Assembly: GCA_905250025.1 (NCBI GenBank)
Contig: CAJNOJ010000246.1
Coordinates: 62,001-126,000 of the forward strand
DNA from: Adineta ricciae
Lineage: Eukaryota; Rotifera; Eurotatoria; Adinetida; Adinetidae
Direction of reading: 5' to 3'
Length of the DNA: 64,000 nucleotides
The translations under genes and the position numbers were made by a program. The notes under the pieces were generated by a model. That model was not told the origin of the DNA. It did no database searches and saw nothing but the letters and a program-made list of their open reading frames with translations. Below are positions 1 through 64,000 of this stretch, piece by piece (position 1 is the stretch's first letter; each line of letters starts with the position of its first letter).

Positions 1-952
1 GATCGATCGATCACCGATTGTCTACTGCGTGAAAAATTCTGGGTATTGCTCTCCTAGTAGTTATTTGTTGACTTAGCTCGCTGTGTTTTGACGGTGTGTT
101 GGTTAGAGCGCAATAAAAATAGGCAACTTAGTTGGTGATTTTTTGTGTTCTTTCTTCTCTCGAGAGAAGCCCGTATACATATACATATACGTATAGCTAC
201 TGAAGAACGCGAAAAACATGCGTCGAGAATACGTTTACCACGATGCAAACATTGAAGACGTGAATAGGAAGTGTTTGACAAAAGGTATCATAGGAAAGTT
301 CAGCATTGAATCAAAGAATAAAATACTCAGCAATCTCGACTTGAAGTTCAAGTGTTCTGTGTTTTTAAACAGTAGATTAGACGATAGATTAGTTTCGATT
401 ATATTCTCTAATGCAATGCTTCGTTGAATGCACTGAAGAATAGTATCGTGTTTTAATTGAGTCTCGTGTTTCATTTAATAAACTTATTTTAATTGCGTGA
501 TGTTTTTTGTATAAATTGTTGAGAGCTATTTATAGATGATAAATGAACATCATAATGATTACCCATAAACTATACACTTTATTCCTATCTAACTATTTTC
601 CACCCCTATCAAATCGGTTAGTCAAATTTTGAATTATTAACGGATGTGATGATTCTATTCATTGGGCACTCATTCTCTAGTAAATACTCACAGTGAGGTA
701 CAAATAGACACGCGTACATTTCGTGCGAAACGTACGCGTACTGACCCCAGTTCGCAAAGAAAGAAAAAAAAGAGAAAACGAAAACGGTATGATTACTCGT
801 ATATAAATATGCGTTCTTTTTCTTGTTACTCAAGGCCAGTCTCTTTCAAATAAAACTGGTAGAGCAAACCGCCATTTTGTTTTCAGTAAATTTCAAGTAT
901 ATTTCTCTCTTTAGTTCATCGATTCATTTAAATTCAATTGAAAAAAGAAATA
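1..952. other. Intergenic sequence with no recognisable gene
   Basis: AT-rich sequence upstream of the methyltransferase. It holds a short CATATA-type simple repeat near 172-196 and an A/G-rich tract near 757-787. Short open frames on both strands overlap each other, lack family motifs and look like chance. The last 100 bases probably contain the promoter and 5' leader of the gene starting at 953, but no specific element can be assigned. Confidence 0.5.
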
Positions 953-2103
953 ATGGCAGAAAACAATGATAATATTATTCGTTCTCCAATGGAACTCAAT
1001 GGTTTATCGAAATACTTCTCATTGATACGTCATCGAGTAGTTGAATATGCCATATGGACATTTTGTGAATTAGGCATTGCTGATCTTATGAATAATCATA
1101 AAATGCCAATAACAGCATTAGAACTAAGTCAATTACATGACAACAATTGGAATGCTGAATATCTCTATCGATTATTACGTGTCATTGCTGATTCTGGTAT
1201 TATAACTCAAACAAATACGGATGAAAAACATTTAAGCCAACCAGAGCAAACAATTCGATTTGAATTGTAACTAAAGATGGATTATTATTAACAAGTAATC
1301 ATTTCTCAAAAACTCCTGATATCCTTCGATTGTTTATAAATCCAATTACCGACAAAATTTATTCATATCTTCCATCGATGATTAAATTTGGTAATACGAA
1401 CGGAAATTGTTTCGAACAAGCATTCGGATGCAGTGCGTTCGAATATATGAAAAAAGAAGAAAATAAAGAATATGCACATATTTTCAATAATGGAATGCTT
1501 ACTTACACATATTATACGGCAGAGTCAATAGTTTCAACTGTTGATTTTAGTCGTTTTAATACATTAGTTGATATTGGAGGTGGATTGGGAACATTATTGG
1601 TCTCAATTATGGAAAAATATCAAAATTTACATGGTATTTTATTTGATTTAGATCATGTTATTCAAAATGCTAAATCAATCAATCCAAATGAGTTTCAACG
1701 AAGACAAATCGAAACAAATCGTTATGAATATGTTAGTGGTGATATGTTTAAATCAGAAACTATACCATTAGGTGATGCTTACATATTAAAATCCCTTATA
1801 CATGATTGGAATGATGAAAAATCGATTGAAATTTTCAAATCCATACACAACGCAAATAAAACACAAATGAAAAAACAAATAACAGTATTTATAATTGAAT
1901 CGATAATTACATCGGAAAATAAAGACAATTGGGAAGCACATATATTAGATATTCACATGTTGGCAAATTTAGGAGCCAAAGAGAGAAATCTATGGGAATA
2001 TAACAATCTTTTGAATAGAAGTGGTTATGAATTCAAACATTTATACAAGACGGATGGTCCTGTCTCTATTATTGAAGCCACAATAACAACGAATCAAGAA
2101 TAA
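953..2103 (+). pseudogene. Family-2 (ASMT/COMT-like) O-methyltransferase with one frameshift
   Basis: SAM-dependent methyltransferase related to acetylserotonin/caffeate O-methyltransferases, transferring a methyl group to a hydroxyl of a small, often aromatic, molecule. The N-terminal dimerisation helices read from the ATG at 953 (MAENNDN...), in an AATAATGG start context. The catalytic half has the SAM loop VDIGGGLG (about 1567-1590), a GDMF acidic loop (1738-1749) and the LKSLIHDWNDE motif (about 1786-1818) with the expected catalytic-base His. The frame changes at about 1267: upstream codons run into TAA at 1268, while ACT AAA GAT GGA continues the family sequence one base out of step. 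One base appears to be missing and the gap is too small for an intron. If repaired, the protein is about 383 aa, a normal family length. It may be a recent pseudogene or a functional gene with a sequencing error. Substrate cannot be predicted. Confidence 0.8.
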
Positions 2104-5072
2104 AATCAACTAAAGGTGAAGCTTCAAAGATAAACGCTAGAGTTACGATTATATAATATTCTTCTAAACTAAAATAAATATTTACGACATAATTCATCAT
2201 AATTCTTATTATAGGTACATAAGGATGCGTAGCTGCATTTGTTCTTCGTTATCGAACTAAACAGGGTTTTTAATACGCGTAATGTTTACAAACAAAAGAA
2301 TGTAAATTAGTGATGAGAACTGATCACAAATACATCCTCTCGAGAGACTTTTAAGTAGAAATTTGTGAAAATAGTAAGTCTTTTTAGATTGAACAACATC
2401 AACGAAGAGTTTAAACCAGGCTTTCTTACACTATTTTCTTGTAATACAAGAATAATTGCTAATAATACATACAATGGTCTATTCAGTTTCACTCTGAGCT
2501 ACGAAAGTGTTAATTAAAACTGAAATGAGAAAACTGGACGACTTAAAAATCATTCATTCTCATTGTTAATCATTAGCTGTCTACTATGAGTTCGAATATG
2601 AATTCGAAGTATGTCCTGCTAAAGCGATGTCTTTGTTAAAAATTGATTTTATATTAAGGTTAATTTTTCGAAATCTCTATTAATATTCGAACTCGAATAA
2701 GAATAATTTTGTTTATTGTGCTCATACATGTGTCGTATTCATTGCATCAGTAATATTGAGAGTTAATGAGAGGCAGCCTCAGAAAAGAAAGATTTTGTGT
2801 ATGTTTATATGAATTATTAAGAAAATACACGTTGTTTATATTAAATTCTCTTTCAAATACTTGAATTTCTATTATTGTATAAGAGTGTTTACGCATCGTA
2901 TTTGTAACGTCTTTGGATTAAGAATTCGAGTACGATTGCAACATCAAAGAAGCGAGACAGGTTTATTTCATCATTAGCTGAAATCAGAATTTTACGAATT
3001 GTTCAACAAAATATAACCATAGCTCATTGATACCGATTAAGAGGAGTTTCAAATAAGTTTTTCAATTGAATTTCAATTATTAACACTATTTCCAACGCGT
3101 AAAACAAGAAAAGTTTTCTTAAGATGAACTTTAGTGTATAAATATGAGTCCATGCAAATCAATAAGTATCAACTTGATTCTTTATGTTCAGTTGTTAGCC
3201 AAATAGCCGAGAAAAGAACAACAAGTGATAATAGGTGACGGTACAGCAGTTATCGTTAGAATAAAGTGATTCTATTACTGAGAATACTCTCATTTATAGC
3301 AGATGTAACATTTTTTTCTATATTTGAAGATTCGAAACTTTATTTCATATTTTCATTCGTTTGTTTGTCCAACGTAGATAAAAGTAAGTAGAGTGAACCA
3401 AGAAAAAGGCTAGTAAAATGTATATGTTGCATGTAGTATGATGGTCTAATATTTTAAAAATAACCTTTTTGCAAAACTTTTCTGACGTGTATTAAAGACT
3501 TCTAAACAGATACTAGTCGATTCGCTTATTTTTCTTTTCTCTGTTTTCTTCGCAAACTCCAAAAAGTTCTTTCTTTTCACATAGTTATATTGGACATCGA
3601 TTATTTTATTGAAACATATTGTTTCCATATTTTCTTGATCGATCGACATTTTTGTACATTATATTAATTTACTGGCTAGGGAACATATTTGATTGTACAT
3701 ATCGAGATCGATTTTAGAAGTGTTTTGTGTTGCAGTAACTATGTTGAATATCGAGACGCTAGTTCTCTGCGTGAAGGTTGAAAAAATAACATTATTTAGC
3801 ATTTTGACCGTACGGTGGATTCTGTTGTCAGGTTTCTTTCGTTCGGTGCTCGAAGAGTAAGGAAAAAACATGAGCTCGCAGTAATAAACGCTGCATAGAT
3901 TAGAAACTTTTTCATTATGTTATACCTGATTTGCTGAAAAACTACATTATTTTGGGTTTTCAGAAAAATGTACTAATGAAGCGTGACAGCATGCAACAGA
4001 ATCCGTTGCACGGTAAAATTTCTAAACACTGCTATTTTTCTGCCTTCACGATGGTAGCTAAAGCCTCGGTAGTCAAGTTATTCAACTTATGGTCACTGGA
4101 TGATAGAACGCTTTTAAACTCGATCTCAGCGGACGCGTTCAAATGTCTCTTTATGGATAGGACAGCCTTTAAGACCACTATGACTACGTCCCTTTGATCT
4201 ATACGCTGTATGATAATTTCCTATGCCGTTATATTTGATATGAGAAATGTAATGCATTCTTTCAGTTTGCCACTTACATCAGTTTAAGATTTCATTCTAT
4301 TGAAATGTGAGGTTGAATCTGAATTTGCTACAAAATTAGATTTCTCATTATCTCAACTTATAGTTCGTTCGTAGTTACTATTTACGCAGCAATGCCAAGA
4401 GGTAATAGTAGATGAACGGTCTAAAGCCGGATGGTAATAAATTGACTATTAGTGAATTGGATCTTAATATCTATTTTGCACGAATAGTAAACCGAAACAC
4501 AACGAATCGGCAACAAAAGTGTTCATCATCTATTCACAATTGCTAGCGATTGATGTAGAATAGATCTTTTCCCCTCCAAAGACTACAGAAATTGTAGAAT
4601 TTGATTGGTAGGAAAAGAATCTTGTGCATTTCTATTGTTCCCAGTATTTTATAATGGATAATAAAGTTTGTACAGATTAATTTTCAAGAGCAAGTTCTGA
4701 GATATACACGAACGATATGTTGTAGTAGAATTTACACGTAGACAAGCATGTGGACTGAGTGTTCGAAAAGCTCGTTTCTCTCATTCTCAAGAGCAGCTGA
4801 AAGAATTTGAACCAATGCGTCTCTCTAGAACGGCGTGTATCGTTTCAACACTCACTTCGGATAGAATTCATGGTACGTCACCGAGTATACAACCATAGGA
4901 TATACCTCTTCCCAACATACGAGCGCTGAGCATCTAACTGCACTCAATGTGTCAACTCATCGGTTATTCTCTCATTGAAATGCTCGTTGCGCATTCTGAT
5001 GGAAAGACATCGAGAGAATGTTTCTCTAAAAACTTATATTATGACGTGTGCTTTTAAAAAAAAGAGATGATT
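2104..5072. other. Gene-poor AT-rich stretch
   Basis: No convincing gene. From 2313 onward the sequence is repeated in copy B (from 16207) with scattered substitutions and small indels. A minus-strand frame near 4000-4200 (copy B 17963-18148) stays open in both copies. In copy A its start codon is ATT instead of ATG, and no motif was recognised, so it is not called. Confidence 0.5.
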
Positions 5073-5282
5073 CTATTTTCCAGCACGAAAAGAAGAAAGC
5101 TGTAGTCCATTCGTTACACATTTTAGGATTGTTTCGTACGTTAAAATGTGTGGATGATTTGGTGGCAATAAGCAGTTGGCAATTTGAACAGCGCTTTGAC
5201 AATAGAAGTGAGCTTTTCGATAAACAGCCTTGCTATGATACACCGAAGCGATATTGTCATAGAATGTGGATAACGTAAACAT
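5073..5282 (-). pseudogene. TPR-repeat remnant, copy A
   Basis: A 69-aa minus-strand frame with one clear tetratricopeptide/kinesin-light-chain-like repeat: a YDNIASVYHSK helix, a second helix around AHFYCQSAVQIA, then the LPPNHPH linker typical of bdelloid ART-TPR proteins. There is no ART domain upstream and no further repeats downstream, so this is an isolated relic. Copy B has the equivalent at 19195-19404. Confidence 0.6.
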
Positions 5283-6202
5283 TTTATAAACTAAAGAAAA
5301 TAAAGTAAGTATTTAGATCAAATTCGATTCTATTACTTCGCTTTTCATGATTAAATCTATTCAAATAAATATTACTGCGTAAAACAATCAATCATTTTAA
5401 AAAATGCATATTTATTATGCTGCAACACATTCTTGCTTATATTTCACATACTTCAGTTGATAAAGTACACGTGATTATTCTTTCCATGTCATAATGGTAT
5501 TTCATCAATAATTTCTTGTTTTTCTTAATGTAAAACAGGCAAATCTTTATCTTTATCTTCTGAAGAGTAAAGATCTTTTGACTTCTTCATTTTGACTTTT
5601 TCATGAAGAATTAAGATAGAGAAGATCCATTCTTTATTTTATAAAGTAGGGATAATGTAAAGTCCTTAGTGACGAAGTAAGAGCTGAGATTAACGAATTT
5701 TTTATATGATTGTTATTTTTATTTAGGTTAATTTGTTTTCCATTTGATTTGCACTCACCGTTTGAATCCGTAGAATATCTACTACTTTCGAATAACAAAT
5801 ACAGTCTTCATTGATATTCAAATTCATTTGACGTTTCTATTTAATTGAAATTGTTATTGTAATTCATTATGTGCATGTGAAACCTGTAGTAGTAATAGTA
5901 GCCGCCCGTTCTTTCAAACTTCCACCCCTCACTCTCTGTCCTTTAATGAGTCGACCATTTCAGAATTTATCACACCAATCTTATATATCCAATTCGTATT
6001 ATAGATCTTGTCAATCAAATTCAGCATGGTTCACTGTCTATAGTGGAGTACGTTTCCACTGGGAAGGATTTGATAGTGTGGCACCCTTTCTTGTGAGTGA
6101 AAAACAATGCGAATATTTTTTAAAAGATATATTTATTTCATGAAGACAAGAACATATATTAATATTCGAACTTAGGAATGAATTATAAATAGGTCTATGT
6201 AG

Positions 6203-7159
6203 TTATGAATTCATCGGTGTTATCTGATTGGTCAATATATCGGCTTGCTGATGATCATATCGACAGAATATTTTACGAAGCAATCGAATAAACTCTTGTC
6301 TATATATATTAGCCGAGATAATATACATAAAGAAGGGTGTAGTATACGAGCTGTAAAGAAATAGCTGACAGATTACCCAAGCAATAAAAAAGTCGACCGT
6401 AGTTGAAAATGTATTTGGCATAACCGATGCTAAGGAAGCAAAGCCTGCGGGTCCTGTAAGTAAAATGTTAGTGCTCACTTGAAGGATGAGCATACTAGCA
6501 AGTTGACTTTCAGTGCGACGATTGCGTGCGCCTGCAGCAGGAGCAACACGCGACTTTTTTATGTTGTAGATGGTCAAAACACCAAATATTGCCATGAGAG
6601 CAGGTGCAATAACAACATATACGAAAATTTGTATGAATATATACACTTGTTTGTAGACAGTATCACCTCGAACACGGCATCCTAGTGCGTCAGTCGATCG
6701 TAGATCAGTCAGAACCAAAGTGTTGACGTGAAAGAGTGCGATTGAAATAAGGACAAATGAAATCACCCACCGACTTACTTTGACATTGCTAAACATACGT
6801 AAACGAGCGCTACTTGAACTAGCACAAAATCGATCGACCGAGGTGACTACAATCATGTACGACGAGGATATTGCAGACGTTTGCGAGAAAAATGAAACCA
6901 TTTTGCATAAAATAGCAGAAGTTCGGGTCACATCAAGTTGGTATCCATCACTTAAAAGACGGAAAGTAAGAACCACGCTTGCAGAGAAAAGATTCGTGCA
7001 AGCAAGTATCAGAAAATAACGAGAGCAAGCATGCTTGAACAGGGCAGGTCTAGTAAGTATAATAATATTGAGTGAATTTCCTAGTGTACCAAAAAATATA
7101 ATTATTGGTATAATAATTTGTCGTAATACAATGCCAAGTTGTACTAATGAAATAGCCAT
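6203..7159 (-). CDS. Rhodopsin-like 7TM receptor (GPCR), copy A
   Basis: Intronless 318-aa class-A GPCR of the divergent type expanded in bdelloids; ligand unknown, plasma membrane. TM1 contains the GNSLN motif. The TM2/TM3 region has ACTNLFSA and a Cys (ILCKM) before TM3. TM3 ends in SVDRF in place of the classical DRY. An ECL2 Cys (LGCRV) could pair with the TM3 Cys. A basic third intracellular loop (GARNRRTES) precedes TM6. TM7 carries TTPFFMY where NPxxY is usual, followed by a helix-8-like basic stretch and a Cys that could be palmitoylated (IFCRY). The ATG at 7159 gives a full-length seven-helix protein. The protein is identical to the one at 20302-21258, and so is the DNA over the whole gene. 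Confidence 0.9.
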   Translation of the reverse strand: MAISLVQLGIVLRQIIIPIIIFFGTLGNSLNIIILTRPALFKHACSRYFLILACTNLFSASVVLTFRLLSDGYQLDVTRTSAILCKMVSFFSQTSAISSSYMIVVTSVDRFCASSSSARLRMFSNVKVSRWVISFVLISIALFHVNTLVLTDLRSTDALGCRVRGDTVYKQVYIFIQIFVYVVIAPALMAIFGVLTIYNIKKSRVAPAAGARNRRTESQLASMLILQVSTNILLTGPAGFASLASVMPNTFSTTVDFFIAWVICQLFLYSSYTTPFFMYIISANIYRQEFIRLLRKIFCRYDHQQADILTNQITPMNS

Positions 7160-8298
7160 GGTCTCTCACGCTCGTTTTTCCACTTTCACTTTCTCTTTAT
7201 ATAGTAGCTGATGTGAAACTTTTTACTACGTTCAGGCACGTCATCATTTTAATACTCTTGATCCATTGTCAGTTATTAAATCCGCAGGTGGAAAACACGT
7301 AAATTTCATATTTCATAATTACTGAAGGATGAAATGGCAGAGGATGAGCTTGATATAAACTCAAAGAACAAAACTAGAGCAAAAAAACTCTTCATCATTT
7401 TGTAAAAAAAAGTTTTTTATGATTAAATGTATTCAAAATCGATAGCATATATTCTACAAAGTACATTCCATCATTCTCAATGATGTTGTGCCAGCGTTCT
7501 GACAGTGGTGGTTGTCAATGTTGTTTTCATTCGGTTCATTGTAGCCAAAAAAAACATCGATGCAGCAAGATCTATAGTAGCCCACAGAGGGCAACATATA
7601 AAAAGACACAATCACAAGCTTAAGTATCGACGACAACTATAATAAAAGAAAGAGATTTAGTGATGATATTTCAACGATTTTACCGACTATTCCTTATGCT
7701 GTTTTTTTTTTATTAATTTGCCAACCGACAGTTTTATATCGGTCAGATTCCACATCGCATGAGTTGTTTTACTTGGGGAAGAAGTTCTGCGGGATAACGG
7801 TGCGTTTGACATAGTTGTAGCACGATGAGAAGGTCCTATAATTCGAACTCTAGCGAGTGAAGAGCTACATTTAGACGACATCGTTTGTAGTCAAGTTGTT
7901 TCTAATGCGTCTGTATTCATCGTATAAATCACTATTTTTACATGATATTTCGCAAGATTTCATATTTAATGGATTGAGTATGGTTCTTCTTTCGCTAAAT
8001 TCAATACTCTCCTATACATCGATACATTTCTGCCTGTAATGAAACTTCAACGGTATTTACACAGTATATCATAGATGGCAAGCAACATTGATATTTCCCA
8101 ATTCTCTTCGTTTCCACCTGCTTTTGCACACAAGGAAGTTTTTATTCATTGCTTCTAGTCAACAAAAAATGAAAGAAACGTGTTCTATATTATTTTTAAT
8201 CAGAGAATAAACTTGAGTATGGTAAAATGTCTTGATTATGTTAAAGGTGAAAAATAAATGTCATGTACGATTGCAAGACTAATTTTTCATGACTCGTT
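7160..8298. other. Upstream region of GPCR copy A
   Basis: AT-rich sequence 5' of the receptor with no confident gene. A small minus-strand frame at 7687-7881 is open in both copies, but almost all differences between the copies change the amino acid, so coding is unlikely. It presumably includes the receptor promoter, though no element is recognisable. Confidence 0.4.
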
Positions 8299-8629
8299 TC
8301 ATTTTGTTTGTGTATTGATCTTCGATGGATTGAATGTGTTTGCCAATTTTGTAAATGCAGCAAACAAAGCCAAACCTTGAACTGGTACCATTGTAGCAAA
8401 GAATGCTGCAGTCAGAATAGCAATAGGTTGAAGACAGATATCTTCCTATTATTTATGTTACATACACAGATGTACGATGATGATGAATGTTACTTACAAA
8501 GTCTTTCGGATACAAAACAGCAACAGTCGATTCAGTGAGGGTGAGGGTGTTTGAATCACTGATCTTGGGAGTTTGTGCAGCAATGGTAGCAGGAGAGCAG
8601 TTGGAAGAGTATGCATTTCGACCCCATGA
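8299..8629 (-). CDS. Putative small membrane protein, last two exons (copy A)
   Basis: Unrecognised gene. Two minus-strand exons join cleanly. Exon 8498-8629 (44 codons, ending AVLYPKDF) meets a GTAAGT donor. A 52-bp intron (8446-8497) ends in ATAG. Exon 8299-8445 (48 codons plus TGA) reads EDICLQPIAILTAAFFATM and onward, forming one hydrophobic, probably membrane-spanning segment before a polar tail. Both exons are multiples of three with phase-0 borders. The 5' part is not resolved: the frame upstream of 8630 meets a TAG that coincides with a possible acceptor. In copy B the last exon is replaced by unrelated sequence before the N at 22540. No function is proposed. Confidence 0.4.
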
Positions 8630-10424
8630 CTATCGTTCTCGCACAATAGCATTGATCGAAGTGCCCGATGGAGTGTTCTTGTAAGGACTGTTAGAAAGAT
8701 GAAGATAGAATGAAACTAACTGAAATGGTGAATATTGACGATGTGATTGTTCCGCCGCGGAAATGGAATGCATCCATCAGACGAAGATGTAGAAAGAGAT
8801 ACGTAAAACGAAATTTATCTATTTACATGGTTCACAAAGTGGCAATGACAAAGAAATAGGAAGGAGCTTTGGCACTGCAAATTGTTTTTATACATTCCTG
8901 TTGCTAAGTGAGAAGAAATATTGAAAGAAAAGAAAACTTTTCCGCCTTTTCAATCGAATACTATAACGCAGAAAAACAAAGTGTGACGTTGGTAAAACAA
9001 AAACAATTGCAAAAGAGACGAAATACATTAGTATGAGTGTTTACAAATGAAAAGGCGCGTACATAGAGACAGTTTTGTTTTTGTCTTTTGAATTATGTAA
9101 ATAAGGAAGTAGTTTGTAAAAGCTGCATCCTGGGTAATTAATAAACGCTTCGATAAGAGAGAAAGCGACAACTCATCTTTTCCTACGACGAAACTGCATA
9201 GAAGCAATTTTGATGTGAATATTGAAACTAATGTACGTCGGGTTTGTGCTAGGAACAACAGACGGGTCATCCAAAACAGCCATGTAGTCACAGTTTGTAA
9301 TTAGAGACACCGTTTTCTGATATTCGGTCACAGTTTGTAATTGAAGACACCGTTTTTCTGATATTTGGTCCCAGTCAGATTATCAACATCACTGAATATG
9401 GAGAGGAGCTCGTGCTCGATAGTCAATGTCGCGGTCGAGATTTTCTAAAATTTCTCTTGTAAAACCCTTCTGTTTTAATTTGACGAACTGATAGCAAACA
9501 AAAGTATAAAAATCTTCAATAAGATCGAAATACGTTGCAAAATTCTAAATTTACTTTATCTTATAAACACCCGAGTCAATCAACTATATTCTCAAGTCAT
9601 ACAATATGCTGGAAGAGAACGTATATAATCTTCGTCACAAAAGATCCAGAACACTCTTTTGTTAACAAATAAGGAAATCCGTCTATTCAACATCACTCAT
9701 TGGAATCAGTATTCTGAGTGTGCTTATTTTGAGACGACGACTCTCCGACGCCTTGTTTCACTTAATACTGTATAGAAAAACCAAACTTTCGTGCATGCAC
9801 TCGCATCGAATAAAGCATACTAATTAATTCTAGAGTTACCATCTATGAGGCAAAACATCAATGTTTAGGTGAGTTAAAGAAGGTCGACATAGTATCCCAT
9901 TCTAAATAGGTTGAGAGGAAAACTGTTTCTTGAATAATTCAATTTACAAAGTATTTCATTCGACGAAAAGCATTGCGACTAACAGATTTTGAATATTAAA
10001 GATCAATGAGAGATCTGTGGGTGTCCGAAGTGCTCATTGAGAAGATTCTCGGTTATTTTTGAAATAAATTACTTCTATTCTTGATAGGCTTGAACGTCAT
10101 TCAAAAAGATCTACGTCTCAAACAGAGCCCACCTTATGATGTATTAAAGGAAGGATTGAGGAATCCAATTATGACGAACTGAACCGACGTTATTTTAATA
10201 GTATATTTCTAATGTTCTTAAGAAATGCTTGAAGAAGAACGAATGGAAATATTAATATTATAGTTCATTATAGTCTGTTCTTTCTCCCGCTGCTCTGTTC
10301 GATATGATAGTCATCATTAATAAGACAGCTCTTCCTTGTTCTTCTCGACACGCCATATCATATTGTTAGTTGAATATGTTTATTTTTCATGATTTGTATC
10401 TCTTTCTCTTTCTGCAACGTCTCA
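8630..10424. other. Intergenic region between small membrane gene and ATPase (copy A)
   Basis: No confident gene apart from the two-unit minisatellite at 9289-9369. A minus-strand frame at 9028-9291 is open in both copies with about five amino-acid differences in 87 residues. No motif is recognised and it is left uncalled. Confidence 0.4.
9289..9369. repeat. 40-bp minisatellite, two units (copy A)
   Basis: Two adjacent units, 9289-9328 and 9329-9369, share CACAGTTTGTAATT, then GACACCGTTTT and CTGATATT with few differences. The same array in copy B (23334-23454) has three units, so copy number differs between the two blocks. Confidence 0.85.
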
Positions 10425-10610
10425 TTAGACATTCATCTGATACTTTTTCTTAAAGTCTTTTGACAGACTTTGCACGCTATCAATTCCTCTCCGCTGTAAT
10501 GTTTCCTGAATTATACATAAAACTTTTCTCATATAATTGACAAATCTTACCTTTTCATATGCGTCAAAAGATCGGTGACGTTCAACTTCAGTTGCAAATT
10601 CTTGGAAAGC
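10425..10610 (-). CDS. Hypothetical two-exon fragment, copy A only
   Basis: Unrecognised. Minus-strand exon 10425-10505 (26 codons plus TAA, charged, ending KKKYQMNV) joins in phase 0, across a 45-bp GT..AG intron (10506-10550), to an upstream exon reading AFQEFATEVERHRSFDAYEK. The predicted helical, charged C-terminus has no family assignment. The 5' end is unclear and would run toward the ATPase start at 10732. This part of copy A has no counterpart in copy B because it falls in the segment missing at the N at 24049. Confidence 0.3.
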   Translation of the reverse strand, partial: AFQEFATEVERHRSFDAYEKVRFVNYMRKVLCIIQETLQRRGIDSVQSLSKDFKKKYQMNV

Positions 10611-10731
10611 ATACACACAAGTACTTCTTCAGTACATCTGAACATTGCTAACATTTTCGTTAATTCTTACTTCTTACAAGTAATAAGAAAGCTAGTTTTA
10701 GATTCTGTTGTATGAACATACTTTATCGAAA

Positions 10732-13700
10732 ATGCCGCATCAACAGCAAAATGTTCGTAGTACGGTCGAAGGAGATGCTACTAAGATTGATCTCTGGACT
10801 AGTACTGACATGTCCCGGTTTGATCAAGATGTTCATGTCATTCCCATAGACAGTGTTATGCGACGTTTTCGATCTAACCGCCAAACTGGCTTATCGTCTG
10901 CTTTTGTGAGTGAAGCGCAGACGTGCTATGGTAGTAATCAGATCACACCTGCCCCTTCGCCGAATTACTTCCGATTATTATTTAAACAATTATTCATGGG
11001 TTTTAATTCAATTCTTCTAGTTGGTGGTATTCTTGCTATAATCGCCTATCAGCCACTTGGAGGATCGGAGTCATCTATTACGAATTTAAGTCTTGGTATC
11101 GTGCTTTTATCGGTGACGATTTTCAATGCTTTTCTCAATGTGTATCAAAAGCTCAAGTCGATTAAGATTATCGCTGCGTTTGCAAAACTATTGCCGAAAT
11201 CTGTTTCCACGCGACGTGATGGTGTAGAACAACACGTTCCGATTATCGAACTTGTTCCTGGTGATATTATCTTAATTAAAATGGGTGATGTCGTGCCAGC
11301 TGATTGTCGATTTTTAACTTGCGAAGGACTGAAGGTAAATTTTCTTTTTAAAATGACCTTTAGCGATCTTCTACATAAATGTTTAGCTTAATTCGGCCGA
11401 ATTAACCGGTGAAACGAAGCCCGTCTCAATCACAGTTGAATGTACTAGTGAAAATTTGATGGAGACAACTAATCTTGGATTCTATTCTTCCCTTGTTGAA
11501 GAAGGTATGGGGGAAGCAGTGGTTGTGGCAACAGGAAACAGCACCATTTTGGGTAAAATGTCACGCACAACGCAAGAGGGTTCAAATGAAAGAACCACGA
11601 ACCTACATCGTGAAGTCAATCGCTTTGTATTGTTTGTTCTCGTCGCCGATGTTATGAGTATTATTATCGTTTGGATTACATGGGGAGGCTGGCTTAACAA
11701 GAGTCATCCAACATTCATTACTCGTACTGGAAATATCCTCAATTCCATTGGAATGATCGTAAGTTTCTTACCTATTGGTTTACCATCTGCTATTACGCTC
11801 GGTAAGTAACATCTTCACGCGTTGACAGATGATTTTGACTCGGAATGTTTAGCGTTGGCAATTGTGGCTAAACGAATGAGTCAACAGCGAATTTTAGGAA
11901 AAAGTTTGCAAATTATTGAAAGTTTCAATTCGGTTTCGATAATTGCTACAGATAAAACAGGCACATTGACAAAGAACAAAATGGTCGTGAGCGAGATCTT
12001 CTGGGATACGGACAATGGATGTAAAGTGTTTGACGACGGCGATGAAGAATCACCAACAAGAACATCAATGTCAGACAAAAGTCGTCAAGTATCATTTGGA
12101 CTCCGTGACAGTTCTCAACGTACGGCGAAAGTATCCCCAGCCATCGAAAGGCCATCGATCAACGGAAATCATCAGGATGAGTACAGTGGAAACCGACAAA
12201 GCCGATTCTGCGTCGAAGTTTTCGATGATTTACTACTTGGTGCTGCATTGTGCAACAATGCTAAAGTGCAACTCGTCAGAAATCAATCAAAAGATCGAGA
12301 TATGATGAAAGCGAATTCGGAATTACACGTTACTGGTGATCCTGTCGATGTTGCACTCTACAATCTATGTGTTTATCAATGTTATATGTACATTGATGAA
12401 ATACGCTGTGTGAATCCTCGACTAAAAACTTTACCATTCAATTCAGTAAACAAATTCATGATTACGGCGAATCGAATGGAATCACATAATTTATCTTCAA
12501 CAGATCCTCGGAATACAGTGTTAATTACAATGAAAGGTGCCCCAGAAATAGTTATTCAACGTTGTTCTACATACAAAACAAATGGTGGTCAAATCTTACC
12601 ATTAACAACGGAAATAAAAGAGAAAATTTTGAATCAACAAGAAATACTAAGTAAGTAAAATGATACGTTTGATAAAAGTATTCAATTCAGGTGCTTTCAG
12701 GCAGAGGTGGTTATCGCATTATCGCTATGTGTCAACAAAAATTAACACAGATGCGATATGATCAACTAATGCAGCAACATGATGAGCGACGTCAGTCGAG
12801 AGTTGTCGAAGTACATAACTTAAACGGATTTCCTCAAGAAAAATATTGTTTCCTCGGCCTTTTCTCGCTGTTCGATTCTCTTCGATTCGACGCGCCCGAT
12901 TCGATACTCAGAATCCGAGATGCGCGTATTCGTGTCGCAATGATTACCGGCGATCATCCGGCAACTGCCAGAGCGATTGGCGAGCAAGTCAATATCTTCT
13001 CAGCGAATATTGCCAAACGAAACGGAATCGATTCATTTCAAATGCTAGAGAACGAAACCAAACAGTTAGTTTTTCGGTTATATCGAAATGAAACACTCTT
13101 TCAAGAACATATCGCCGGAACGATAACGGCACTTCGTTCCTCCAGTACAACTATCCAAAAGCACATTAAACTGGAAAAACAAGTTTGGTATAGACGCTGG
13201 TATGCATCGCTCAAAAATCAACTCACTGAGGCAGAACCAATCTTTTACAAAGAAAAGGAAAAAGAAAGAATTCCTTATGCTATTGTGGTAAGATCTGATG
13301 ATGTTTGACATGTTTGACGTCGTCTGGAATATTTTAGATTGCAGGTAATCAAGTTGATTATCTCGATGATTTTATGTGGAATTGGGTGTTGTCTCATGAA
13401 GAATTAATATTCGCTCGTACGTCACCAGAACAGAAATTGCGCATCATCATGGAGTTCCAACGACGCGGGGAAATCGTCGCTGCAATCGGCGATGGAACCA
13501 ATGATGCACCGTCATTGAAATATGCTGACCTGGGTATTGCTATGCAAACAGGAACGAGTGTTTCGAAAGAAGCGGCTGATTTGATTCTGCTTGACAATCG
13601 GTTTTCATCCATCGTATCATCCATCGAAACAGGTCGTCTTCTAGCTGATAATTTGAAAAAAGTCGTCATGTTTCTATTGCCAGCAGGTAAATATTTTTCA

Positions 13701-14502
13701 AGGTGTAATGTGCAACATATTATTTCTCGATATTCTTCAGGATCTTGGTCCGAACTTTGGCCAATTATGTTTAATATGTGGCTTGGCGTTCCTATATCGC
13801 TTTCGACATTTTTAGCAACGATTCTGTGCGTGCTCAATGGTAAGAACTGGTTGGAATGTCTTCAGACAAAAGTTTGAACATTTAGATGCCTCGATATCAT
13901 TGACTCTGGTGATGGAAAAACCAGAAACGGAGATTCTATCTCGACCACCATCGAATCGAAAAGATGATCATCTCCTCAACTGGCGATTGCTTTTTCATGC
14001 TTATATGCTCATCGGCAATCTAGAATGTTTCACGGCATTCTTTTGCTTCTGTTACTATTGGATCGATAATGGTATATCATTCTATTCACTCCTGTTCACT
14101 TACGAGTATTTCGGTATCAATCCACCTACGGCGTACAGTCCCGAGAAATTTCTTGAGATGATCAACGTGTCTCAATCGATCTATTATTGTTCGTTATGCG
14201 TCTTTCAAGTCTTTAATTACTTTGCCACGCGAACGCGCTATGCCTCTATTTTGCAACACAACCCTTTCTGGGGTAAAAATCGCAACTGGTTCGCATTCGT
14301 GGCTATAGCCTTCTCAATAGGTATTGTTTTACTTTTCACCCAAGTCACCCGGTTCAATGAAATATTCGCTACAGCTCCGGTGCCTGCCAAATATATCATG
14401 CCAACGCTCGGGTTCGGTGTACTTTGGCTAGTTGTTGATGAACTTCGAAAATTGTACATTCGTAAATATCCACAAAGCATTATTTCCAAGATTGCTTGGT
14501 AA
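10732..14502 (+). CDS. Na+/K+-ATPase-like P-type ATPase (P2C-like) with altered ion site, copy A
   Basis: Membrane cation pump, complete. Exons 10732-11334, 11387-11801, 11853-12650, 12701-13287, 13338-13686, 13741-13839 and 13886-14502 total 3468 nt (1155 aa, in frame); introns are 46-54 bp. The actuator domain reads LTGETKP. The phosphorylation motif DKTGT has Asp at about residue 373. The nucleotide domain has MKGAPE; the P domain has MITGDHPATARAIG and GDGTNDAP (about 852-859). Overall layout (FARTSPEQK, SKEAADLILLDN) matches Na,K-ATPase alpha subunits, but TM4 has PIGL (about 330-333) instead of PEGL, so the cation-binding Glu is absent. TM6 reads VLND instead of the DLGTD pair, closer to P3A proton pumps. 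Insertions lie in the N domain (Ser/Arg-rich, about residues 415-470) and after TGDHP. Transported ion unknown. Start is the first ATG in frame, followed by PHQQQN. Confidence 0.88.
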
Positions 14503-14782
14503 ACTGTGGGTCATTTCTCTTTTTCTCCGCGTCTTACGAGTGCTCTATACCTCGCTCAATTTAACGTTCTCATCTGATATCCCAAATAAATCTTTTCCCT
14601 GAAAAAGCACCGTTTAATCTCGAAACACAAGAAGAAAGTATCCTTGATACTTGCAGGAGAGAATAATTCATTTAGCTTTGGTAAATTTCTGGAAAAATGT
14701 GTCTCGATTTCGTGTCCGATTCGATTGTTCACGAATCACACATATTCAGCAGAACTTAAAAGCGGTGTTGCCGACCTTTGGT
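14503..14782. other. 3' flank of ATPase, no gene
   Basis: Probable 3' untranslated/intergenic sequence, including AATAAA at 14585-14590, a candidate polyadenylation signal 83 bases after the stop codon. It is absent from copy B because of the N at 25190. Confidence 0.45.
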
Positions 14783-16205
14783 GAAGTATTGATAAAGATG
14801 AGCGGGAGATAACATTTGAATTTCATTTCAATTCGATTGCTGTGGCCAGGATCGATATGCATCTAGTTTTGTTCGACCAATTATTGAATTCCACTGCACG
14901 GTAGAGAACTCAACGGTTGAACTGAGATTCAGTTCAAACATTTACTCGGCACATGTGACGCAATGGACTATTCAACAAATGTATTTTCACGGATATTCCT
15001 TGATAATTGTGAAAAATCGGATTATTATAGAGTGGAACGAATATTTTGATCTATGCACATGGTCTTTTGACGATATCTAATGTTTGTTCAACAGGTTTCA
15101 TTTTATGTAAGTATGAGAATTTCATCTATTTTCGTATACCGTTCCATCAAATGACACAACATATCGTTGTAAAATGTATAAAACTTCAGGAATATATTCA
15201 GCAAAACGATATGCGGATTGCAGGATGTGAAATAGACAAAGATTTAAGGAATATACTAATTTTTCTTATTGTACTAGTATAAAGTCTTGATTGTGGAGAA
15301 AAATTTTGATATTGTTCATCATTTACTTCTACACGAATGTAGTCATCTGCTCAATTTGATGACAATAACCTTTCAGATGGACACTGAACGATGCGATTGC
15401 ACCTTGTACAACGAGAATTGCAACTGATCGGGCAGTTGATGGCGACTATGCAAGAGCTTTATTCGGATAAGATCAGAGATAAACGTTTCCATTTTAGACT
15501 GTTGAGTTTCACGAAGAAGCGGGATATCCAGCTGATAGTCATTCTCAAAATAAATATTCCGTGGTTCAAATGCATGACGACAATCCCAAAGGACATTTGA
15601 GCAGATAAGAAAAGCTTAAATAATACAAAAAAACTAGTTTAATTTTAACTCAGATCGTCGTGGTAGTGCGAGTATACGATTCTATCTTAGTAAGCGGGTT
15701 TGACAACACGATCTTGGCTATATAATATTCGGAACTGTTTCAAAGTTTCTTGGACTTATCATTCCACCTAAAGTTGGGAATTAACGTCATCGAATCCTAC
15801 TGTCCAAGTACGACCACGTAGGTATTGTTATAAATTCGCACTTTCTTTCTACAGAGTATTCTCAAATCCAGTGTTACACTCGTATCTGTATTTCCGTATA
15901 CTCATAAAAGTCAATTATCGGAGTTGGTGAAGATACGAGAAAGATTTTTGAGTAGGTTATAGCATGTGGACGAAATTGATTCGGAATAAAAGAGCTGTGG
16001 ATTATCTGTTCAAAGCTGAATCTTGTAATTTCAATTATCAATTTGAAAATCGTTCACCGAAAAGAATCCAGATTTATCCGGTGAGAGTTGGTGGGTGTAT
16101 TTTGAATGATGTTCCTGGTTTGCTTGAAATGGGGACGATTTTCGACAAGATATGTTTATAATACAATGAATAAAGACATTGTAATATTGGTAGGAATGTG
16201 TTTTG
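14783..16205. other. Conserved block with short open frames (copy A)
   Basis: Repeated at 25191-26616. Three plus-strand frames stay open in both copies. 15046-15282 differs at 3 of 78 residues but has no ATG start. 15391-15600 is also open. 15964-16161 begins MWTK and diverges at its end. No family motif was recognised. They could be exons of one unidentified gene, but no consistent splice path was found, so no CDS is called. Confidence 0.35.
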
Positions 16206-16206
16206 N
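16206..16206. other. Single N: assembly junction between copies A and B
   Basis: Left side ends in GGAATGTGTTTTG, matching the interior of copy B near 26614. Right side starts ATGAGAACTGATCAC, matching copy A at 2313. The end of one block is thus joined directly to the start of the other at an ambiguous base. Confidence 0.9.
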
Positions 16207-18781
16207 ATGAGAACTGATCACAAATACATCCTCTCGAGAGACTTTTAAGTAGAAATTTGTGAAAATAGTAAGTCTTTTTAGATTGAACAACATCAACGAA
16301 GAGTTAAACCAATCTTTCTTACACTATTTTCTTGTAATACAAGAATAATTGCTAATAATACATACAATGGTCTATTCAGTTTCAGTCTGAATTAGAAAAA
16401 AGTGTTAATTAAAACTGAAATAAGAAAACTAGACGACTTAAAAAATCATTCATTCTCATTGTTAATCATTAGCTGTCTACTGTGAGTTCGAATATGAATT
16501 CGAAGTATGTCCTGCTAAAACGATGTCTTTGTTAAAAATTGATTTTATATAAAGGTTAATTTTTCGAAATCTCTATTAATATTCGAGCTCAAATTAAAAA
16601 TCTACTCATTCGTATATTTACTCGTGATAGTTAATAGTTGGACTCGAATAAGAACAATTTTGTTTATTGTGCTCATATATGTGTCGTATTCATTGCATCA
16701 GTGATATTAAGAGCTAATGAGAGGCAGCCTCAGAAAAGAAAGATTTTGTATATGTTTATATGAATTATTAAGAAAATACACATTGTTTAAATTAAATTCT
16801 CTATCAAATACTTGAATTTTTACTATTGTATAAGAGTGTTTACGCATCGTATTTGTACAATGTCTTTGGATTAAGAATTCGAGTACAATTGCAACATCAA
16901 AGAAACGTGATAGGTTTATTTCATCATTAGCTGAAATCAGAATTTTACGAATTGTTCAACAAATATAATCGTAGTTTCAAATAAATCTTTAAATTGAATC
17001 TCCATTATTAACATTATTTCGAACGCGTAAAACAAAAGAAGTTTTCTTAAGATGAACTTTAATGTAAAAATGTAAGTCTATGGAAATCAATAAGTATCAA
17101 CTTGATTCGTTGTGTTCAGTTGTTAGCCAAATAGCCGAGAAAAGAACAACAAGTGATAATATGTGACGGTACAGCAGCTATCGTTACAACAAAATGTGGT
17201 TCTATTATTGAGAATATTTTCATCTATAGCAGATGCAACATTTTGTTTTCTATATTTGAAGGTTGGAAACTTTATTTCACATTATCATTCGTTTGTTTAT
17301 CCAACGTAGATAAAAGTAAGTAGAATGAACAAAGAGTAAGGTTGGTAAAATGTATATGTTGCATGTAGTATGATGGTCTAATATTTTAAAAATAACCTTT
17401 TTGCAAAACTTTTCTAAAATGTATTAAAGACTTCTAAACAGATACTAGTCGATTCGCTTATTTTTCTTTTCTCTGTTTTCTTCGCAAACTCCAAAAAGTT
17501 CTTTCTTCTCACATAGTGATATTGCGCATCGATTATTTTATTGAAACATATACTGTTTCCATATTTTCTTGATCGATCGATATTTTTGTACATTATATTA
17601 ATTTACTGGCTAGGAAATATATTTGATTGTACATACCGAGATCGATTTTAGAAATGTTTTGTGTTGCAGTAACTATGTTGAATATCGAGATGCTAATTGT
17701 CTGCGTGAAGGTTGAAAAAACATTATTTAGCGTTTTGACCGTACGGTGGATTCTGTTGTCAGGTTTCTTTCGTTCGGTGCTCGAAGGATAAGGAAAAAAC
17801 ATGAGCTCGCAGCAATAAACGCTGCATAAATTAGAAACTTTTTCATTATGTTATACCTGATTTGCTGAAAAACTACATTATTTTTGGTTTTCAGAAAAAT
17901 GTACTAATGAAGCGTGACAGCATGCGACAGAATCCGTTGTATGGTAAAATTGCTAAACACTGCTATTTTTCTGCCTTCACGACGGTAGCTAAAGCCTCGG
18001 TAGTCAAGTTATTCAACGTATGATCACTGAATGATAGAACGCTTTTAAACTCGATCTCAGCGCACGCGTTCAAATGTCTCTTTATGGATAGGGCAGCCTT
18101 TAAGACCACTATGACTACGTCCCTTTGATCTATACGCTGTATGATCATTTCCTATGCCGTTATATTTGGTATGAGAAATGTAATGCATTCTTTCAGTTTG
18201 CCATTTAAATCAGTTTAAGATTTCATTCTATTGAAATGTGAGGTTGAATCTGAATTTGCTACAAAATTAGATTCGTCATAATTTCAACTTATAGTTCGTT
18301 CGTATTTACTATTTACAGTAATGCCAACAGGTGATAGTAGGTGAACGGTCTAAAGGCTGATGGTAATAAATTGACTATTAGTAAATTGGATCTTAATATC
18401 TATTTTGCACGAATAGCAAACCAAAACACAACGAATCGGCAACGAAAGTGTTCATCATCTATTCACAATTGCTAACGATTGATGTAGAATAGTTCTTTTC
18501 CCTTCCAAAGATTACAGAAATTGTAGAATTTGACTGGTAGGAAAAGAATCTTGGTGCATTTCTATTGTCCCCAGTATTTTATAATGAATAATGAAGTTTG
18601 TACATATTACTTTTCAAGAGCAAGTTCTGAGATATTTACGAACGATATGTTGTAGTAGAATTCACTCGTAGACAAGCATGTGGACTGAGTGTTTGAAAAG
18701 CTCGTTTCTCTCATTCTCAAGAGCAGCTGTAAGAATTTGAACAGATTCGTCTCCGTAGAACAGCCTGTATGGTTTCAACAC
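16207..18781. other. Gene-poor part of copy B
   Basis: Counterpart of copy A 2313-4860. No convincing gene. Open frames at 17593-17802 and 17963-18148 (minus) have equivalents in copy A, but the differences mostly alter residues and no motif is visible. Confidence 0.4.
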
Positions 18782-19166
18782 TCACTTCGGATAGAATTCA
18801 TGGTACGTCACCGAGTATACAACCATAGGATATACCTCTTCCCAACATACGAGCGCTGAGCATCTAACTGCACTCAATGTGTCAACTCATCGGTTATTCT
18901 CTTATTGAAATGCTCGTTGCGCATTCTGATGGAAAGACATTAACAGAATGTTTCTCACAAGACTTATGTCGTGNTCACTTCGGATAGAATTCATGGTACG
19001 TCACCGAGTATACAACCATAGGATATACCTCTTCCCAACATACGAGCGCTGAGCATCTAACTGCACTCAATGTGTCAACTCATCGGTTATTCTCTTATTG
19101 AAATGCTCGTTGCGCATTCTGATGGAAAGACATTAACAGAATGTTTCTCACAAGACTTATGTCGTG
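18782..19166. repeat. Exact 192-bp tandem repeat around a single N
   Basis: 18782-18973 and 18975-19166 are the same sequence (TCACTTCGGATAG... to ...GTCGTG), separated only by the N at 18974. Copy A has it once (about 4853-5040). This is the signature of two overlapping contigs placed end to end without merging, not a biological repeat. Confidence 0.9.
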
Positions 19167-19194
19167 ACGTGTGCTTTTGAAAAACGAGATGATT

Positions 19195-19404
19195 CTATTT
19201 TCCAGCACGAAAAGAAGAAAGCTGTAGTCCATTCGTTACACATTTTAGGTTTGTTTCTTACGTTAAAATGTGTGGATGATTTGGTGGCAATAAGCATTTG
19301 GCAATTTGAACAGCGCGTTGACAATAGAAGTGCGCTTTTCGATAAACAGCCTTGCTATGATACACCGAAGCGATGTTGTCATAGAATGTGGATAACGTAA
19401 ACAT
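19195..19404 (-). pseudogene. TPR-repeat remnant, copy B
   Basis: Counterpart of 5073-5282, with the same single TPR unit and LPPNHP-type linker on the minus strand. It is an isolated relic with no start-to-end protein. Confidence 0.55.
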
Positions 19405-20301
19405 TTTATAAACTAAAGAAAATAAAGTAAGTATTTAGATCAAATTCGATTCTACTACTTCACTTTTCATGATTAAATCTATTCAAATAAATAGTACTGC
19501 GTAAAACAATCAATCATTTAAAAAATGCATATTTATTATGCTGTAATACATTCTTGCTTATATTTCACATACTTCGGTTGATAAAGTACACATGATTATT
19601 CTTTCGATGTCATAATGATATTTCATCAATAATTTCTTGTTTTTCTTAAATTAAAACAGACAAATCTTTATCTTTATTTTCTGAAGAGTAAAATCTTTTG
19701 ACTTTTCCATGAAGAATTAAGATAGAGAAGATCCATTCTTTATTTTATAAAGTAGAGATAATGTAAAGTCCTTAGTGGGAAAGTAAGAGCTGAGATTAGC
19801 GAATTAATTTATATGATTGTTATTTAGGTTAATTTGTTTTCCATTTGATTTGCACTCACCGTTTGAATCCGTAGAATATCTACTGCTTTCGAATAACAAA
19901 TACAGTCTTCATTGATATTCAAAGTCATTTGACGTTTCTATTTAATTGAAATTGTTATTGTAATTCAATTATGTGCATGTGAAACCTGTAGTAGTAGTAG
20001 CCGTCCGTTCTTTCAAACTTCCACCCCTCACTCTCTGTCCTTTAATGAGTCGACCATTTCAGAATTTATCACACCAATCTTATATATCCAATTCGTATTA
20101 TAGATCTTGTCATTCAAATTCAGCATGGTTCACTGTCTATAGTGGAGTACGTTTCCACTGGGAAGGATTTGATAGTGTGGCACCCTTTCTTGTGAGTGAA
20201 AAACAATGCGAATATTTTTTAAAAGATATATTTATTTCATGAAGACAAGAACATATATTAATATTCGAACTTAGGAATGAATTATAAATAGGTCTATGTA
20301 G

Positions 20302-21258
20302 TTATGAATTCATCGGTGTTATCTGATTGGTCAATATATCGGCTTGCTGATGATCATATCGACAGAATATTTTACGAAGCAATCGAATAAACTCTTGTCT
20401 ATATATATTAGCCGAGATAATATACATAAAGAAGGGTGTAGTATACGAGCTGTAAAGAAATAGCTGACAGATTACCCAAGCAATAAAAAAGTCGACCGTA
20501 GTTGAAAATGTATTTGGCATAACCGATGCTAAGGAAGCAAAGCCTGCGGGTCCTGTAAGTAAAATGTTAGTGCTCACTTGAAGGATGAGCATACTAGCAA
20601 GTTGACTTTCAGTGCGACGATTGCGTGCGCCTGCAGCAGGAGCAACACGCGACTTTTTTATGTTGTAGATGGTCAAAACACCAAATATTGCCATGAGAGC
20701 AGGTGCAATAACAACATATACGAAAATTTGTATGAATATATACACTTGTTTGTAGACAGTATCACCTCGAACACGGCATCCTAGTGCGTCAGTCGATCGT
20801 AGATCAGTCAGAACCAAAGTGTTGACGTGAAAGAGTGCGATTGAAATAAGGACAAATGAAATCACCCACCGACTTACTTTGACATTGCTAAACATACGTA
20901 AACGAGCGCTACTTGAACTAGCACAAAATCGATCGACCGAGGTGACTACAATCATGTACGACGAGGATATTGCAGACGTTTGCGAGAAAAATGAAACCAT
21001 TTTGCATAAAATAGCAGAAGTTCGGGTCACATCAAGTTGGTATCCATCACTTAAAAGACGGAAAGTAAGAACCACGCTTGCAGAGAAAAGATTCGTGCAA
21101 GCAAGTATCAGAAAATAACGAGAGCAAGCATGCTTGAACAGGGCAGGTCTAGTAAGTATAATAATATTGAGTGAATTTCCTAGTGTACCAAAAAATATAA
21201 TTATTGGTATAATAATTTGTCGTAATACAATGCCAAGTTGTACTAATGAAATAGCCAT
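20302..21258 (-). CDS. Rhodopsin-like 7TM receptor (GPCR), copy B
   Basis: Same 318-aa class-A receptor as at 6203-7159, with all the same motifs (GNSLN in TM1, SVDRF after TM3, TTPFFMY in TM7). By eye the DNA is identical from 20114 to 21259, covering the whole gene and its 3' flank. Differences resume one base upstream of the start codon's flank (G/A at 7161 versus 21260) and 3' of the gene at 6014 versus 20113. Confidence 0.9.
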   Translation of the reverse strand: MAISLVQLGIVLRQIIIPIIIFFGTLGNSLNIIILTRPALFKHACSRYFLILACTNLFSASVVLTFRLLSDGYQLDVTRTSAILCKMVSFFSQTSAISSSYMIVVTSVDRFCASSSSARLRMFSNVKVSRWVISFVLISIALFHVNTLVLTDLRSTDALGCRVRGDTVYKQVYIFIQIFVYVVIAPALMAIFGVLTIYNIKKSRVAPAAGARNRRTESQLASMLILQVSTNILLTGPAGFASLASVMPNTFSTTVDFFIAWVICQLFLYSSYTTPFFMYIISANIYRQEFIRLLRKIFCRYDHQQADILTNQITPMNS

Positions 21259-22408
21259 GATCTCTCACGCTCGTTTTTCCACTTTCACTTTCTCTTTATA
21301 TAGTAGCTGATGTGAAACATTTTACTACGTTCATATACGTCACCATTTTAATACTCTTGATCCATTGTCAGTTATTAAATCCGCAGGTGGAAAACACGTA
21401 AATTTCATATTTCATAATTACTGAAGGGTGAGATGGTGGAGGATGAGCTTGACATAAACTCAGAGAACAAAACTGGAGCAAAAGAACTCTCCATCATTTG
21501 CAAAAAAAAAGTTTTTATGATTAAATGTATTCAAAATCGATAGTATATATTCTACAAATTACATTCCATCATGCTCAATGATGTTGCGCCAGCGTTCTGA
21601 CAGTAGTGGATGTCAATGTTGTTTTCATTCGGTTCATTGTAGCCAAAAAAAAACATCGATGCAGCAAGATCTACAGTAGTTCACAAAAGGCAACATATAA
21701 AAAGACACAATCACAAGCTTAAGTATCGACGACAACTATAGTAAAAGAAGAAACTTTAGTGATGATACTTGAGCGATTTTACTGACTATTTCTTATGTTG
21801 TTTTTTTTTATTAATTTGTCAACCGACAGTTTTATATCGGTCAGATTCCACATCGCGTGAGTTGTTTTACTTGGTGAAGAAGTTCTGCGGGATAACGGTG
21901 CGTTTGACCGAGTTGTAGTACGATGAGAAGGTCCTACAATTCGAAATCCAGCGAGTGAAGAGCTATATTTAGACGACATCGTTTGTAGTCAAGTTGTTTC
22001 TAATGCATCTGTATTCATCGTATAAATCACTATTTTTACATAATATTTCGCAAGATTTCATATTTAATGGATTGAGTATTGTTCTTTCACTAAATTCAAG
22101 ACTCTCCTATACATCGATACATATCTGCCTGTAATGAAACTTCAACGGTATTTATACAGTATATCATAGATGGCAAACAACATTGATATTTTCTAATTCT
22201 CTTCGTTTTCACCTGCTTTTGCGCACAAGGAAGTTTTTTATTCATTGCTTCTAGTCAAGAAAAAATGAAAGAAACGTGTTCTATATTATTTCTAATTAGA
22301 GAATAAATTTGAGTATGGTAAAATGTCTTGATTATGTTAAAGATGAAAAATAAATGTCATGTACGACAGTAAGACTATTTTTGCATGACTCGTTTCATTT
22401 TGTTTGTG
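21259..22408. other. Upstream region of GPCR copy B
   Basis: Matches 7160-8312 of copy A with several percent differences. No convincing gene. It contains the counterpart of the rejected small frame (21779-21979). Confidence 0.4.
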
Positions 22409-22539
22409 CCTCCCATGTCGTTCAATTTTTTATCGTAACGCCGCTATATCGCCAAAACGGCATATTGCGCCGCTATTGAGCACGATATTGGCGTTAATCA
22501 TCGTGATATATGTAAACGATCCGTGCGTCGCAATCACGC
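22409..22539. other. Non-homologous insert in copy B
   Basis: 131 bases that replace copy A 8313-8521 and end at the N at 22540. It is less AT-rich than its surroundings, with several CGCC/GGCG steps. It contains an imperfect inverted repeat, TAACGCC...ATATC (22436-22450) against GATATTGGCGTTA (22484-22496). It may be a transposon terminus or a mis-joined contig end. Confidence 0.6.
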
Positions 22540-22540
22540 N

Positions 22541-22673
22541 AACAGTCGATTCAGTGAGGGTGAGGGTGTGAGGGTGTGGGTGGGGTGAGGATGTTTGAAT
22601 CACTGATCTTGGAAGTTTGTGCAGCAATGGTAGCAGGAGAGCAGTTGGAAGAGTATGCATTTCGACCCCATGA
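22541..22673 (-). pseudogene. Partial exon of putative small membrane protein (copy B)
   Basis: Counterpart of copy A exon 8498-8629, cut at the N at 22540 and altered by extra GAGGGTGTG-type repeat units. The last, hydrophobic exon is missing. This may be real damage or an assembly break. Confidence 0.35.
22554..22590 (+). repeat. G-rich repeat expansion, possible G-quadruplex
   Basis: Five runs of three or four G (22558-22560, 22564-22566, 22572-22574, 22578-22580, 22582-22585) with 3-5 base or shorter spacers. Copy A at the same place (about 8533-8545) has only two such runs. Four or more closely spaced G-runs fit the usual G4 pattern. Confidence 0.7.
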
Positions 22674-23333
22674 CTATCGTTCTCGCACAATAGCATTGAT
22701 CGAAGTGCCCGATGGAGTGTTCTTGTAAGGACTGTTAGAAAGATGAAGATAGAACGAAACTAACTGAAATGGTGAATATTGACGATGTGATTGTTCCACC
22801 GCGGAAATGGAATGCATCCATCAGACGAAGATGTAGAAAGAGATACGTAAAACGAAATTTATCTATTTACATGGTTCACAAAGTGGCGATGACAAAAATA
22901 AATAGAAAGGAGCTCTGGCACTGCAAATTGTTTTTATACACTCCTGCTGCTAAGTGAGAAGAAATATTGAAAGAAAATAAAACTTTTCCGCCTTCTCAAA
23001 CGAATACTATAACAGAGAAAAGCAAAGTATGACGTTGGTCAAACAAAAAAATTGCAAAAGAGACGACATACATTAGTACGAGTGTTTACAAATGAAAAGG
23101 CGCGTACATAAAGACAGTTTTGTTTTTGTCTTTTGAATTATGTAAATAAGGAAGTAATTTGTAAAAGCTGCATCCTGAGTAATTAATAAACACTTCGACA
23201 AGAGAGAAAGCGACAACTCATCTTTTCCTACGACGAAACTGCATAGAAACAATTTTGATGTGAATATTGAAACTAATGTACGTCGGGTTCGTGCTAGGAA
23301 CAACAAACGGGTCATCCAAAATAGTCGTGTAAT

Positions 23334-23454
23334 CACAGTTTGTAATTAAAGACACCGTCTTTTGATATTCGGCCACAGTGTGTAATTAAAGACACCGTTT
23401 TCTGATATTCGGCCACAGTTTGTAATTAAAGACACCGTTTTCCTGATATTCCGT
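23334..23454. repeat. 40-bp minisatellite, three units (copy B)
   Basis: Units at 23334-23373, 23374-23413 and 23414-23454 share CACAGT, TGTAATTAAAGACACCGT and TGATATTC. Copy A has two units (9289-9369). Confidence 0.85.
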
Positions 23455-24049
23455 CCCAGTCAGATTATCAACATCACTGAATATGGAGAGGAGTTTGCGC
23501 TCGATAGTCAATGTCGCGGTCGAGATTTTCTAAAATTTCTCTTGTAAAACCCTTCTGTTTTAATTTGACGAACTGATAGCAAATAAAAGTATAAAAATCT
23601 TCAATAAGATCGAAATACGTTGCAAAATTCTAAATTTACTTTATTTCATAAACATCCAAGGCAATCAACTATATTATCAAGTCATACAATATGTTGGAAG
23701 AGAACGTATATAATCTTCGTCACAAAAGATCCAGAACTCTCTTTTGTTAGCAAATAAGAAAATCCGTCTATTCAACGTTACTCATTGGAATCAGTATTCT
23801 GAGTGTGCTTATTGTGAAGCGATGAATCTCCGACGCCTTGTTTCACTTAATACTGTATAGAAAAGGCAAACTTTCGTGCATGCACTCGCATCGAATAAAG
23901 CATACTAATTAATTCTACAGTTACCATCTATGAGGGAAAACATCGATTTTTAGGTGAGTTAAAGAAGGTCGACATAGTATCCCATTCTAAATAGGTTGAG
24001 AGGAAAACTGTTTCTTGAATAATTCAATTTACAAAGTATTTCATTCGAN

Positions 24050-25189
24050 GGGGTGAAGCGCAGACGGGCTATGGTAGTAATCAGATCACACCTGCCCCTT
24101 CGCCGAATTACTTCCGATTATTATTCAAACAATTATTCATGGGTTTTAATTCAATTCTTCTAGTTGGTGGTATTCTTGCTCTGATCGCTTATCAGCCACT
24201 TGGAGGATCAGAGTCATCTATTACGAATTTAGGTCTTGGCATCGTGCTTTTATCGGTGACGGTTTTCAATGCTTTTCTCAATGTGTATCAAAAGCTCAAG
24301 TCGATTAAGATTATCGCTGCGTTCGCAAAACTATTGCCGAAATCTGTTCCCACTCGGCGTGATGGTGTAGAACAACACATTCCGACTATCGAGCTCGTTC
24401 CTGGTGATATTATCTTAATTAAAATGGGTGATATCGTGCCAGCTGATTGTCGAGTTTTAACTTGCGAAGGACTGAAGGTAAATTTTCTTTTTAAAATGAC
24501 CTTTAGCGATCTTCTACATAAATGTTTAGCTTAATTCGGCCGAATTAACCGGCGAAACAAAGCCCGTCTCAATCACAGTTGAATGTACTAGTGAAAATTT
24601 GATGGAGACAACTAATCTTGGATTCTATTCTTCCCTTGTTGAAGAAGGTATGGGGGAAGCAGTGGTTGTGGCAACAGGAAACAGCACCATTTTGGGTAAA
24701 ATGTCACGCACAACGCAAGAGAGTTCAAATGAAAGAACCACGAACCTACATCGTGAAGTCAATCGCTTTGTATTGTTTGTTCTCGTCGCCGATATCACAA
24801 GTATTATTATCCTTTGGATTACATGGGGAGGCTGGCTTAATAATAGCCATCCAACATTCATTACTCTTATTGGAAATATCCTCAATTCCATTGGAATGAT
24901 CGTAAGTTTCTTACCTGTTGGTTTACCATCTGCTATTACGCTCGGTAAGTAACATCTTCACGCGGTGACAGTTGATTTTTACTCGGAATATTTAGCATTG
25001 GCAATCGTGACTAAACGAATGAGTCAACAGCGAATCTTAGGGAAAAGTTTGCAAATTGTTGAAAGTTTCAATTCGGTTTCGATAATTGCCACAGATAAAA
25101 CAGGCACATTGACAAAGAACAAAATGGTCGTGAGCGAAATCTTCTGGGATACGGACAATGGATGTAAAGTGTTTGACGACGGCGATGAA
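24050..25189 (+). CDS. Na+/K+-ATPase-like P-type ATPase, partial (copy B)
   Basis: Partial version of the pump at 10732-14502, bounded by Ns at 24049 and 25190. Three exon pieces match copy A with the same 52- and 51-bp introns: to 24477, 24530-24944 and 24996-25189. It covers TM1-TM4, the actuator domain and DKTGT, then stops before the nucleotide domain. TM4 reads PVGL where copy A has PIGL, so both lack the usual PEGL Glu. Codon differences in the middle exon are about eight amino-acid-changing to four silent. The missing ends coincide with the Ns, so this may be an incomplete assembly of an intact gene, not a true truncation. Confidence 0.8.
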
Positions 25190-25190
25190 N

Positions 25191-26850
25191 GAAGTATTGA
25201 TAAAGATGAGCGGGAGATAACATTTGAATTTCATTTCAATTCGATTGCTGTGGCCAGGATCAATATGCATCTAGTTTTGTTCGACCAATGATTGAATACC
25301 ACTGCAAGGTAGAGAACTCAACGGTTGAACTGCGATTCAATTCAAACATTTACTCGACACGTGTGACGCAATGGACTATTCAACAAATGTATGTTCACGG
25401 ATATTCCTTGATAATTATGAAAAATCGGATTATTATAGAGTGGAACGAATATTTTGATCTATGCACATGGTCTTTTGACGATATCTAACGTTTGTTCAAC
25501 AAGTTTCATTCTATGTAAGTATGAGAATTTCATCTATTTTCGTATACCGTTCCATCAAATGACACAACATATCGTTGTAAAATGTATAAAACTTCAGGAA
25601 TATATTCAGCAAAACGACATGCGGATTGCAGGATGTGAAATCGACGAAGATTTAAGGAATATACTAGTTTTTCTTATTGTGTTAGTATAAAGTCTTGATT
25701 GTGGAGAAAAATTTTGATATTGTTCATCATTTACTTCTACACGAATGTAGTCATCTGTTTAATTTGATGACAATAACCTTTCAGATGGACACTGAACGAT
25801 GCGATTACACCTTGTACAACGAGAATTGCAACTGATCGGGCAGTTGATGGCGACTATGCAAGAGCTTTATTCCGATAAGATGAGAGATAAACGTTTGCAT
25901 TTTAGACTGTTGCGTTTCACGAAGAAGCTGGGTATCCAGCTGATAGTCATTCTCAAAATAAATATTCTGTGGTTCAAATGCATGACGACAATCCCAAAGG
26001 ACATTTGAGTCGATAAGAAAAGCTTAAATAATACAAAAAAAAACTAGTTTAATTTTAATTCAGATCATCGTGGTAGTGCGAGTATACGATTCTATCTTAG
26101 TGAGCGGGTTTGACAACACGACCTTGGCTATATAATATTCGGAACTGTTTCAAAGTTTCTTGGACTTATCATTCCACCTAAAGTTGGGAATTAACGTCAT
26201 CGACTCCTACTGTTCAAGTACGACCACGTAGGTATTGTTATAAATTCGCACTTTCTTTCTACAGAGTATTCTCAAATCCGGTGTTACACTCGTATCGGTA
26301 TTTCCGTATACTCATAAAAGTCAATTATCGGATTTGGTGAAGATACGAGAAAGATTTTTGAGTAGGTTATAGCATGTGGACGAAATGTATTCGAAATAAA
26401 AGAGCTGTGGATTATCTGTTCAAAGCTGAATCTTGTAATTTCAATTATCAATTTGAAAATCGTTCACCGAAAAGAATCCAGATTTATCCGGTGAGAGTTG
26501 GTGGGTGTATTTTGAATGATCTTCTTGGTTTGCTTGAGAGGGGGACGATTTTTCGACAAGATATTTTTATAATACAATGAATAAAGACATTGTAATATTG
26601 GTAGGAATGTGTTTTGAAGTTTGAAAAGATGAGACGCGTTGTTCTATGTACGGCTCTGTTTGCAAGAAATGAGGAATGGTTAGCTGAGGGACTCGATCCA
26701 TCAGTAACATACAAAGATTGAGATCACGTCGTTTGTCAAAAGACAATTATAAACATTGCTTTCTTTCGTGATCAAAAATCATTTTATTTTTTTGTTTCTT
26801 TATTAATTCTTCAACTTAGAATAAATATATAATTTTCAGTATTCACGGTC
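25191..26850. other. Conserved block with short open frames (copy B) and right flank
   Basis: Counterpart of 14783-16205, then unique sequence to the TPR gene. Frames at 25454-25690, 25799-26008 and 26374-26580 mirror those of copy A. Just beyond, 26630-26721 has a short plus frame (MRRVVLCTALFARNEEW...) whose affiliation is unknown. No confident gene. Confidence 0.35.
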
Positions 26851-28930
26851 TCATTTGCGGTCCTCACTTGAGTTCACAACGAGCTGTGCATATAGCATTG
26901 CCATACCGTTGTCTCCCATTAAACGATAGATATCATGCAGATGTGAGTAAACATTGATCCGTATCAACTGATTCTCAAACGAGTTGTTGGAGTCGGTTTC
27001 CAGAGCTTTTTGGAAAAATGACAGTGCAGCGGAGTAGTTTTTCATACACTTATATAACACAGCCAGATTACTGTAAGGTTTGAGGATTTTTGGATGCTTC
27101 GCAGGAAAGATTTTCTCTCGAATTTCCAATGATTTTTGAAAAAACGATAATGAAGTTGAGTATTCGGCAAGAGCCATGTGTAGAATACCAAGACCACTAT
27201 AAGTGACACTTAGCTCATAGTCATCCGGAGGAGTAAATTTCTCCTCTAGCTCCAATGTCTTCTGATAAAAGGCGCGGGCATTCGAATAATCTTTATTCTT
27301 AGTACACGCAAGCCCCATATTTTTGTATACGATAGCAACACTACGGTAAGCCTGCTGATATGATTTCTCATTCATTTCGAAAGTTGTTTGAGAAGACTGC
27401 TGTGCATTAGAATTCTCTTTTGTAACAAGTTGCTTTCGTCCAACATGTACGCAAATACCGTCGTGATCAAGGTGATCAGGTGGCAGGTTTTTCTTCCTGA
27501 TATCCAACTCTTTTCTATAGAACATCAGTGCATCCGTATAATTTTCCATTTTTTGATATGTATTACCCATTTGATTGTAAACATTAGCAAGGTCATCATT
27601 GTTAGATTGAGGGATTCTTTGAAGAATTTCGATAGTTTTCATTAAGAATAGTTGTGCGTTAGAATAATCGCCTTTTTCTATATACGCACAAGCCATAGAT
27701 CGATAGATTAGAGCCATACTAGGATGAAGAGGATGTAGACATTTTTGTCGTATGGCAAGTGCCTTTTTGAAATATGAAATTGCTTCATCAACTTCTCCTA
27801 CGCGTAGCTTGCACCCACCCATATTATTGTAGGCCCCGGCCATGTCAGTATGATCTGGAGGAAGGCACTGCTGTTGAATAGTCAATGCTTTTTGATAATA
27901 AGACAACGCAGTCGAATAGTTCCGTAAACCTTGATGAGCGAATCCGATATTGTTTAAAATAGCAGCTAAAAGATGATGATGTGGGGATAGAGTTTGTTTT
28001 AGTATATCCAAGGCTTTTTCAGAATGAGAAAGTGCGTTGAAATGATCCCCCATCGAATTATATACAGCACCTATGGACAAATATGTACCACCCAAGCTAG
28101 GATGAGACGGACCAAATGCTTTTTGGTTGATTTCGATCGCCTTTCTAAGGAGTGCCAGTGCACTGGAGTTATCATTCATGCATCGGTATACTACAGCAAT
28201 ATTATTGTAAATTGTTGCCAGTGCTGGATGATCTGATGGAAGCGTTTTTTCTCGAATCTGCAAAGCTTTTTGAAAATACGAAACTGCTATTGAATAGTTT
28301 CCAAGTATTCTATGAACGTCACCGATAGAGTTGTAGATATTACTCAGCACAGGATAATTTTCAGGCAGATTACTCTTACCGATTTCCAGTGCTTTTTCAA
28401 GAAATGACAGCGCATTTAAATATTCACCGATATTCGTATACAAAATACCCATGTTGAGATACAACGAATATATCCCAAGAGAAGCAGAAATGGGACGTTT
28501 CTCGAAAACGTTAAGCGCTTCCCGATAGAATGCTAGTGCACATTGATAATCTCCCATGTTTGCGTGTGCCAAAGCCAAGTTTCCTAACAACGAAGACGTA
28601 CTTGTACAATCCGACCCATAAACTTCCTTGATCAATTCCAGTGCTTTTTCGAAAAATAAGATTGCATTTCTATAGTCGCCTTTATGCAGTTTGACAGTAC
28701 CAAGGCCATCGTACACAGCAACTTGTTCTCTACCATTTTCCAAATTTGACTTATACAACATTTCATAGATCTCTTCAGCCTTGTCAAATTTGCCAATTCT
28801 TACCATGAAGTCAGGTAAACGCGCCCACTGAAATCTTTGTAGGTCCTCTGCTCGCAAGTGTTGCTTGAGAAGTCGCAATTGTTGATCTTCTTCGTTCGTT
28901 AGCAACAATGTCACTTGCATAACTCCATTT
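26851..28930 (-). CDS. ART-TPR family protein, C-terminal TPR part (5' end in assembly gap)
   Basis: Minus-strand intronless frame of about 693 aa, ending at TGA 26851-26853. It is built of roughly fifteen 42-residue tetratricopeptide/kinesin-light-chain-like repeats, with units such as YNNIAVVYRCMND, ALxxxxKALxIxxK and LPPDHP linkers. It starts at the gap with GVMQVTLLLTNEEDQQLR, which aligns with IWNIQLQLTKDTDLQL at about 49926-49973 in the ART-TPR pseudogene; there this segment directly follows the ADP-ribosyltransferase domain. The missing N-terminus is therefore very probably an ART domain lying in or beyond the 47-N gap. TPRs would act as a protein-interaction scaffold. The frame is clean throughout, unlike the other TPR relics in the window. 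Confidence 0.85.
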
Positions 28931-28977
28931 NNNNNNNNNNNNNNNNNNNNNNNNNNNNNNNNNNNNNNNNNNNNNNN
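28931..28977. other. Assembly gap (47 N)
   Basis: Run of 47 N joining the 5' side of the TPR gene to the middle of the MFS transporter gene, both on the minus strand. True size and order are unknown. Translations across it are meaningless. Confidence 0.95.
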
Positions 28978-29419
28978 GTGCACATGCACTTTGATACAGG
29001 GGAACAATACAAGAAATAATTCCAACACCCAGACCTGCAACAACACGACCAACGACAAATAGGGGTGTGGCTGTAGCTGCTACTTGAAATGCAACACCAA
29101 TTGAAAAGATCAAACATGCCAAGATTAGGCCCCATCGACGTCCAAGAAAATCACTAGATGGATAACCAAGTAATGCACCGACAAATGTACCAGCAGACAA
29201 AATCGAAACAATTAAACTTTTGTCACTTGATTGGAGAGCATACGTAGCTGTGGCATTGTTCTGTAGATAACCATATTTTTCGAGAAAAAATGGCATATCG
29301 ATTATTCCCGAGATGGTGCCGGTGTCATAACCATATAAAAAGCCACCAAATGCAGCAAATGCTGAAACAACAATTGCCATGGGATTTTCACGAAGCTTTT
29401 TCATCAATCCATTCGACAT
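28978..29419 (-). CDS. Sugar-porter-type MFS transporter, N-terminal part
   Basis: The first 147 residues of a major facilitator superfamily sugar transporter, truncated by the N gap. The ATG at 29419 is followed by a short basic cytosolic stretch. TM1 contains GGFLYGYDTGTISG, the loop between TM2 and TM3 carries the family signature DFLGRRWG, and TM4 has GRVVAGLGVG followed by PLYQS (the family often has PLYQSE). About four of twelve helices are present. GYDTG with PSSDFLGRR resembles hexose transporters of fungi more than the animal GLUT pattern, which hints at, but does not prove, horizontal acquisition. The upstream region 29420-29640 probably holds the promoter. Confidence 0.85.
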
Positions 29420-31125
29420 TCTGACCGATTTTTCTTCAATACTTTAATGAATAAACCAACAATCTAAATACATAACGAAGAATTTCATTAGATAAAATGA
29501 GGAGACATGCATTGATTAAAGCATACCTTAATTTGCTTAGTAATGGTGATCAAATGTTGCAAACCTTCGAGGCTTTTATAGGGTAGTAAAATACGAAGAA
29601 GCCCCATTTGGGACATGCGTGATTGCGAATTTCATTTATCGAATATGAATGTATGGCTAAGGGTGTGATCATGTATGTGCATTTGTAAAGGTTATTTATA
29701 TAGAAGTAATTTACGCAGTTTGCTTGTTTTTCAAAAGAATTAACTTCAATATTTTAAATCTTGGTCAATCAATATTTTTCATTTTGATTCAAAAAGATAA
29801 TAATACATCGTGAAAGATATGTTCATATCCAGACGATTTTTATGAAAATATATGATAGAATGCATCGGGCGTACCATGGAGATAGTAGGTACAGTTTTTT
29901 TCTTCAGACAGGTTATGTTTGATATGTAAAGGGACACATCTACTTTTTCTAATGTGCATTCATTTATTGAAAGGTGAAATCGTAAGTCTCGGGTACTGAA
30001 GCAACGTAGAAAAAAATTATTCAATCGTCCGAATATCTACGCAGTTGGATTTCTTTCGTAAAAAAATGATTAATTAATCTACGAGTGTCTGAGTTTGCAG
30101 AGCACAAAAATATTTAAATTTCTTTCAAAAGTATATATATATCATGAAGTTTTATTCTCTCCTCGTATATGTTACTCTTCAATTGATTATTCAATGAACA
30201 TCAATTGCAATACTGTTTAAGTAGTTACAAATTAATTTTTTTAATCAAAATATCTTTCGTATCAAATAAACATCAGTGTTTCACTGTCGTTGATCGAGAT
30301 TATTACACGAGAAAATATCATCATATCTTTTCCTTTTATCTTTGATTTCTTTCGCCATTCATCATAAATGTATTACAGAATCAGTTCTTAGAAAACCGAG
30401 CGAACTAAAGTAGAAGGACATCCGAGCTGTATTGGCTTCGGGGTGTATTGTGATAGTTCGTTAAATTGCTCTCGAAAAAACATCCTTTCATAAAACACAT
30501 CATTTTCAGGTATATGAATAAATAGAAACGTGTAAAGGCGAATATCTAATGATTATTATGTTTACATATTAAATATATGGCGCAATAGGCTTCGCTTTCG
30601 ATGTCTCGTATAATAATTACCTTCGTATTAATAACGAAATCCCCTACTCGTTACTACGTAGATAAAAAGAGAACAGACTAAACATGTAAATAGTATAATG
30701 CATCACGGTGTAGGCAAGAGACGAAAAGAAATAATATTGTCAGGCATTGAATCAATATTTTTTTTCAAAATCTAACTTTCTCGTTATACACAAAATGTTT
30801 GAACATTGTTTAAGAATGAATTTTCAACATTTCAGAGGAAATTCTCAGAAATTTTGTTTGCAAATTTTACTTTCAATGTTCGTCGCTAGATAAAACTTAT
30901 TTATTGTAGATATCTATGTGTTATATGATCAAAATTAGAATAATATTGATGAGTCGACAAATCTCAATGAGAGTAAATACAAATGTGTGAAAGAAGATGT
31001 ACCAGTTATTATTTCCGTTTATAAAATAAAGAGATCGTCACAGAAAATCAAGTTTCCAAAGGATAGAATAACTTTAATATATAAGATTAATAATTTCTAA
31101 TATCTTCGAATTGTGATAAAACTCA
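29420..31125. other. Intergenic region
   Basis: AT-rich, with no gene recognised on either strand. The MFS 5' flank lies at its left end and the 3' flank of the cysteine-rich membrane gene at its right. Confidence 0.5.
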
Positions 31126-33818
31126 TTACATTCGAACCGATGAAGGTGTCCATGTATTCGGATTATTCTCGTCAATTCTGCTCATTGAGTTTTTCTTTTT
31201 GAAACAAAAATATAAATGTTTAATCAGAGGAATGATGATAAGTTTCGCGATGAGAAATCCCAAGCCAAAAATTTCCAAACAAACAATTGTAAAGAGTAAA
31301 TTGCTAAAAATCAGTTCCTCTTCGTCAGTAATCGGTTTTTGTACATTCAACGTATAAAATGGCGTTTCATCAATGGTAATCGAGAGAATCGTACTACTAC
31401 TTGTTGAATATTTATATTCAATATCATCGACAAACATTTGATTAACATCTCCGGACAATGTTGGTAACCACATTCCACTTAATTTCGTTTCTTCTTCTTC
31501 CATTAATGGATATGTTCGATTAATAACTTTCGTCAGTGTTAATACACATGATGGTTGTTGAGTGAGTACTCTTCCTGAAACGAACAAAGCTTGTGCAAAC
31601 ATCAGATCGAATACTTTGTAATCAACTTCGAATGTTTCGTTTTCTTCCTCCACACCGTGTGCTTCCAAACCAATTCGAAGAGCACCGATCGTGTTCGTGC
31701 CCTCAAGGAGAATTTGCATCTTAATCAAATGTGTTGGTAATGCCAGTGAAATCGAAACACTTCCACCTTCGTCATGACAAGAAGAGATAAGCATCGGCAA
31801 GGTAGTGTCTTTAAGTTGTAAAGCAGTTATATCAGTACATTTGAAAAGCGTATTGACAAAATCGATGTGTAATGTAAATGGTTGACTATCAAGAAGAGAA
31901 AATAGTGGAATTTCATCGTCGTTTGGAGGAACCACAAGTGCCATTAAACTTGAACTGAATTGAGAATTCTTCAATGTTGGATCACAAGCGAATGTCGCTT
32001 CATTTTTCAAGTCTTCTATTGGATAACGATGAAAATATGCATTACTGAATGAATAAGCGAACGAAACAAGAACGATAATGGAAAAACTAAATAATCCGCC
32101 GATGACCATTTCTCCTTCACCGATCAGATCCGTTCTTTTCAAAAATCTTTTCATCTGTTGATGCGCTTTGTGTCCCATTGAATCTTTCGCACAACGACTA
32201 AGAGCGAATAGCACAAACCAGATGATTAAGCCCAAAACAATCACAATGATTGTCCAAAAGAGTGGCGACACACTCAAACAATGTTTTGACATCGATTTAC
32301 GAATTGTAAACATATTCTGTATTAGAATATTGTCAAATCGAATCGAAAACGGAGATATGGGATACGGAGTTCCCTGGTTAATAGTCGAAAGTAATACCGA
32401 TGAACTATCTATGTTTCCGAATGATGAACCCAGTGGACAAAATGAATTGTTTTTGCATGGTAAACATGATGATTGACCTGTGAGACCATTTGTTGACGTA
32501 CCCGGTGGACAGAGTAAACACGAGAAAACATCCAATTTCGTACTGTAAGTTCCACCAATGCATAATGTTGATGATGAAATTGTGTTTGTACTTGTGTCAG
32601 ATAATGAACCAGCGGATGATGGAAGAATAATGTAATAATTACCTTGAGAATCTAACAGAACGACAGTACCATTATGAGTAATGGAAAAGGACAGAAAGAT
32701 TGGACCAAATGAAGATGACAAGGTTTGTTGAACGTTAGGGAAAATTGATGTAACAGCGAAAGTATTTGGATTTGTGATATTGTATGTGAATAATTGTGAC
32801 GATAACCAAATATAATTAAGAGAATATGTATTTACCAGGACTAAAATAAGATTTTCATCGAGCCGACCAACTGCTTTCCCCATTAGGTAGCATTCATGAT
32901 AATGAGGAAAATGTTCGATTAATGCGATTTATATGAAATATAACGATTGTATTCATTATTGGAATTCCAATTAAAACTTCATTCCTGAAATTGTTTATTT
33001 TTACAGACATTCTATACTTTGGTGCATAAATATCTGCATTACGATTTGTTACACTCGCTTGCCATGAAGTATTTGTTAATAGCGCGTACAACCATTTATC
33101 CCAAACTTTGAAAGTCGAATTTGAAACGCTTGACAGATAAGCACATGGAGTAAATTTAGTATTTGAATCTCCGACATATCCGAGAATAACGAAAAATAAA
33201 TCACGATTGTAATTAAAGGCAATACCAAGTTGAGTTGAGACAATCTCTTGATTGAGATTATAAACAATGCGAAGATTTTTAGTACGCGATGGTAACAACG
33301 AAACAATCGCTATTAATCGTGTCATCAGTAGTTGTGACAAGTTGAGAAAATTGATGCAAACGATAATTATTTGTCTGCCATCCAACACATGAAAAACTCG
33401 CTTTTCGTGATCCATTTGTTGCTGATACAAAAGCATCACCTGTGACACCGACATACGTTAATGATCCAATAAATGGTACCTTTGTTAATGTGTTAATTCC
33501 AATAAAAACAAAACGAACAGGATTATTATATGTTCCTTCGGGATCAACTGCGACAGCAAATACGTATTGATTGGCATTATTGTAGGGAATTGTACATGAA
33601 AATGAATAATCGAAAGGAGCAAGACGAACAAGAAATGAAAAAGTCGAAGGAAGTGATTCCACTATGAGAACGTCGTTAGCAGCAATTTTGACACCATATG
33701 CATCAAACGATGATAAATCTGGTGAAAATGAACAAACACACCAGAAAGTTATAAATAATGGCAGGATTCGAAAGATGCACAAGAATATCATAACTGTTCC
33801 ATCTGTTTTCATTACCAT
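31126..33818 (-). pseudogene. Secreted/multi-TM protein with ephrin-receptor-like (GCC2/GCC3) Cys motif, two frame breaks
   Basis: Minus-strand gene starting at ATG 33818 with a hydrophobic signal sequence (IFLCIFRILPLFITF), then a long beta-rich ectodomain with Asn-glycosylation sites. A Cys-rich motif CPPGTSTNG...CLPCKNNSFCP of the GCC2/GCC3 (ephrin-receptor-like) type lies near 32400-32520. A TM helix (SPLFWTIIVIVLGLIIW), a second one (GGLFSFSIIVLVSFAY) and a last one before a basic tail (FGLGFLIAKLIIIPLI) follow. Three frames are needed. The first switch is near 33290, at ACTAAAAATC on the minus strand, and the second near 32905, at a TTTT run. Each is one base out of step and no GT..AG intron of normal size fits. 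Either the gene is decaying or these are homopolymer errors. Family function unknown; probably a cell-surface protein of roughly 900 aa if intact. Confidence 0.7.
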
Positions 33819-34919
33819 GGATATTTATACAAATACCTTTGCGCATGACGACCTAAAAACATCCCGGGCGCTGTTCTACACCTACTCAATAGAAATGTTC
33901 TCATATTAATTGTCACTTAGTGAGGGCGATGGAGAATAAGAAACGATCAATGTGATTCTCTTTAACAATTTTATAAGTTCTTTTATGCACATAAAATATG
34001 AATGTAATTGCACAGTGACTATACTAACAGTATTACTGTTCGTTTGTTTTCTCATTTATTTTTACGTCTTTTTTTTCTTATTCCGACGTATCGTCAAATT
34101 CTTCATATTGACGTGACAGAACAAAAGCTATGTATACAAATTATTTACAACGATAAAGAATAGTGTGTTCTCATTTTTGATCGATAATTCGTAACAAAAG
34201 CTTCTTTTACTCTTTGTTTATGATTCGATCAGTCAGCAATATGATTGATCACCATCATTTTTTATGCACAAAAATTTCTATTAAACAATTTAATGGAAAT
34301 GATCTTCCTTTAAGAATAAAAATCTCATAGTTGTCATGTCTTTTACTATTTGACCACATTTGTTTTACTTCTTTTGAAGTATTCTTATATATATATATAT
34401 CAGATTTTTCATTATATATGAAGTTTAAGTAAAAGAAAGACTAAAAATAATATCCTGTTTGAAATAGAAAATGGCTTTTCTGCATCCGTTCAATTTTATC
34501 GCTTTATACTACTCTTTTCTTCATGATACGCTGCATTTTTAATTATCGCGCAAACAACGGAATAGTTAGAAAAAGAATTTGTATACTGATTTGAAGGTAA
34601 GTAGAAAAATAACGAAGAAGCAATTGATATCAGACCAGGAAAGATTTAGTGGAACTTGTTCAGTACGAAGATCTTTTTGCTAAAATTACCAATAGAAATT
34701 CCCCTGTTAGATTAACTGTACAAAAAAGTCAGTTCCTATTATTCCTCGGGCGTCAAACAAAACATTTGTTGTTTATGAAAATTCTACTTTTCTCAACAAA
34801 CTAGAAGATATTACACATAATCGACTGATTCACATTTGTATTCTTTCGATCATATATTTATTTTGTGCAACATAATAGAAATCAAGTGTTAAATCCTTCG
34901 ATTCATTATTATCTTTAGA
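33819..34919. other. Divergent intergenic region
   Basis: Lies between the minus-strand Cys-rich gene and the plus-strand FG-GAP gene, so it likely contains both promoters. It contains a short (TA)n run near 34388-34401. No specific element was identified and no gene seen. Confidence 0.5.
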
Positions 34920-37900
34920 ATGCACTTGAAAACATTATTTTTATGGATTCGTGCACAACTATTGAATTACAATGTTTTTATTCCTGATGATACGGACAGT
35001 GAACCAAATCATATAACTCAAAGTATCAAATATCAACTATATGCTACTCGACTATACGTTCTCCTTCTCGTCAGTAAGTTGAACAATTTCATTTCTAGAT
35101 TCTGATATTTTGTTCATGTTGATTGTATTGTCTTAGTAACTCTCTATATTCTTTTCTTTGCAACTTTGACTGACCAACAAACACGTCTGAACACTGTTTC
35201 AAATGTAAATTCAGCTCTTTTCGATAAACTTCGTGCTGATTATGACGAAACACTTTCATGTCCATGTTCGACAAATCTTATACTATATGATACTTTTGTT
35301 TCCAACACGATCACATTTCATCCTATATGTTCGAGTTATTTTGTCAGTAGAGAATGGATTGATTTTCTCTATTTATCAGATGTATTCAAATATTTTATGA
35401 TGGATTTTCGAGCAACTGCCAGTTATCAAGTAGGTAATTGATGAGAACATCATAGGAGAAGATGTTTTTCTTGAGTGTCTTTAGTTTCAACTTCTCGCTG
35501 CACTCTGCTTATTCTCTATGCAGACAATATCGCAAACAAAAACCAATATTGCAAGTGAACAATTCTTTTCGGTCGATCTTCTCTCCGAACAAGAAGTTCA
35601 AGCTAAAATTCAGACAAATATAGATCTCATTCGTAGCGGAATACTTACTCAAGTTAATTTATATTTTGATTTTCTTCAAATTTTTACTCGATCGAATTCT
35701 TTTATCACGGCACTTAATACCAATACTTATTTTGCCGATTGGCGCACCATGAATGATGCTACAATAATAGATCGACTTTATATATTATATGTGAAATATA
35801 TTGACCTTGATGCTCCTAGTTCATCTGATATTGTTTCAACTTGTGATCTTATCAATGGGATAGTTGTTCCATCTGGATTCCTTTCGTTTGCAGCAGAGAA
35901 TGGTCTTTACGATATCATCTATCGACAGTATTGGCCTACATATCCGCCTGATTTCGAACCAGATATATCTGCATTAGTTGACGGATTCTTTAGCGGATGT
36001 ACTCCACTTGATGGTATTCTAGAAAGTACATTCGATTGTCTTTATAATCTTACTTGCCTGCAAGTTCTTGCTGATTATTTTCCTGGCCTGTACCGAGTAT
36101 ATATTTCATATTCAGTTCTTGTTTAAGATGCTTAGAACATACCCGAAGTAGTGGCGGCGACTCTGTCAGTTTTTATAGAATATTTTCAGGACTTTTCTTC
36201 ATGTATATTCTAATAGTCCGAGTCGCGCTCTATCATTTTATGATATTTCAGAAGTCTGCAGAGGGTACGATACAATGGGAAACTTAGCAAAACAGTGATT
36301 AGTTCACAAAGAAAATAGTTTTTAACCTAGTTTTCGATCGATTTTTTCCTTAATACTCAAATTTCTTGTGATAAAAATATGGTATTTGTAATCAGCGCAA
36401 AAAACTGAATTTATATATATATATACTTCAAAATGTTTCGTTGACTTTCATTTTCATCGAAAAAATAGCTGTGGTCTTCCGGGCAGCTAAGTTTTCCATT
36501 GTATAGTACCATCTGAAGACTTCTGAAATATCATAAAATGATAGAGCGCGACTCGGACTATTAGAATATACATGAAGAAAAATCGTGAAAATATCCTATG
36601 AAAACTGACAGAGTCGCCGCCACCACCACTTCTGGTATGTTCTAAGTAATAAATAGTTTTCTTCTCATACGATAGATTGATCTCGATTCAATCCGATTAT
36701 ATCTGTCGTCAAATCAAACACATCTCTCATTGAGGAAATACTTCAGTAATCTTCTTGTTGAACAGTGGATGACAAACATCAATTATTCGCAATATTTTAC
36801 TGCATGTGCTTCGAAATCTTGTACTTACACCAGAATTATTCAAACAAATTATTCGTACACAATCACTCTTTTTCTTAGTCTGTATGGTGGTCTTATCATT
36901 CTGCTTCGTACACTGTCGTCGGGTTCAATTAAAATTTCGATGAAACTCAAACGCCGTTCAGATTATTCAAGAATCAATAGTGGTATGTTTGTTTCCAGAT
37001 AATAATCGGATATTTTTCTAAGATTAATCATATTTCTGTTACAAGGATGTACACAATGGTTGAAACAATTGAATCTATTTAAGTCAGCAAATAATCGAAC
37101 GTCAACGGATATACAAAATCAACGTTTCACTACACGCGTTTATCTGATTTTACTTGCAGGTATGAGAAGACTTTTCTGTTGGATGAACGATATGTTAGGG
37201 AGAGTTTTATTGAAAAAGTCAGCAATAATCACGGAAAATAAAGAGTAATCACAGGATCTAATACAGAGAAGAAAAGTAGACAGACACAAAAGCAAAATAA
37301 ATGATTCAATAGCGAAGGATCATCATAAAAACATAACGAAAAACGAAACATAATCATCAAATTCATATAGTAACAAGTCAGGTTAGTGAAAACGAGTTAG
37401 TTTATTATCTACCTTCGAATAACTTTTGTCAATCTAAGAATTGATTAGCTAAGATTTATTAGGCATAAAAGTCATCTTGTTTAAAATGATATTGTAATGT
37501 CCGCTTTCTATTATTTAAGGTTCAATCTATATTTTTTTAATGTTTACCTCGCTTAGTACCCATGTGGTAATCGCAAGTGAACCATATCCTTCTTTTGGTA
37601 AATATAACGAATTACAAAAGTTATATTCGAGTACATTGAAATGTCCTTGTTCGAATATATCAATACCTTACTCAAGAATCACATCAATATCTCCACGTAT
37701 TCATCAAATTTGTTCAAGTGTTTTCGTTAGTGAAATGTGGATTTCATTAACGAAAACAATATCTCGTTTGTCGTGGTATGGTTTAGATGCTCGACACTTT
37801 CGACTATTGTCTAGTATATGTAACCTAATTAACCAAACAACCGATGATGCTCTACGTCGATTCGATGCTCAATCTTTGGTAACTTCAAATGTTATTAGTG

Positions 37901-40900
37901 AACGTGATTTTAATGCTCAGTTGAATATTACCATCAATCAATTTATGGAAGGACTAGTCATCAATTTTGGTCTTCTTATCAATGTTACACGACTTTTCAT
38001 TCAAATCGATCAGCCTTTCGCTAGTCAAAACTACATGTACTTGCAATCATTTGACATGACATTTAACCGTACAAATCAGAGTATATATAATCAGCCACCA
38101 CCAGAAGTAAGTTAATTTCTTCTTCTTTTTGATTTTCCTCATTTTCATCTTGACTGTTTCACCTTGATTTAAATGAATCAAGCTGTCAGAAGTGCTCCTA
38201 AGAATTTCACTTCAGAAAGTTTCCTACTTTAAGTGATCAGTTAGAAATTGTTTTCTTCGTTTAGTTGACTTTTCGGTTGACAGGTATCATCAGTTACAAT
38301 GGAACATCTACAGATTGTATCTGTGCTCTCGACACTCAATGTCAATATGCAGTTACATTTTATGATTGGCAGAATTTCTCCATGATCGAACCTTATATAG
38401 TACCTGGCATGACGGTAGGCTGTTTTGTGTTTGACTCTCTCAAACTTTCGACACTCGAATGTTTTTATTCAAACTTTTGTTTATCGTTGTTTTATTATTA
38501 TATTAATCAAACAATGTTGAAATCAGATACAGGAGTTGAATGGTTCAAAGCTTTTCCCTTAGTTTATGATGAAAAATCGACTCAATTTGCTCCGGAGACT
38601 TCACTCGAAATTATATTTAACAAAATGATGATGGAACAGTGGAGCATATCTTTATCGTTTGATCAATATTATGTACAATGTGCACCTATCTATTGTACAT
38701 ATTCTCGAATAGAATCGACGAGAAGTTTCATGACGATAATAACAACGTTCATATCTTTAATCAGTGGTCTTACGGCTGCATTACACTTTATCACGCCTCA
38801 ACTTGTCAAAGCGATCTTCTTTTTTTTCTTAATTCAACCACGTATCGAAGAGCAAAGACAACGTAAGTAAGAAACTATCAATAGAAGTCGTTTTGAGCAA
38901 TTAAAAAGAAAACATGACAAATCACTTTCGTATCTTTATCAGTCAATACTGAAGTGAATGTTAGGAAAAGAAAATCTGTAACTGGTTTTTGTACTTAGGT
39001 ACTCAATCAACTTTTCGTCAAAAATCAATAACAGTATGGCGAAAATTGGTTATGTTTTTATTTACAAAAATATTTAGTATGAACATGTTTCCTCCACGAC
39101 GTTTCCCAAGTGACATCGATGCAGCCAGAAGAAAATATTTAGGTCAATATGCAACTCGGCTCTATATTGTTCTTCTGATTTTTGGTCTCTTAATACTAAC
39201 CATCTATACCGCTGTGGAACCTCGGATTCTAACAAAAACGTTTCCTAAGCCATCGCTCAGCGTCTATCAGCGTCTCATGCGTGATCATAATGATACGCTT
39301 CAGTGTCCATGCTCGACGATTTCATCAATATATAATCAATGTGTTTCAATAGAACCAGTTTTTCATCAGGTATTTGAAGTCGAATATGACTCGCTGATTT
39401 TTATCCATGATACACATTTGATAATTCATAGGTCTGCTCGAGTCCATTCGTTTCGGATGAATGGAGAACAAAGATTTTAACTGGTTTCGTTCCCGATCTT
39501 TCGATATATGACATACACGACTATCGTCGATTTCTCTTCGCACATTTTCAATTTCTTTACGGTTTATGTGATGTTTCTGTGCGATCAGTTAATGAAGCAA
39601 TTAATACATTTCTCTCCTCATCGTTTATCACACCCCAGCTACAATCAGAACCAGATCTCAGTGGATATATCAATTCATTGGTTGAACAAAGTAAATCCCA
39701 AGCTCCACAGACACTTACTCGTCTTATTTTCCTACTATTATCCATCAATCGTGGCAATGCATTTGTAACAACATATGGAACCAACTATCAATATGTCGTT
39801 CCTCCGTTCAGTGGGTTTACGATATATGGTATGTTGGTCCTTTATATGTACGGTGTATCATACAAAAGTATTTAAAAAGATATACGAGTAACACTTTAAC
39901 TTTGCTGTAAAACTCAAAGTTAAAGTATCTACTCAATTTGAAAGGTTTTACTTTTTTGAAAGCTGATTTGCCAATCCTACATCAGTTGACCATCTTTTTA
40001 TCGGAAAATTCATCACTTTCCAACTCGATTGCTAGAAGATGATTATGTTTGTCTTCATCTTTAACCCAAGACGGATATTTTGAGAGTACAGCGCTTGTCA
40101 GTGGTGATTAAAACAGTCATCATGAATCACCTACTTTAAATTACGCAGTTTTCGAAGCGGAGTTAAAGCTAAAATGTCACTTCTAAATATGTATATCTTA
40201 GGTGGGTGGACTGTGGCATACACCGTTCCCATCAACTATGACAATAACTGTTCGTGTGCATTTAATACAAATTGCACAACTACAGCCAAGTTTTTTAACG
40301 TCAATTCGTCAGAAAAGATATCGGTTGAAGGTTTTAGAATGGGTTGCATACCATCAGAATCATTTTTTGCATCGAATCTTCAATGTTTATATAATTTATC
40401 ATGTATCAATCTCATTGAACAACATATTAACTACACAAATACTGCATCTATGGTTGCACTTAATTCGACAGATCAAAGTCGGTTCTTGATAAATACAACC
40501 ATACAAGATTTTTCCAATGATCTTTTCATTGAAAATTGGTCAACAATCATCAACTACCCAGTATATTTTGATATTTGTGCACCTGCTTATTGTTCTTATA
40601 CTTCTACTGAACAAGTTAATTCACTTTATACAAAAACCTTTCTCCTGGGACTCTATGGTGGACTGAGCGTTGTTCTCAAATGGATATGTCCCACAATGAT
40701 CTATGTAATATTTCAAGCGTATCAGTATCGAAAGAAACGATCAAATATCGTCAAAGCAACTACCGAAACAGACAATGGAATAAATACTTCGATCTATTTT
40801 TCTAATGGCAGTGTCCAGCCAGAATCAAAACTTTCTTTAACACTGCTACGATTCGTATTCTTTGCTATTTTACTGCTACTGTTTATCGGTTTAGGTTTTC

Positions 40901-42265
40901 TCGGACCAATCATTTATCTTCATGCAAAAGAAGATAATCAGATTTCTCAACAAAGTATGTTTTTAAATTTGTTCTGTATATTTCAGTAAAATAAGCTAAG
41001 TATGATGAATTCTATGTATCTTTTTATTTTATCTAATCGTGTTTAAAATATGTTCTCTTTGTTTAGACACGATCAGCACGATAATGGCTGATATGTCAAC
41101 AATAGTAACGTCAGCTGCCACTTCATCAGGTAGATATATGTAATACAGAAAACAGTAGGATTCTCGATATTTTTCTCCAGCTACACCTTGTCAGTTAACA
41201 TTTCAACCTGCAAAGTCGTACTTTATGGGCTCTAACGCATATCCAACGGGAATTGCAGTCGGAAATTTGAACGGTGATGCATACCGAGATGTTGCAGTTG
41301 CAAACTTCCAAGCCGATAATATACGTATCTTATTTGGTGATATTAATGGAACTTTCCAATCACAAATGACATTGTCCACTGGATCGGGCAGCAGTCCACA
41401 CTCAGTTATTCTTAATGACTTTAACGACGATGGACATCTAGATATTGCTACAGCGTGTACGGACAATAGTAGTATAGGTGTATTTCTTAACTTGGGCAAT
41501 GGAAGCTTCGGAGAGCAAATCATATTCTCGACTGCGCCTTACTGTGAACCGTTTTCACTTCTAGGTGAAGATTTTAATAAAGATGGCAAACAAGACCTGA
41601 TTACTGCCGGTTACAGTTGGGAAAATATGGTTATCCTCTTTGGTAACGGTGATGGTACTTTTTCAGCATTAAACCACTTGTCAATTAGTAATGTTGCTCA
41701 AATAATTGCAAGTGATTTTAACCGCGATGGAATATTAGATCTCGCTGGAATTTATGGTTACTGTAACGGTGTATTTATATGTTTTGGCACAGACTACGGA
41801 TACTATAGCACACCAGTGATGCTACCGACAGGACAGTATAGTTGTCCTGCCTCTATTGCTGTTGATGACTTTAATCATGATGATTACTTCGATTTGGCTG
41901 TTGCAAATGATCACAAAAATATTATCAATGTTTATCTTGGTAACGGCGACGGAACTTTTCAAAATCCCACGACATACACAATTGGGGGCTATAGTAGTCC
42001 TCGATGGATCAGTGTCGGTGACTTTAACAATGATTATCAATCCGATATTGTTGTTGCAGATACGAATAGACATAACATTGGCATATTGACAGGCATTGGT
42101 AATGGGACTTTCCTACAGCAGATCACGTTCTCGTTAACAAAACATAGTATTGCGTGCTGCTTTGATGCAGGAGATTTCAATAATGATGGCAAACGAGACA
42201 TTGCTCTCGTCGATACTTACAATAATACAATAATAATCCTACTTAATTCATGCGATTGCTGCTAA
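34920..42265 (+). CDS. Three-module polytopic membrane protein with C-terminal seven-blade FG-GAP domain
   Basis: Twelve exons join with matching phase: 34920-35073, 35137-35429, 35485-36096, 36676-36982, 37046-37159, 37520-38106, 38265-38862, 38999-39369, 39432-39828, 40202-40954, 41067-41129, 41181-42265 (5334 nt, 1777 aa). Three homologous modules follow one another: a short cytosolic part, TM (YATRLYVLLLV / TTRVYLILLAG / YATRLYIVLLIF), an ectodomain with L(S/K/Q)CPCS, HxICSS-FVS--W, CxCA, CLYNLTC-type and C-(S/T)YxR Cys motifs, then a second TM and a basic stretch. After module 3 a further TM (FVFFAILLLLFIGLGFLG) leads to seven FG-GAP units with DFNxDGxxD calcium loops, as in integrin-alpha propellers. 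Likely cell-surface; ligand unknown. It could be three genes, but the phases and absence of stops at the junctions support one. ATG 34920 follows an ATCTTTAG, so an earlier exon is possible. Confidence 0.75.
36131..36645. mobile_element. Foldback/MITE-like element with long inverted repeats, inside an intron
   Basis: Left arm 36131-36288 and right arm 36485-36645 are inverted copies (CTTAGAACATACC... against ...GGTATGTTCTAAG), about 160 bp each with scattered mismatches, separated by a roughly 196-bp AT-rich centre with no coding potential. The element sits in the 579-bp intron 36097-36675 of the FG-GAP gene; neighbouring introns are often 50-160 bp. No clear target-site duplication was seen. 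It is non-autonomous, and the mobilising transposase is unknown. Confidence 0.85.
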
Positions 42266-43048
42266 CATTATCTTGCATCGGACATACATAAACGCTTTTT
42301 CTGTTGTTTCATTGAAAAGTTCCAACATTCGTAAAATCTTTTCCCTAATTATGAGATTGTCAACGCAATATCAGTTAGTCTGATTATTATTATCTTTGTT
42401 TGTTGTAATCAAGGCGCTTCTCATATTGTGCGCTATGTTCTTTCTCTGTCAATTTCTCTTTGCCCTTCCGATTGCAACATGTGTCCGTAGAAAGATCGCA
42501 ATTTTTGTCTCGGTAAACAGAATGATACGATAAATTCGAAAACATGGATCAAGCACAGCGTCCAATATCTCGATGTATGTCTTGTTCAGTTAGTTTTATT
42601 TTCTGTGTGACAACAGACGAAGCAGCGTTATAAAAATAATGACGATATATACGAAATATACTTTTCTGTCTCGTTCGCGAGGAACGCTAACTTGATTACA
42701 GAAAAATAACTTTTAGCCTCATGTATAATAATTATTACCAATTCTTCGAAGAGGAAACTAAATAGTTGCTGATTCATGTTGTTTTCGTTATAATATGAAT
42801 GTCAGTGATAAGAGTTTTCTTATGATTTTGTTATCAGTTTTTTTTTATGAAAGGAAGTGAATTGTAGTGATCATAAAAAGAAAATTTTTCAAGAGCAACT
42901 ATGATAAAAAATATCTGTTTTTGTATCGTCATATTTCAGTTCCTTTTTGAAAGAGCTGATAAGATTATAAAACAAAAGTGTCTATGTGTATAAAAACTGA
43001 CATAAACTTTGTGTATGCGTTATTTCGGTTCTCACTCTATTGTTAAGA
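42266..43048. other. Intergenic region
   Basis: 3' flank of the FG-GAP gene and 5' flank of the NHL gene. AT-rich, with no gene recognised. Confidence 0.5.
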
Positions 43049-44514
43049 ATGCATCTGTTTTTGATTTTCATTACTGTTTTACTTTCTCTTTCCAATACTC
43101 ATGGGATCGGAGATGAAGCTGGTTTTAATCATATGATGAAATCAATCGATAAAGCCTGTAGTAACATTCATGCTCTTCTTACCTATCAACGGAAAATCAT
43201 CAGCATTCAAGTTACGAAAGATTTTCCTCTTCGTCTGAAAATCGATTTGGAATTGATGTCTCAATCGTCGCCGACATCGAAACATAATTTCATGCACTGT
43301 TGAAGGTATATGGTTTGTCATCATGGGTTCGATCGAAATGCAGCACAAGCTGCTTGCCGTTCTCAAAAGAAGAAACTTCAGATGTTTTCACCAAATGATC
43401 TATATGATAAATGTTACTTTCAATATAACAATGATCCTTTCGTCGTTCCATGGGACTTTGTCTTAGATAATTTCAATTGCACAAATGATATGCATGTCGG
43501 AATTGGATGTGGAGGAACTTGTAAGAAGTTGCTGTTATCCATTCAAAAAACTAAGGTTTGATTGTGTATTTAGATGAGCCTCCTACAACCACTACTACGA
43601 GTGCCGAAGCCTTTTTAGTTACGCCTTGCTCTACTGCAACCTGGTCTCGAGAAGGCACAGTGGTGGCAGGACGAAATCCTAATACGGGAAATAGTCTAAT
43701 TGGTCCATCTGGCTTGTATGTCAATTCGAACAATACTGTCTTCTACACGGATCCTTTCCGTTCGGCAGTTATAGAATGGCAGACAGGTGCGACATTTGGT
43801 AAGATCTTGGCTCGGCCCGGTTTGCCTCACGGTTTAGTTGTTGATGATGAGGAAACCTTTTATGTAACTGATGACAAGCAGGTGACACGTTGGACAAAAG
43901 GAGCTACTGTAGGAGAAACTATCATTTCTTCTGCGGGAATACTTAGTGGTATTGCTTTTGATGCAAAACGAGAACATATTTACGTCGTAGATACGGAGAA
44001 AGGCGTTTTCAAGTATGACAGAGATGGAACAAATGCAGTGCTCGTTATCCCCAAAACTGAAGATAGTAAGTGACAAAACATACGTTTGATCAACTGTTTT
44101 TGCTAATCCTTGCTCTACTATTTAGTTAGTACCATTGCGGTTGACAGCAACGGGGCTATCTATTGGGCAAATTACGTGGGTGATAAAGTGATGAAGTTGT
44201 CAGTGAATGCCACATCAAGTATTATTATAGCTGGCGGCAACGGAAAAGGAAACGGAACAAATCAGTTTTGGAATCCATATGGTATTCTTGTTGATCGGCT
44301 TGGCACATTATACATAACCGACACGGTGAACAGTCGAATCGTACGTGTACCTTCAGATGGTGGGGCGCCAACGATCATTACCGGAGAGCAAGGTCAATTA
44401 CGTTATCCTGTTAACCTTACCTTCGATCGCTTGGGAAATCTCTATGTGATAGACAATTATAGTGAACGAGTTCAGATGTTCACATTTGACAAGACTTCAT
44501 GTGCTCGACAATGA
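43049..44514 (+). CDS. Secreted SRCR-like/NHL-repeat protein with an in-frame TGA
   Basis: Exons 43049-43520, 43574-44065 and 44126-44514 join in phase (introns 53 and 60 bp). The N-terminal signal peptide is MHLFLIFITVLLSLSNTHG. A scavenger-receptor-Cys-rich-like segment follows, with VCHHGFDRNAAQAACRS, KCYF and a later GCGGT. A Thr-rich linker (PPTTTTTS) leads to a beta-propeller of NHL repeats, with units like PSGLYVNSNNTVFYTD, PHGLVVDDEETFYVTD and PYGILVDRLGTLYITD, ending at TGA 44512. The same frame has one internal TGA at 43301-43303, inside the SRCR segment where many SRCR domains have a Trp (TGG), so it may be a single nonsense change or an error. About 450 codons in total. Likely extracellular and ligand-binding. 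Confidence 0.75.
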
Positions 44515-44853
44515 CAATCTTTACTCATGAGACTTCATTTGTTCAAACAACACTGATCTTTTTTCCGTTGAGTTGGGGAGTATGCTCAACTCAACACCAA
44601 CTACCCTCTTACTCTCGAATATAAGTTTACGATCTATAAGTGCTAAAATTTCATTCCTTAAATACTATTATCAAGTCCACAATAAGGAGAAAGTTCTCGA
44701 AGCTAAGTGAGTTGTCAAATGAAAAACATCAGAATCGATTTTATCGGCTAAGCTAATCAATTCGTTCACATTTGAATCGATATTTGCAGCTGCGGTGAGT
44801 TTTCTGTAGAGACTCCTTGCCATTTCATAAATATATTTTGTAATAATACGTAA
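44515..44853. other. Intergenic region
   Basis: Short spacer after the NHL gene with no gene recognised. Confidence 0.5.
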
Positions 44854-45560
44854 TTACATTTCTTTGTTCATGCAAATGGAAGTGTAATTCATTTTTCTTT
44901 TGAAGAACTTCAGTGACGCAGCCGGTGTGTTGACAATAACTTTCATATAAAGATCTTGATTAAAGAAACCGGCAGGATTTTGATAATCGTTATCACAAAG
45001 TTTGAATAATCTTTCTATGAAATAAAATAACTGATAATAATCATAGTTTTGAAAAATAATCAATGTATTCATCTGCATAGTCAGAGCTTGTTGAAATTCT
45101 CCTCGTATTCCAATGTACAATTTAACATCAATAAGCAATAACCAACATAGTATAAGCATAATATTCAATTTCATCGTCAACTTCAATTACAAATCCTTTT
45201 TCATATGTAGAGTGCTGCAAGTACATTTTCTTGAAGTATATAGATATCTGCTAACATCAGATATGCCTTGTGCAAAAGCGATTTATTGATTGGGCTAGTT
45301 TTTTGTATTTCAGCAAAACGCAGAAGAACACGAATGAAATTCGGATTTTCAGGTCACGTATATCTTCGATATATTATCTCTGCTTTTCTGCAATGAAAAA
45401 GAGCTGTTTGATAATCTCCATTCGCTTGATTAACATGACCAATACCATAATTCTATAGTACATTCGAATTCAAGCACAGTTCTTTACGCATTTCGGCCTC
45501 ATCTTTATGAAAAGATATCTAATTATAATTGTGAATATATGACAGATACCTAATACTTTA
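44854..45560 (-). pseudogene. Degraded TPR protein
   Basis: On the minus strand, pieces of TPR protein can be read in shifting frames broken by stops. About 45500-45250 gives EMRKELCLNSN, then YGIGHVNQANGDYQTAL and HCRKAEIIYRRYT, then LADIYILQENVLAAL. Lower down, a frame at 44854-45186 has GEFQQALTMQ. It belongs to the ART-TPR type found elsewhere in the window, and several stop codons and frame changes make it non-functional. Confidence 0.7.
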
Positions 45561-45826
45561 AAACTGTGTCGCAAGAACATTCACTTTTAAGTTATATCAA
45601 GTTTTGCAAATGAATTACAGTTGTGTTAGCTTTTATTCGTATTTATTTTGTTCTGATTACATGATATACACAGTTACTTCTATCGAGTTTTTGGCCTTCG
45701 TATGGATGCTAAAGTAGTACAATACAGTATTTTGTAAATGCCTTGAAAAACAAGAGAACAAATGCTATTTTGATTGGTCATTCATTTTATTTTCATTATT
45801 ATTATTTGATGTGAAGGGATCGATTT

Positions 45827-46195
45827 TTAATTCTCTTCTGTCAGTTCGTGTAACGTTAACAGATGAAGACAAGGAAAGTTCAAAAAAGAAAATGTTGAGA
45901 GAAACAAATGAATTGGATAACAAGTGTTTTCATTGGATAAATGTAATGAATAAAGTTGATTTCTGATCGTTGAATCAGTGGACATTTTCATGCAAAATTG
46001 TTCGCATCGAGAATTATTTCGAATATTTTCTAGATTTAAACTGAATGGAGTCTTTCGTATGAGACCATTGATACGATGATTCAATTGATCAAATGAATGA
46101 AAAATATCAAGGATGCTAAGATGTTGAAACCATTGGAGCAGGATTTCATTTGAGACATCGTGATAACAATTTGTAGATTGTGAAATAACGTGATT
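45827..46195 (-). pseudogene. F-box protein fragment
   Basis: A minus-strand frame of about 120 codons begins with an F-box-like motif (SNEILLQWFQHLSILDIFHS, then FDQLNHRINGLI). It continues with the segment usual in bdelloid F-box proteins (IRNQLYSLHLSNENT, FLSTFSFLNFPCLHLLTL) and ends at a stop at 45827-45829. There is no start Met in the frame and the rest of the usually longer protein is absent, so it is a truncated copy. Confidence 0.65.
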
Positions 46196-46866
46196 TCACT
46201 GTTCTGTTTGAATAGAAGAGAATCTGTTGGTTAATAATATGTCGAGATTGTTGTTTTTGCTGACAATAGCAAATTATGTGAGTTTGGACGTTTTAGCATT
46301 CACTACGCCTTCTTTCTTAACCTCAACGTGCGTCATATTCTTATGGTGATATCACAGAAATGATAATCATGATTTTGCCATTCTGTTTACATTCTGATTA
46401 CAAGAAAAACAATGGTCTTGACAAAACAATTCGTTGATTTTCAGTATAGAATATCAATATGTCTATAGACACACTACCATAGTGAGCTCGTGGGGAATTT
46501 GATTTTGTGGCAAATTCATTTACCTACATGGCTCGATAAAATCAAGCAGCTAATTTACCTTCGCCAAAACTAATGAAAACAACTTGATATTCTTCCTCTA
46601 CGGCTATTTCTATCCATGTGAAATGTCGAAAACTACAGAACTAATAGTCATAGAGTAGCGTAACAGCGCGTTCTCTTTACCCATATCGCATTACGATACG
46701 GTTGATCATTGTATTACAATATCAGTTGAATGAGCGAATTCGATTCTAGTGAGAGTATACAGTGATATTATTTTTCTCATTACAAATTATTTTGTTTTTA
46801 AAGTAAATGATTTCGCTGCAAAACCATAGCATAGTTCTTATTTAAATAGTGCAGAGTTATATAATC

Positions 46867-47085
46867 ATGGAACAGGAATATGGAACTACACTGAAAGTAT
46901 TTTAATTGCCGCGCCACATATACATCATTAGTATTAATCGATGACAATGTTTTAGTCTGTGGTGGATCCATAGTTCTGCTACACCATTAGATAGTGTTGA
47001 ATTATACAATCAAACAACAGATGTATGGATAGTTACTACAAGTTCAATATTTTCATACAACAACTACTATACTGAAAGTTCATAA
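46867..47085 (+). pseudogene. Kelch-repeat relic
   Basis: Fragments of one to two kelch blades in changing frames: GIWNYTES, then VLIDDNVLVCGGS, then LDSVELYNQTTDVWIVTTSS, ending at a TAA. The VLVCGG and VELYNxxTDxW signatures are typical of kelch proteins. Frame shifts within 220 bases show decay. Confidence 0.6.
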
Positions 47086-48782
47086 ATTATATCAATCTTA
47101 ATAAACAGTGCTTTTATCATCTTGTGTTATTTCATTTAATTTATTCTCTATTTTCTTAATCAAGTATTTTCACCTTGATCTACTGAAAAATCGAGATTAA
47201 ACGAAAAGTCTATTTTGATAGATGAATGTTCATAAGGTTGTTTTTTCATCAAACTTAAAAGAATGAAAATAAAAACAATGGAATCGAAAAACTTTTTGTT
47301 ATATTGTCCGTAGAACATTTCTTGTTTAAAACTAAGAATAACATTCAATTTCGATTGATTCAAATAGATAAACTCTCAGGGTCATTATCATCATCATCAA
47401 AATTAGCAGTTATGATTAAATCAAGTTTTTCTGCTTCTTTAATTCAAGGTATTCGGTAACTCTTCGAGCATTGATAACTCTCTAAGTATGTCAATCTAGA
47501 TAAATGTTTGATTAAAAACAAAGTATTGCATTGATTTACACAAGATTTAAGTTGTTCGAGATTCTCAAATATGCGCCAAAATCTGTCATGTTAACGCTGA
47601 TTTGTAAAAAAAGAGAACGACGAAGGATTTAATCGAAATTCTTTGGAGAATACGCCGCAAAAACGGAGGATTCATGAAGGAGTTATTTTTTATTGTAAAA
47701 ACTGATTTTAATCGAAATTGGATGCATGAATATTTGCTTACAATAATGTCTACCGAGAAATTTATCATAACCTTTACAATGTTTATTGATATCTTTCAAA
47801 ATATTGTGAGAAATCAATCATATAGACGAAAAGCAACAACAAATCAAAAGTTAAACATCGAACTAATCATAACAACAATTCAGAGGTGTCCCAGTATTGA
47901 AACCTTATAGAGGTGCAACGTCCTTTTAATGTTTATTAATTTTGTCTTTTCTGATCGAAAGTGGATAAGCGTTTTTGGAAAATTCTACAGAATTTATCGA
48001 CACTTTTGCACGAATCTTATGAGATTGTTTCATAAGAATAAGAACTCTTGATCGGAACATTCGATCATCCTAATCTCTTGGCTGCTCAGTAGCTTATTTG
48101 TTTTCCTTTTCTAGCTTATCCCAAGCAGACAAGCATTGAAAAATATGTCGTTTCTAAAGGTAAAAATGGGCGCTTTTTACACTTGAAGAAAGTATTTTTT
48201 CTGAAAGAAAACTGATGTTGACATAATTTATTGGTATCAAATATGCGCGTTTCCTACAAAAACGGATTCTTTTCTCAAATGTAACAAACGCACATTTTTT
48301 TACGCTTAGAAACGCCTTATTTTCCATTGCTTGTCTGTCTGGGACGCTGTGACTTTTTTCTTGCACATAGTCACTTAGAATGCTCTCTTGTCGCTTATCA
48401 TGTTACTTAATTTGTGAAAAACGTCGTACATTTATACAATCGAAAGAAAGAAACCGATGAGTCTATGGAAATGTTTTATTTGAGATGGCCCATGTCCAGA
48501 TCACCTGGATAGATGATCCGTATGGGAATGTTTCAAGAACAAAAGAAACATATACGTTCATGGCGTCACAATAGAAGAAGAAAAAAAGAAAGTATAGTTC
48601 ACTTCGTAACATACTTTGCAATCAAAATTTAAAAAAGGAGGAGCATTAACTATAGTCAGAGAAAAGTTGACACATGAAAGTCCGATAGCATAAGTAGAAG
48701 AAAAAATAAAAAAGAACTAAGTTAACATATATATTGTTTTTTTTACATCAGAAAAGAAAAAAACATCGTCGACGACACATCT
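47086..48782. other. Intergenic region
   Basis: No gene recognised. Several frames of 60-80 codons lack motifs. Repeated reuse of phrases such as CGCAAAAAC/GCGCTTTTTAC near 47600-48300 does not form a clear repeat. Confidence 0.4.
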
Positions 48783-50724
48783 ATGGCACAAGAAATACGT
48801 TGGAGAACAACTATGAATGATTATATCGTTGTCTGGCTTTTTGAATCTAATCAAGTCGGAACAAAATCAGAAATAAATCAACTTGTTCCACCTACAAATA
48901 CGCTCAAAATATTTCCTCAATCGAATGATTGTATAGATTATATTCAACAAGCGGTGAATGAAAACGTTATTCTTGTTATTTCGGATTTTTTCATTCCAGA
49001 AGTTCTGCCAGAGGTACATAATTTCCGACAATTCCATTCATTTTATGTGCTCGACTCCAATACTGGCGAATACAACGCATCCTATATGAAGTCGAGAGGC
49101 CTGTTTTGAAATTTTGAGTCTGTTTATGATCAATTTCATGAAGATATTCATCTTGTCGAAGAAACGGCAATACCAGTAAGTATTTTAAGTTCACAAGCTG
49201 TATCTACTGCAGATTTGAATACACTCGACCCATCACTTATGTATTCTCAAATACTCAAAGAAATTCTATTGGAATCCAATGATAACGAACAAGCTCGGCG
49301 AGCGTTTCTTCAGCTTTGCCGTGAACAGTACATTGATAATGAACGAGAATTGGGTATCATCGATCAATTTGAACATGATTACGAATGACATTCTCCGGCA
49401 TGGTGGTATAAAAGAGAATGCTTCCTCTATAAAATGCTTAATAAAGCTCTCCGAACAGAAAATTTTGATATATCATATCAAATAGGGTTCTTCATACGCG
49501 ATCTTCATCGACAGATTGAGCAAGTTCATTGCAAATCCGATCACGGACACGCCACAGATTCTGTATCGCGGTCAAGGGTAAGTCGTTAACAGAATATCGT
49601 TGGATGCCGGAGTTGTATTTTATCCATGTAGAATGTTCATAGATGAATTCAAACAATTGAAAAAAAGCACAGGTGGTCTTCTTTCATTCAATAACTTCCT
49701 TTCGACAAGTACGAGTCGTGATATTTCACTTCGATTTGCGCGACGTTCCTTGAACACAGAAGGTCTCGTATCGATCCTGTTTGAAATTCAAGTAGATCCA
49801 GCAATTCGATCCATTCCATATGGATCATTACGTGAAGTTAGTTATTGTTCAACAGAAAACGAAGTTCTCTTTTCAATGCATTCAGTCTTTCGAATTAATG
49901 ACATTGAACATATGCATGATCGCATATGGAATATTCAGTTACAATTAACGAAAGATACTGATCTGCAGTTATGCAAATTAACGGATTACATGCGTAACCA
50001 AATTTGTGGTCCAAATGCTATACATCGTTTAGCATCGTTTATGATGACCGTACGTAAATGGGATACGGCCAGGGACGTCTTTGAAACTATGCTTGTGAAT
50101 GGAGAGGGTAGGAATGGCAATGAGCTATCGTATATCTCACACAATGTCGGTTGGATTTACGAAGAGAAGGGTGATTTGGGCAAATCTCTTGAATATTATC
50201 GAAAATCAATTGACTTCGATTTGGCAATGGAACATTATCAACGTGCGCTAACGATCGAACTGGCATGTTCGTCACCTGATCAAAACAAGATTGCATCACG
50301 TTATATGAATATGAGTGATCTTCTACGACAACTTGGGCGATTAGAAGAACCACGTGAGAATGTCAAACGTGCGTTGGACATCCGGTTGAATACTCTGCCA
50401 TTGACACATTCTGATCTAGCGACAACCTATGGTCATCTATTTGATATTTGTCTGTTGATGAATGATTATGAGCTAGCTCTCGAATATGCCAACAAATCCT
50501 TGTATATCTGTCAAAAAGCATATTCTGTCAATGATTTTCGTATCGCGACCGCTCACAACAATGTGGCTGCAGCTTTAGATTAACTTCAGAAATATGAAGA
50601 AGCATTAACTCAAGCGGAGAAGGCGCTGAAAATCGCTCAACATACTTACGCATTAGGTCAACCGGAGATACGCATGATTGAAAACTCGTTGAATGCACTT
50701 CGTTCTCTGGCCGCCATTAATTGA
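48783..50724 (+). pseudogene. ADP-ribosyltransferase (ART)-TPR protein, disabled by stops and a frameshift
   Basis: Bdelloid-type ART-TPR gene. The N-terminal domain runs from ATG 48783. TGA codons interrupt the same frame at 49107-49109 and 49386-49388. After YKRECFLYKMLNKAL and FIRDLHRQIEQ a one-base frame change occurs at about 49520-49550. The ART core then follows: LYRGQG (Arg motif), a 54-bp GT..AG intron (49578-49631), FLSTSTSRD (the STS motif), and a C-terminal EVSYCSTENEVLF with the ExE pair of arginine-specific enzymes. TPR units follow (about 50140-50580), with an apparent internal deletion near 50210, and a TAA at 50581-50583 before the last repeat ends at TGA 50722. The catalytic motifs are intact, but four lesions make an active protein unlikely. 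Confidence 0.8.
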
Positions 50725-50910
50725 CTTATACGTGAATATAAACATCCGCGATCTCGGTTTTTCGAAAGCATTTTACTTATCGTGTAAAGTTTCGTTTTTT
50801 TTGTTATTATATCTGTTTATCTGAACTTTCACTGATAAGATAAAAACAACGCGTTTTGTAAAATAGTTTCTATTTAGACACCGAAAAATTGCTGTAGATT
50901 TGACTAAAGA

Positions 50911-52213
50911 ATGACCACAGAAAAAGAATCTACTGATATGTTACGATGGATCCACGTTGATGTTGATGGTAAAGAATTCGGCAGTTTACAGATTCAAGAT
51001 TCAGAGACTATCGCTAAATGTCGGAACACACTCATCAAACAGTTCCAACTATCGTCCAATACCTATTTCCTTAACATCCTCAATTATCGTATAAGCCAAA
51101 AAGACGAAGATTCGTTGCAGATTACTGAAATTAGGCAAATGAATAATACTATTCGTTTGGTATCTGTTTCAACAACTAATTCCACTTCAGATGTACGACA
51201 AATGGAAAGCGGTACCAATCGCTCTAGTGTTTTTTTTTTTCAGACAAATGTTTGCTGTAATATTGATATCACTATCGTGTTACTATATTTACACAAAAGG
51301 TGTTTGTCAATATGATCATGCCCTACCGATGCTGGATACGTTTTGTCCCGTTTTACCCATTCCATCGGTCAGTAAATTAGCTGAGAGAAGTGTCATATTG
51401 GCTGATAGTTTGATAACTGCCGATGTGAAGGCACCATCGCGCTTCGTTCAAGCTAAAATTTCGTTGATTGAACTACGCATGCGCATTTTATACAGTGATA
51501 TTGATGAGAAAGTCAAAAATGAACTGGGAGATCAAATGCATCAGTTAAAAGATCTCATACAAGATGGCGCAGATAAATCAACTAGTTTATTGGTTTCATT
51601 TACGTCTACATTGGATAAATTGCGAATGTATACGAAATTTGCGTTAGAAGAGTTTTCTCAAGCTACCAGCCAACAAAAATCAGATCAATCAAAAAGCAGT
51701 ATGGCACGTAAGCTAATTAAATCGTATGAGCAATATTTATCTTCAGTATCTTCACAAATTACTCGTATATTACACGATGCTCAACGAACGTCTGCAATAT
51801 TGGAAGGTATTAAGGCTAAACTAGAAACTATTCAAGAGTTAAATTTACATGGAGAATATATTTCTTTGACAAAAATCGATGAATTAAAAAATGATTGGTT
51901 TTGGAATCACATATTTGGTAGCAATAAGCGTGATATTACAAAACACGAGCGTAATTTACGAATTCTTGCTGAATTTATGAAGTTTGTGAACACAGCATTG
52001 GAAAATGCAAATGTTATAATCACCAAGTTAAAAAAGTTCAAAAACGATGCGGAAAATCTAGAACAAGCAGAACTGCTTTTAGAAGAAGCATCAGACATAC
52101 CTATACATCGACATGCACATCTACTTGATACAGCTCTTGAGAGACTAAGTGCTGCAAGTACCGCTTTTGAAGCGAAAATGCACCGAGAAATCCAATCTGA
52201 TGAGACTTCATAA
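50911..52213 (+). CDS. Single-pass membrane protein with coiled-coil region (unknown family), one poly-T frame break
   Basis: Not recognised. From ATG 50911 the first ~105 residues look like a compact alpha/beta domain (LRWIHVDVDGKEFGSLQI, then NTLIKQFQLSS, NTIRLVSV), reminiscent of a ubiquitin-like fold. A poly-T run of 11 (51230-51240) then breaks the frame. One T fewer would lead directly into a TM segment (MFAVILISLSCYYIYT) and a 300-residue helical domain rich in Glu/Lys/Leu heptads (about 51480-52150), ending at TGA... in frame TAA 52211-52213. The helical part resembles the long amphipathic helices of membrane-anchored scaffold proteins, but no family is claimed. The break may be a homopolymer error. 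Confidence 0.55.
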
Positions 52214-52374
52214 ACTACAAACTTTATCAGAAAATATTTCATAATGATTCTATGTAGATGGATTAGTTCACCTTAATAAATTTCCGAATACTTCAGAAGT
52301 ACATTTTGTTTACGTTTATTAATAAAGGATTAAGAAAAAGGGTGATAGAATTAGGGAAGGGACACTTTTATTAA

Positions 52375-53424
52375 TTATGGATTAACAAATGCAAATACTT
52401 CTAATGATGAAAATTCTCGTGCGTAAACTCGAAGTTCATCAACCGAACCATAAAATTGTCCCATTTGTATTGTACCTGTATTACAAACACCAAGTCCAAG
52501 TAATGAACTTGTAATTGTTAATGTTATTGGAATACTACCGGCTTTTGTTCCTAAACGCGTTAATCCAGTTATTTGGATGTAAGACGATAGAACTGGAAAC
52601 GAAATGGCTTGGTTCACTCGTCCCATCGACGTGTAGGTAGAGTTGACTCCTGTTTCATTGATTGATAATGGTCCACTGTCAAAAAGAGTTGCATCGGATA
52701 ATATTGAATAGAATCTAAACAATCATTGAAATAATTATTTGAACTATTGATAATCCCTGTACCAATAGTCAAATCCCTAAGTGAAAAGCTGAAAGTAATT
52801 TGAAGAAATTGAAAGAACGTTTTCGTACCTGGAAGAACCTAAATGTGGCCAGGCGCTACTTCGTGATACATCCAAATATCCATTGACGTAAATTGATCAA
52901 GAATATAATTATCTGTATAAGAACTTTTATAATAAAATGAGTCTCCATATATATTCGCCAGATTTAACAAGGGTGGATTGCTAACAGCTACTGACGATTG
53001 ATTCAATTCAAGACATGTACCTATTCTGTTATAGGTTGAACATTTATATGTCGATCCGTTGTTACCGATTCCATTGAAATTATTATAAAATCTTGTAAAT
53101 CGCTATCAAATTTCCAATAAACTGGCACTTCTACAGAATCGGAGAAAGTTAAATCAATGATAATTGATCAGAGACTTTTACGTAATACAGCTGTTGTACT
53201 AGTCGAACTTGACGTTGTGGTAATATTAACCGTACTGATCAAAGTGGTTTCTAAATCTTTCATTGCTTTGATTTGTTTATCTACAAATCAGATGAAATAG
53301 ATTTCTTCTTCTTAATGTTTGAAACAACATTACCTCGAACAACTAAAGTAATCATTGTTGTTAAGATAATTCCAGAACAGAGTCTTCCAATGATTAGTCC
53401 AATCACTAAGAATGTCGTACGCAT
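52375..53424 (-). CDS. LamG/jellyroll domain membrane protein, partly disrupted
   Basis: Minus-strand gene. Exon 1 (53334-53424) encodes MRTTFLVIGLIIGRL plus a hydrophobic signal-anchor. It joins across a GT..AG intron to an exon ending at 53250 that encodes a Thr/Ser-rich stalk (TVNITTTSSSTSTT). Next comes a concanavalin-like LamG domain: VPVYWKFDSDLQDF, YKCSTYNRIGTCLEL, FTSMDIWMYHEVAPG, and a final part with ITGLTRLG and FYGSVDELRVYAREFS. The stop is at 52375-52377. A missing T near 53087-53090 and an unresolved border near 52725-52860 break the frame, so the gene may be decaying or the splice model incomplete. Expected to be an extracellular carbohydrate- or protein-binding domain. Confidence 0.6.
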
Positions 53425-53775
53425 TTTCAATTTCAAATTATTCGAAAATGCAAGTACTGTTTAGTCGAGTTTCAGTCGCTATACTTTTATTTTATAATGA
53501 AAAGAGCACATTTTATTGATATCTTTTGTATAATTAATCAGTTGCATTTCTTATATCAACGGAAAATTTTGTTTGTTTCAATTAATTCTGTTTACTTTTC
53601 TTCATAGCACGAAACTTGTTTTGGTCTTTTTAATACCTTCACGGGTGTATATTAAAATAATTACCACAAGTCACAGTCTCACCCATTTTTATACTCTCAT
53701 GAATAATGAAATGTATCTGAAGAAAAAAGAGCAACACAATCAAATAAAATCTTTGGAAAAATTTAGTTACTCTTC

Positions 53776-54901
53776 TTATTTTTCCTGCGAACTGTTCATC
53801 AAATGTTTATCAGTCATATTCGTGCCACATTCGAGAAGTAATTTTTCGCAGCGATGTTGTTGATTTTGAATTTCTACTTGCGCCTTTTCTCCTTGTACAA
53901 CTGATTCACGAAAGCGTTCTAAAAGATCACGAATCTCAGTTCGATTTGAGTCTTGCACATCCAGCAATTGGCTGATGATCTGTTGTTGTTCTTCATTCTT
54001 TTCTTTAGCCGTATCCAATTGTTTCTTGATCAATTCGTCATGAGTACTCGAGATTTGATTCATCAGCATTTGACAAATTGGAAATGGTTCGACGCTTAGA
54101 CATGTGAATAGCTCGATGAGTCGTTCGCGATATGCAGATATTGTAACATATTGGTCTATGAGACTTTCATTGCCATTGTTGTAATCGTCTCGATTGAGTG
54201 AACCAGAAAAGAAAATGCCCAGTTTGAAATACGATGCGATGCTTCTGAAAAAATGATCTTGTAAAAGTTCTTGTTTGTATGTTTCAAGTTGATCTACGGC
54301 TTTCGATTCACAGTGGGTTATAATCAAACACGAATTATTTGCTAATTCAGGGCCGAGAAATTCGATCAACAATTCAAGAGATTTTATGTCCTCTGCATTG
54401 ATACCATTAGTAATAGCTATGCAAAAACAAATCACATGAAACTTTGTAATTTCCATATTGATACAAAATTGAATTGTTCGCATGATTGTCTCATTGTCTC
54501 GAATATCGATTTCAGATGTGCCACGTTCGAACAAGCCAGGTGTATCGATGATATTAAGCACCATTTTGTTGTCATGAGCATGAAACGATTCGAAGAGAGG
54601 TTCTCTGGTACCAGATTTAAGAGTTAATTCATCCGGTACTTTGGTTGGATCCGTTAGTAACATTTTGATACAAGATTTTCCTGTTCGTGTTCTTCCAATT
54701 AGCATTACATTTTTATGATTCGCTCTGGTCACTCGATGTTTACCATGACATAGATAGTCGCCTTGAATTTGTGCCATGATTTTAGCACGTTTCGATGCAG
54801 CATCTTCTGGTTTCGATCGATCGCGTAATGGTTTGGGCTAAAAAGAAAAGAAACAATGACTCGCAAACCCCGAAAGTCGTCCCACTTACCACTTCAGTCA
54901 T
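53776..54901 (-). CDS. AIG1/GIMAP-like GTPase with C-terminal coiled coil
   Basis: Minus-strand gene of 357 aa. A 12-nt first exon (54890-54901, MTEV) joins across a 52-bp intron (GTAAGT..TTTTAG, 54838-54889) to one long exon (53776-54837). The G domain shows the P-loop GRTRTGKSC, a switch region with a conserved Thr candidate, the DTPGLFERG Walker B/G3 motif and THCESKAVD where GIMAPs have their G4-like motif. The last 90 residues form a Gln/Glu-rich coiled coil. There is no TM tail, so the protein is probably cytosolic. GIMAP/AIG1 GTPases oligomerise on membranes and act in immune or stress responses in animals and plants; the role in rotifers is unknown. Starting instead at the internal Met at 54777 would give 333 aa and leave out the short exon. 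Confidence 0.85.
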
Positions 54902-55352
54902 TGCTTGAATTGTAAATAATGCTTGTAGTTGAAAAACATTCTTTTATATCTGAGTTTCTCCCGACGTGAAGTCATCGATGAGTAACGACTCGAGATCATA
55001 GTTGGCTCTTTCCACTGATGCGAGAAGACAATTTTACACAACAAAAAAGAAACATAAACACTACTTAGTTTACATAAGTAAAACAAATTTCAAGAGAGAA
55101 AAAGGTAAACCATAACCATTTCGGGAATTCGACAACCTTGGAAATTTTTTCTCGATATTTTGCCAACAATGGAAACGAAATTAAAATGTACCTGCAAGGG
55201 GAAAAACTATGCCGAGGAAGAGCTCGATGAAATGATGGTTAATTCAATCAAACGAACACCATTTATGTTCCATATGATGGATGTATTTTGTTAATAGTAA
55301 ATAAAACATGCTCTTGAATTGTTCTGTCCACACAATTGGACGTGCATGAGGG
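54902..55352. other. Divergent intergenic region
   Basis: Lies between the GIMAP-like gene (minus) and the F-box-LRR gene (plus), so it probably holds both promoters. Its right part (from 55213) belongs to a direct repeat also found at 58766-58950. Confidence 0.5.
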
Positions 55353-55405
55353 ATGTGTAGTGAAGGAAAAAAATTCTCAAGCAACCCACTCGAGTATTCG
55401 TTCCT
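55213..55405. repeat. Direct repeat flanking the F-box-LRR gene (left copy)
   Basis: Similar to 58766-58950: TTAATTC(A/G)ATCA(A/G)ACGAA, GTATTTTGT(T/C)(A/G)ATAGTAAA, ATTGTTCTG and CCCACT(C/T)GAGTA occur in the same order. It probably marks the 5' end of a duplicated gene unit. Confidence 0.65.
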
Positions 55406-58400
55406 GTATCTTCGACCATTGTTTGATGCATACGAATATATAAATGCATTTGATAAAAGAAGAAGGAAAACGGAAAAGAACGGCGACATACAGAAGGTAA
55501 TTCGAATTGAGTGCTTTACTTTTTTTTTTGGTTTTTTCCTTTTTTAAGTTGGTAAAAAAGAAATTCTCAAATGTTTTCGTTTTACCTGTTTATTGTTGCA
55601 GAAGAGAAAAAGCCCAGTCTGCTCTTATTCAAATATGCAAATATATGATTTCTTTCTGAAGAGTATCGAAGAAGAACACTTTACTCCAAACCATACAATG
55701 GAAGACACATGTGCATTGAATGACGCGAAACACATATGCAATCGCCCGACTTTCCAGGTTTTCCCGTCTTTATTCGATTTGTCCCCCAAATTATTACATC
55801 ATATTTTTGATTATTGCGATACTCAAACAATTCTTCGTTCAATTCGTTGTGTTTGCAGAAAATTTTACAATAGTGTTAATATTTACAATCGATTTGAATT
55901 AAAATATCCTATAGCTTCAAACTGGAATTTGGAAAATCTTGCTCATGCGATTCAACTTGACAGATTCACTTCACTATTTATTTTCGGTGATCCATATAAA
56001 GAATATTTCTTTAGCGATAAATGGAAAATGCCTGATAGGTTTAATCAATTTATGCGACTTCGTTCATTGACTTTTTATCATGTTGATTGTGAAACAGTAG
56101 AGAGTATCGTTAAAAGAATTCCAACTGATCATTTAACTTCTCTGTCAATCTATACAGAGAGTGAAGAAACATATGATCTTCAACAATTAAGAATGCTTCA
56201 ATGCAATCTTCGAAAGTTCGCTATGAATGGTGCAGATATACAAAGTTATAAAGAACATATTTCAGGGCCAATCACCGACCAATTAGTATATTTGGAGGTC
56301 GGTTTGTGTCGTTTTGCTGAATATGTTAGTTTTATTCATGAAATGCCTCATTTACGAACATTGATCATAAAAGATTGTCTTCTGGATGAAAATTACCAAG
56401 ACAAAATCAATGAATTGTCCCAATCGCATACTTCATTATTAAAATCACTTACTATGAAAAAGTGTTCGGCATTTTTAGAAGAATTAGAATCTTTATTTTC
56501 ACTAACACCAATACTTAATCATTTGGAACTAATCTTTAATGGCTGCGTATTTGATTCTCCACTAGATGGCCATCATTTAGCGCAAATTCTCAAAACCAGA
56601 TTACCGCTGCTAAATGACTTTAGATTTTTCTTTTCCTATTGTTATCTGCATCTCAAGATACCAGAACATTTGTTGATAAATACGAAACCAATAATAACTC
56701 CATTTCAAACACCATTTTGGCTCGAGGAAAAACATTGGTATGTTACTTGTGAACATATATACTCTTATGATTCAATTGTCTTATATACAACACCAATTCT
56801 ACCTGTCAATGAAGATTATATTGACTATATTCGTCATGTTCTGTATAAACTAGGAAATAGATTTAGCAAAATGCCATCTCGTCAAAGAAGATCAGTATTT
56901 CAAAATAATCCCTATCCACGCGCCTCTCCATTAGATAAAGCCATAAGATCATCAGATTGCCGGCAATATAAAGAAAGTGGACCAGAAAGATGTAAAATCT
57001 CGATCAAAGACAATATTTGTCAATTGTCCTACAAATTTTTTGATCATAGGACTAAAGACGAGGTATCAATCATAAATTCTCTTAACGATCTTAATCATTT
57101 ATTTTTATTTTCAGACACCATCGTTATTGGATTTCGTATGCAATGGTAATTGTGATAACCGATTACACGATATTGCGGTTGCTTTAGCATATGGCGATGT
57201 ATATCATTTGAATATCTTTTCCACATTGTAAGCTACTTTTCTCTTAAATTTAGACATTTTCTGTATTGGATTTATCAAATAAGGGCATCAAAGATACCGA
57301 AGTTCAATATCTTGCTAATGCTTTGAGACATAATAAAGTAATTTGATTGAAATGGTTGCTTTTCTTTTTTTGAAATCGATTTATGTCTAATTAGACATTG
57401 AAGATATTAAATCTTAGCAAAAATCAAATTGGAGATTTAGGATTTCAATATCTTCTTGAAAGTTTAGAACAGCATACAGTAAGAAATACATTTTTTTCTC
57501 TTCTTACACTCTTATATCGCTTCATCTAAATGATAGATCATTAATTACCTTAGTTATCTCGAATAAAAACATTGATTTTATTTCTAAATATAGACATTTA
57601 CGTCGTTAAACATCAACGGAAACCAAATCGGTCATTTTGCACTGAAATATCTGCTAACAACTTTGCGACACGTCAAAGTAATTTTGTTCTTTTATCATAA
57701 TCTTTCCTTTTATTTTTCTCTAACAGACATTTGTTGAATTAAATCTTGGTTCTAATCAAATCGGTGACAAAGGAACGGAAATTCTTGTTGATATTTTGCA
57801 AAATCCGGAGACGGTACTTTTGTTGTTCATTTGAATTCATTTTATTTGATATATATGCAGAGTTTAACCACATTAATTATTTCCAACAATCAAATAACCA
57901 TTTATGGAGTTCAAATTCTTTCTGATGTACTCAGATACAATAAAGTGCGGAATTGTGGAGTGTTTTATTTTGTTCAACTATCTTCATATAGACATTGATT
58001 AAACTGGATCTCAGTCACAATCAAATCAATGCTCGAGGAGCACAACATCTTGCAACTGCATTGGAATTCAATAATGTAAATTCTTTCGTTGATTGTTTAC
58101 TTTTCCCTTTTCTACTTATTTTCGTATAGACACTCACACATTTGAATCTATCGAATAGTTTGATCGAAATCGAAGGTATAAAGTATTTCAGTAATTTGTT
58201 ACAAGAAAATAAAGTAACTTCCACCATGATTCGTTTTTTGAATTCTTTTTGTGCGTATGTACAGACACTTACCAAATTACTTCTTGCGAATAATGAAATC
58301 GGAGATGTCGGAATACAATATTCTAGCGATGTTTTACGAAACAACACGGTATAATTCAAGTCTTTTTTTCAATATCTATACTTTCGATTCTCTGCATAGG

Positions 58401-58660
58401 CGTTGACAACTATCGATTTTAGTGATAATAGTATTGGATATCAAGGAGTGTTGTATTTTATTGATGCCGTAAAAATGAATAAAGTACGCGAGTCTTTGTA
58501 TTGTTCATTGCTGATTCAATTTCGTTTTGTCTAGGCATTAAAAACGATCCATTTCGGTGGAAATGCAGTTTCAGATGAGATATCCAATGAATTCAAATCA
58601 ATCCAGAAAAAACAAAATATTCAAATAATTTTGCGATCATCATCATCTTTTTATTTTTAA
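55353..58660 (+). CDS. F-box/leucine-rich-repeat protein, one LRR per exon
   Basis: Thirteen exons, all phase 0: 55353-55496, 55602-57062, 57115-57198, 57254-57337, 57395-57478, 57594-57677, 57727-57813, 57861-57944, 57992-58075, 58130-58213, 58265-58348, 58400-58483, 58535-58660 (2574 nt, 857 aa). The F-box is at about 55771-55890 (LFDLSPKLLHHIFDYCDTQT and on), followed by a 400-residue region of irregular leucine-rich character typical of bdelloid F-box proteins. Then ten exons, each encoding one 28- or 29-residue NLR/RNI-type LRR (TLKILNLSKNQIGDLGFQYL is typical), close with a diverged cap. F-box proteins recruit substrates to SCF ubiquitin ligases; the LRRs would bind the target. Exon 1 is the least certain part; an internal start at 55635 is possible. 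Confidence 0.85.
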
Positions 58661-59389
58661 CAACTATCAATTAAACCTTTTTGAAATGCAGATGAAGATT
58701 TCATTCTTATTATGAAACAGAGGATGTGGATATACACGAAAAGCAATGCTCTATTTCTCATGAACGTGCTGAAATAATGATTAATTCGATCAGACGAAGA
58801 CCGTACTCCACACAATTATGCGTATTTTGTCGATAGTAAAACAAACATGCACTTGTATTGTTCTGCTCATATAATCAATCATGTATGGATTCATCGACAG
58901 AACATTATCTTCGAAAAGTTTCCCACTTGAGTAGAGAAATGAATACAGTTCTTTAGTTCATAATATGCCATAGGAAATTGAAATCCAATGATAATAGTTT
59001 ATAATCAGACTTTGTTTCGACTTGAGAGCATAGAAACGCATTTTTTCGGGATGAATTATTTGACGTTGAAAAAGAAAAATGAAAGAGAGAGCACATAACG
59101 GTGTTTTCGTCATACTACTCATCCATCACTGATCATTTTGTTGCAATATCGTTCGACAACAAGGGTAAATACAGATCCAGAATATATCTACTAGTCTGAC
59201 TCCATCCTCACTTTCATTCATGAGCTTTTAGTTTCGAAATTCACAAAAATAAGGACATATAAGTGGTGTTGCATGATGACAAAATTAATGTAAAACTCAC
59301 TTCGAGAAACAAAAGTAAATGTCTCAAGGGTTTCGAAACTATTCGATATATATGAATGTCAAACTGATTCTTTTCTTGAATGAAGCCAA
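58661..59389. other. Intergenic region with repeat copy
   Basis: 3' flank of the F-box-LRR gene. It contains the right copy of the direct repeat (58766-58950), which corresponds to the 5' end of that gene but leads into no F-box exon. Confidence 0.5.
58766..58950. repeat. Direct repeat flanking the F-box-LRR gene (right copy)
   Basis: Counterpart of 55213-55405 in the same orientation, more than 3.5 kb downstream. No F-box exon follows, suggesting that a neighbouring paralogue has been lost. Confidence 0.65.
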
Positions 59390-59700
59390 ATGAGCAGCTT
59401 TACTGATGAAACCGCTCACCTTAATTATGTATTTCGAGTTACTCTAGCTATTGGTGGTTTGATAATTTTTATATGTGGCATCATTGGCAATTCCTTCAGT
59501 CTATTTATCTTCTCTTATTTTCCACAGTTCATCAAAGGATCAACTCTGATTTTCTTCGCTTCTCATTTCTCGGTAGTCTCCTATTTCTTCTCATCGTTTT
59601 TTTACCTCAGTTGGTCTATTGCCTCAATGGTACTGATCCACTTGTCATCTATCTTGTTCTTTGTGTAGGTATAAGGGATTATACCAAAAGGTAACTGGAA
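59390..59700 (+). pseudogene. GPCR N-terminal fragment
   Basis: ATG 59390 starts a typical bdelloid GPCR N-terminus: a short extracellular part, TM1 with LIIFICGIIGNSFSLFIF, then a loop (YFPQFIKGSTL). The frame shifts near 59550, and the next frame gives the TM2 region (LGSLLFLLIVFLPQLVYCLNG). TM3 to TM7 are missing and the sequence passes into repeat-derived DNA. It is a truncated, frameshifted copy. Confidence 0.65.
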
Positions 59701-59879
59701 ATATCCATATTGAATCATGGGATATTCTCCGGGCTTTTTCCTTACCAATATATATATATATGTGAAGGATTATTCCCCATCACACGCAAGTAAATACAGT
59801 CGTGTTTTCTATCGTTCGTTCGTTCTCTTCTTGTTATTGTTCTACCGGTTCTTCTCACATATTGTACGTGTGTTTTCCT

Positions 59880-61108
59880 TGCTTGGTTTTCACCAATAAA
59901 CGGAACTCTCACGGTCACTTACACGAGTAAGGACTGCTCTATATTCTTTTACGACTTTGCATTTTGAATCATTGGAGTGATGTGGACCACCGCAATGAAC
60001 ACATTTCAGATCTCCTGAACATTGATGATCAGCCAAATTTGTACATTTCGTTCCACATGTTCGGCAGGTTGCTTCATCTTTTTGAGGACAACTCTTTCTG
60101 AAATGTCCTATTCCAAAATAGTTTCAACAAATCAGCACATTGGCTAGTGCCAAGTACTCGACTACTTTTAGTTTCATATACATAATTCATATTTCTTCTT
60201 CTTTAAGGATTTCGTTTCTTTCGCTCACTGATTGTTGAGATCCGTTTTTCAGTCTGACTACATTAACTATTTCTGGATGTTTTTCCTTTATTTCCTCCAC
60301 AAAATCTTCCCAGTCTATTTGAAAAGATACATATGGAAGTACCAGAGACAATTGTGGTGGAATCGATGGAGATTTTATCACAAAGTTTTCATTAACCAAA
60401 GTTTTAGGCCAGTTGCTTTGCTCATATAAAAACGTGAACGATTCGACATTCTCCACGAATACCAGAATGCTCTGTTGATTATTTTCGGGTCTACCTCTTC
60501 TATATGCGATCAGTTTGAGTTCGAACTTTTATGTTCATCAGTATATCTAATTAATTCGTCAACCATGATCTTCATCCTAACTTCCTTCGTAAATACTATC
60601 ATAAACGGAGAAAATTGATATCTTATGGTGGCAGCATATCTACAGAAATCTACTGATGGTTGCAGATTCTGGTTGTTCATGTTACTTGAGTTCTTTGGTT
60701 AATATTCATTAACTCATACCCCTGTCGGTTGATATTGCATATACGTTGATTGTTATTATAGTCTTGTTGCTGTAGTTGTACATGTGATTCAGAAGATCCG
60801 CTTATATCCATACATCCTCTTTTCATTGCTTCCGATATTAGTGTTGATGGTATCGTTGAATTAGTCATTGATAGAACGGAAGAAGCAACGTTGTTAACAT
60901 TAGTTTGATATGCTGGAGATAACACTGGTTGCTGGTTCTGTTGATAATTCGCTGGTGCGTTGTAGTATATGATCGATTGTTCTTGCACCACCTCGTTATT
61001 TGACAACGAAGTATTGTTCATCACTGCATACGTTCGTACATTTTCATCTACTGAATAAACATGTGGCTGTTGTGCAATAGTCCCGTTCTGAGACTTTAAA
61101 GAAGTCAT
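59880..61108 (-). mobile_element. Non-LTR retrotransposon ORF1 (gag-like), degraded
   Basis: Minus-strand remnant of a LINE first ORF. It starts at MTSLKSQNG (61108) with a Gln/Asn-rich region (QQNQQP, QLQQQDYNNNQR). It continues in another frame with the ORF1 core (60187-60456, LSLVLPYVSFQIDWEDFVEE, VNVVRLKNGSQQ). It ends with tandem CCHC-type zinc knuckles at about 60120-59910, including GHFRKSC, CRTCG, and CVHCGGPHHSNDSKC. Frame changes between the parts show decay. The endonuclease/reverse transcriptase ORF2 expected downstream is absent, since the GPCR fragment begins within about 200 bases. Clade not assignable. Confidence 0.75.
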
Positions 61109-61488
61109 CTACTAGAAAAGCTAATGAGTCGATGACTCAGCGTTTCGTGTAAATGAATGAGAAGAAAGAGAGAGAGAGAAAGTATTACACTGATAAGAGT
61201 GGTAGAACAAGCACGTCTAACCTCTATGCGAGCGAAAGCGAGAATGATTCAATTAGTCTTTGCTGTGAGTAATTACTTGTTATTCCGCTAGTTGCTTTTT
61301 TGTTCGATTTTTAGTCTCCATTTTAAACTTACGCCATCGTTCCTGAACGCTTTCGTCAACAATTTCTTCATATTGGTTTTTTGAATGTATGAAAATCAAC
61401 GTCAACTAAATTGAGTTCGTTCTGATCTACCTATTAACTTAATATTTTCTTTCTTGTAAAAAAAAATAAAATTTTAGTCATTTTGTTT
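61109..61488. other. Intergenic region
   Basis: Between the retroelement remnant and the peptidase 3' end. Contains a GAGAGA-type simple repeat near 61160-61180. No gene recognised. Confidence 0.5.
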
Positions 61489-63429
61489 TCAGAGATATTT
61501 GTGTAACCATTGAAGTTCTCGTTGAACTTTAAGTTTTTGATGCTTTGGATTGCGACTGAGTGCGTGATCTTCATTCGGAAAGATAAGGAGTTCAACTGGT
61601 ACTCCTCGATAATAGAGTGCTCGTTCAAGAATATAACTTTGACTTGCGGGAACTCGAACATCTATTTCACCTGTGATGATATGTGTTGGTGTGTGGACTT
61701 TATCGAAATTATAAATCGGTGATTCTTTTTGATATAATTCAGGTACATTCCATGGAAATCCTCCAAATAAATTTTCAATAAGGACCGGCATATCCGAAGT
61801 ACCCCACATTGAACTGTAATCAATTATACCGGAACCAGATAAAGCGGCACTGAATCGATCTGTTTGTGTAATTAACCAATTTGTTAAACATCCTCCGTAA
61901 CTGTAACCTGCAATAGCAAGTCTTCGTGAATCGACAATTCCATCTTGAATTAAACTATCAATACCAAAGAGAATATCTTTTCCGGGTAAGGATAAAGGTC
62001 GATGACGAATTTGATTGAAAAATTCATCGCCATAGCCTGTGGATCCACGATAGTTTGGTTCTAAAACAAGCCAGCCATTTGCAGCTGCTAATGGAGCCCA
62101 ATTTGCTCCATTGTTATTCATTTGATTGACACTTGCATCATACGGACCACCATGACAAAGAACTAAAAGAGGAAGATTAGTCGATTGAAGTTTACCGAAT
62201 GGATAATGTAAAATTCCTTCAATTGTTTGATTATCATCTCGATTTTTCCAAGTATAAACTGTCCCTTGAGAAAAATTACTTCCGGTAAATAATTCGTTAC
62301 AATTTGTTATCGATTCTGCTATGGAAAGTTCATCGATACGATTGACAATATAGACTTCCATAGGCTTATCAAACGATGAATGAACAAATGCAATCAAATT
62401 CTTCTCTTTTGATATCACAAGTGATTCATAAGTTCCATTCCATCCCTGATGATGATCAATTAAAGATTGTTTTGAATAAATCTGCACTTGTGTTCCTAAT
62501 TGTCCAAGAATAAGAATATTCCCATCAGATTGACATGCATATCCAACGATATTACCAGAAAAATCCGTTCCTATTTGTTGTAATTCTCCATTCAATAAAT
62601 CGACGGAATAGAGACGACCTTGTGTATCGTTCATTCGGCTCTTTGGTGAATTTAATGATAAAGTTCGAAAGAGAATTTGTTTTCCGTCATTGGATAATTG
62701 TAAATCTTCTTCCGTGGCTTGATTATCTGTTAATTTAGTTAATAAAGATGGATTTTTCAAGTCAAGAGAATACATTTCAAAATCTTCGACGAGATTTAAT
62801 ATTTTTGATGCTGATGTAAAGACGAGTTTGTCTAACAACGGAACATAGAGGATTTCATTGATGAAAAATGAAAATTTTCTTATTAACGACAAAGAATTGC
62901 TTTCGTTGAAATTAATTTCATAAATTTCGGTATTAATCTTATCATCTGTTCGAACTTGAATCACGTCTTTCCAATCATCTTCATCGACATTCTTCTCTTT
63001 GTTGGTCGCCATTGTAACAAAATAAAGAGCAGAATCATCGTTTGACCATGTGAAAACTAATGGAATTTTGTCGTGTCCGATATCGATTGGTAACAATTCA
63101 TTTGATTTAACGGAGTATTGATACATATTTCGATCATTGTTCAGAACTAGAGAAAGAAAATTCCCCGTTGGTGACCATTTTGGTTTGACTGATGGGTGAA
63201 GATTTTCTGTAATTAACCGTTTTTCTCTCGTTTCGATATGATAAATCCATAAGCTATGCGAATAAGAATTATTAGACCATAATGGATATCGAGTGTGAAT
63301 AAGTAAATATTCGGCAGTTGGAGAGAAACTTAGGAATAGATATCTTGTATAATCGAAGAAGTCATCGAATGTGCTTTGTGAAAAACACAAAACAAATTGA
63401 CAAATAAAGACTAAAAACAAGAGCTTCAT
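61489..63429 (-). CDS. Secreted prolyl-oligopeptidase-family (S9) serine peptidase
   Basis: Intronless 646-aa gene from ATG 63429. The signal peptide is MKLLFLVFICQFVLCFSQS. Residues about 25-385 form a beta-propeller lid (WSPTGNFLSLVLNND, FTWSNDDSALYFV, LQLSNDGKQILFR). The C-terminal alpha/beta hydrolase has the oxyanion region LVLCHGGPYDA, the nucleophile motif GYSYGG (Ser about 510), the acid in GEIDVRVP (Asp about 590) and the His in PNEDHALSR (about 622). All catalytic residues are present. The GYSYGG motif with the HGGP loop is closest to dipeptidyl-peptidase/acylaminoacyl-peptidase types (S9B/S9C). It likely cleaves short peptides in the extracellular space or gut lumen. The frame is clean. 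Confidence 0.92.
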   Translation of the reverse strand: MKLLFLVFICQFVLCFSQSTFDDFFDYTRYLFLSFSPTAEYLLIHTRYPLWSNNSYSHSLWIYHIETREKRLITENLHPSVKPKWSPTGNFLSLVLNNDRNMYQYSVKSNELLPIDIGHDKIPLVFTWSNDDSALYFVTMATNKEKNVDEDDWKDVIQVRTDDKINTEIYEINFNESNSLSLIRKFSFFINEILYVPLLDKLVFTSASKILNLVEDFEMYSLDLKNPSLLTKLTDNQATEEDLQLSNDGKQILFRTLSLNSPKSRMNDTQGRLYSVDLLNGELQQIGTDFSGNIVGYACQSDGNILILGQLGTQVQIYSKQSLIDHHQGWNGTYESLVISKEKNLIAFVHSSFDKPMEVYIVNRIDELSIAESITNCNELFTGSNFSQGTVYTWKNRDDNQTIEGILHYPFGKLQSTNLPLLVLCHGGPYDASVNQMNNNGANWAPLAAANGWLVLEPNYRGSTGYGDEFFNQIRHRPLSLPGKDILFGIDSLIQDGIVDSRRLAIAGYSYGGCLTNWLITQTDRFSAALSGSGIIDYSSMWGTSDMPVLIENLFGGFPWNVPELYQKESPIYNFDKVHTPTHIITGEIDVRVPASQSYILERALYYRGVPVELLIFPNEDHALSRNPKHQKLKVQRELQWLHKYL

Positions 63430-63855
63430 GTTGATCGCTGATTATTATTTTATTTTGTGAATGATGATATCAGATAAACTTTCAGTAGGATTAGGACAGA
63501 ACAAATATCTTTTTTGATATTTGAACGAACGATGACATTTTTATCGCATTACTTGACGAAATGTTAACGAGGATTAAGTTCGATCAATAGGTAGCAGAAT
63601 CTATTATGAGCAACCCGAATTGACAATAGAATGTGTTCAGAGTTACGTAGTTGAAGTAAAATACATCTGGACAATGCGCTACAGTACCTTTTCTCTATGA
63701 CAGATGTGTTTGTGACGTCAATGAGAATATAAATCAATGTTTTATACAATAATTGAGGTGGGAGTGAGTATATAGGCGTTACATAAAAGACGTATTTTTA
63801 TCTGCCGATGCACGAATAATCTAACTATACGCACATTGGAATTAGCAATCCACTC
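63430..63855. other. Intergenic region
   Basis: Upstream of the S9 peptidase, presumably containing its promoter. No gene recognised on either strand. Confidence 0.5.
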
Positions 63856-63951
63856 ATGGATGCTGGACTAGGTGCATTCGCAGGCTATGAAATTTGTAAT
63901 CAGTTTTGTGGTGGTTGTGGTGCTCCATATGGTTATGGTGGGTATTGGTAG
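63856..63951 (+). CDS. Small Gly/Cys/Tyr-rich peptide exon (partial gene)
   Basis: A frame ending at TAG 63949-63951 encodes MDAGLGAFAGYEICNQFCGG and then CGAPYGYGGYW. Glycine, cysteine and tyrosine content is far above the surroundings, and the GAFAGYE segment resembles the C-termini of small secreted or membrane peptides with a glycine-zipper. The ATG is in frame, but a possible acceptor (GGAATTAG, ending at 63846) suggests this is the last exon of a gene whose 5' part was not found. Function unknown. Confidence 0.4.
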   Translation: MDAGLGAFAGYEICNQFCGGCGAPYGYGGYW

Positions 63952-64000
63952 AACGAAACCAGTGTGACTGCTTACTGATTTTTCTGTAGTATAATATTTT

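What the first reader, a model, noticed from the sequence alone, without database searches (positions are those of the whole stretch)
34920..42265. A 1777-aa receptor-like protein with three tandem membrane modules and an external FG-GAP propeller
Twelve exons with fully consistent phases give one protein with an internally triplicated TM/Cys-rich/TM unit and a seven-blade FG-GAP domain. I know of no described family with this architecture. The repeated LxCPCS and CSS-FVS signatures suggest a lineage-specific extracellular domain. The gene could be a multi-ectodomain surface receptor or adhesion protein.
Basis: partly seen in the sequence, partly recalled or inferred. Interest (0 to 1): 0.7.

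Follow-up and report, generated by a model that had tools for sequence, protein, structure and literature searches.

The report
Three-module membrane protein with outer propeller
This gene encodes one large membrane protein made of three copies of an undescribed two-pass module plus a seven-bladed propeller; it belongs to a big gene family in this animal whose members usually show three modules, which hints (unproven) that the three act together as one trimer.

Summary
The 12-exon, 1777-aa model is reproduced and matched exon by exon by a diverged copy elsewhere in the genome, open through exons 2-12, Ka/Ks 0.33. Three ~430-aa modules (TM, Cys-rich ectodomain, TM) align with each other at E 3e-26 to 1e-42; a seventh TM leads to seven FG-GAP calcium loops. 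Relatives read across module borders in one open frame, one (L041) cleanly through three modules, so one gene per module is unlikely. It is not a singleton: capped searches give 222 matching places on 127 contigs. Of 15 relatives read at length, 14 show three modules (three of them with the first module cut by the fetched edge), one is unresolved. In two genes the three modules are 67-80% alike within the gene, about 50% between genes. The module has no credible Pfam, NCBIfam or PDB match and no profile similarity to this genome's DEG/ENaC or P2X proteins. I infer, without direct test, a single-chain pseudotrimer with an exchangeable outer head; the one structure model was poor.

The parts
34920..36982 (+). 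Module 1: exons 34920-35073, 35137-35429, 35485-36096, 36676-36982 (aa 1-455); TM1 about 35031-35180 (interrupted by intron 1), TM2 about 36850-36924
   Evidence: Gene model; hydropathy and module alignment (TM coordinates converted by hand from its residue numbers); profile and leave-out profile
37046..38862 (+). Module 2: exons 37046-37159, 37520-38106, 38265-38862 (aa 456-888); TM1 about 37126-37581 (interrupted by intron 5), TM2 about 38724-38837
   Evidence: no in-frame ATG in exon 5
38999..40821 (+). Module 3: exons 38999-39369, 39432-39828 and most of 40202-40954; TM1 about 39136-39234, TM2 about 40636-40719
40822..40929 (+). Seventh transmembrane stretch, between module 3 and the propeller
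   Evidence: Hydropathy; similar stretches after module 3 in L044, L046, L047, L061 and L062
41067..41129 (+). Exon 11, short Ser/Thr-rich stalk
   Evidence: same length in the homeolog
41181..42265 (+). Exon 12: seven-bladed FG-GAP propeller, seven calcium loops, Cys near each end
   Evidence: Pfam; loops; Cys pair present in 6 of 6 aligned propellers
36097..36675 (+). Intron 3, enlarged by an insert with inverted arms (not coding)

Best explanation
One gene of a large multigene family of this animal. Supported by sequence: one polypeptide with three tandem TM-ectodomain-TM modules, a seventh TM and a seven-bladed FG-GAP propeller, under purifying selection. Inferred: the basic linkers lie in the cytosol, so the three Cys-rich ectodomains and the propeller lie outside. 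Inferred: the three modules pack around a common axis as a single-chain pseudotrimer, much as four repeats of one chain make a voltage-gated sodium channel (established knowledge), because members keep three even where the modules of one gene have been re-made or homogenised separately. Inferred: the propeller, apparently replaced by another repeat domain in one relative, is an exchangeable calcium-stabilised outer head that binds a ligand or surface, and the TM2 helices with their conserved Gly-Gly carry the change through the membrane.
For: Gene model and homeolog, Ka/Ks 0.25-0.43 for modules and propeller. Frames across module borders in relatives. 14 of 15 relatives show three modules; in a capped list, 16 of 55 clusters have three and one has more. 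Positional grouping of modules in the FG-GAP clade (support 100 each) but within-gene grouping in L058 and L059 (100 each), 67-80% within and 47-51% between. Basic linkers 10:2 and 13:4 Lys+Arg to Asp+Glu. Second Gly of TM2 in 30 of 30 modules; TM2 the most conserved region at positions 1 and 3. Cys near each end of 6 of 6 propellers. Other repeat domain behind the same modules in L061.
Against: No structure: AF2 of exon 10 had mean pLDDT 52. No profile similarity to trimeric DEG/ENaC or P2X proteins. Modules of the window gene are only 26-28% alike, and TM2 is not the most conserved region at position 2. One cluster of four exists (C269, one member partial with a stop); clusters below three may be incomplete because lists are capped. 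In L043 a further module upstream of the fetched piece is not excluded; L060 is unresolved. The N-terminal 42 residues are not basic (3:4) and sequons are not enriched outside (27 in 1386 against 3 in 176 residues). Basic residues follow TM7 in L044, L047 and L062, against an outside propeller. All counts come from one genome. Homogenisation within genes could keep similarity without any trimer.
Confidence: 0.4

Rival explanations
1. Beads on a string: a surface receptor or adhesion protein in which each module is an independent ectodomain anchored at both ends, three being historical, and the propeller binds a partner as in integrin alpha chains. No trimer and no pore.
Against: It does not predict a steady three in genes whose modules turned over separately.
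Confidence: 0.4
2. A very divergent member of a known two-TM trimeric channel family (DEG/ENaC or P2X) joined three times in one chain.
For: Same gross plan of TM1, Cys-rich ectodomain, TM2; three copies equal the subunit number of those channels (established knowledge).
Against: Pfam ASC or P2X listed for 0 of 23 modules up to E 1, PDB 0 hits up to E 10 while a DEG/ENaC protein of this genome finds 26 PDB sequences; hhalign probability 0.1-0.2, reversed modules 0.1-0.3. Limit: the channel profiles held three sequences each, and ASC against P2X also gave only 0.1.
Confidence: 0.1
3. Two or three separate genes in tandem (perhaps processed by trans-splicing) that the exon model wrongly joins.
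For: In-frame Met codons near the start of module 3, and in the homeolog one just before module 2.
Against: No in-frame ATG in exon 5 of the window; linking exons kept with their frame in the homeolog, though one acceptor has moved; open frames across module borders in relatives.
Confidence: 0.03

Closest known systems
Integrin alpha chains and other FG-GAP propeller proteins (Pfam PF13517, PF01839)
   Same: Seven FG-GAP repeats with calcium loops
   Different: The rest of the chain is three tandem two-TM modules without a Pfam match; integrin features outside the propeller are recalled, not tested
DEG/ENaC (PF00858) and P2X (PF00864) trimeric channels
   Same: Two TMs around a Cys-rich ectodomain; three units, here in one chain
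   Different: No sequence or profile match; the genome has its own members of both
Four-repeat voltage-gated sodium and calcium channels (recalled, as an analogy only)
   Same: Subunits joined in one chain in a fixed number
   Different: Three instead of four repeats, large ectodomains, no homology tested
Expanded FG-GAP, NHL and 7-TM receptor families of the bdelloid Adineta vaga (PMC3846280)
   Same: Named there as lineage-specific expansions (passages seen)
   Different: The passages seen describe neither the module nor the three-module plan; species identity of this genome is not established

Membership tests
FG-GAP propeller (PF13517, PF01839) | Score above the Pfam cut-off | tested here: met
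   FG-GAP_3 138.1 bits (cut-off 26.9), FG-GAP 69.3 bits (cut-off 22.1), exon 12
FG-GAP propeller (PF13517, PF01839) | Seven calcium-binding repeats | tested here: met
   Seven loops by pattern; no 3D model obtained
DEG/ENaC (PF00858) | Pfam or profile match | tested here: not met
   0 of 23 modules up to E 1; hhalign probability 0.1, small ASC profile
DEG/ENaC (PF00858) | Trimeric fold with palm, finger and thumb | tested here: inconclusive
P2X receptor (PF00864) | Pfam or profile match | tested here: not met
   0 of 23 modules up to E 1; hhalign probability 0.1-0.2, small P2X profile
CD36 (PF01130) | Pfam match | tested here: not met
   0 of 23 modules up to E 1
CD36 (PF01130) | Profile-profile or fold similarity | not tested
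   The genome search for CD36 did not complete
Single-chain pseudotrimer (proposed) | Three modules in one chain, count kept | tested here: met
   14 of 15 relatives show three, one unresolved, edge limits stated; one cluster of four
Single-chain pseudotrimer (proposed) | Three-fold packing of the modules | not testable with these tools
   Structure tool takes contiguous window translations only; needs a structure of the spliced protein

The most novel reading that the evidence does not exclude
A new family of natural single-chain pseudotrimeric membrane receptors or channels: three subunits joined in one chain, kept at three while the modules of some genes were re-made or homogenised separately, and carrying exchangeable propeller or repeat heads as a sensory or recognition repertoire.
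Probability: 0.2. Interest if true: 0.85.

Novelty: new variant of a known kind. Interest (0 to 1): 0.6.

Why it matters
If the pseudotrimer reading holds, this is a three-fold counterpart of the four-repeat sodium and calcium channels: a subunit joined to itself as many times as the assembly needs, with the count kept while the modules turned over. It would also be a repertoire in one animal in which a constant membrane chassis carries different outer heads. Even without that, it brings out an abundant membrane module that the family libraries searched here do not hold.

Tried and rejected
Separate genes per module: disfavoured by open frames across module borders and by the homeolog. DEG/ENaC and P2X membership: not supported (positive control). 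Sequons as evidence for topology: not enriched, not used. AF2 of exon 10 with four window rows: mean pLDDT 52, so no fold search was made; alignment A3 of N-terminal pieces was made but not folded. Viral contigs: 14 pattern matches, none confirmed. Genome contigs: no search ran, the alignment had no stretch conserved enough. NHL as an alternative head: the capped list was only read by eye, and I saw none behind a module-3 exon. Spliced leader: sequence recalled from memory, no exact match, so uninformative. CD36 profile comparison and the FG-GAP model were not obtained (80, 93, 97, 105, 107, 109, 112). Literature: searches listed, by title and start of abstract, no description of this architecture; passages of PMC3846280 were read, nothing else was opened.

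Rows dropped: L060 left out of the tree and counted as unresolved; L043 module 1 dropped from the second tree for gaps; position-wise conservation left out L039 and, for position 1, also L043. FG-GAP places given to and one search were selections (92 places; 33 and 21), mainly one row per locus or short frames.

Full report
Setting.

The gene. Trying the GT/AG pairs at the junctions gives four open models of 1777, 1776, 1764 and 1763 aa. The 1777-aa model has exons 34920-35073, 35137-35429, 35485-36096, 36676-36982, 37046-37159, 37520-38106, 38265-38862, 38999-39369, 39432-39828, 40202-40954, 41067-41129 and 41181-42265. On contig C422 lies a diverged copy (L039, minus strand) with the 12 exons in order. 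Leaving aside exons 1 and 5, the other ten have equal lengths or differ by 3 bases (exons 3 and 12). Exon 1 there has no ATG at the aligned place, and its contig ends 276 bases upstream; the aligned exon 5 acceptor is not AG, but an AG lies 24 bases upstream, in frame by inspection. Exons 2-12, taken at the aligned borders, read without a stop. Ka/Ks is 0.334 overall; 0.254, 0.349 and 0.299 for modules 1-3, 0.274 for TM7, 0.425 for the propeller, 0.552 and 0.435 for the two linkers. The start at 34920 is supported by L044, L045 and L046, which begin in a similar way.

The modules. BLAST identity between them is 23-28%. A profile made only from other loci finds all three. Across 30 modules of ten genes the conserved columns include twelve ectodomain cysteines, N-x-F and Thr-Arg before TM1, and Gly-Gly-Leu in TM2 (first Gly 25 of 30, second Gly 30 of 30). 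TM2 is the most conserved region at positions 1 and 3 (mean pairwise identity 0.59 and 0.61 against 0.46-0.52 for the ectodomain parts) but not at position 2 (0.48 against 0.55 for the stretch before TM1). The two linkers are basic (10:2 and 13:4) and the ectodomains acidic (20:35, 22:27, 17:24), which fits cytosolic linkers; the N-terminal 42 residues are not basic (3:4), and sequons are not enriched in the supposed outer parts (27 in 1386 against 3 in 176 residues).

The propeller. Exon 12 scores 138.1 bits with FG-GAP_3 and has seven calcium loops. In six aligned propellers of the family (the window's included) a Cys at the beginning and one near the end are present in 6 of 6, as for a disulphide closing the ring. 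This and the general habit of FG-GAP domains (established knowledge) favour the outside. Against it, basic residues follow TM7 in L044, L047 and L062.

One chain. L041 holds three complete modules in one open frame of 1314 aa. L042 (1325 aa) and L040 also run into a third module in one frame, but with an N inside it, and in L042 a stretch is repeated around the N. L012, L013 (the same gene as L044), L018 and L056 read module 1 into 2 in one frame, L030 and L037 module 2 into 3.

The count of three. Nine relatives were first fetched, chosen as best hits or long frames: nine of nine show three modules, the first being cut by the edge of the piece in L040, L043 and L047. For L040 the list shows no module match just upstream (the one before it ends at 17665); for L043 a further upstream module is not excluded. 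Six more were taken every twelfth from the list: five show three (L057 interrupted by stops; one module of L058 with a stop), and L060 is unresolved. A capped list of 105 matches to one module of L058 falls into 55 clusters: 16 of three, one of four (C269, one member partial with a stop), 13 of two and 25 of one. Clusters below three may be incomplete, since only best matches are listed.

How the threes arose. In a 44-module tree of 15 genes the FG-GAP clade groups by position with support 100 for each of positions 1, 2 and 3, so its triplication is older than that clade's spread. The modules of L058 group with each other (100), as do those of L059 (100), at 67-80% identity within the gene against 47-51% between the genes; modules 1 and 3 of L040/L041 group together (100). 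This is either repeated triplication or homogenisation within genes; in both cases the number stayed three. That is the main ground for inferring that the three act together, and it rests on one genome.

Family size and heads. Two capped searches give 222 distinct places (exons or modules, not genes) on 127 contigs. A search with exon 10 lists 150 places, of which 71, at E 1.6e-40 or better, I take as module-3 exons of the window's clade. Of these 71, 14 have an FG-GAP match within 7 kb downstream in the selected rows of the capped lists. This is an undercount: C862 (L062), without a listed match, has a divergent FG-GAP when read. C530 (L061) has, about 1 kb behind the same modules and TM7, two copies of a repeat of about 117 aa (50% alike) without a credible Pfam match; that they belong to the same transcript is inferred. 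Of eight relatives of this clade whose downstream side was seen, seven have FG-GAP (L039, L043, L044, L046, L047; L045 about 5 kb downstream; L062) and one has the other repeat (L061).

Known families. Pfam lists, for 23 modules up to E 1, thirteen scattered families, each in one or two members, best E 0.0067, none a two-TM receptor or channel. NCBIfam lists two, in one member each, at 0.022 and 0.04. PDB sequences: none up to E 10. As a control, one DEG/ENaC frame of this genome finds 26 PDB sequences. The genome has its own DEG/ENaC and P2X genes; profile comparison gives probabilities of 0.1-0.2, and 0.1-0.3 for reversed modules. Limits: three sequences per channel profile, and ASC against P2X also gave 0.1. 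An AF2 model of exon 10 was poor (pLDDT 52, pTM 0.30) and no fold was compared.

Conclusion. I commit to a single-chain pseudotrimer with an outer head (0.4), with a string of independent ectodomains as an equal rival (0.4). The architecture is shown by sequence; assembly, side of the membrane and function are inferred.

Noticed in passing
window 2313-16205 and 16207-26616: Seven pieces of the first stretch recur in order in the second at 92.5-96.4% identity, with single N bases at several joints (16206, 18974, 22540, 24049, 25190): a tandem duplication or a second haplotype scaffolded in line.
   Followed up: partly
window 36131-36288 and 36486-36646: Inverted arms (161 bp, 92% alike) inside intron 3; the homeolog's intron is about 61 bp, so this looks like a MITE-type insertion.
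   Followed up: partly
L058 and L059: The three modules of one gene are 67-80% alike within the gene but about 50% between the two genes: repeated triplication or within-gene homogenisation.
   Followed up: partly
L061 1586-2500: A tandem repeat domain of about 117 aa without a credible Pfam match lies behind the same modules and TM7, in place of FG-GAP.
   Followed up: partly
L039 (C422:66000-75969): The homeolog lacks the ATG at the aligned start and has moved one splice acceptor; whether it is still translated from another start is open, since the contig ends there.
   Followed up: no
window 53779-54837 (-), 49582-50580 (+), 43555-44070 (+): Neighbouring frames match AIG1 (9e-12), TPR (4.1e-18) and NHL (9e-8) families.
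   Followed up: no
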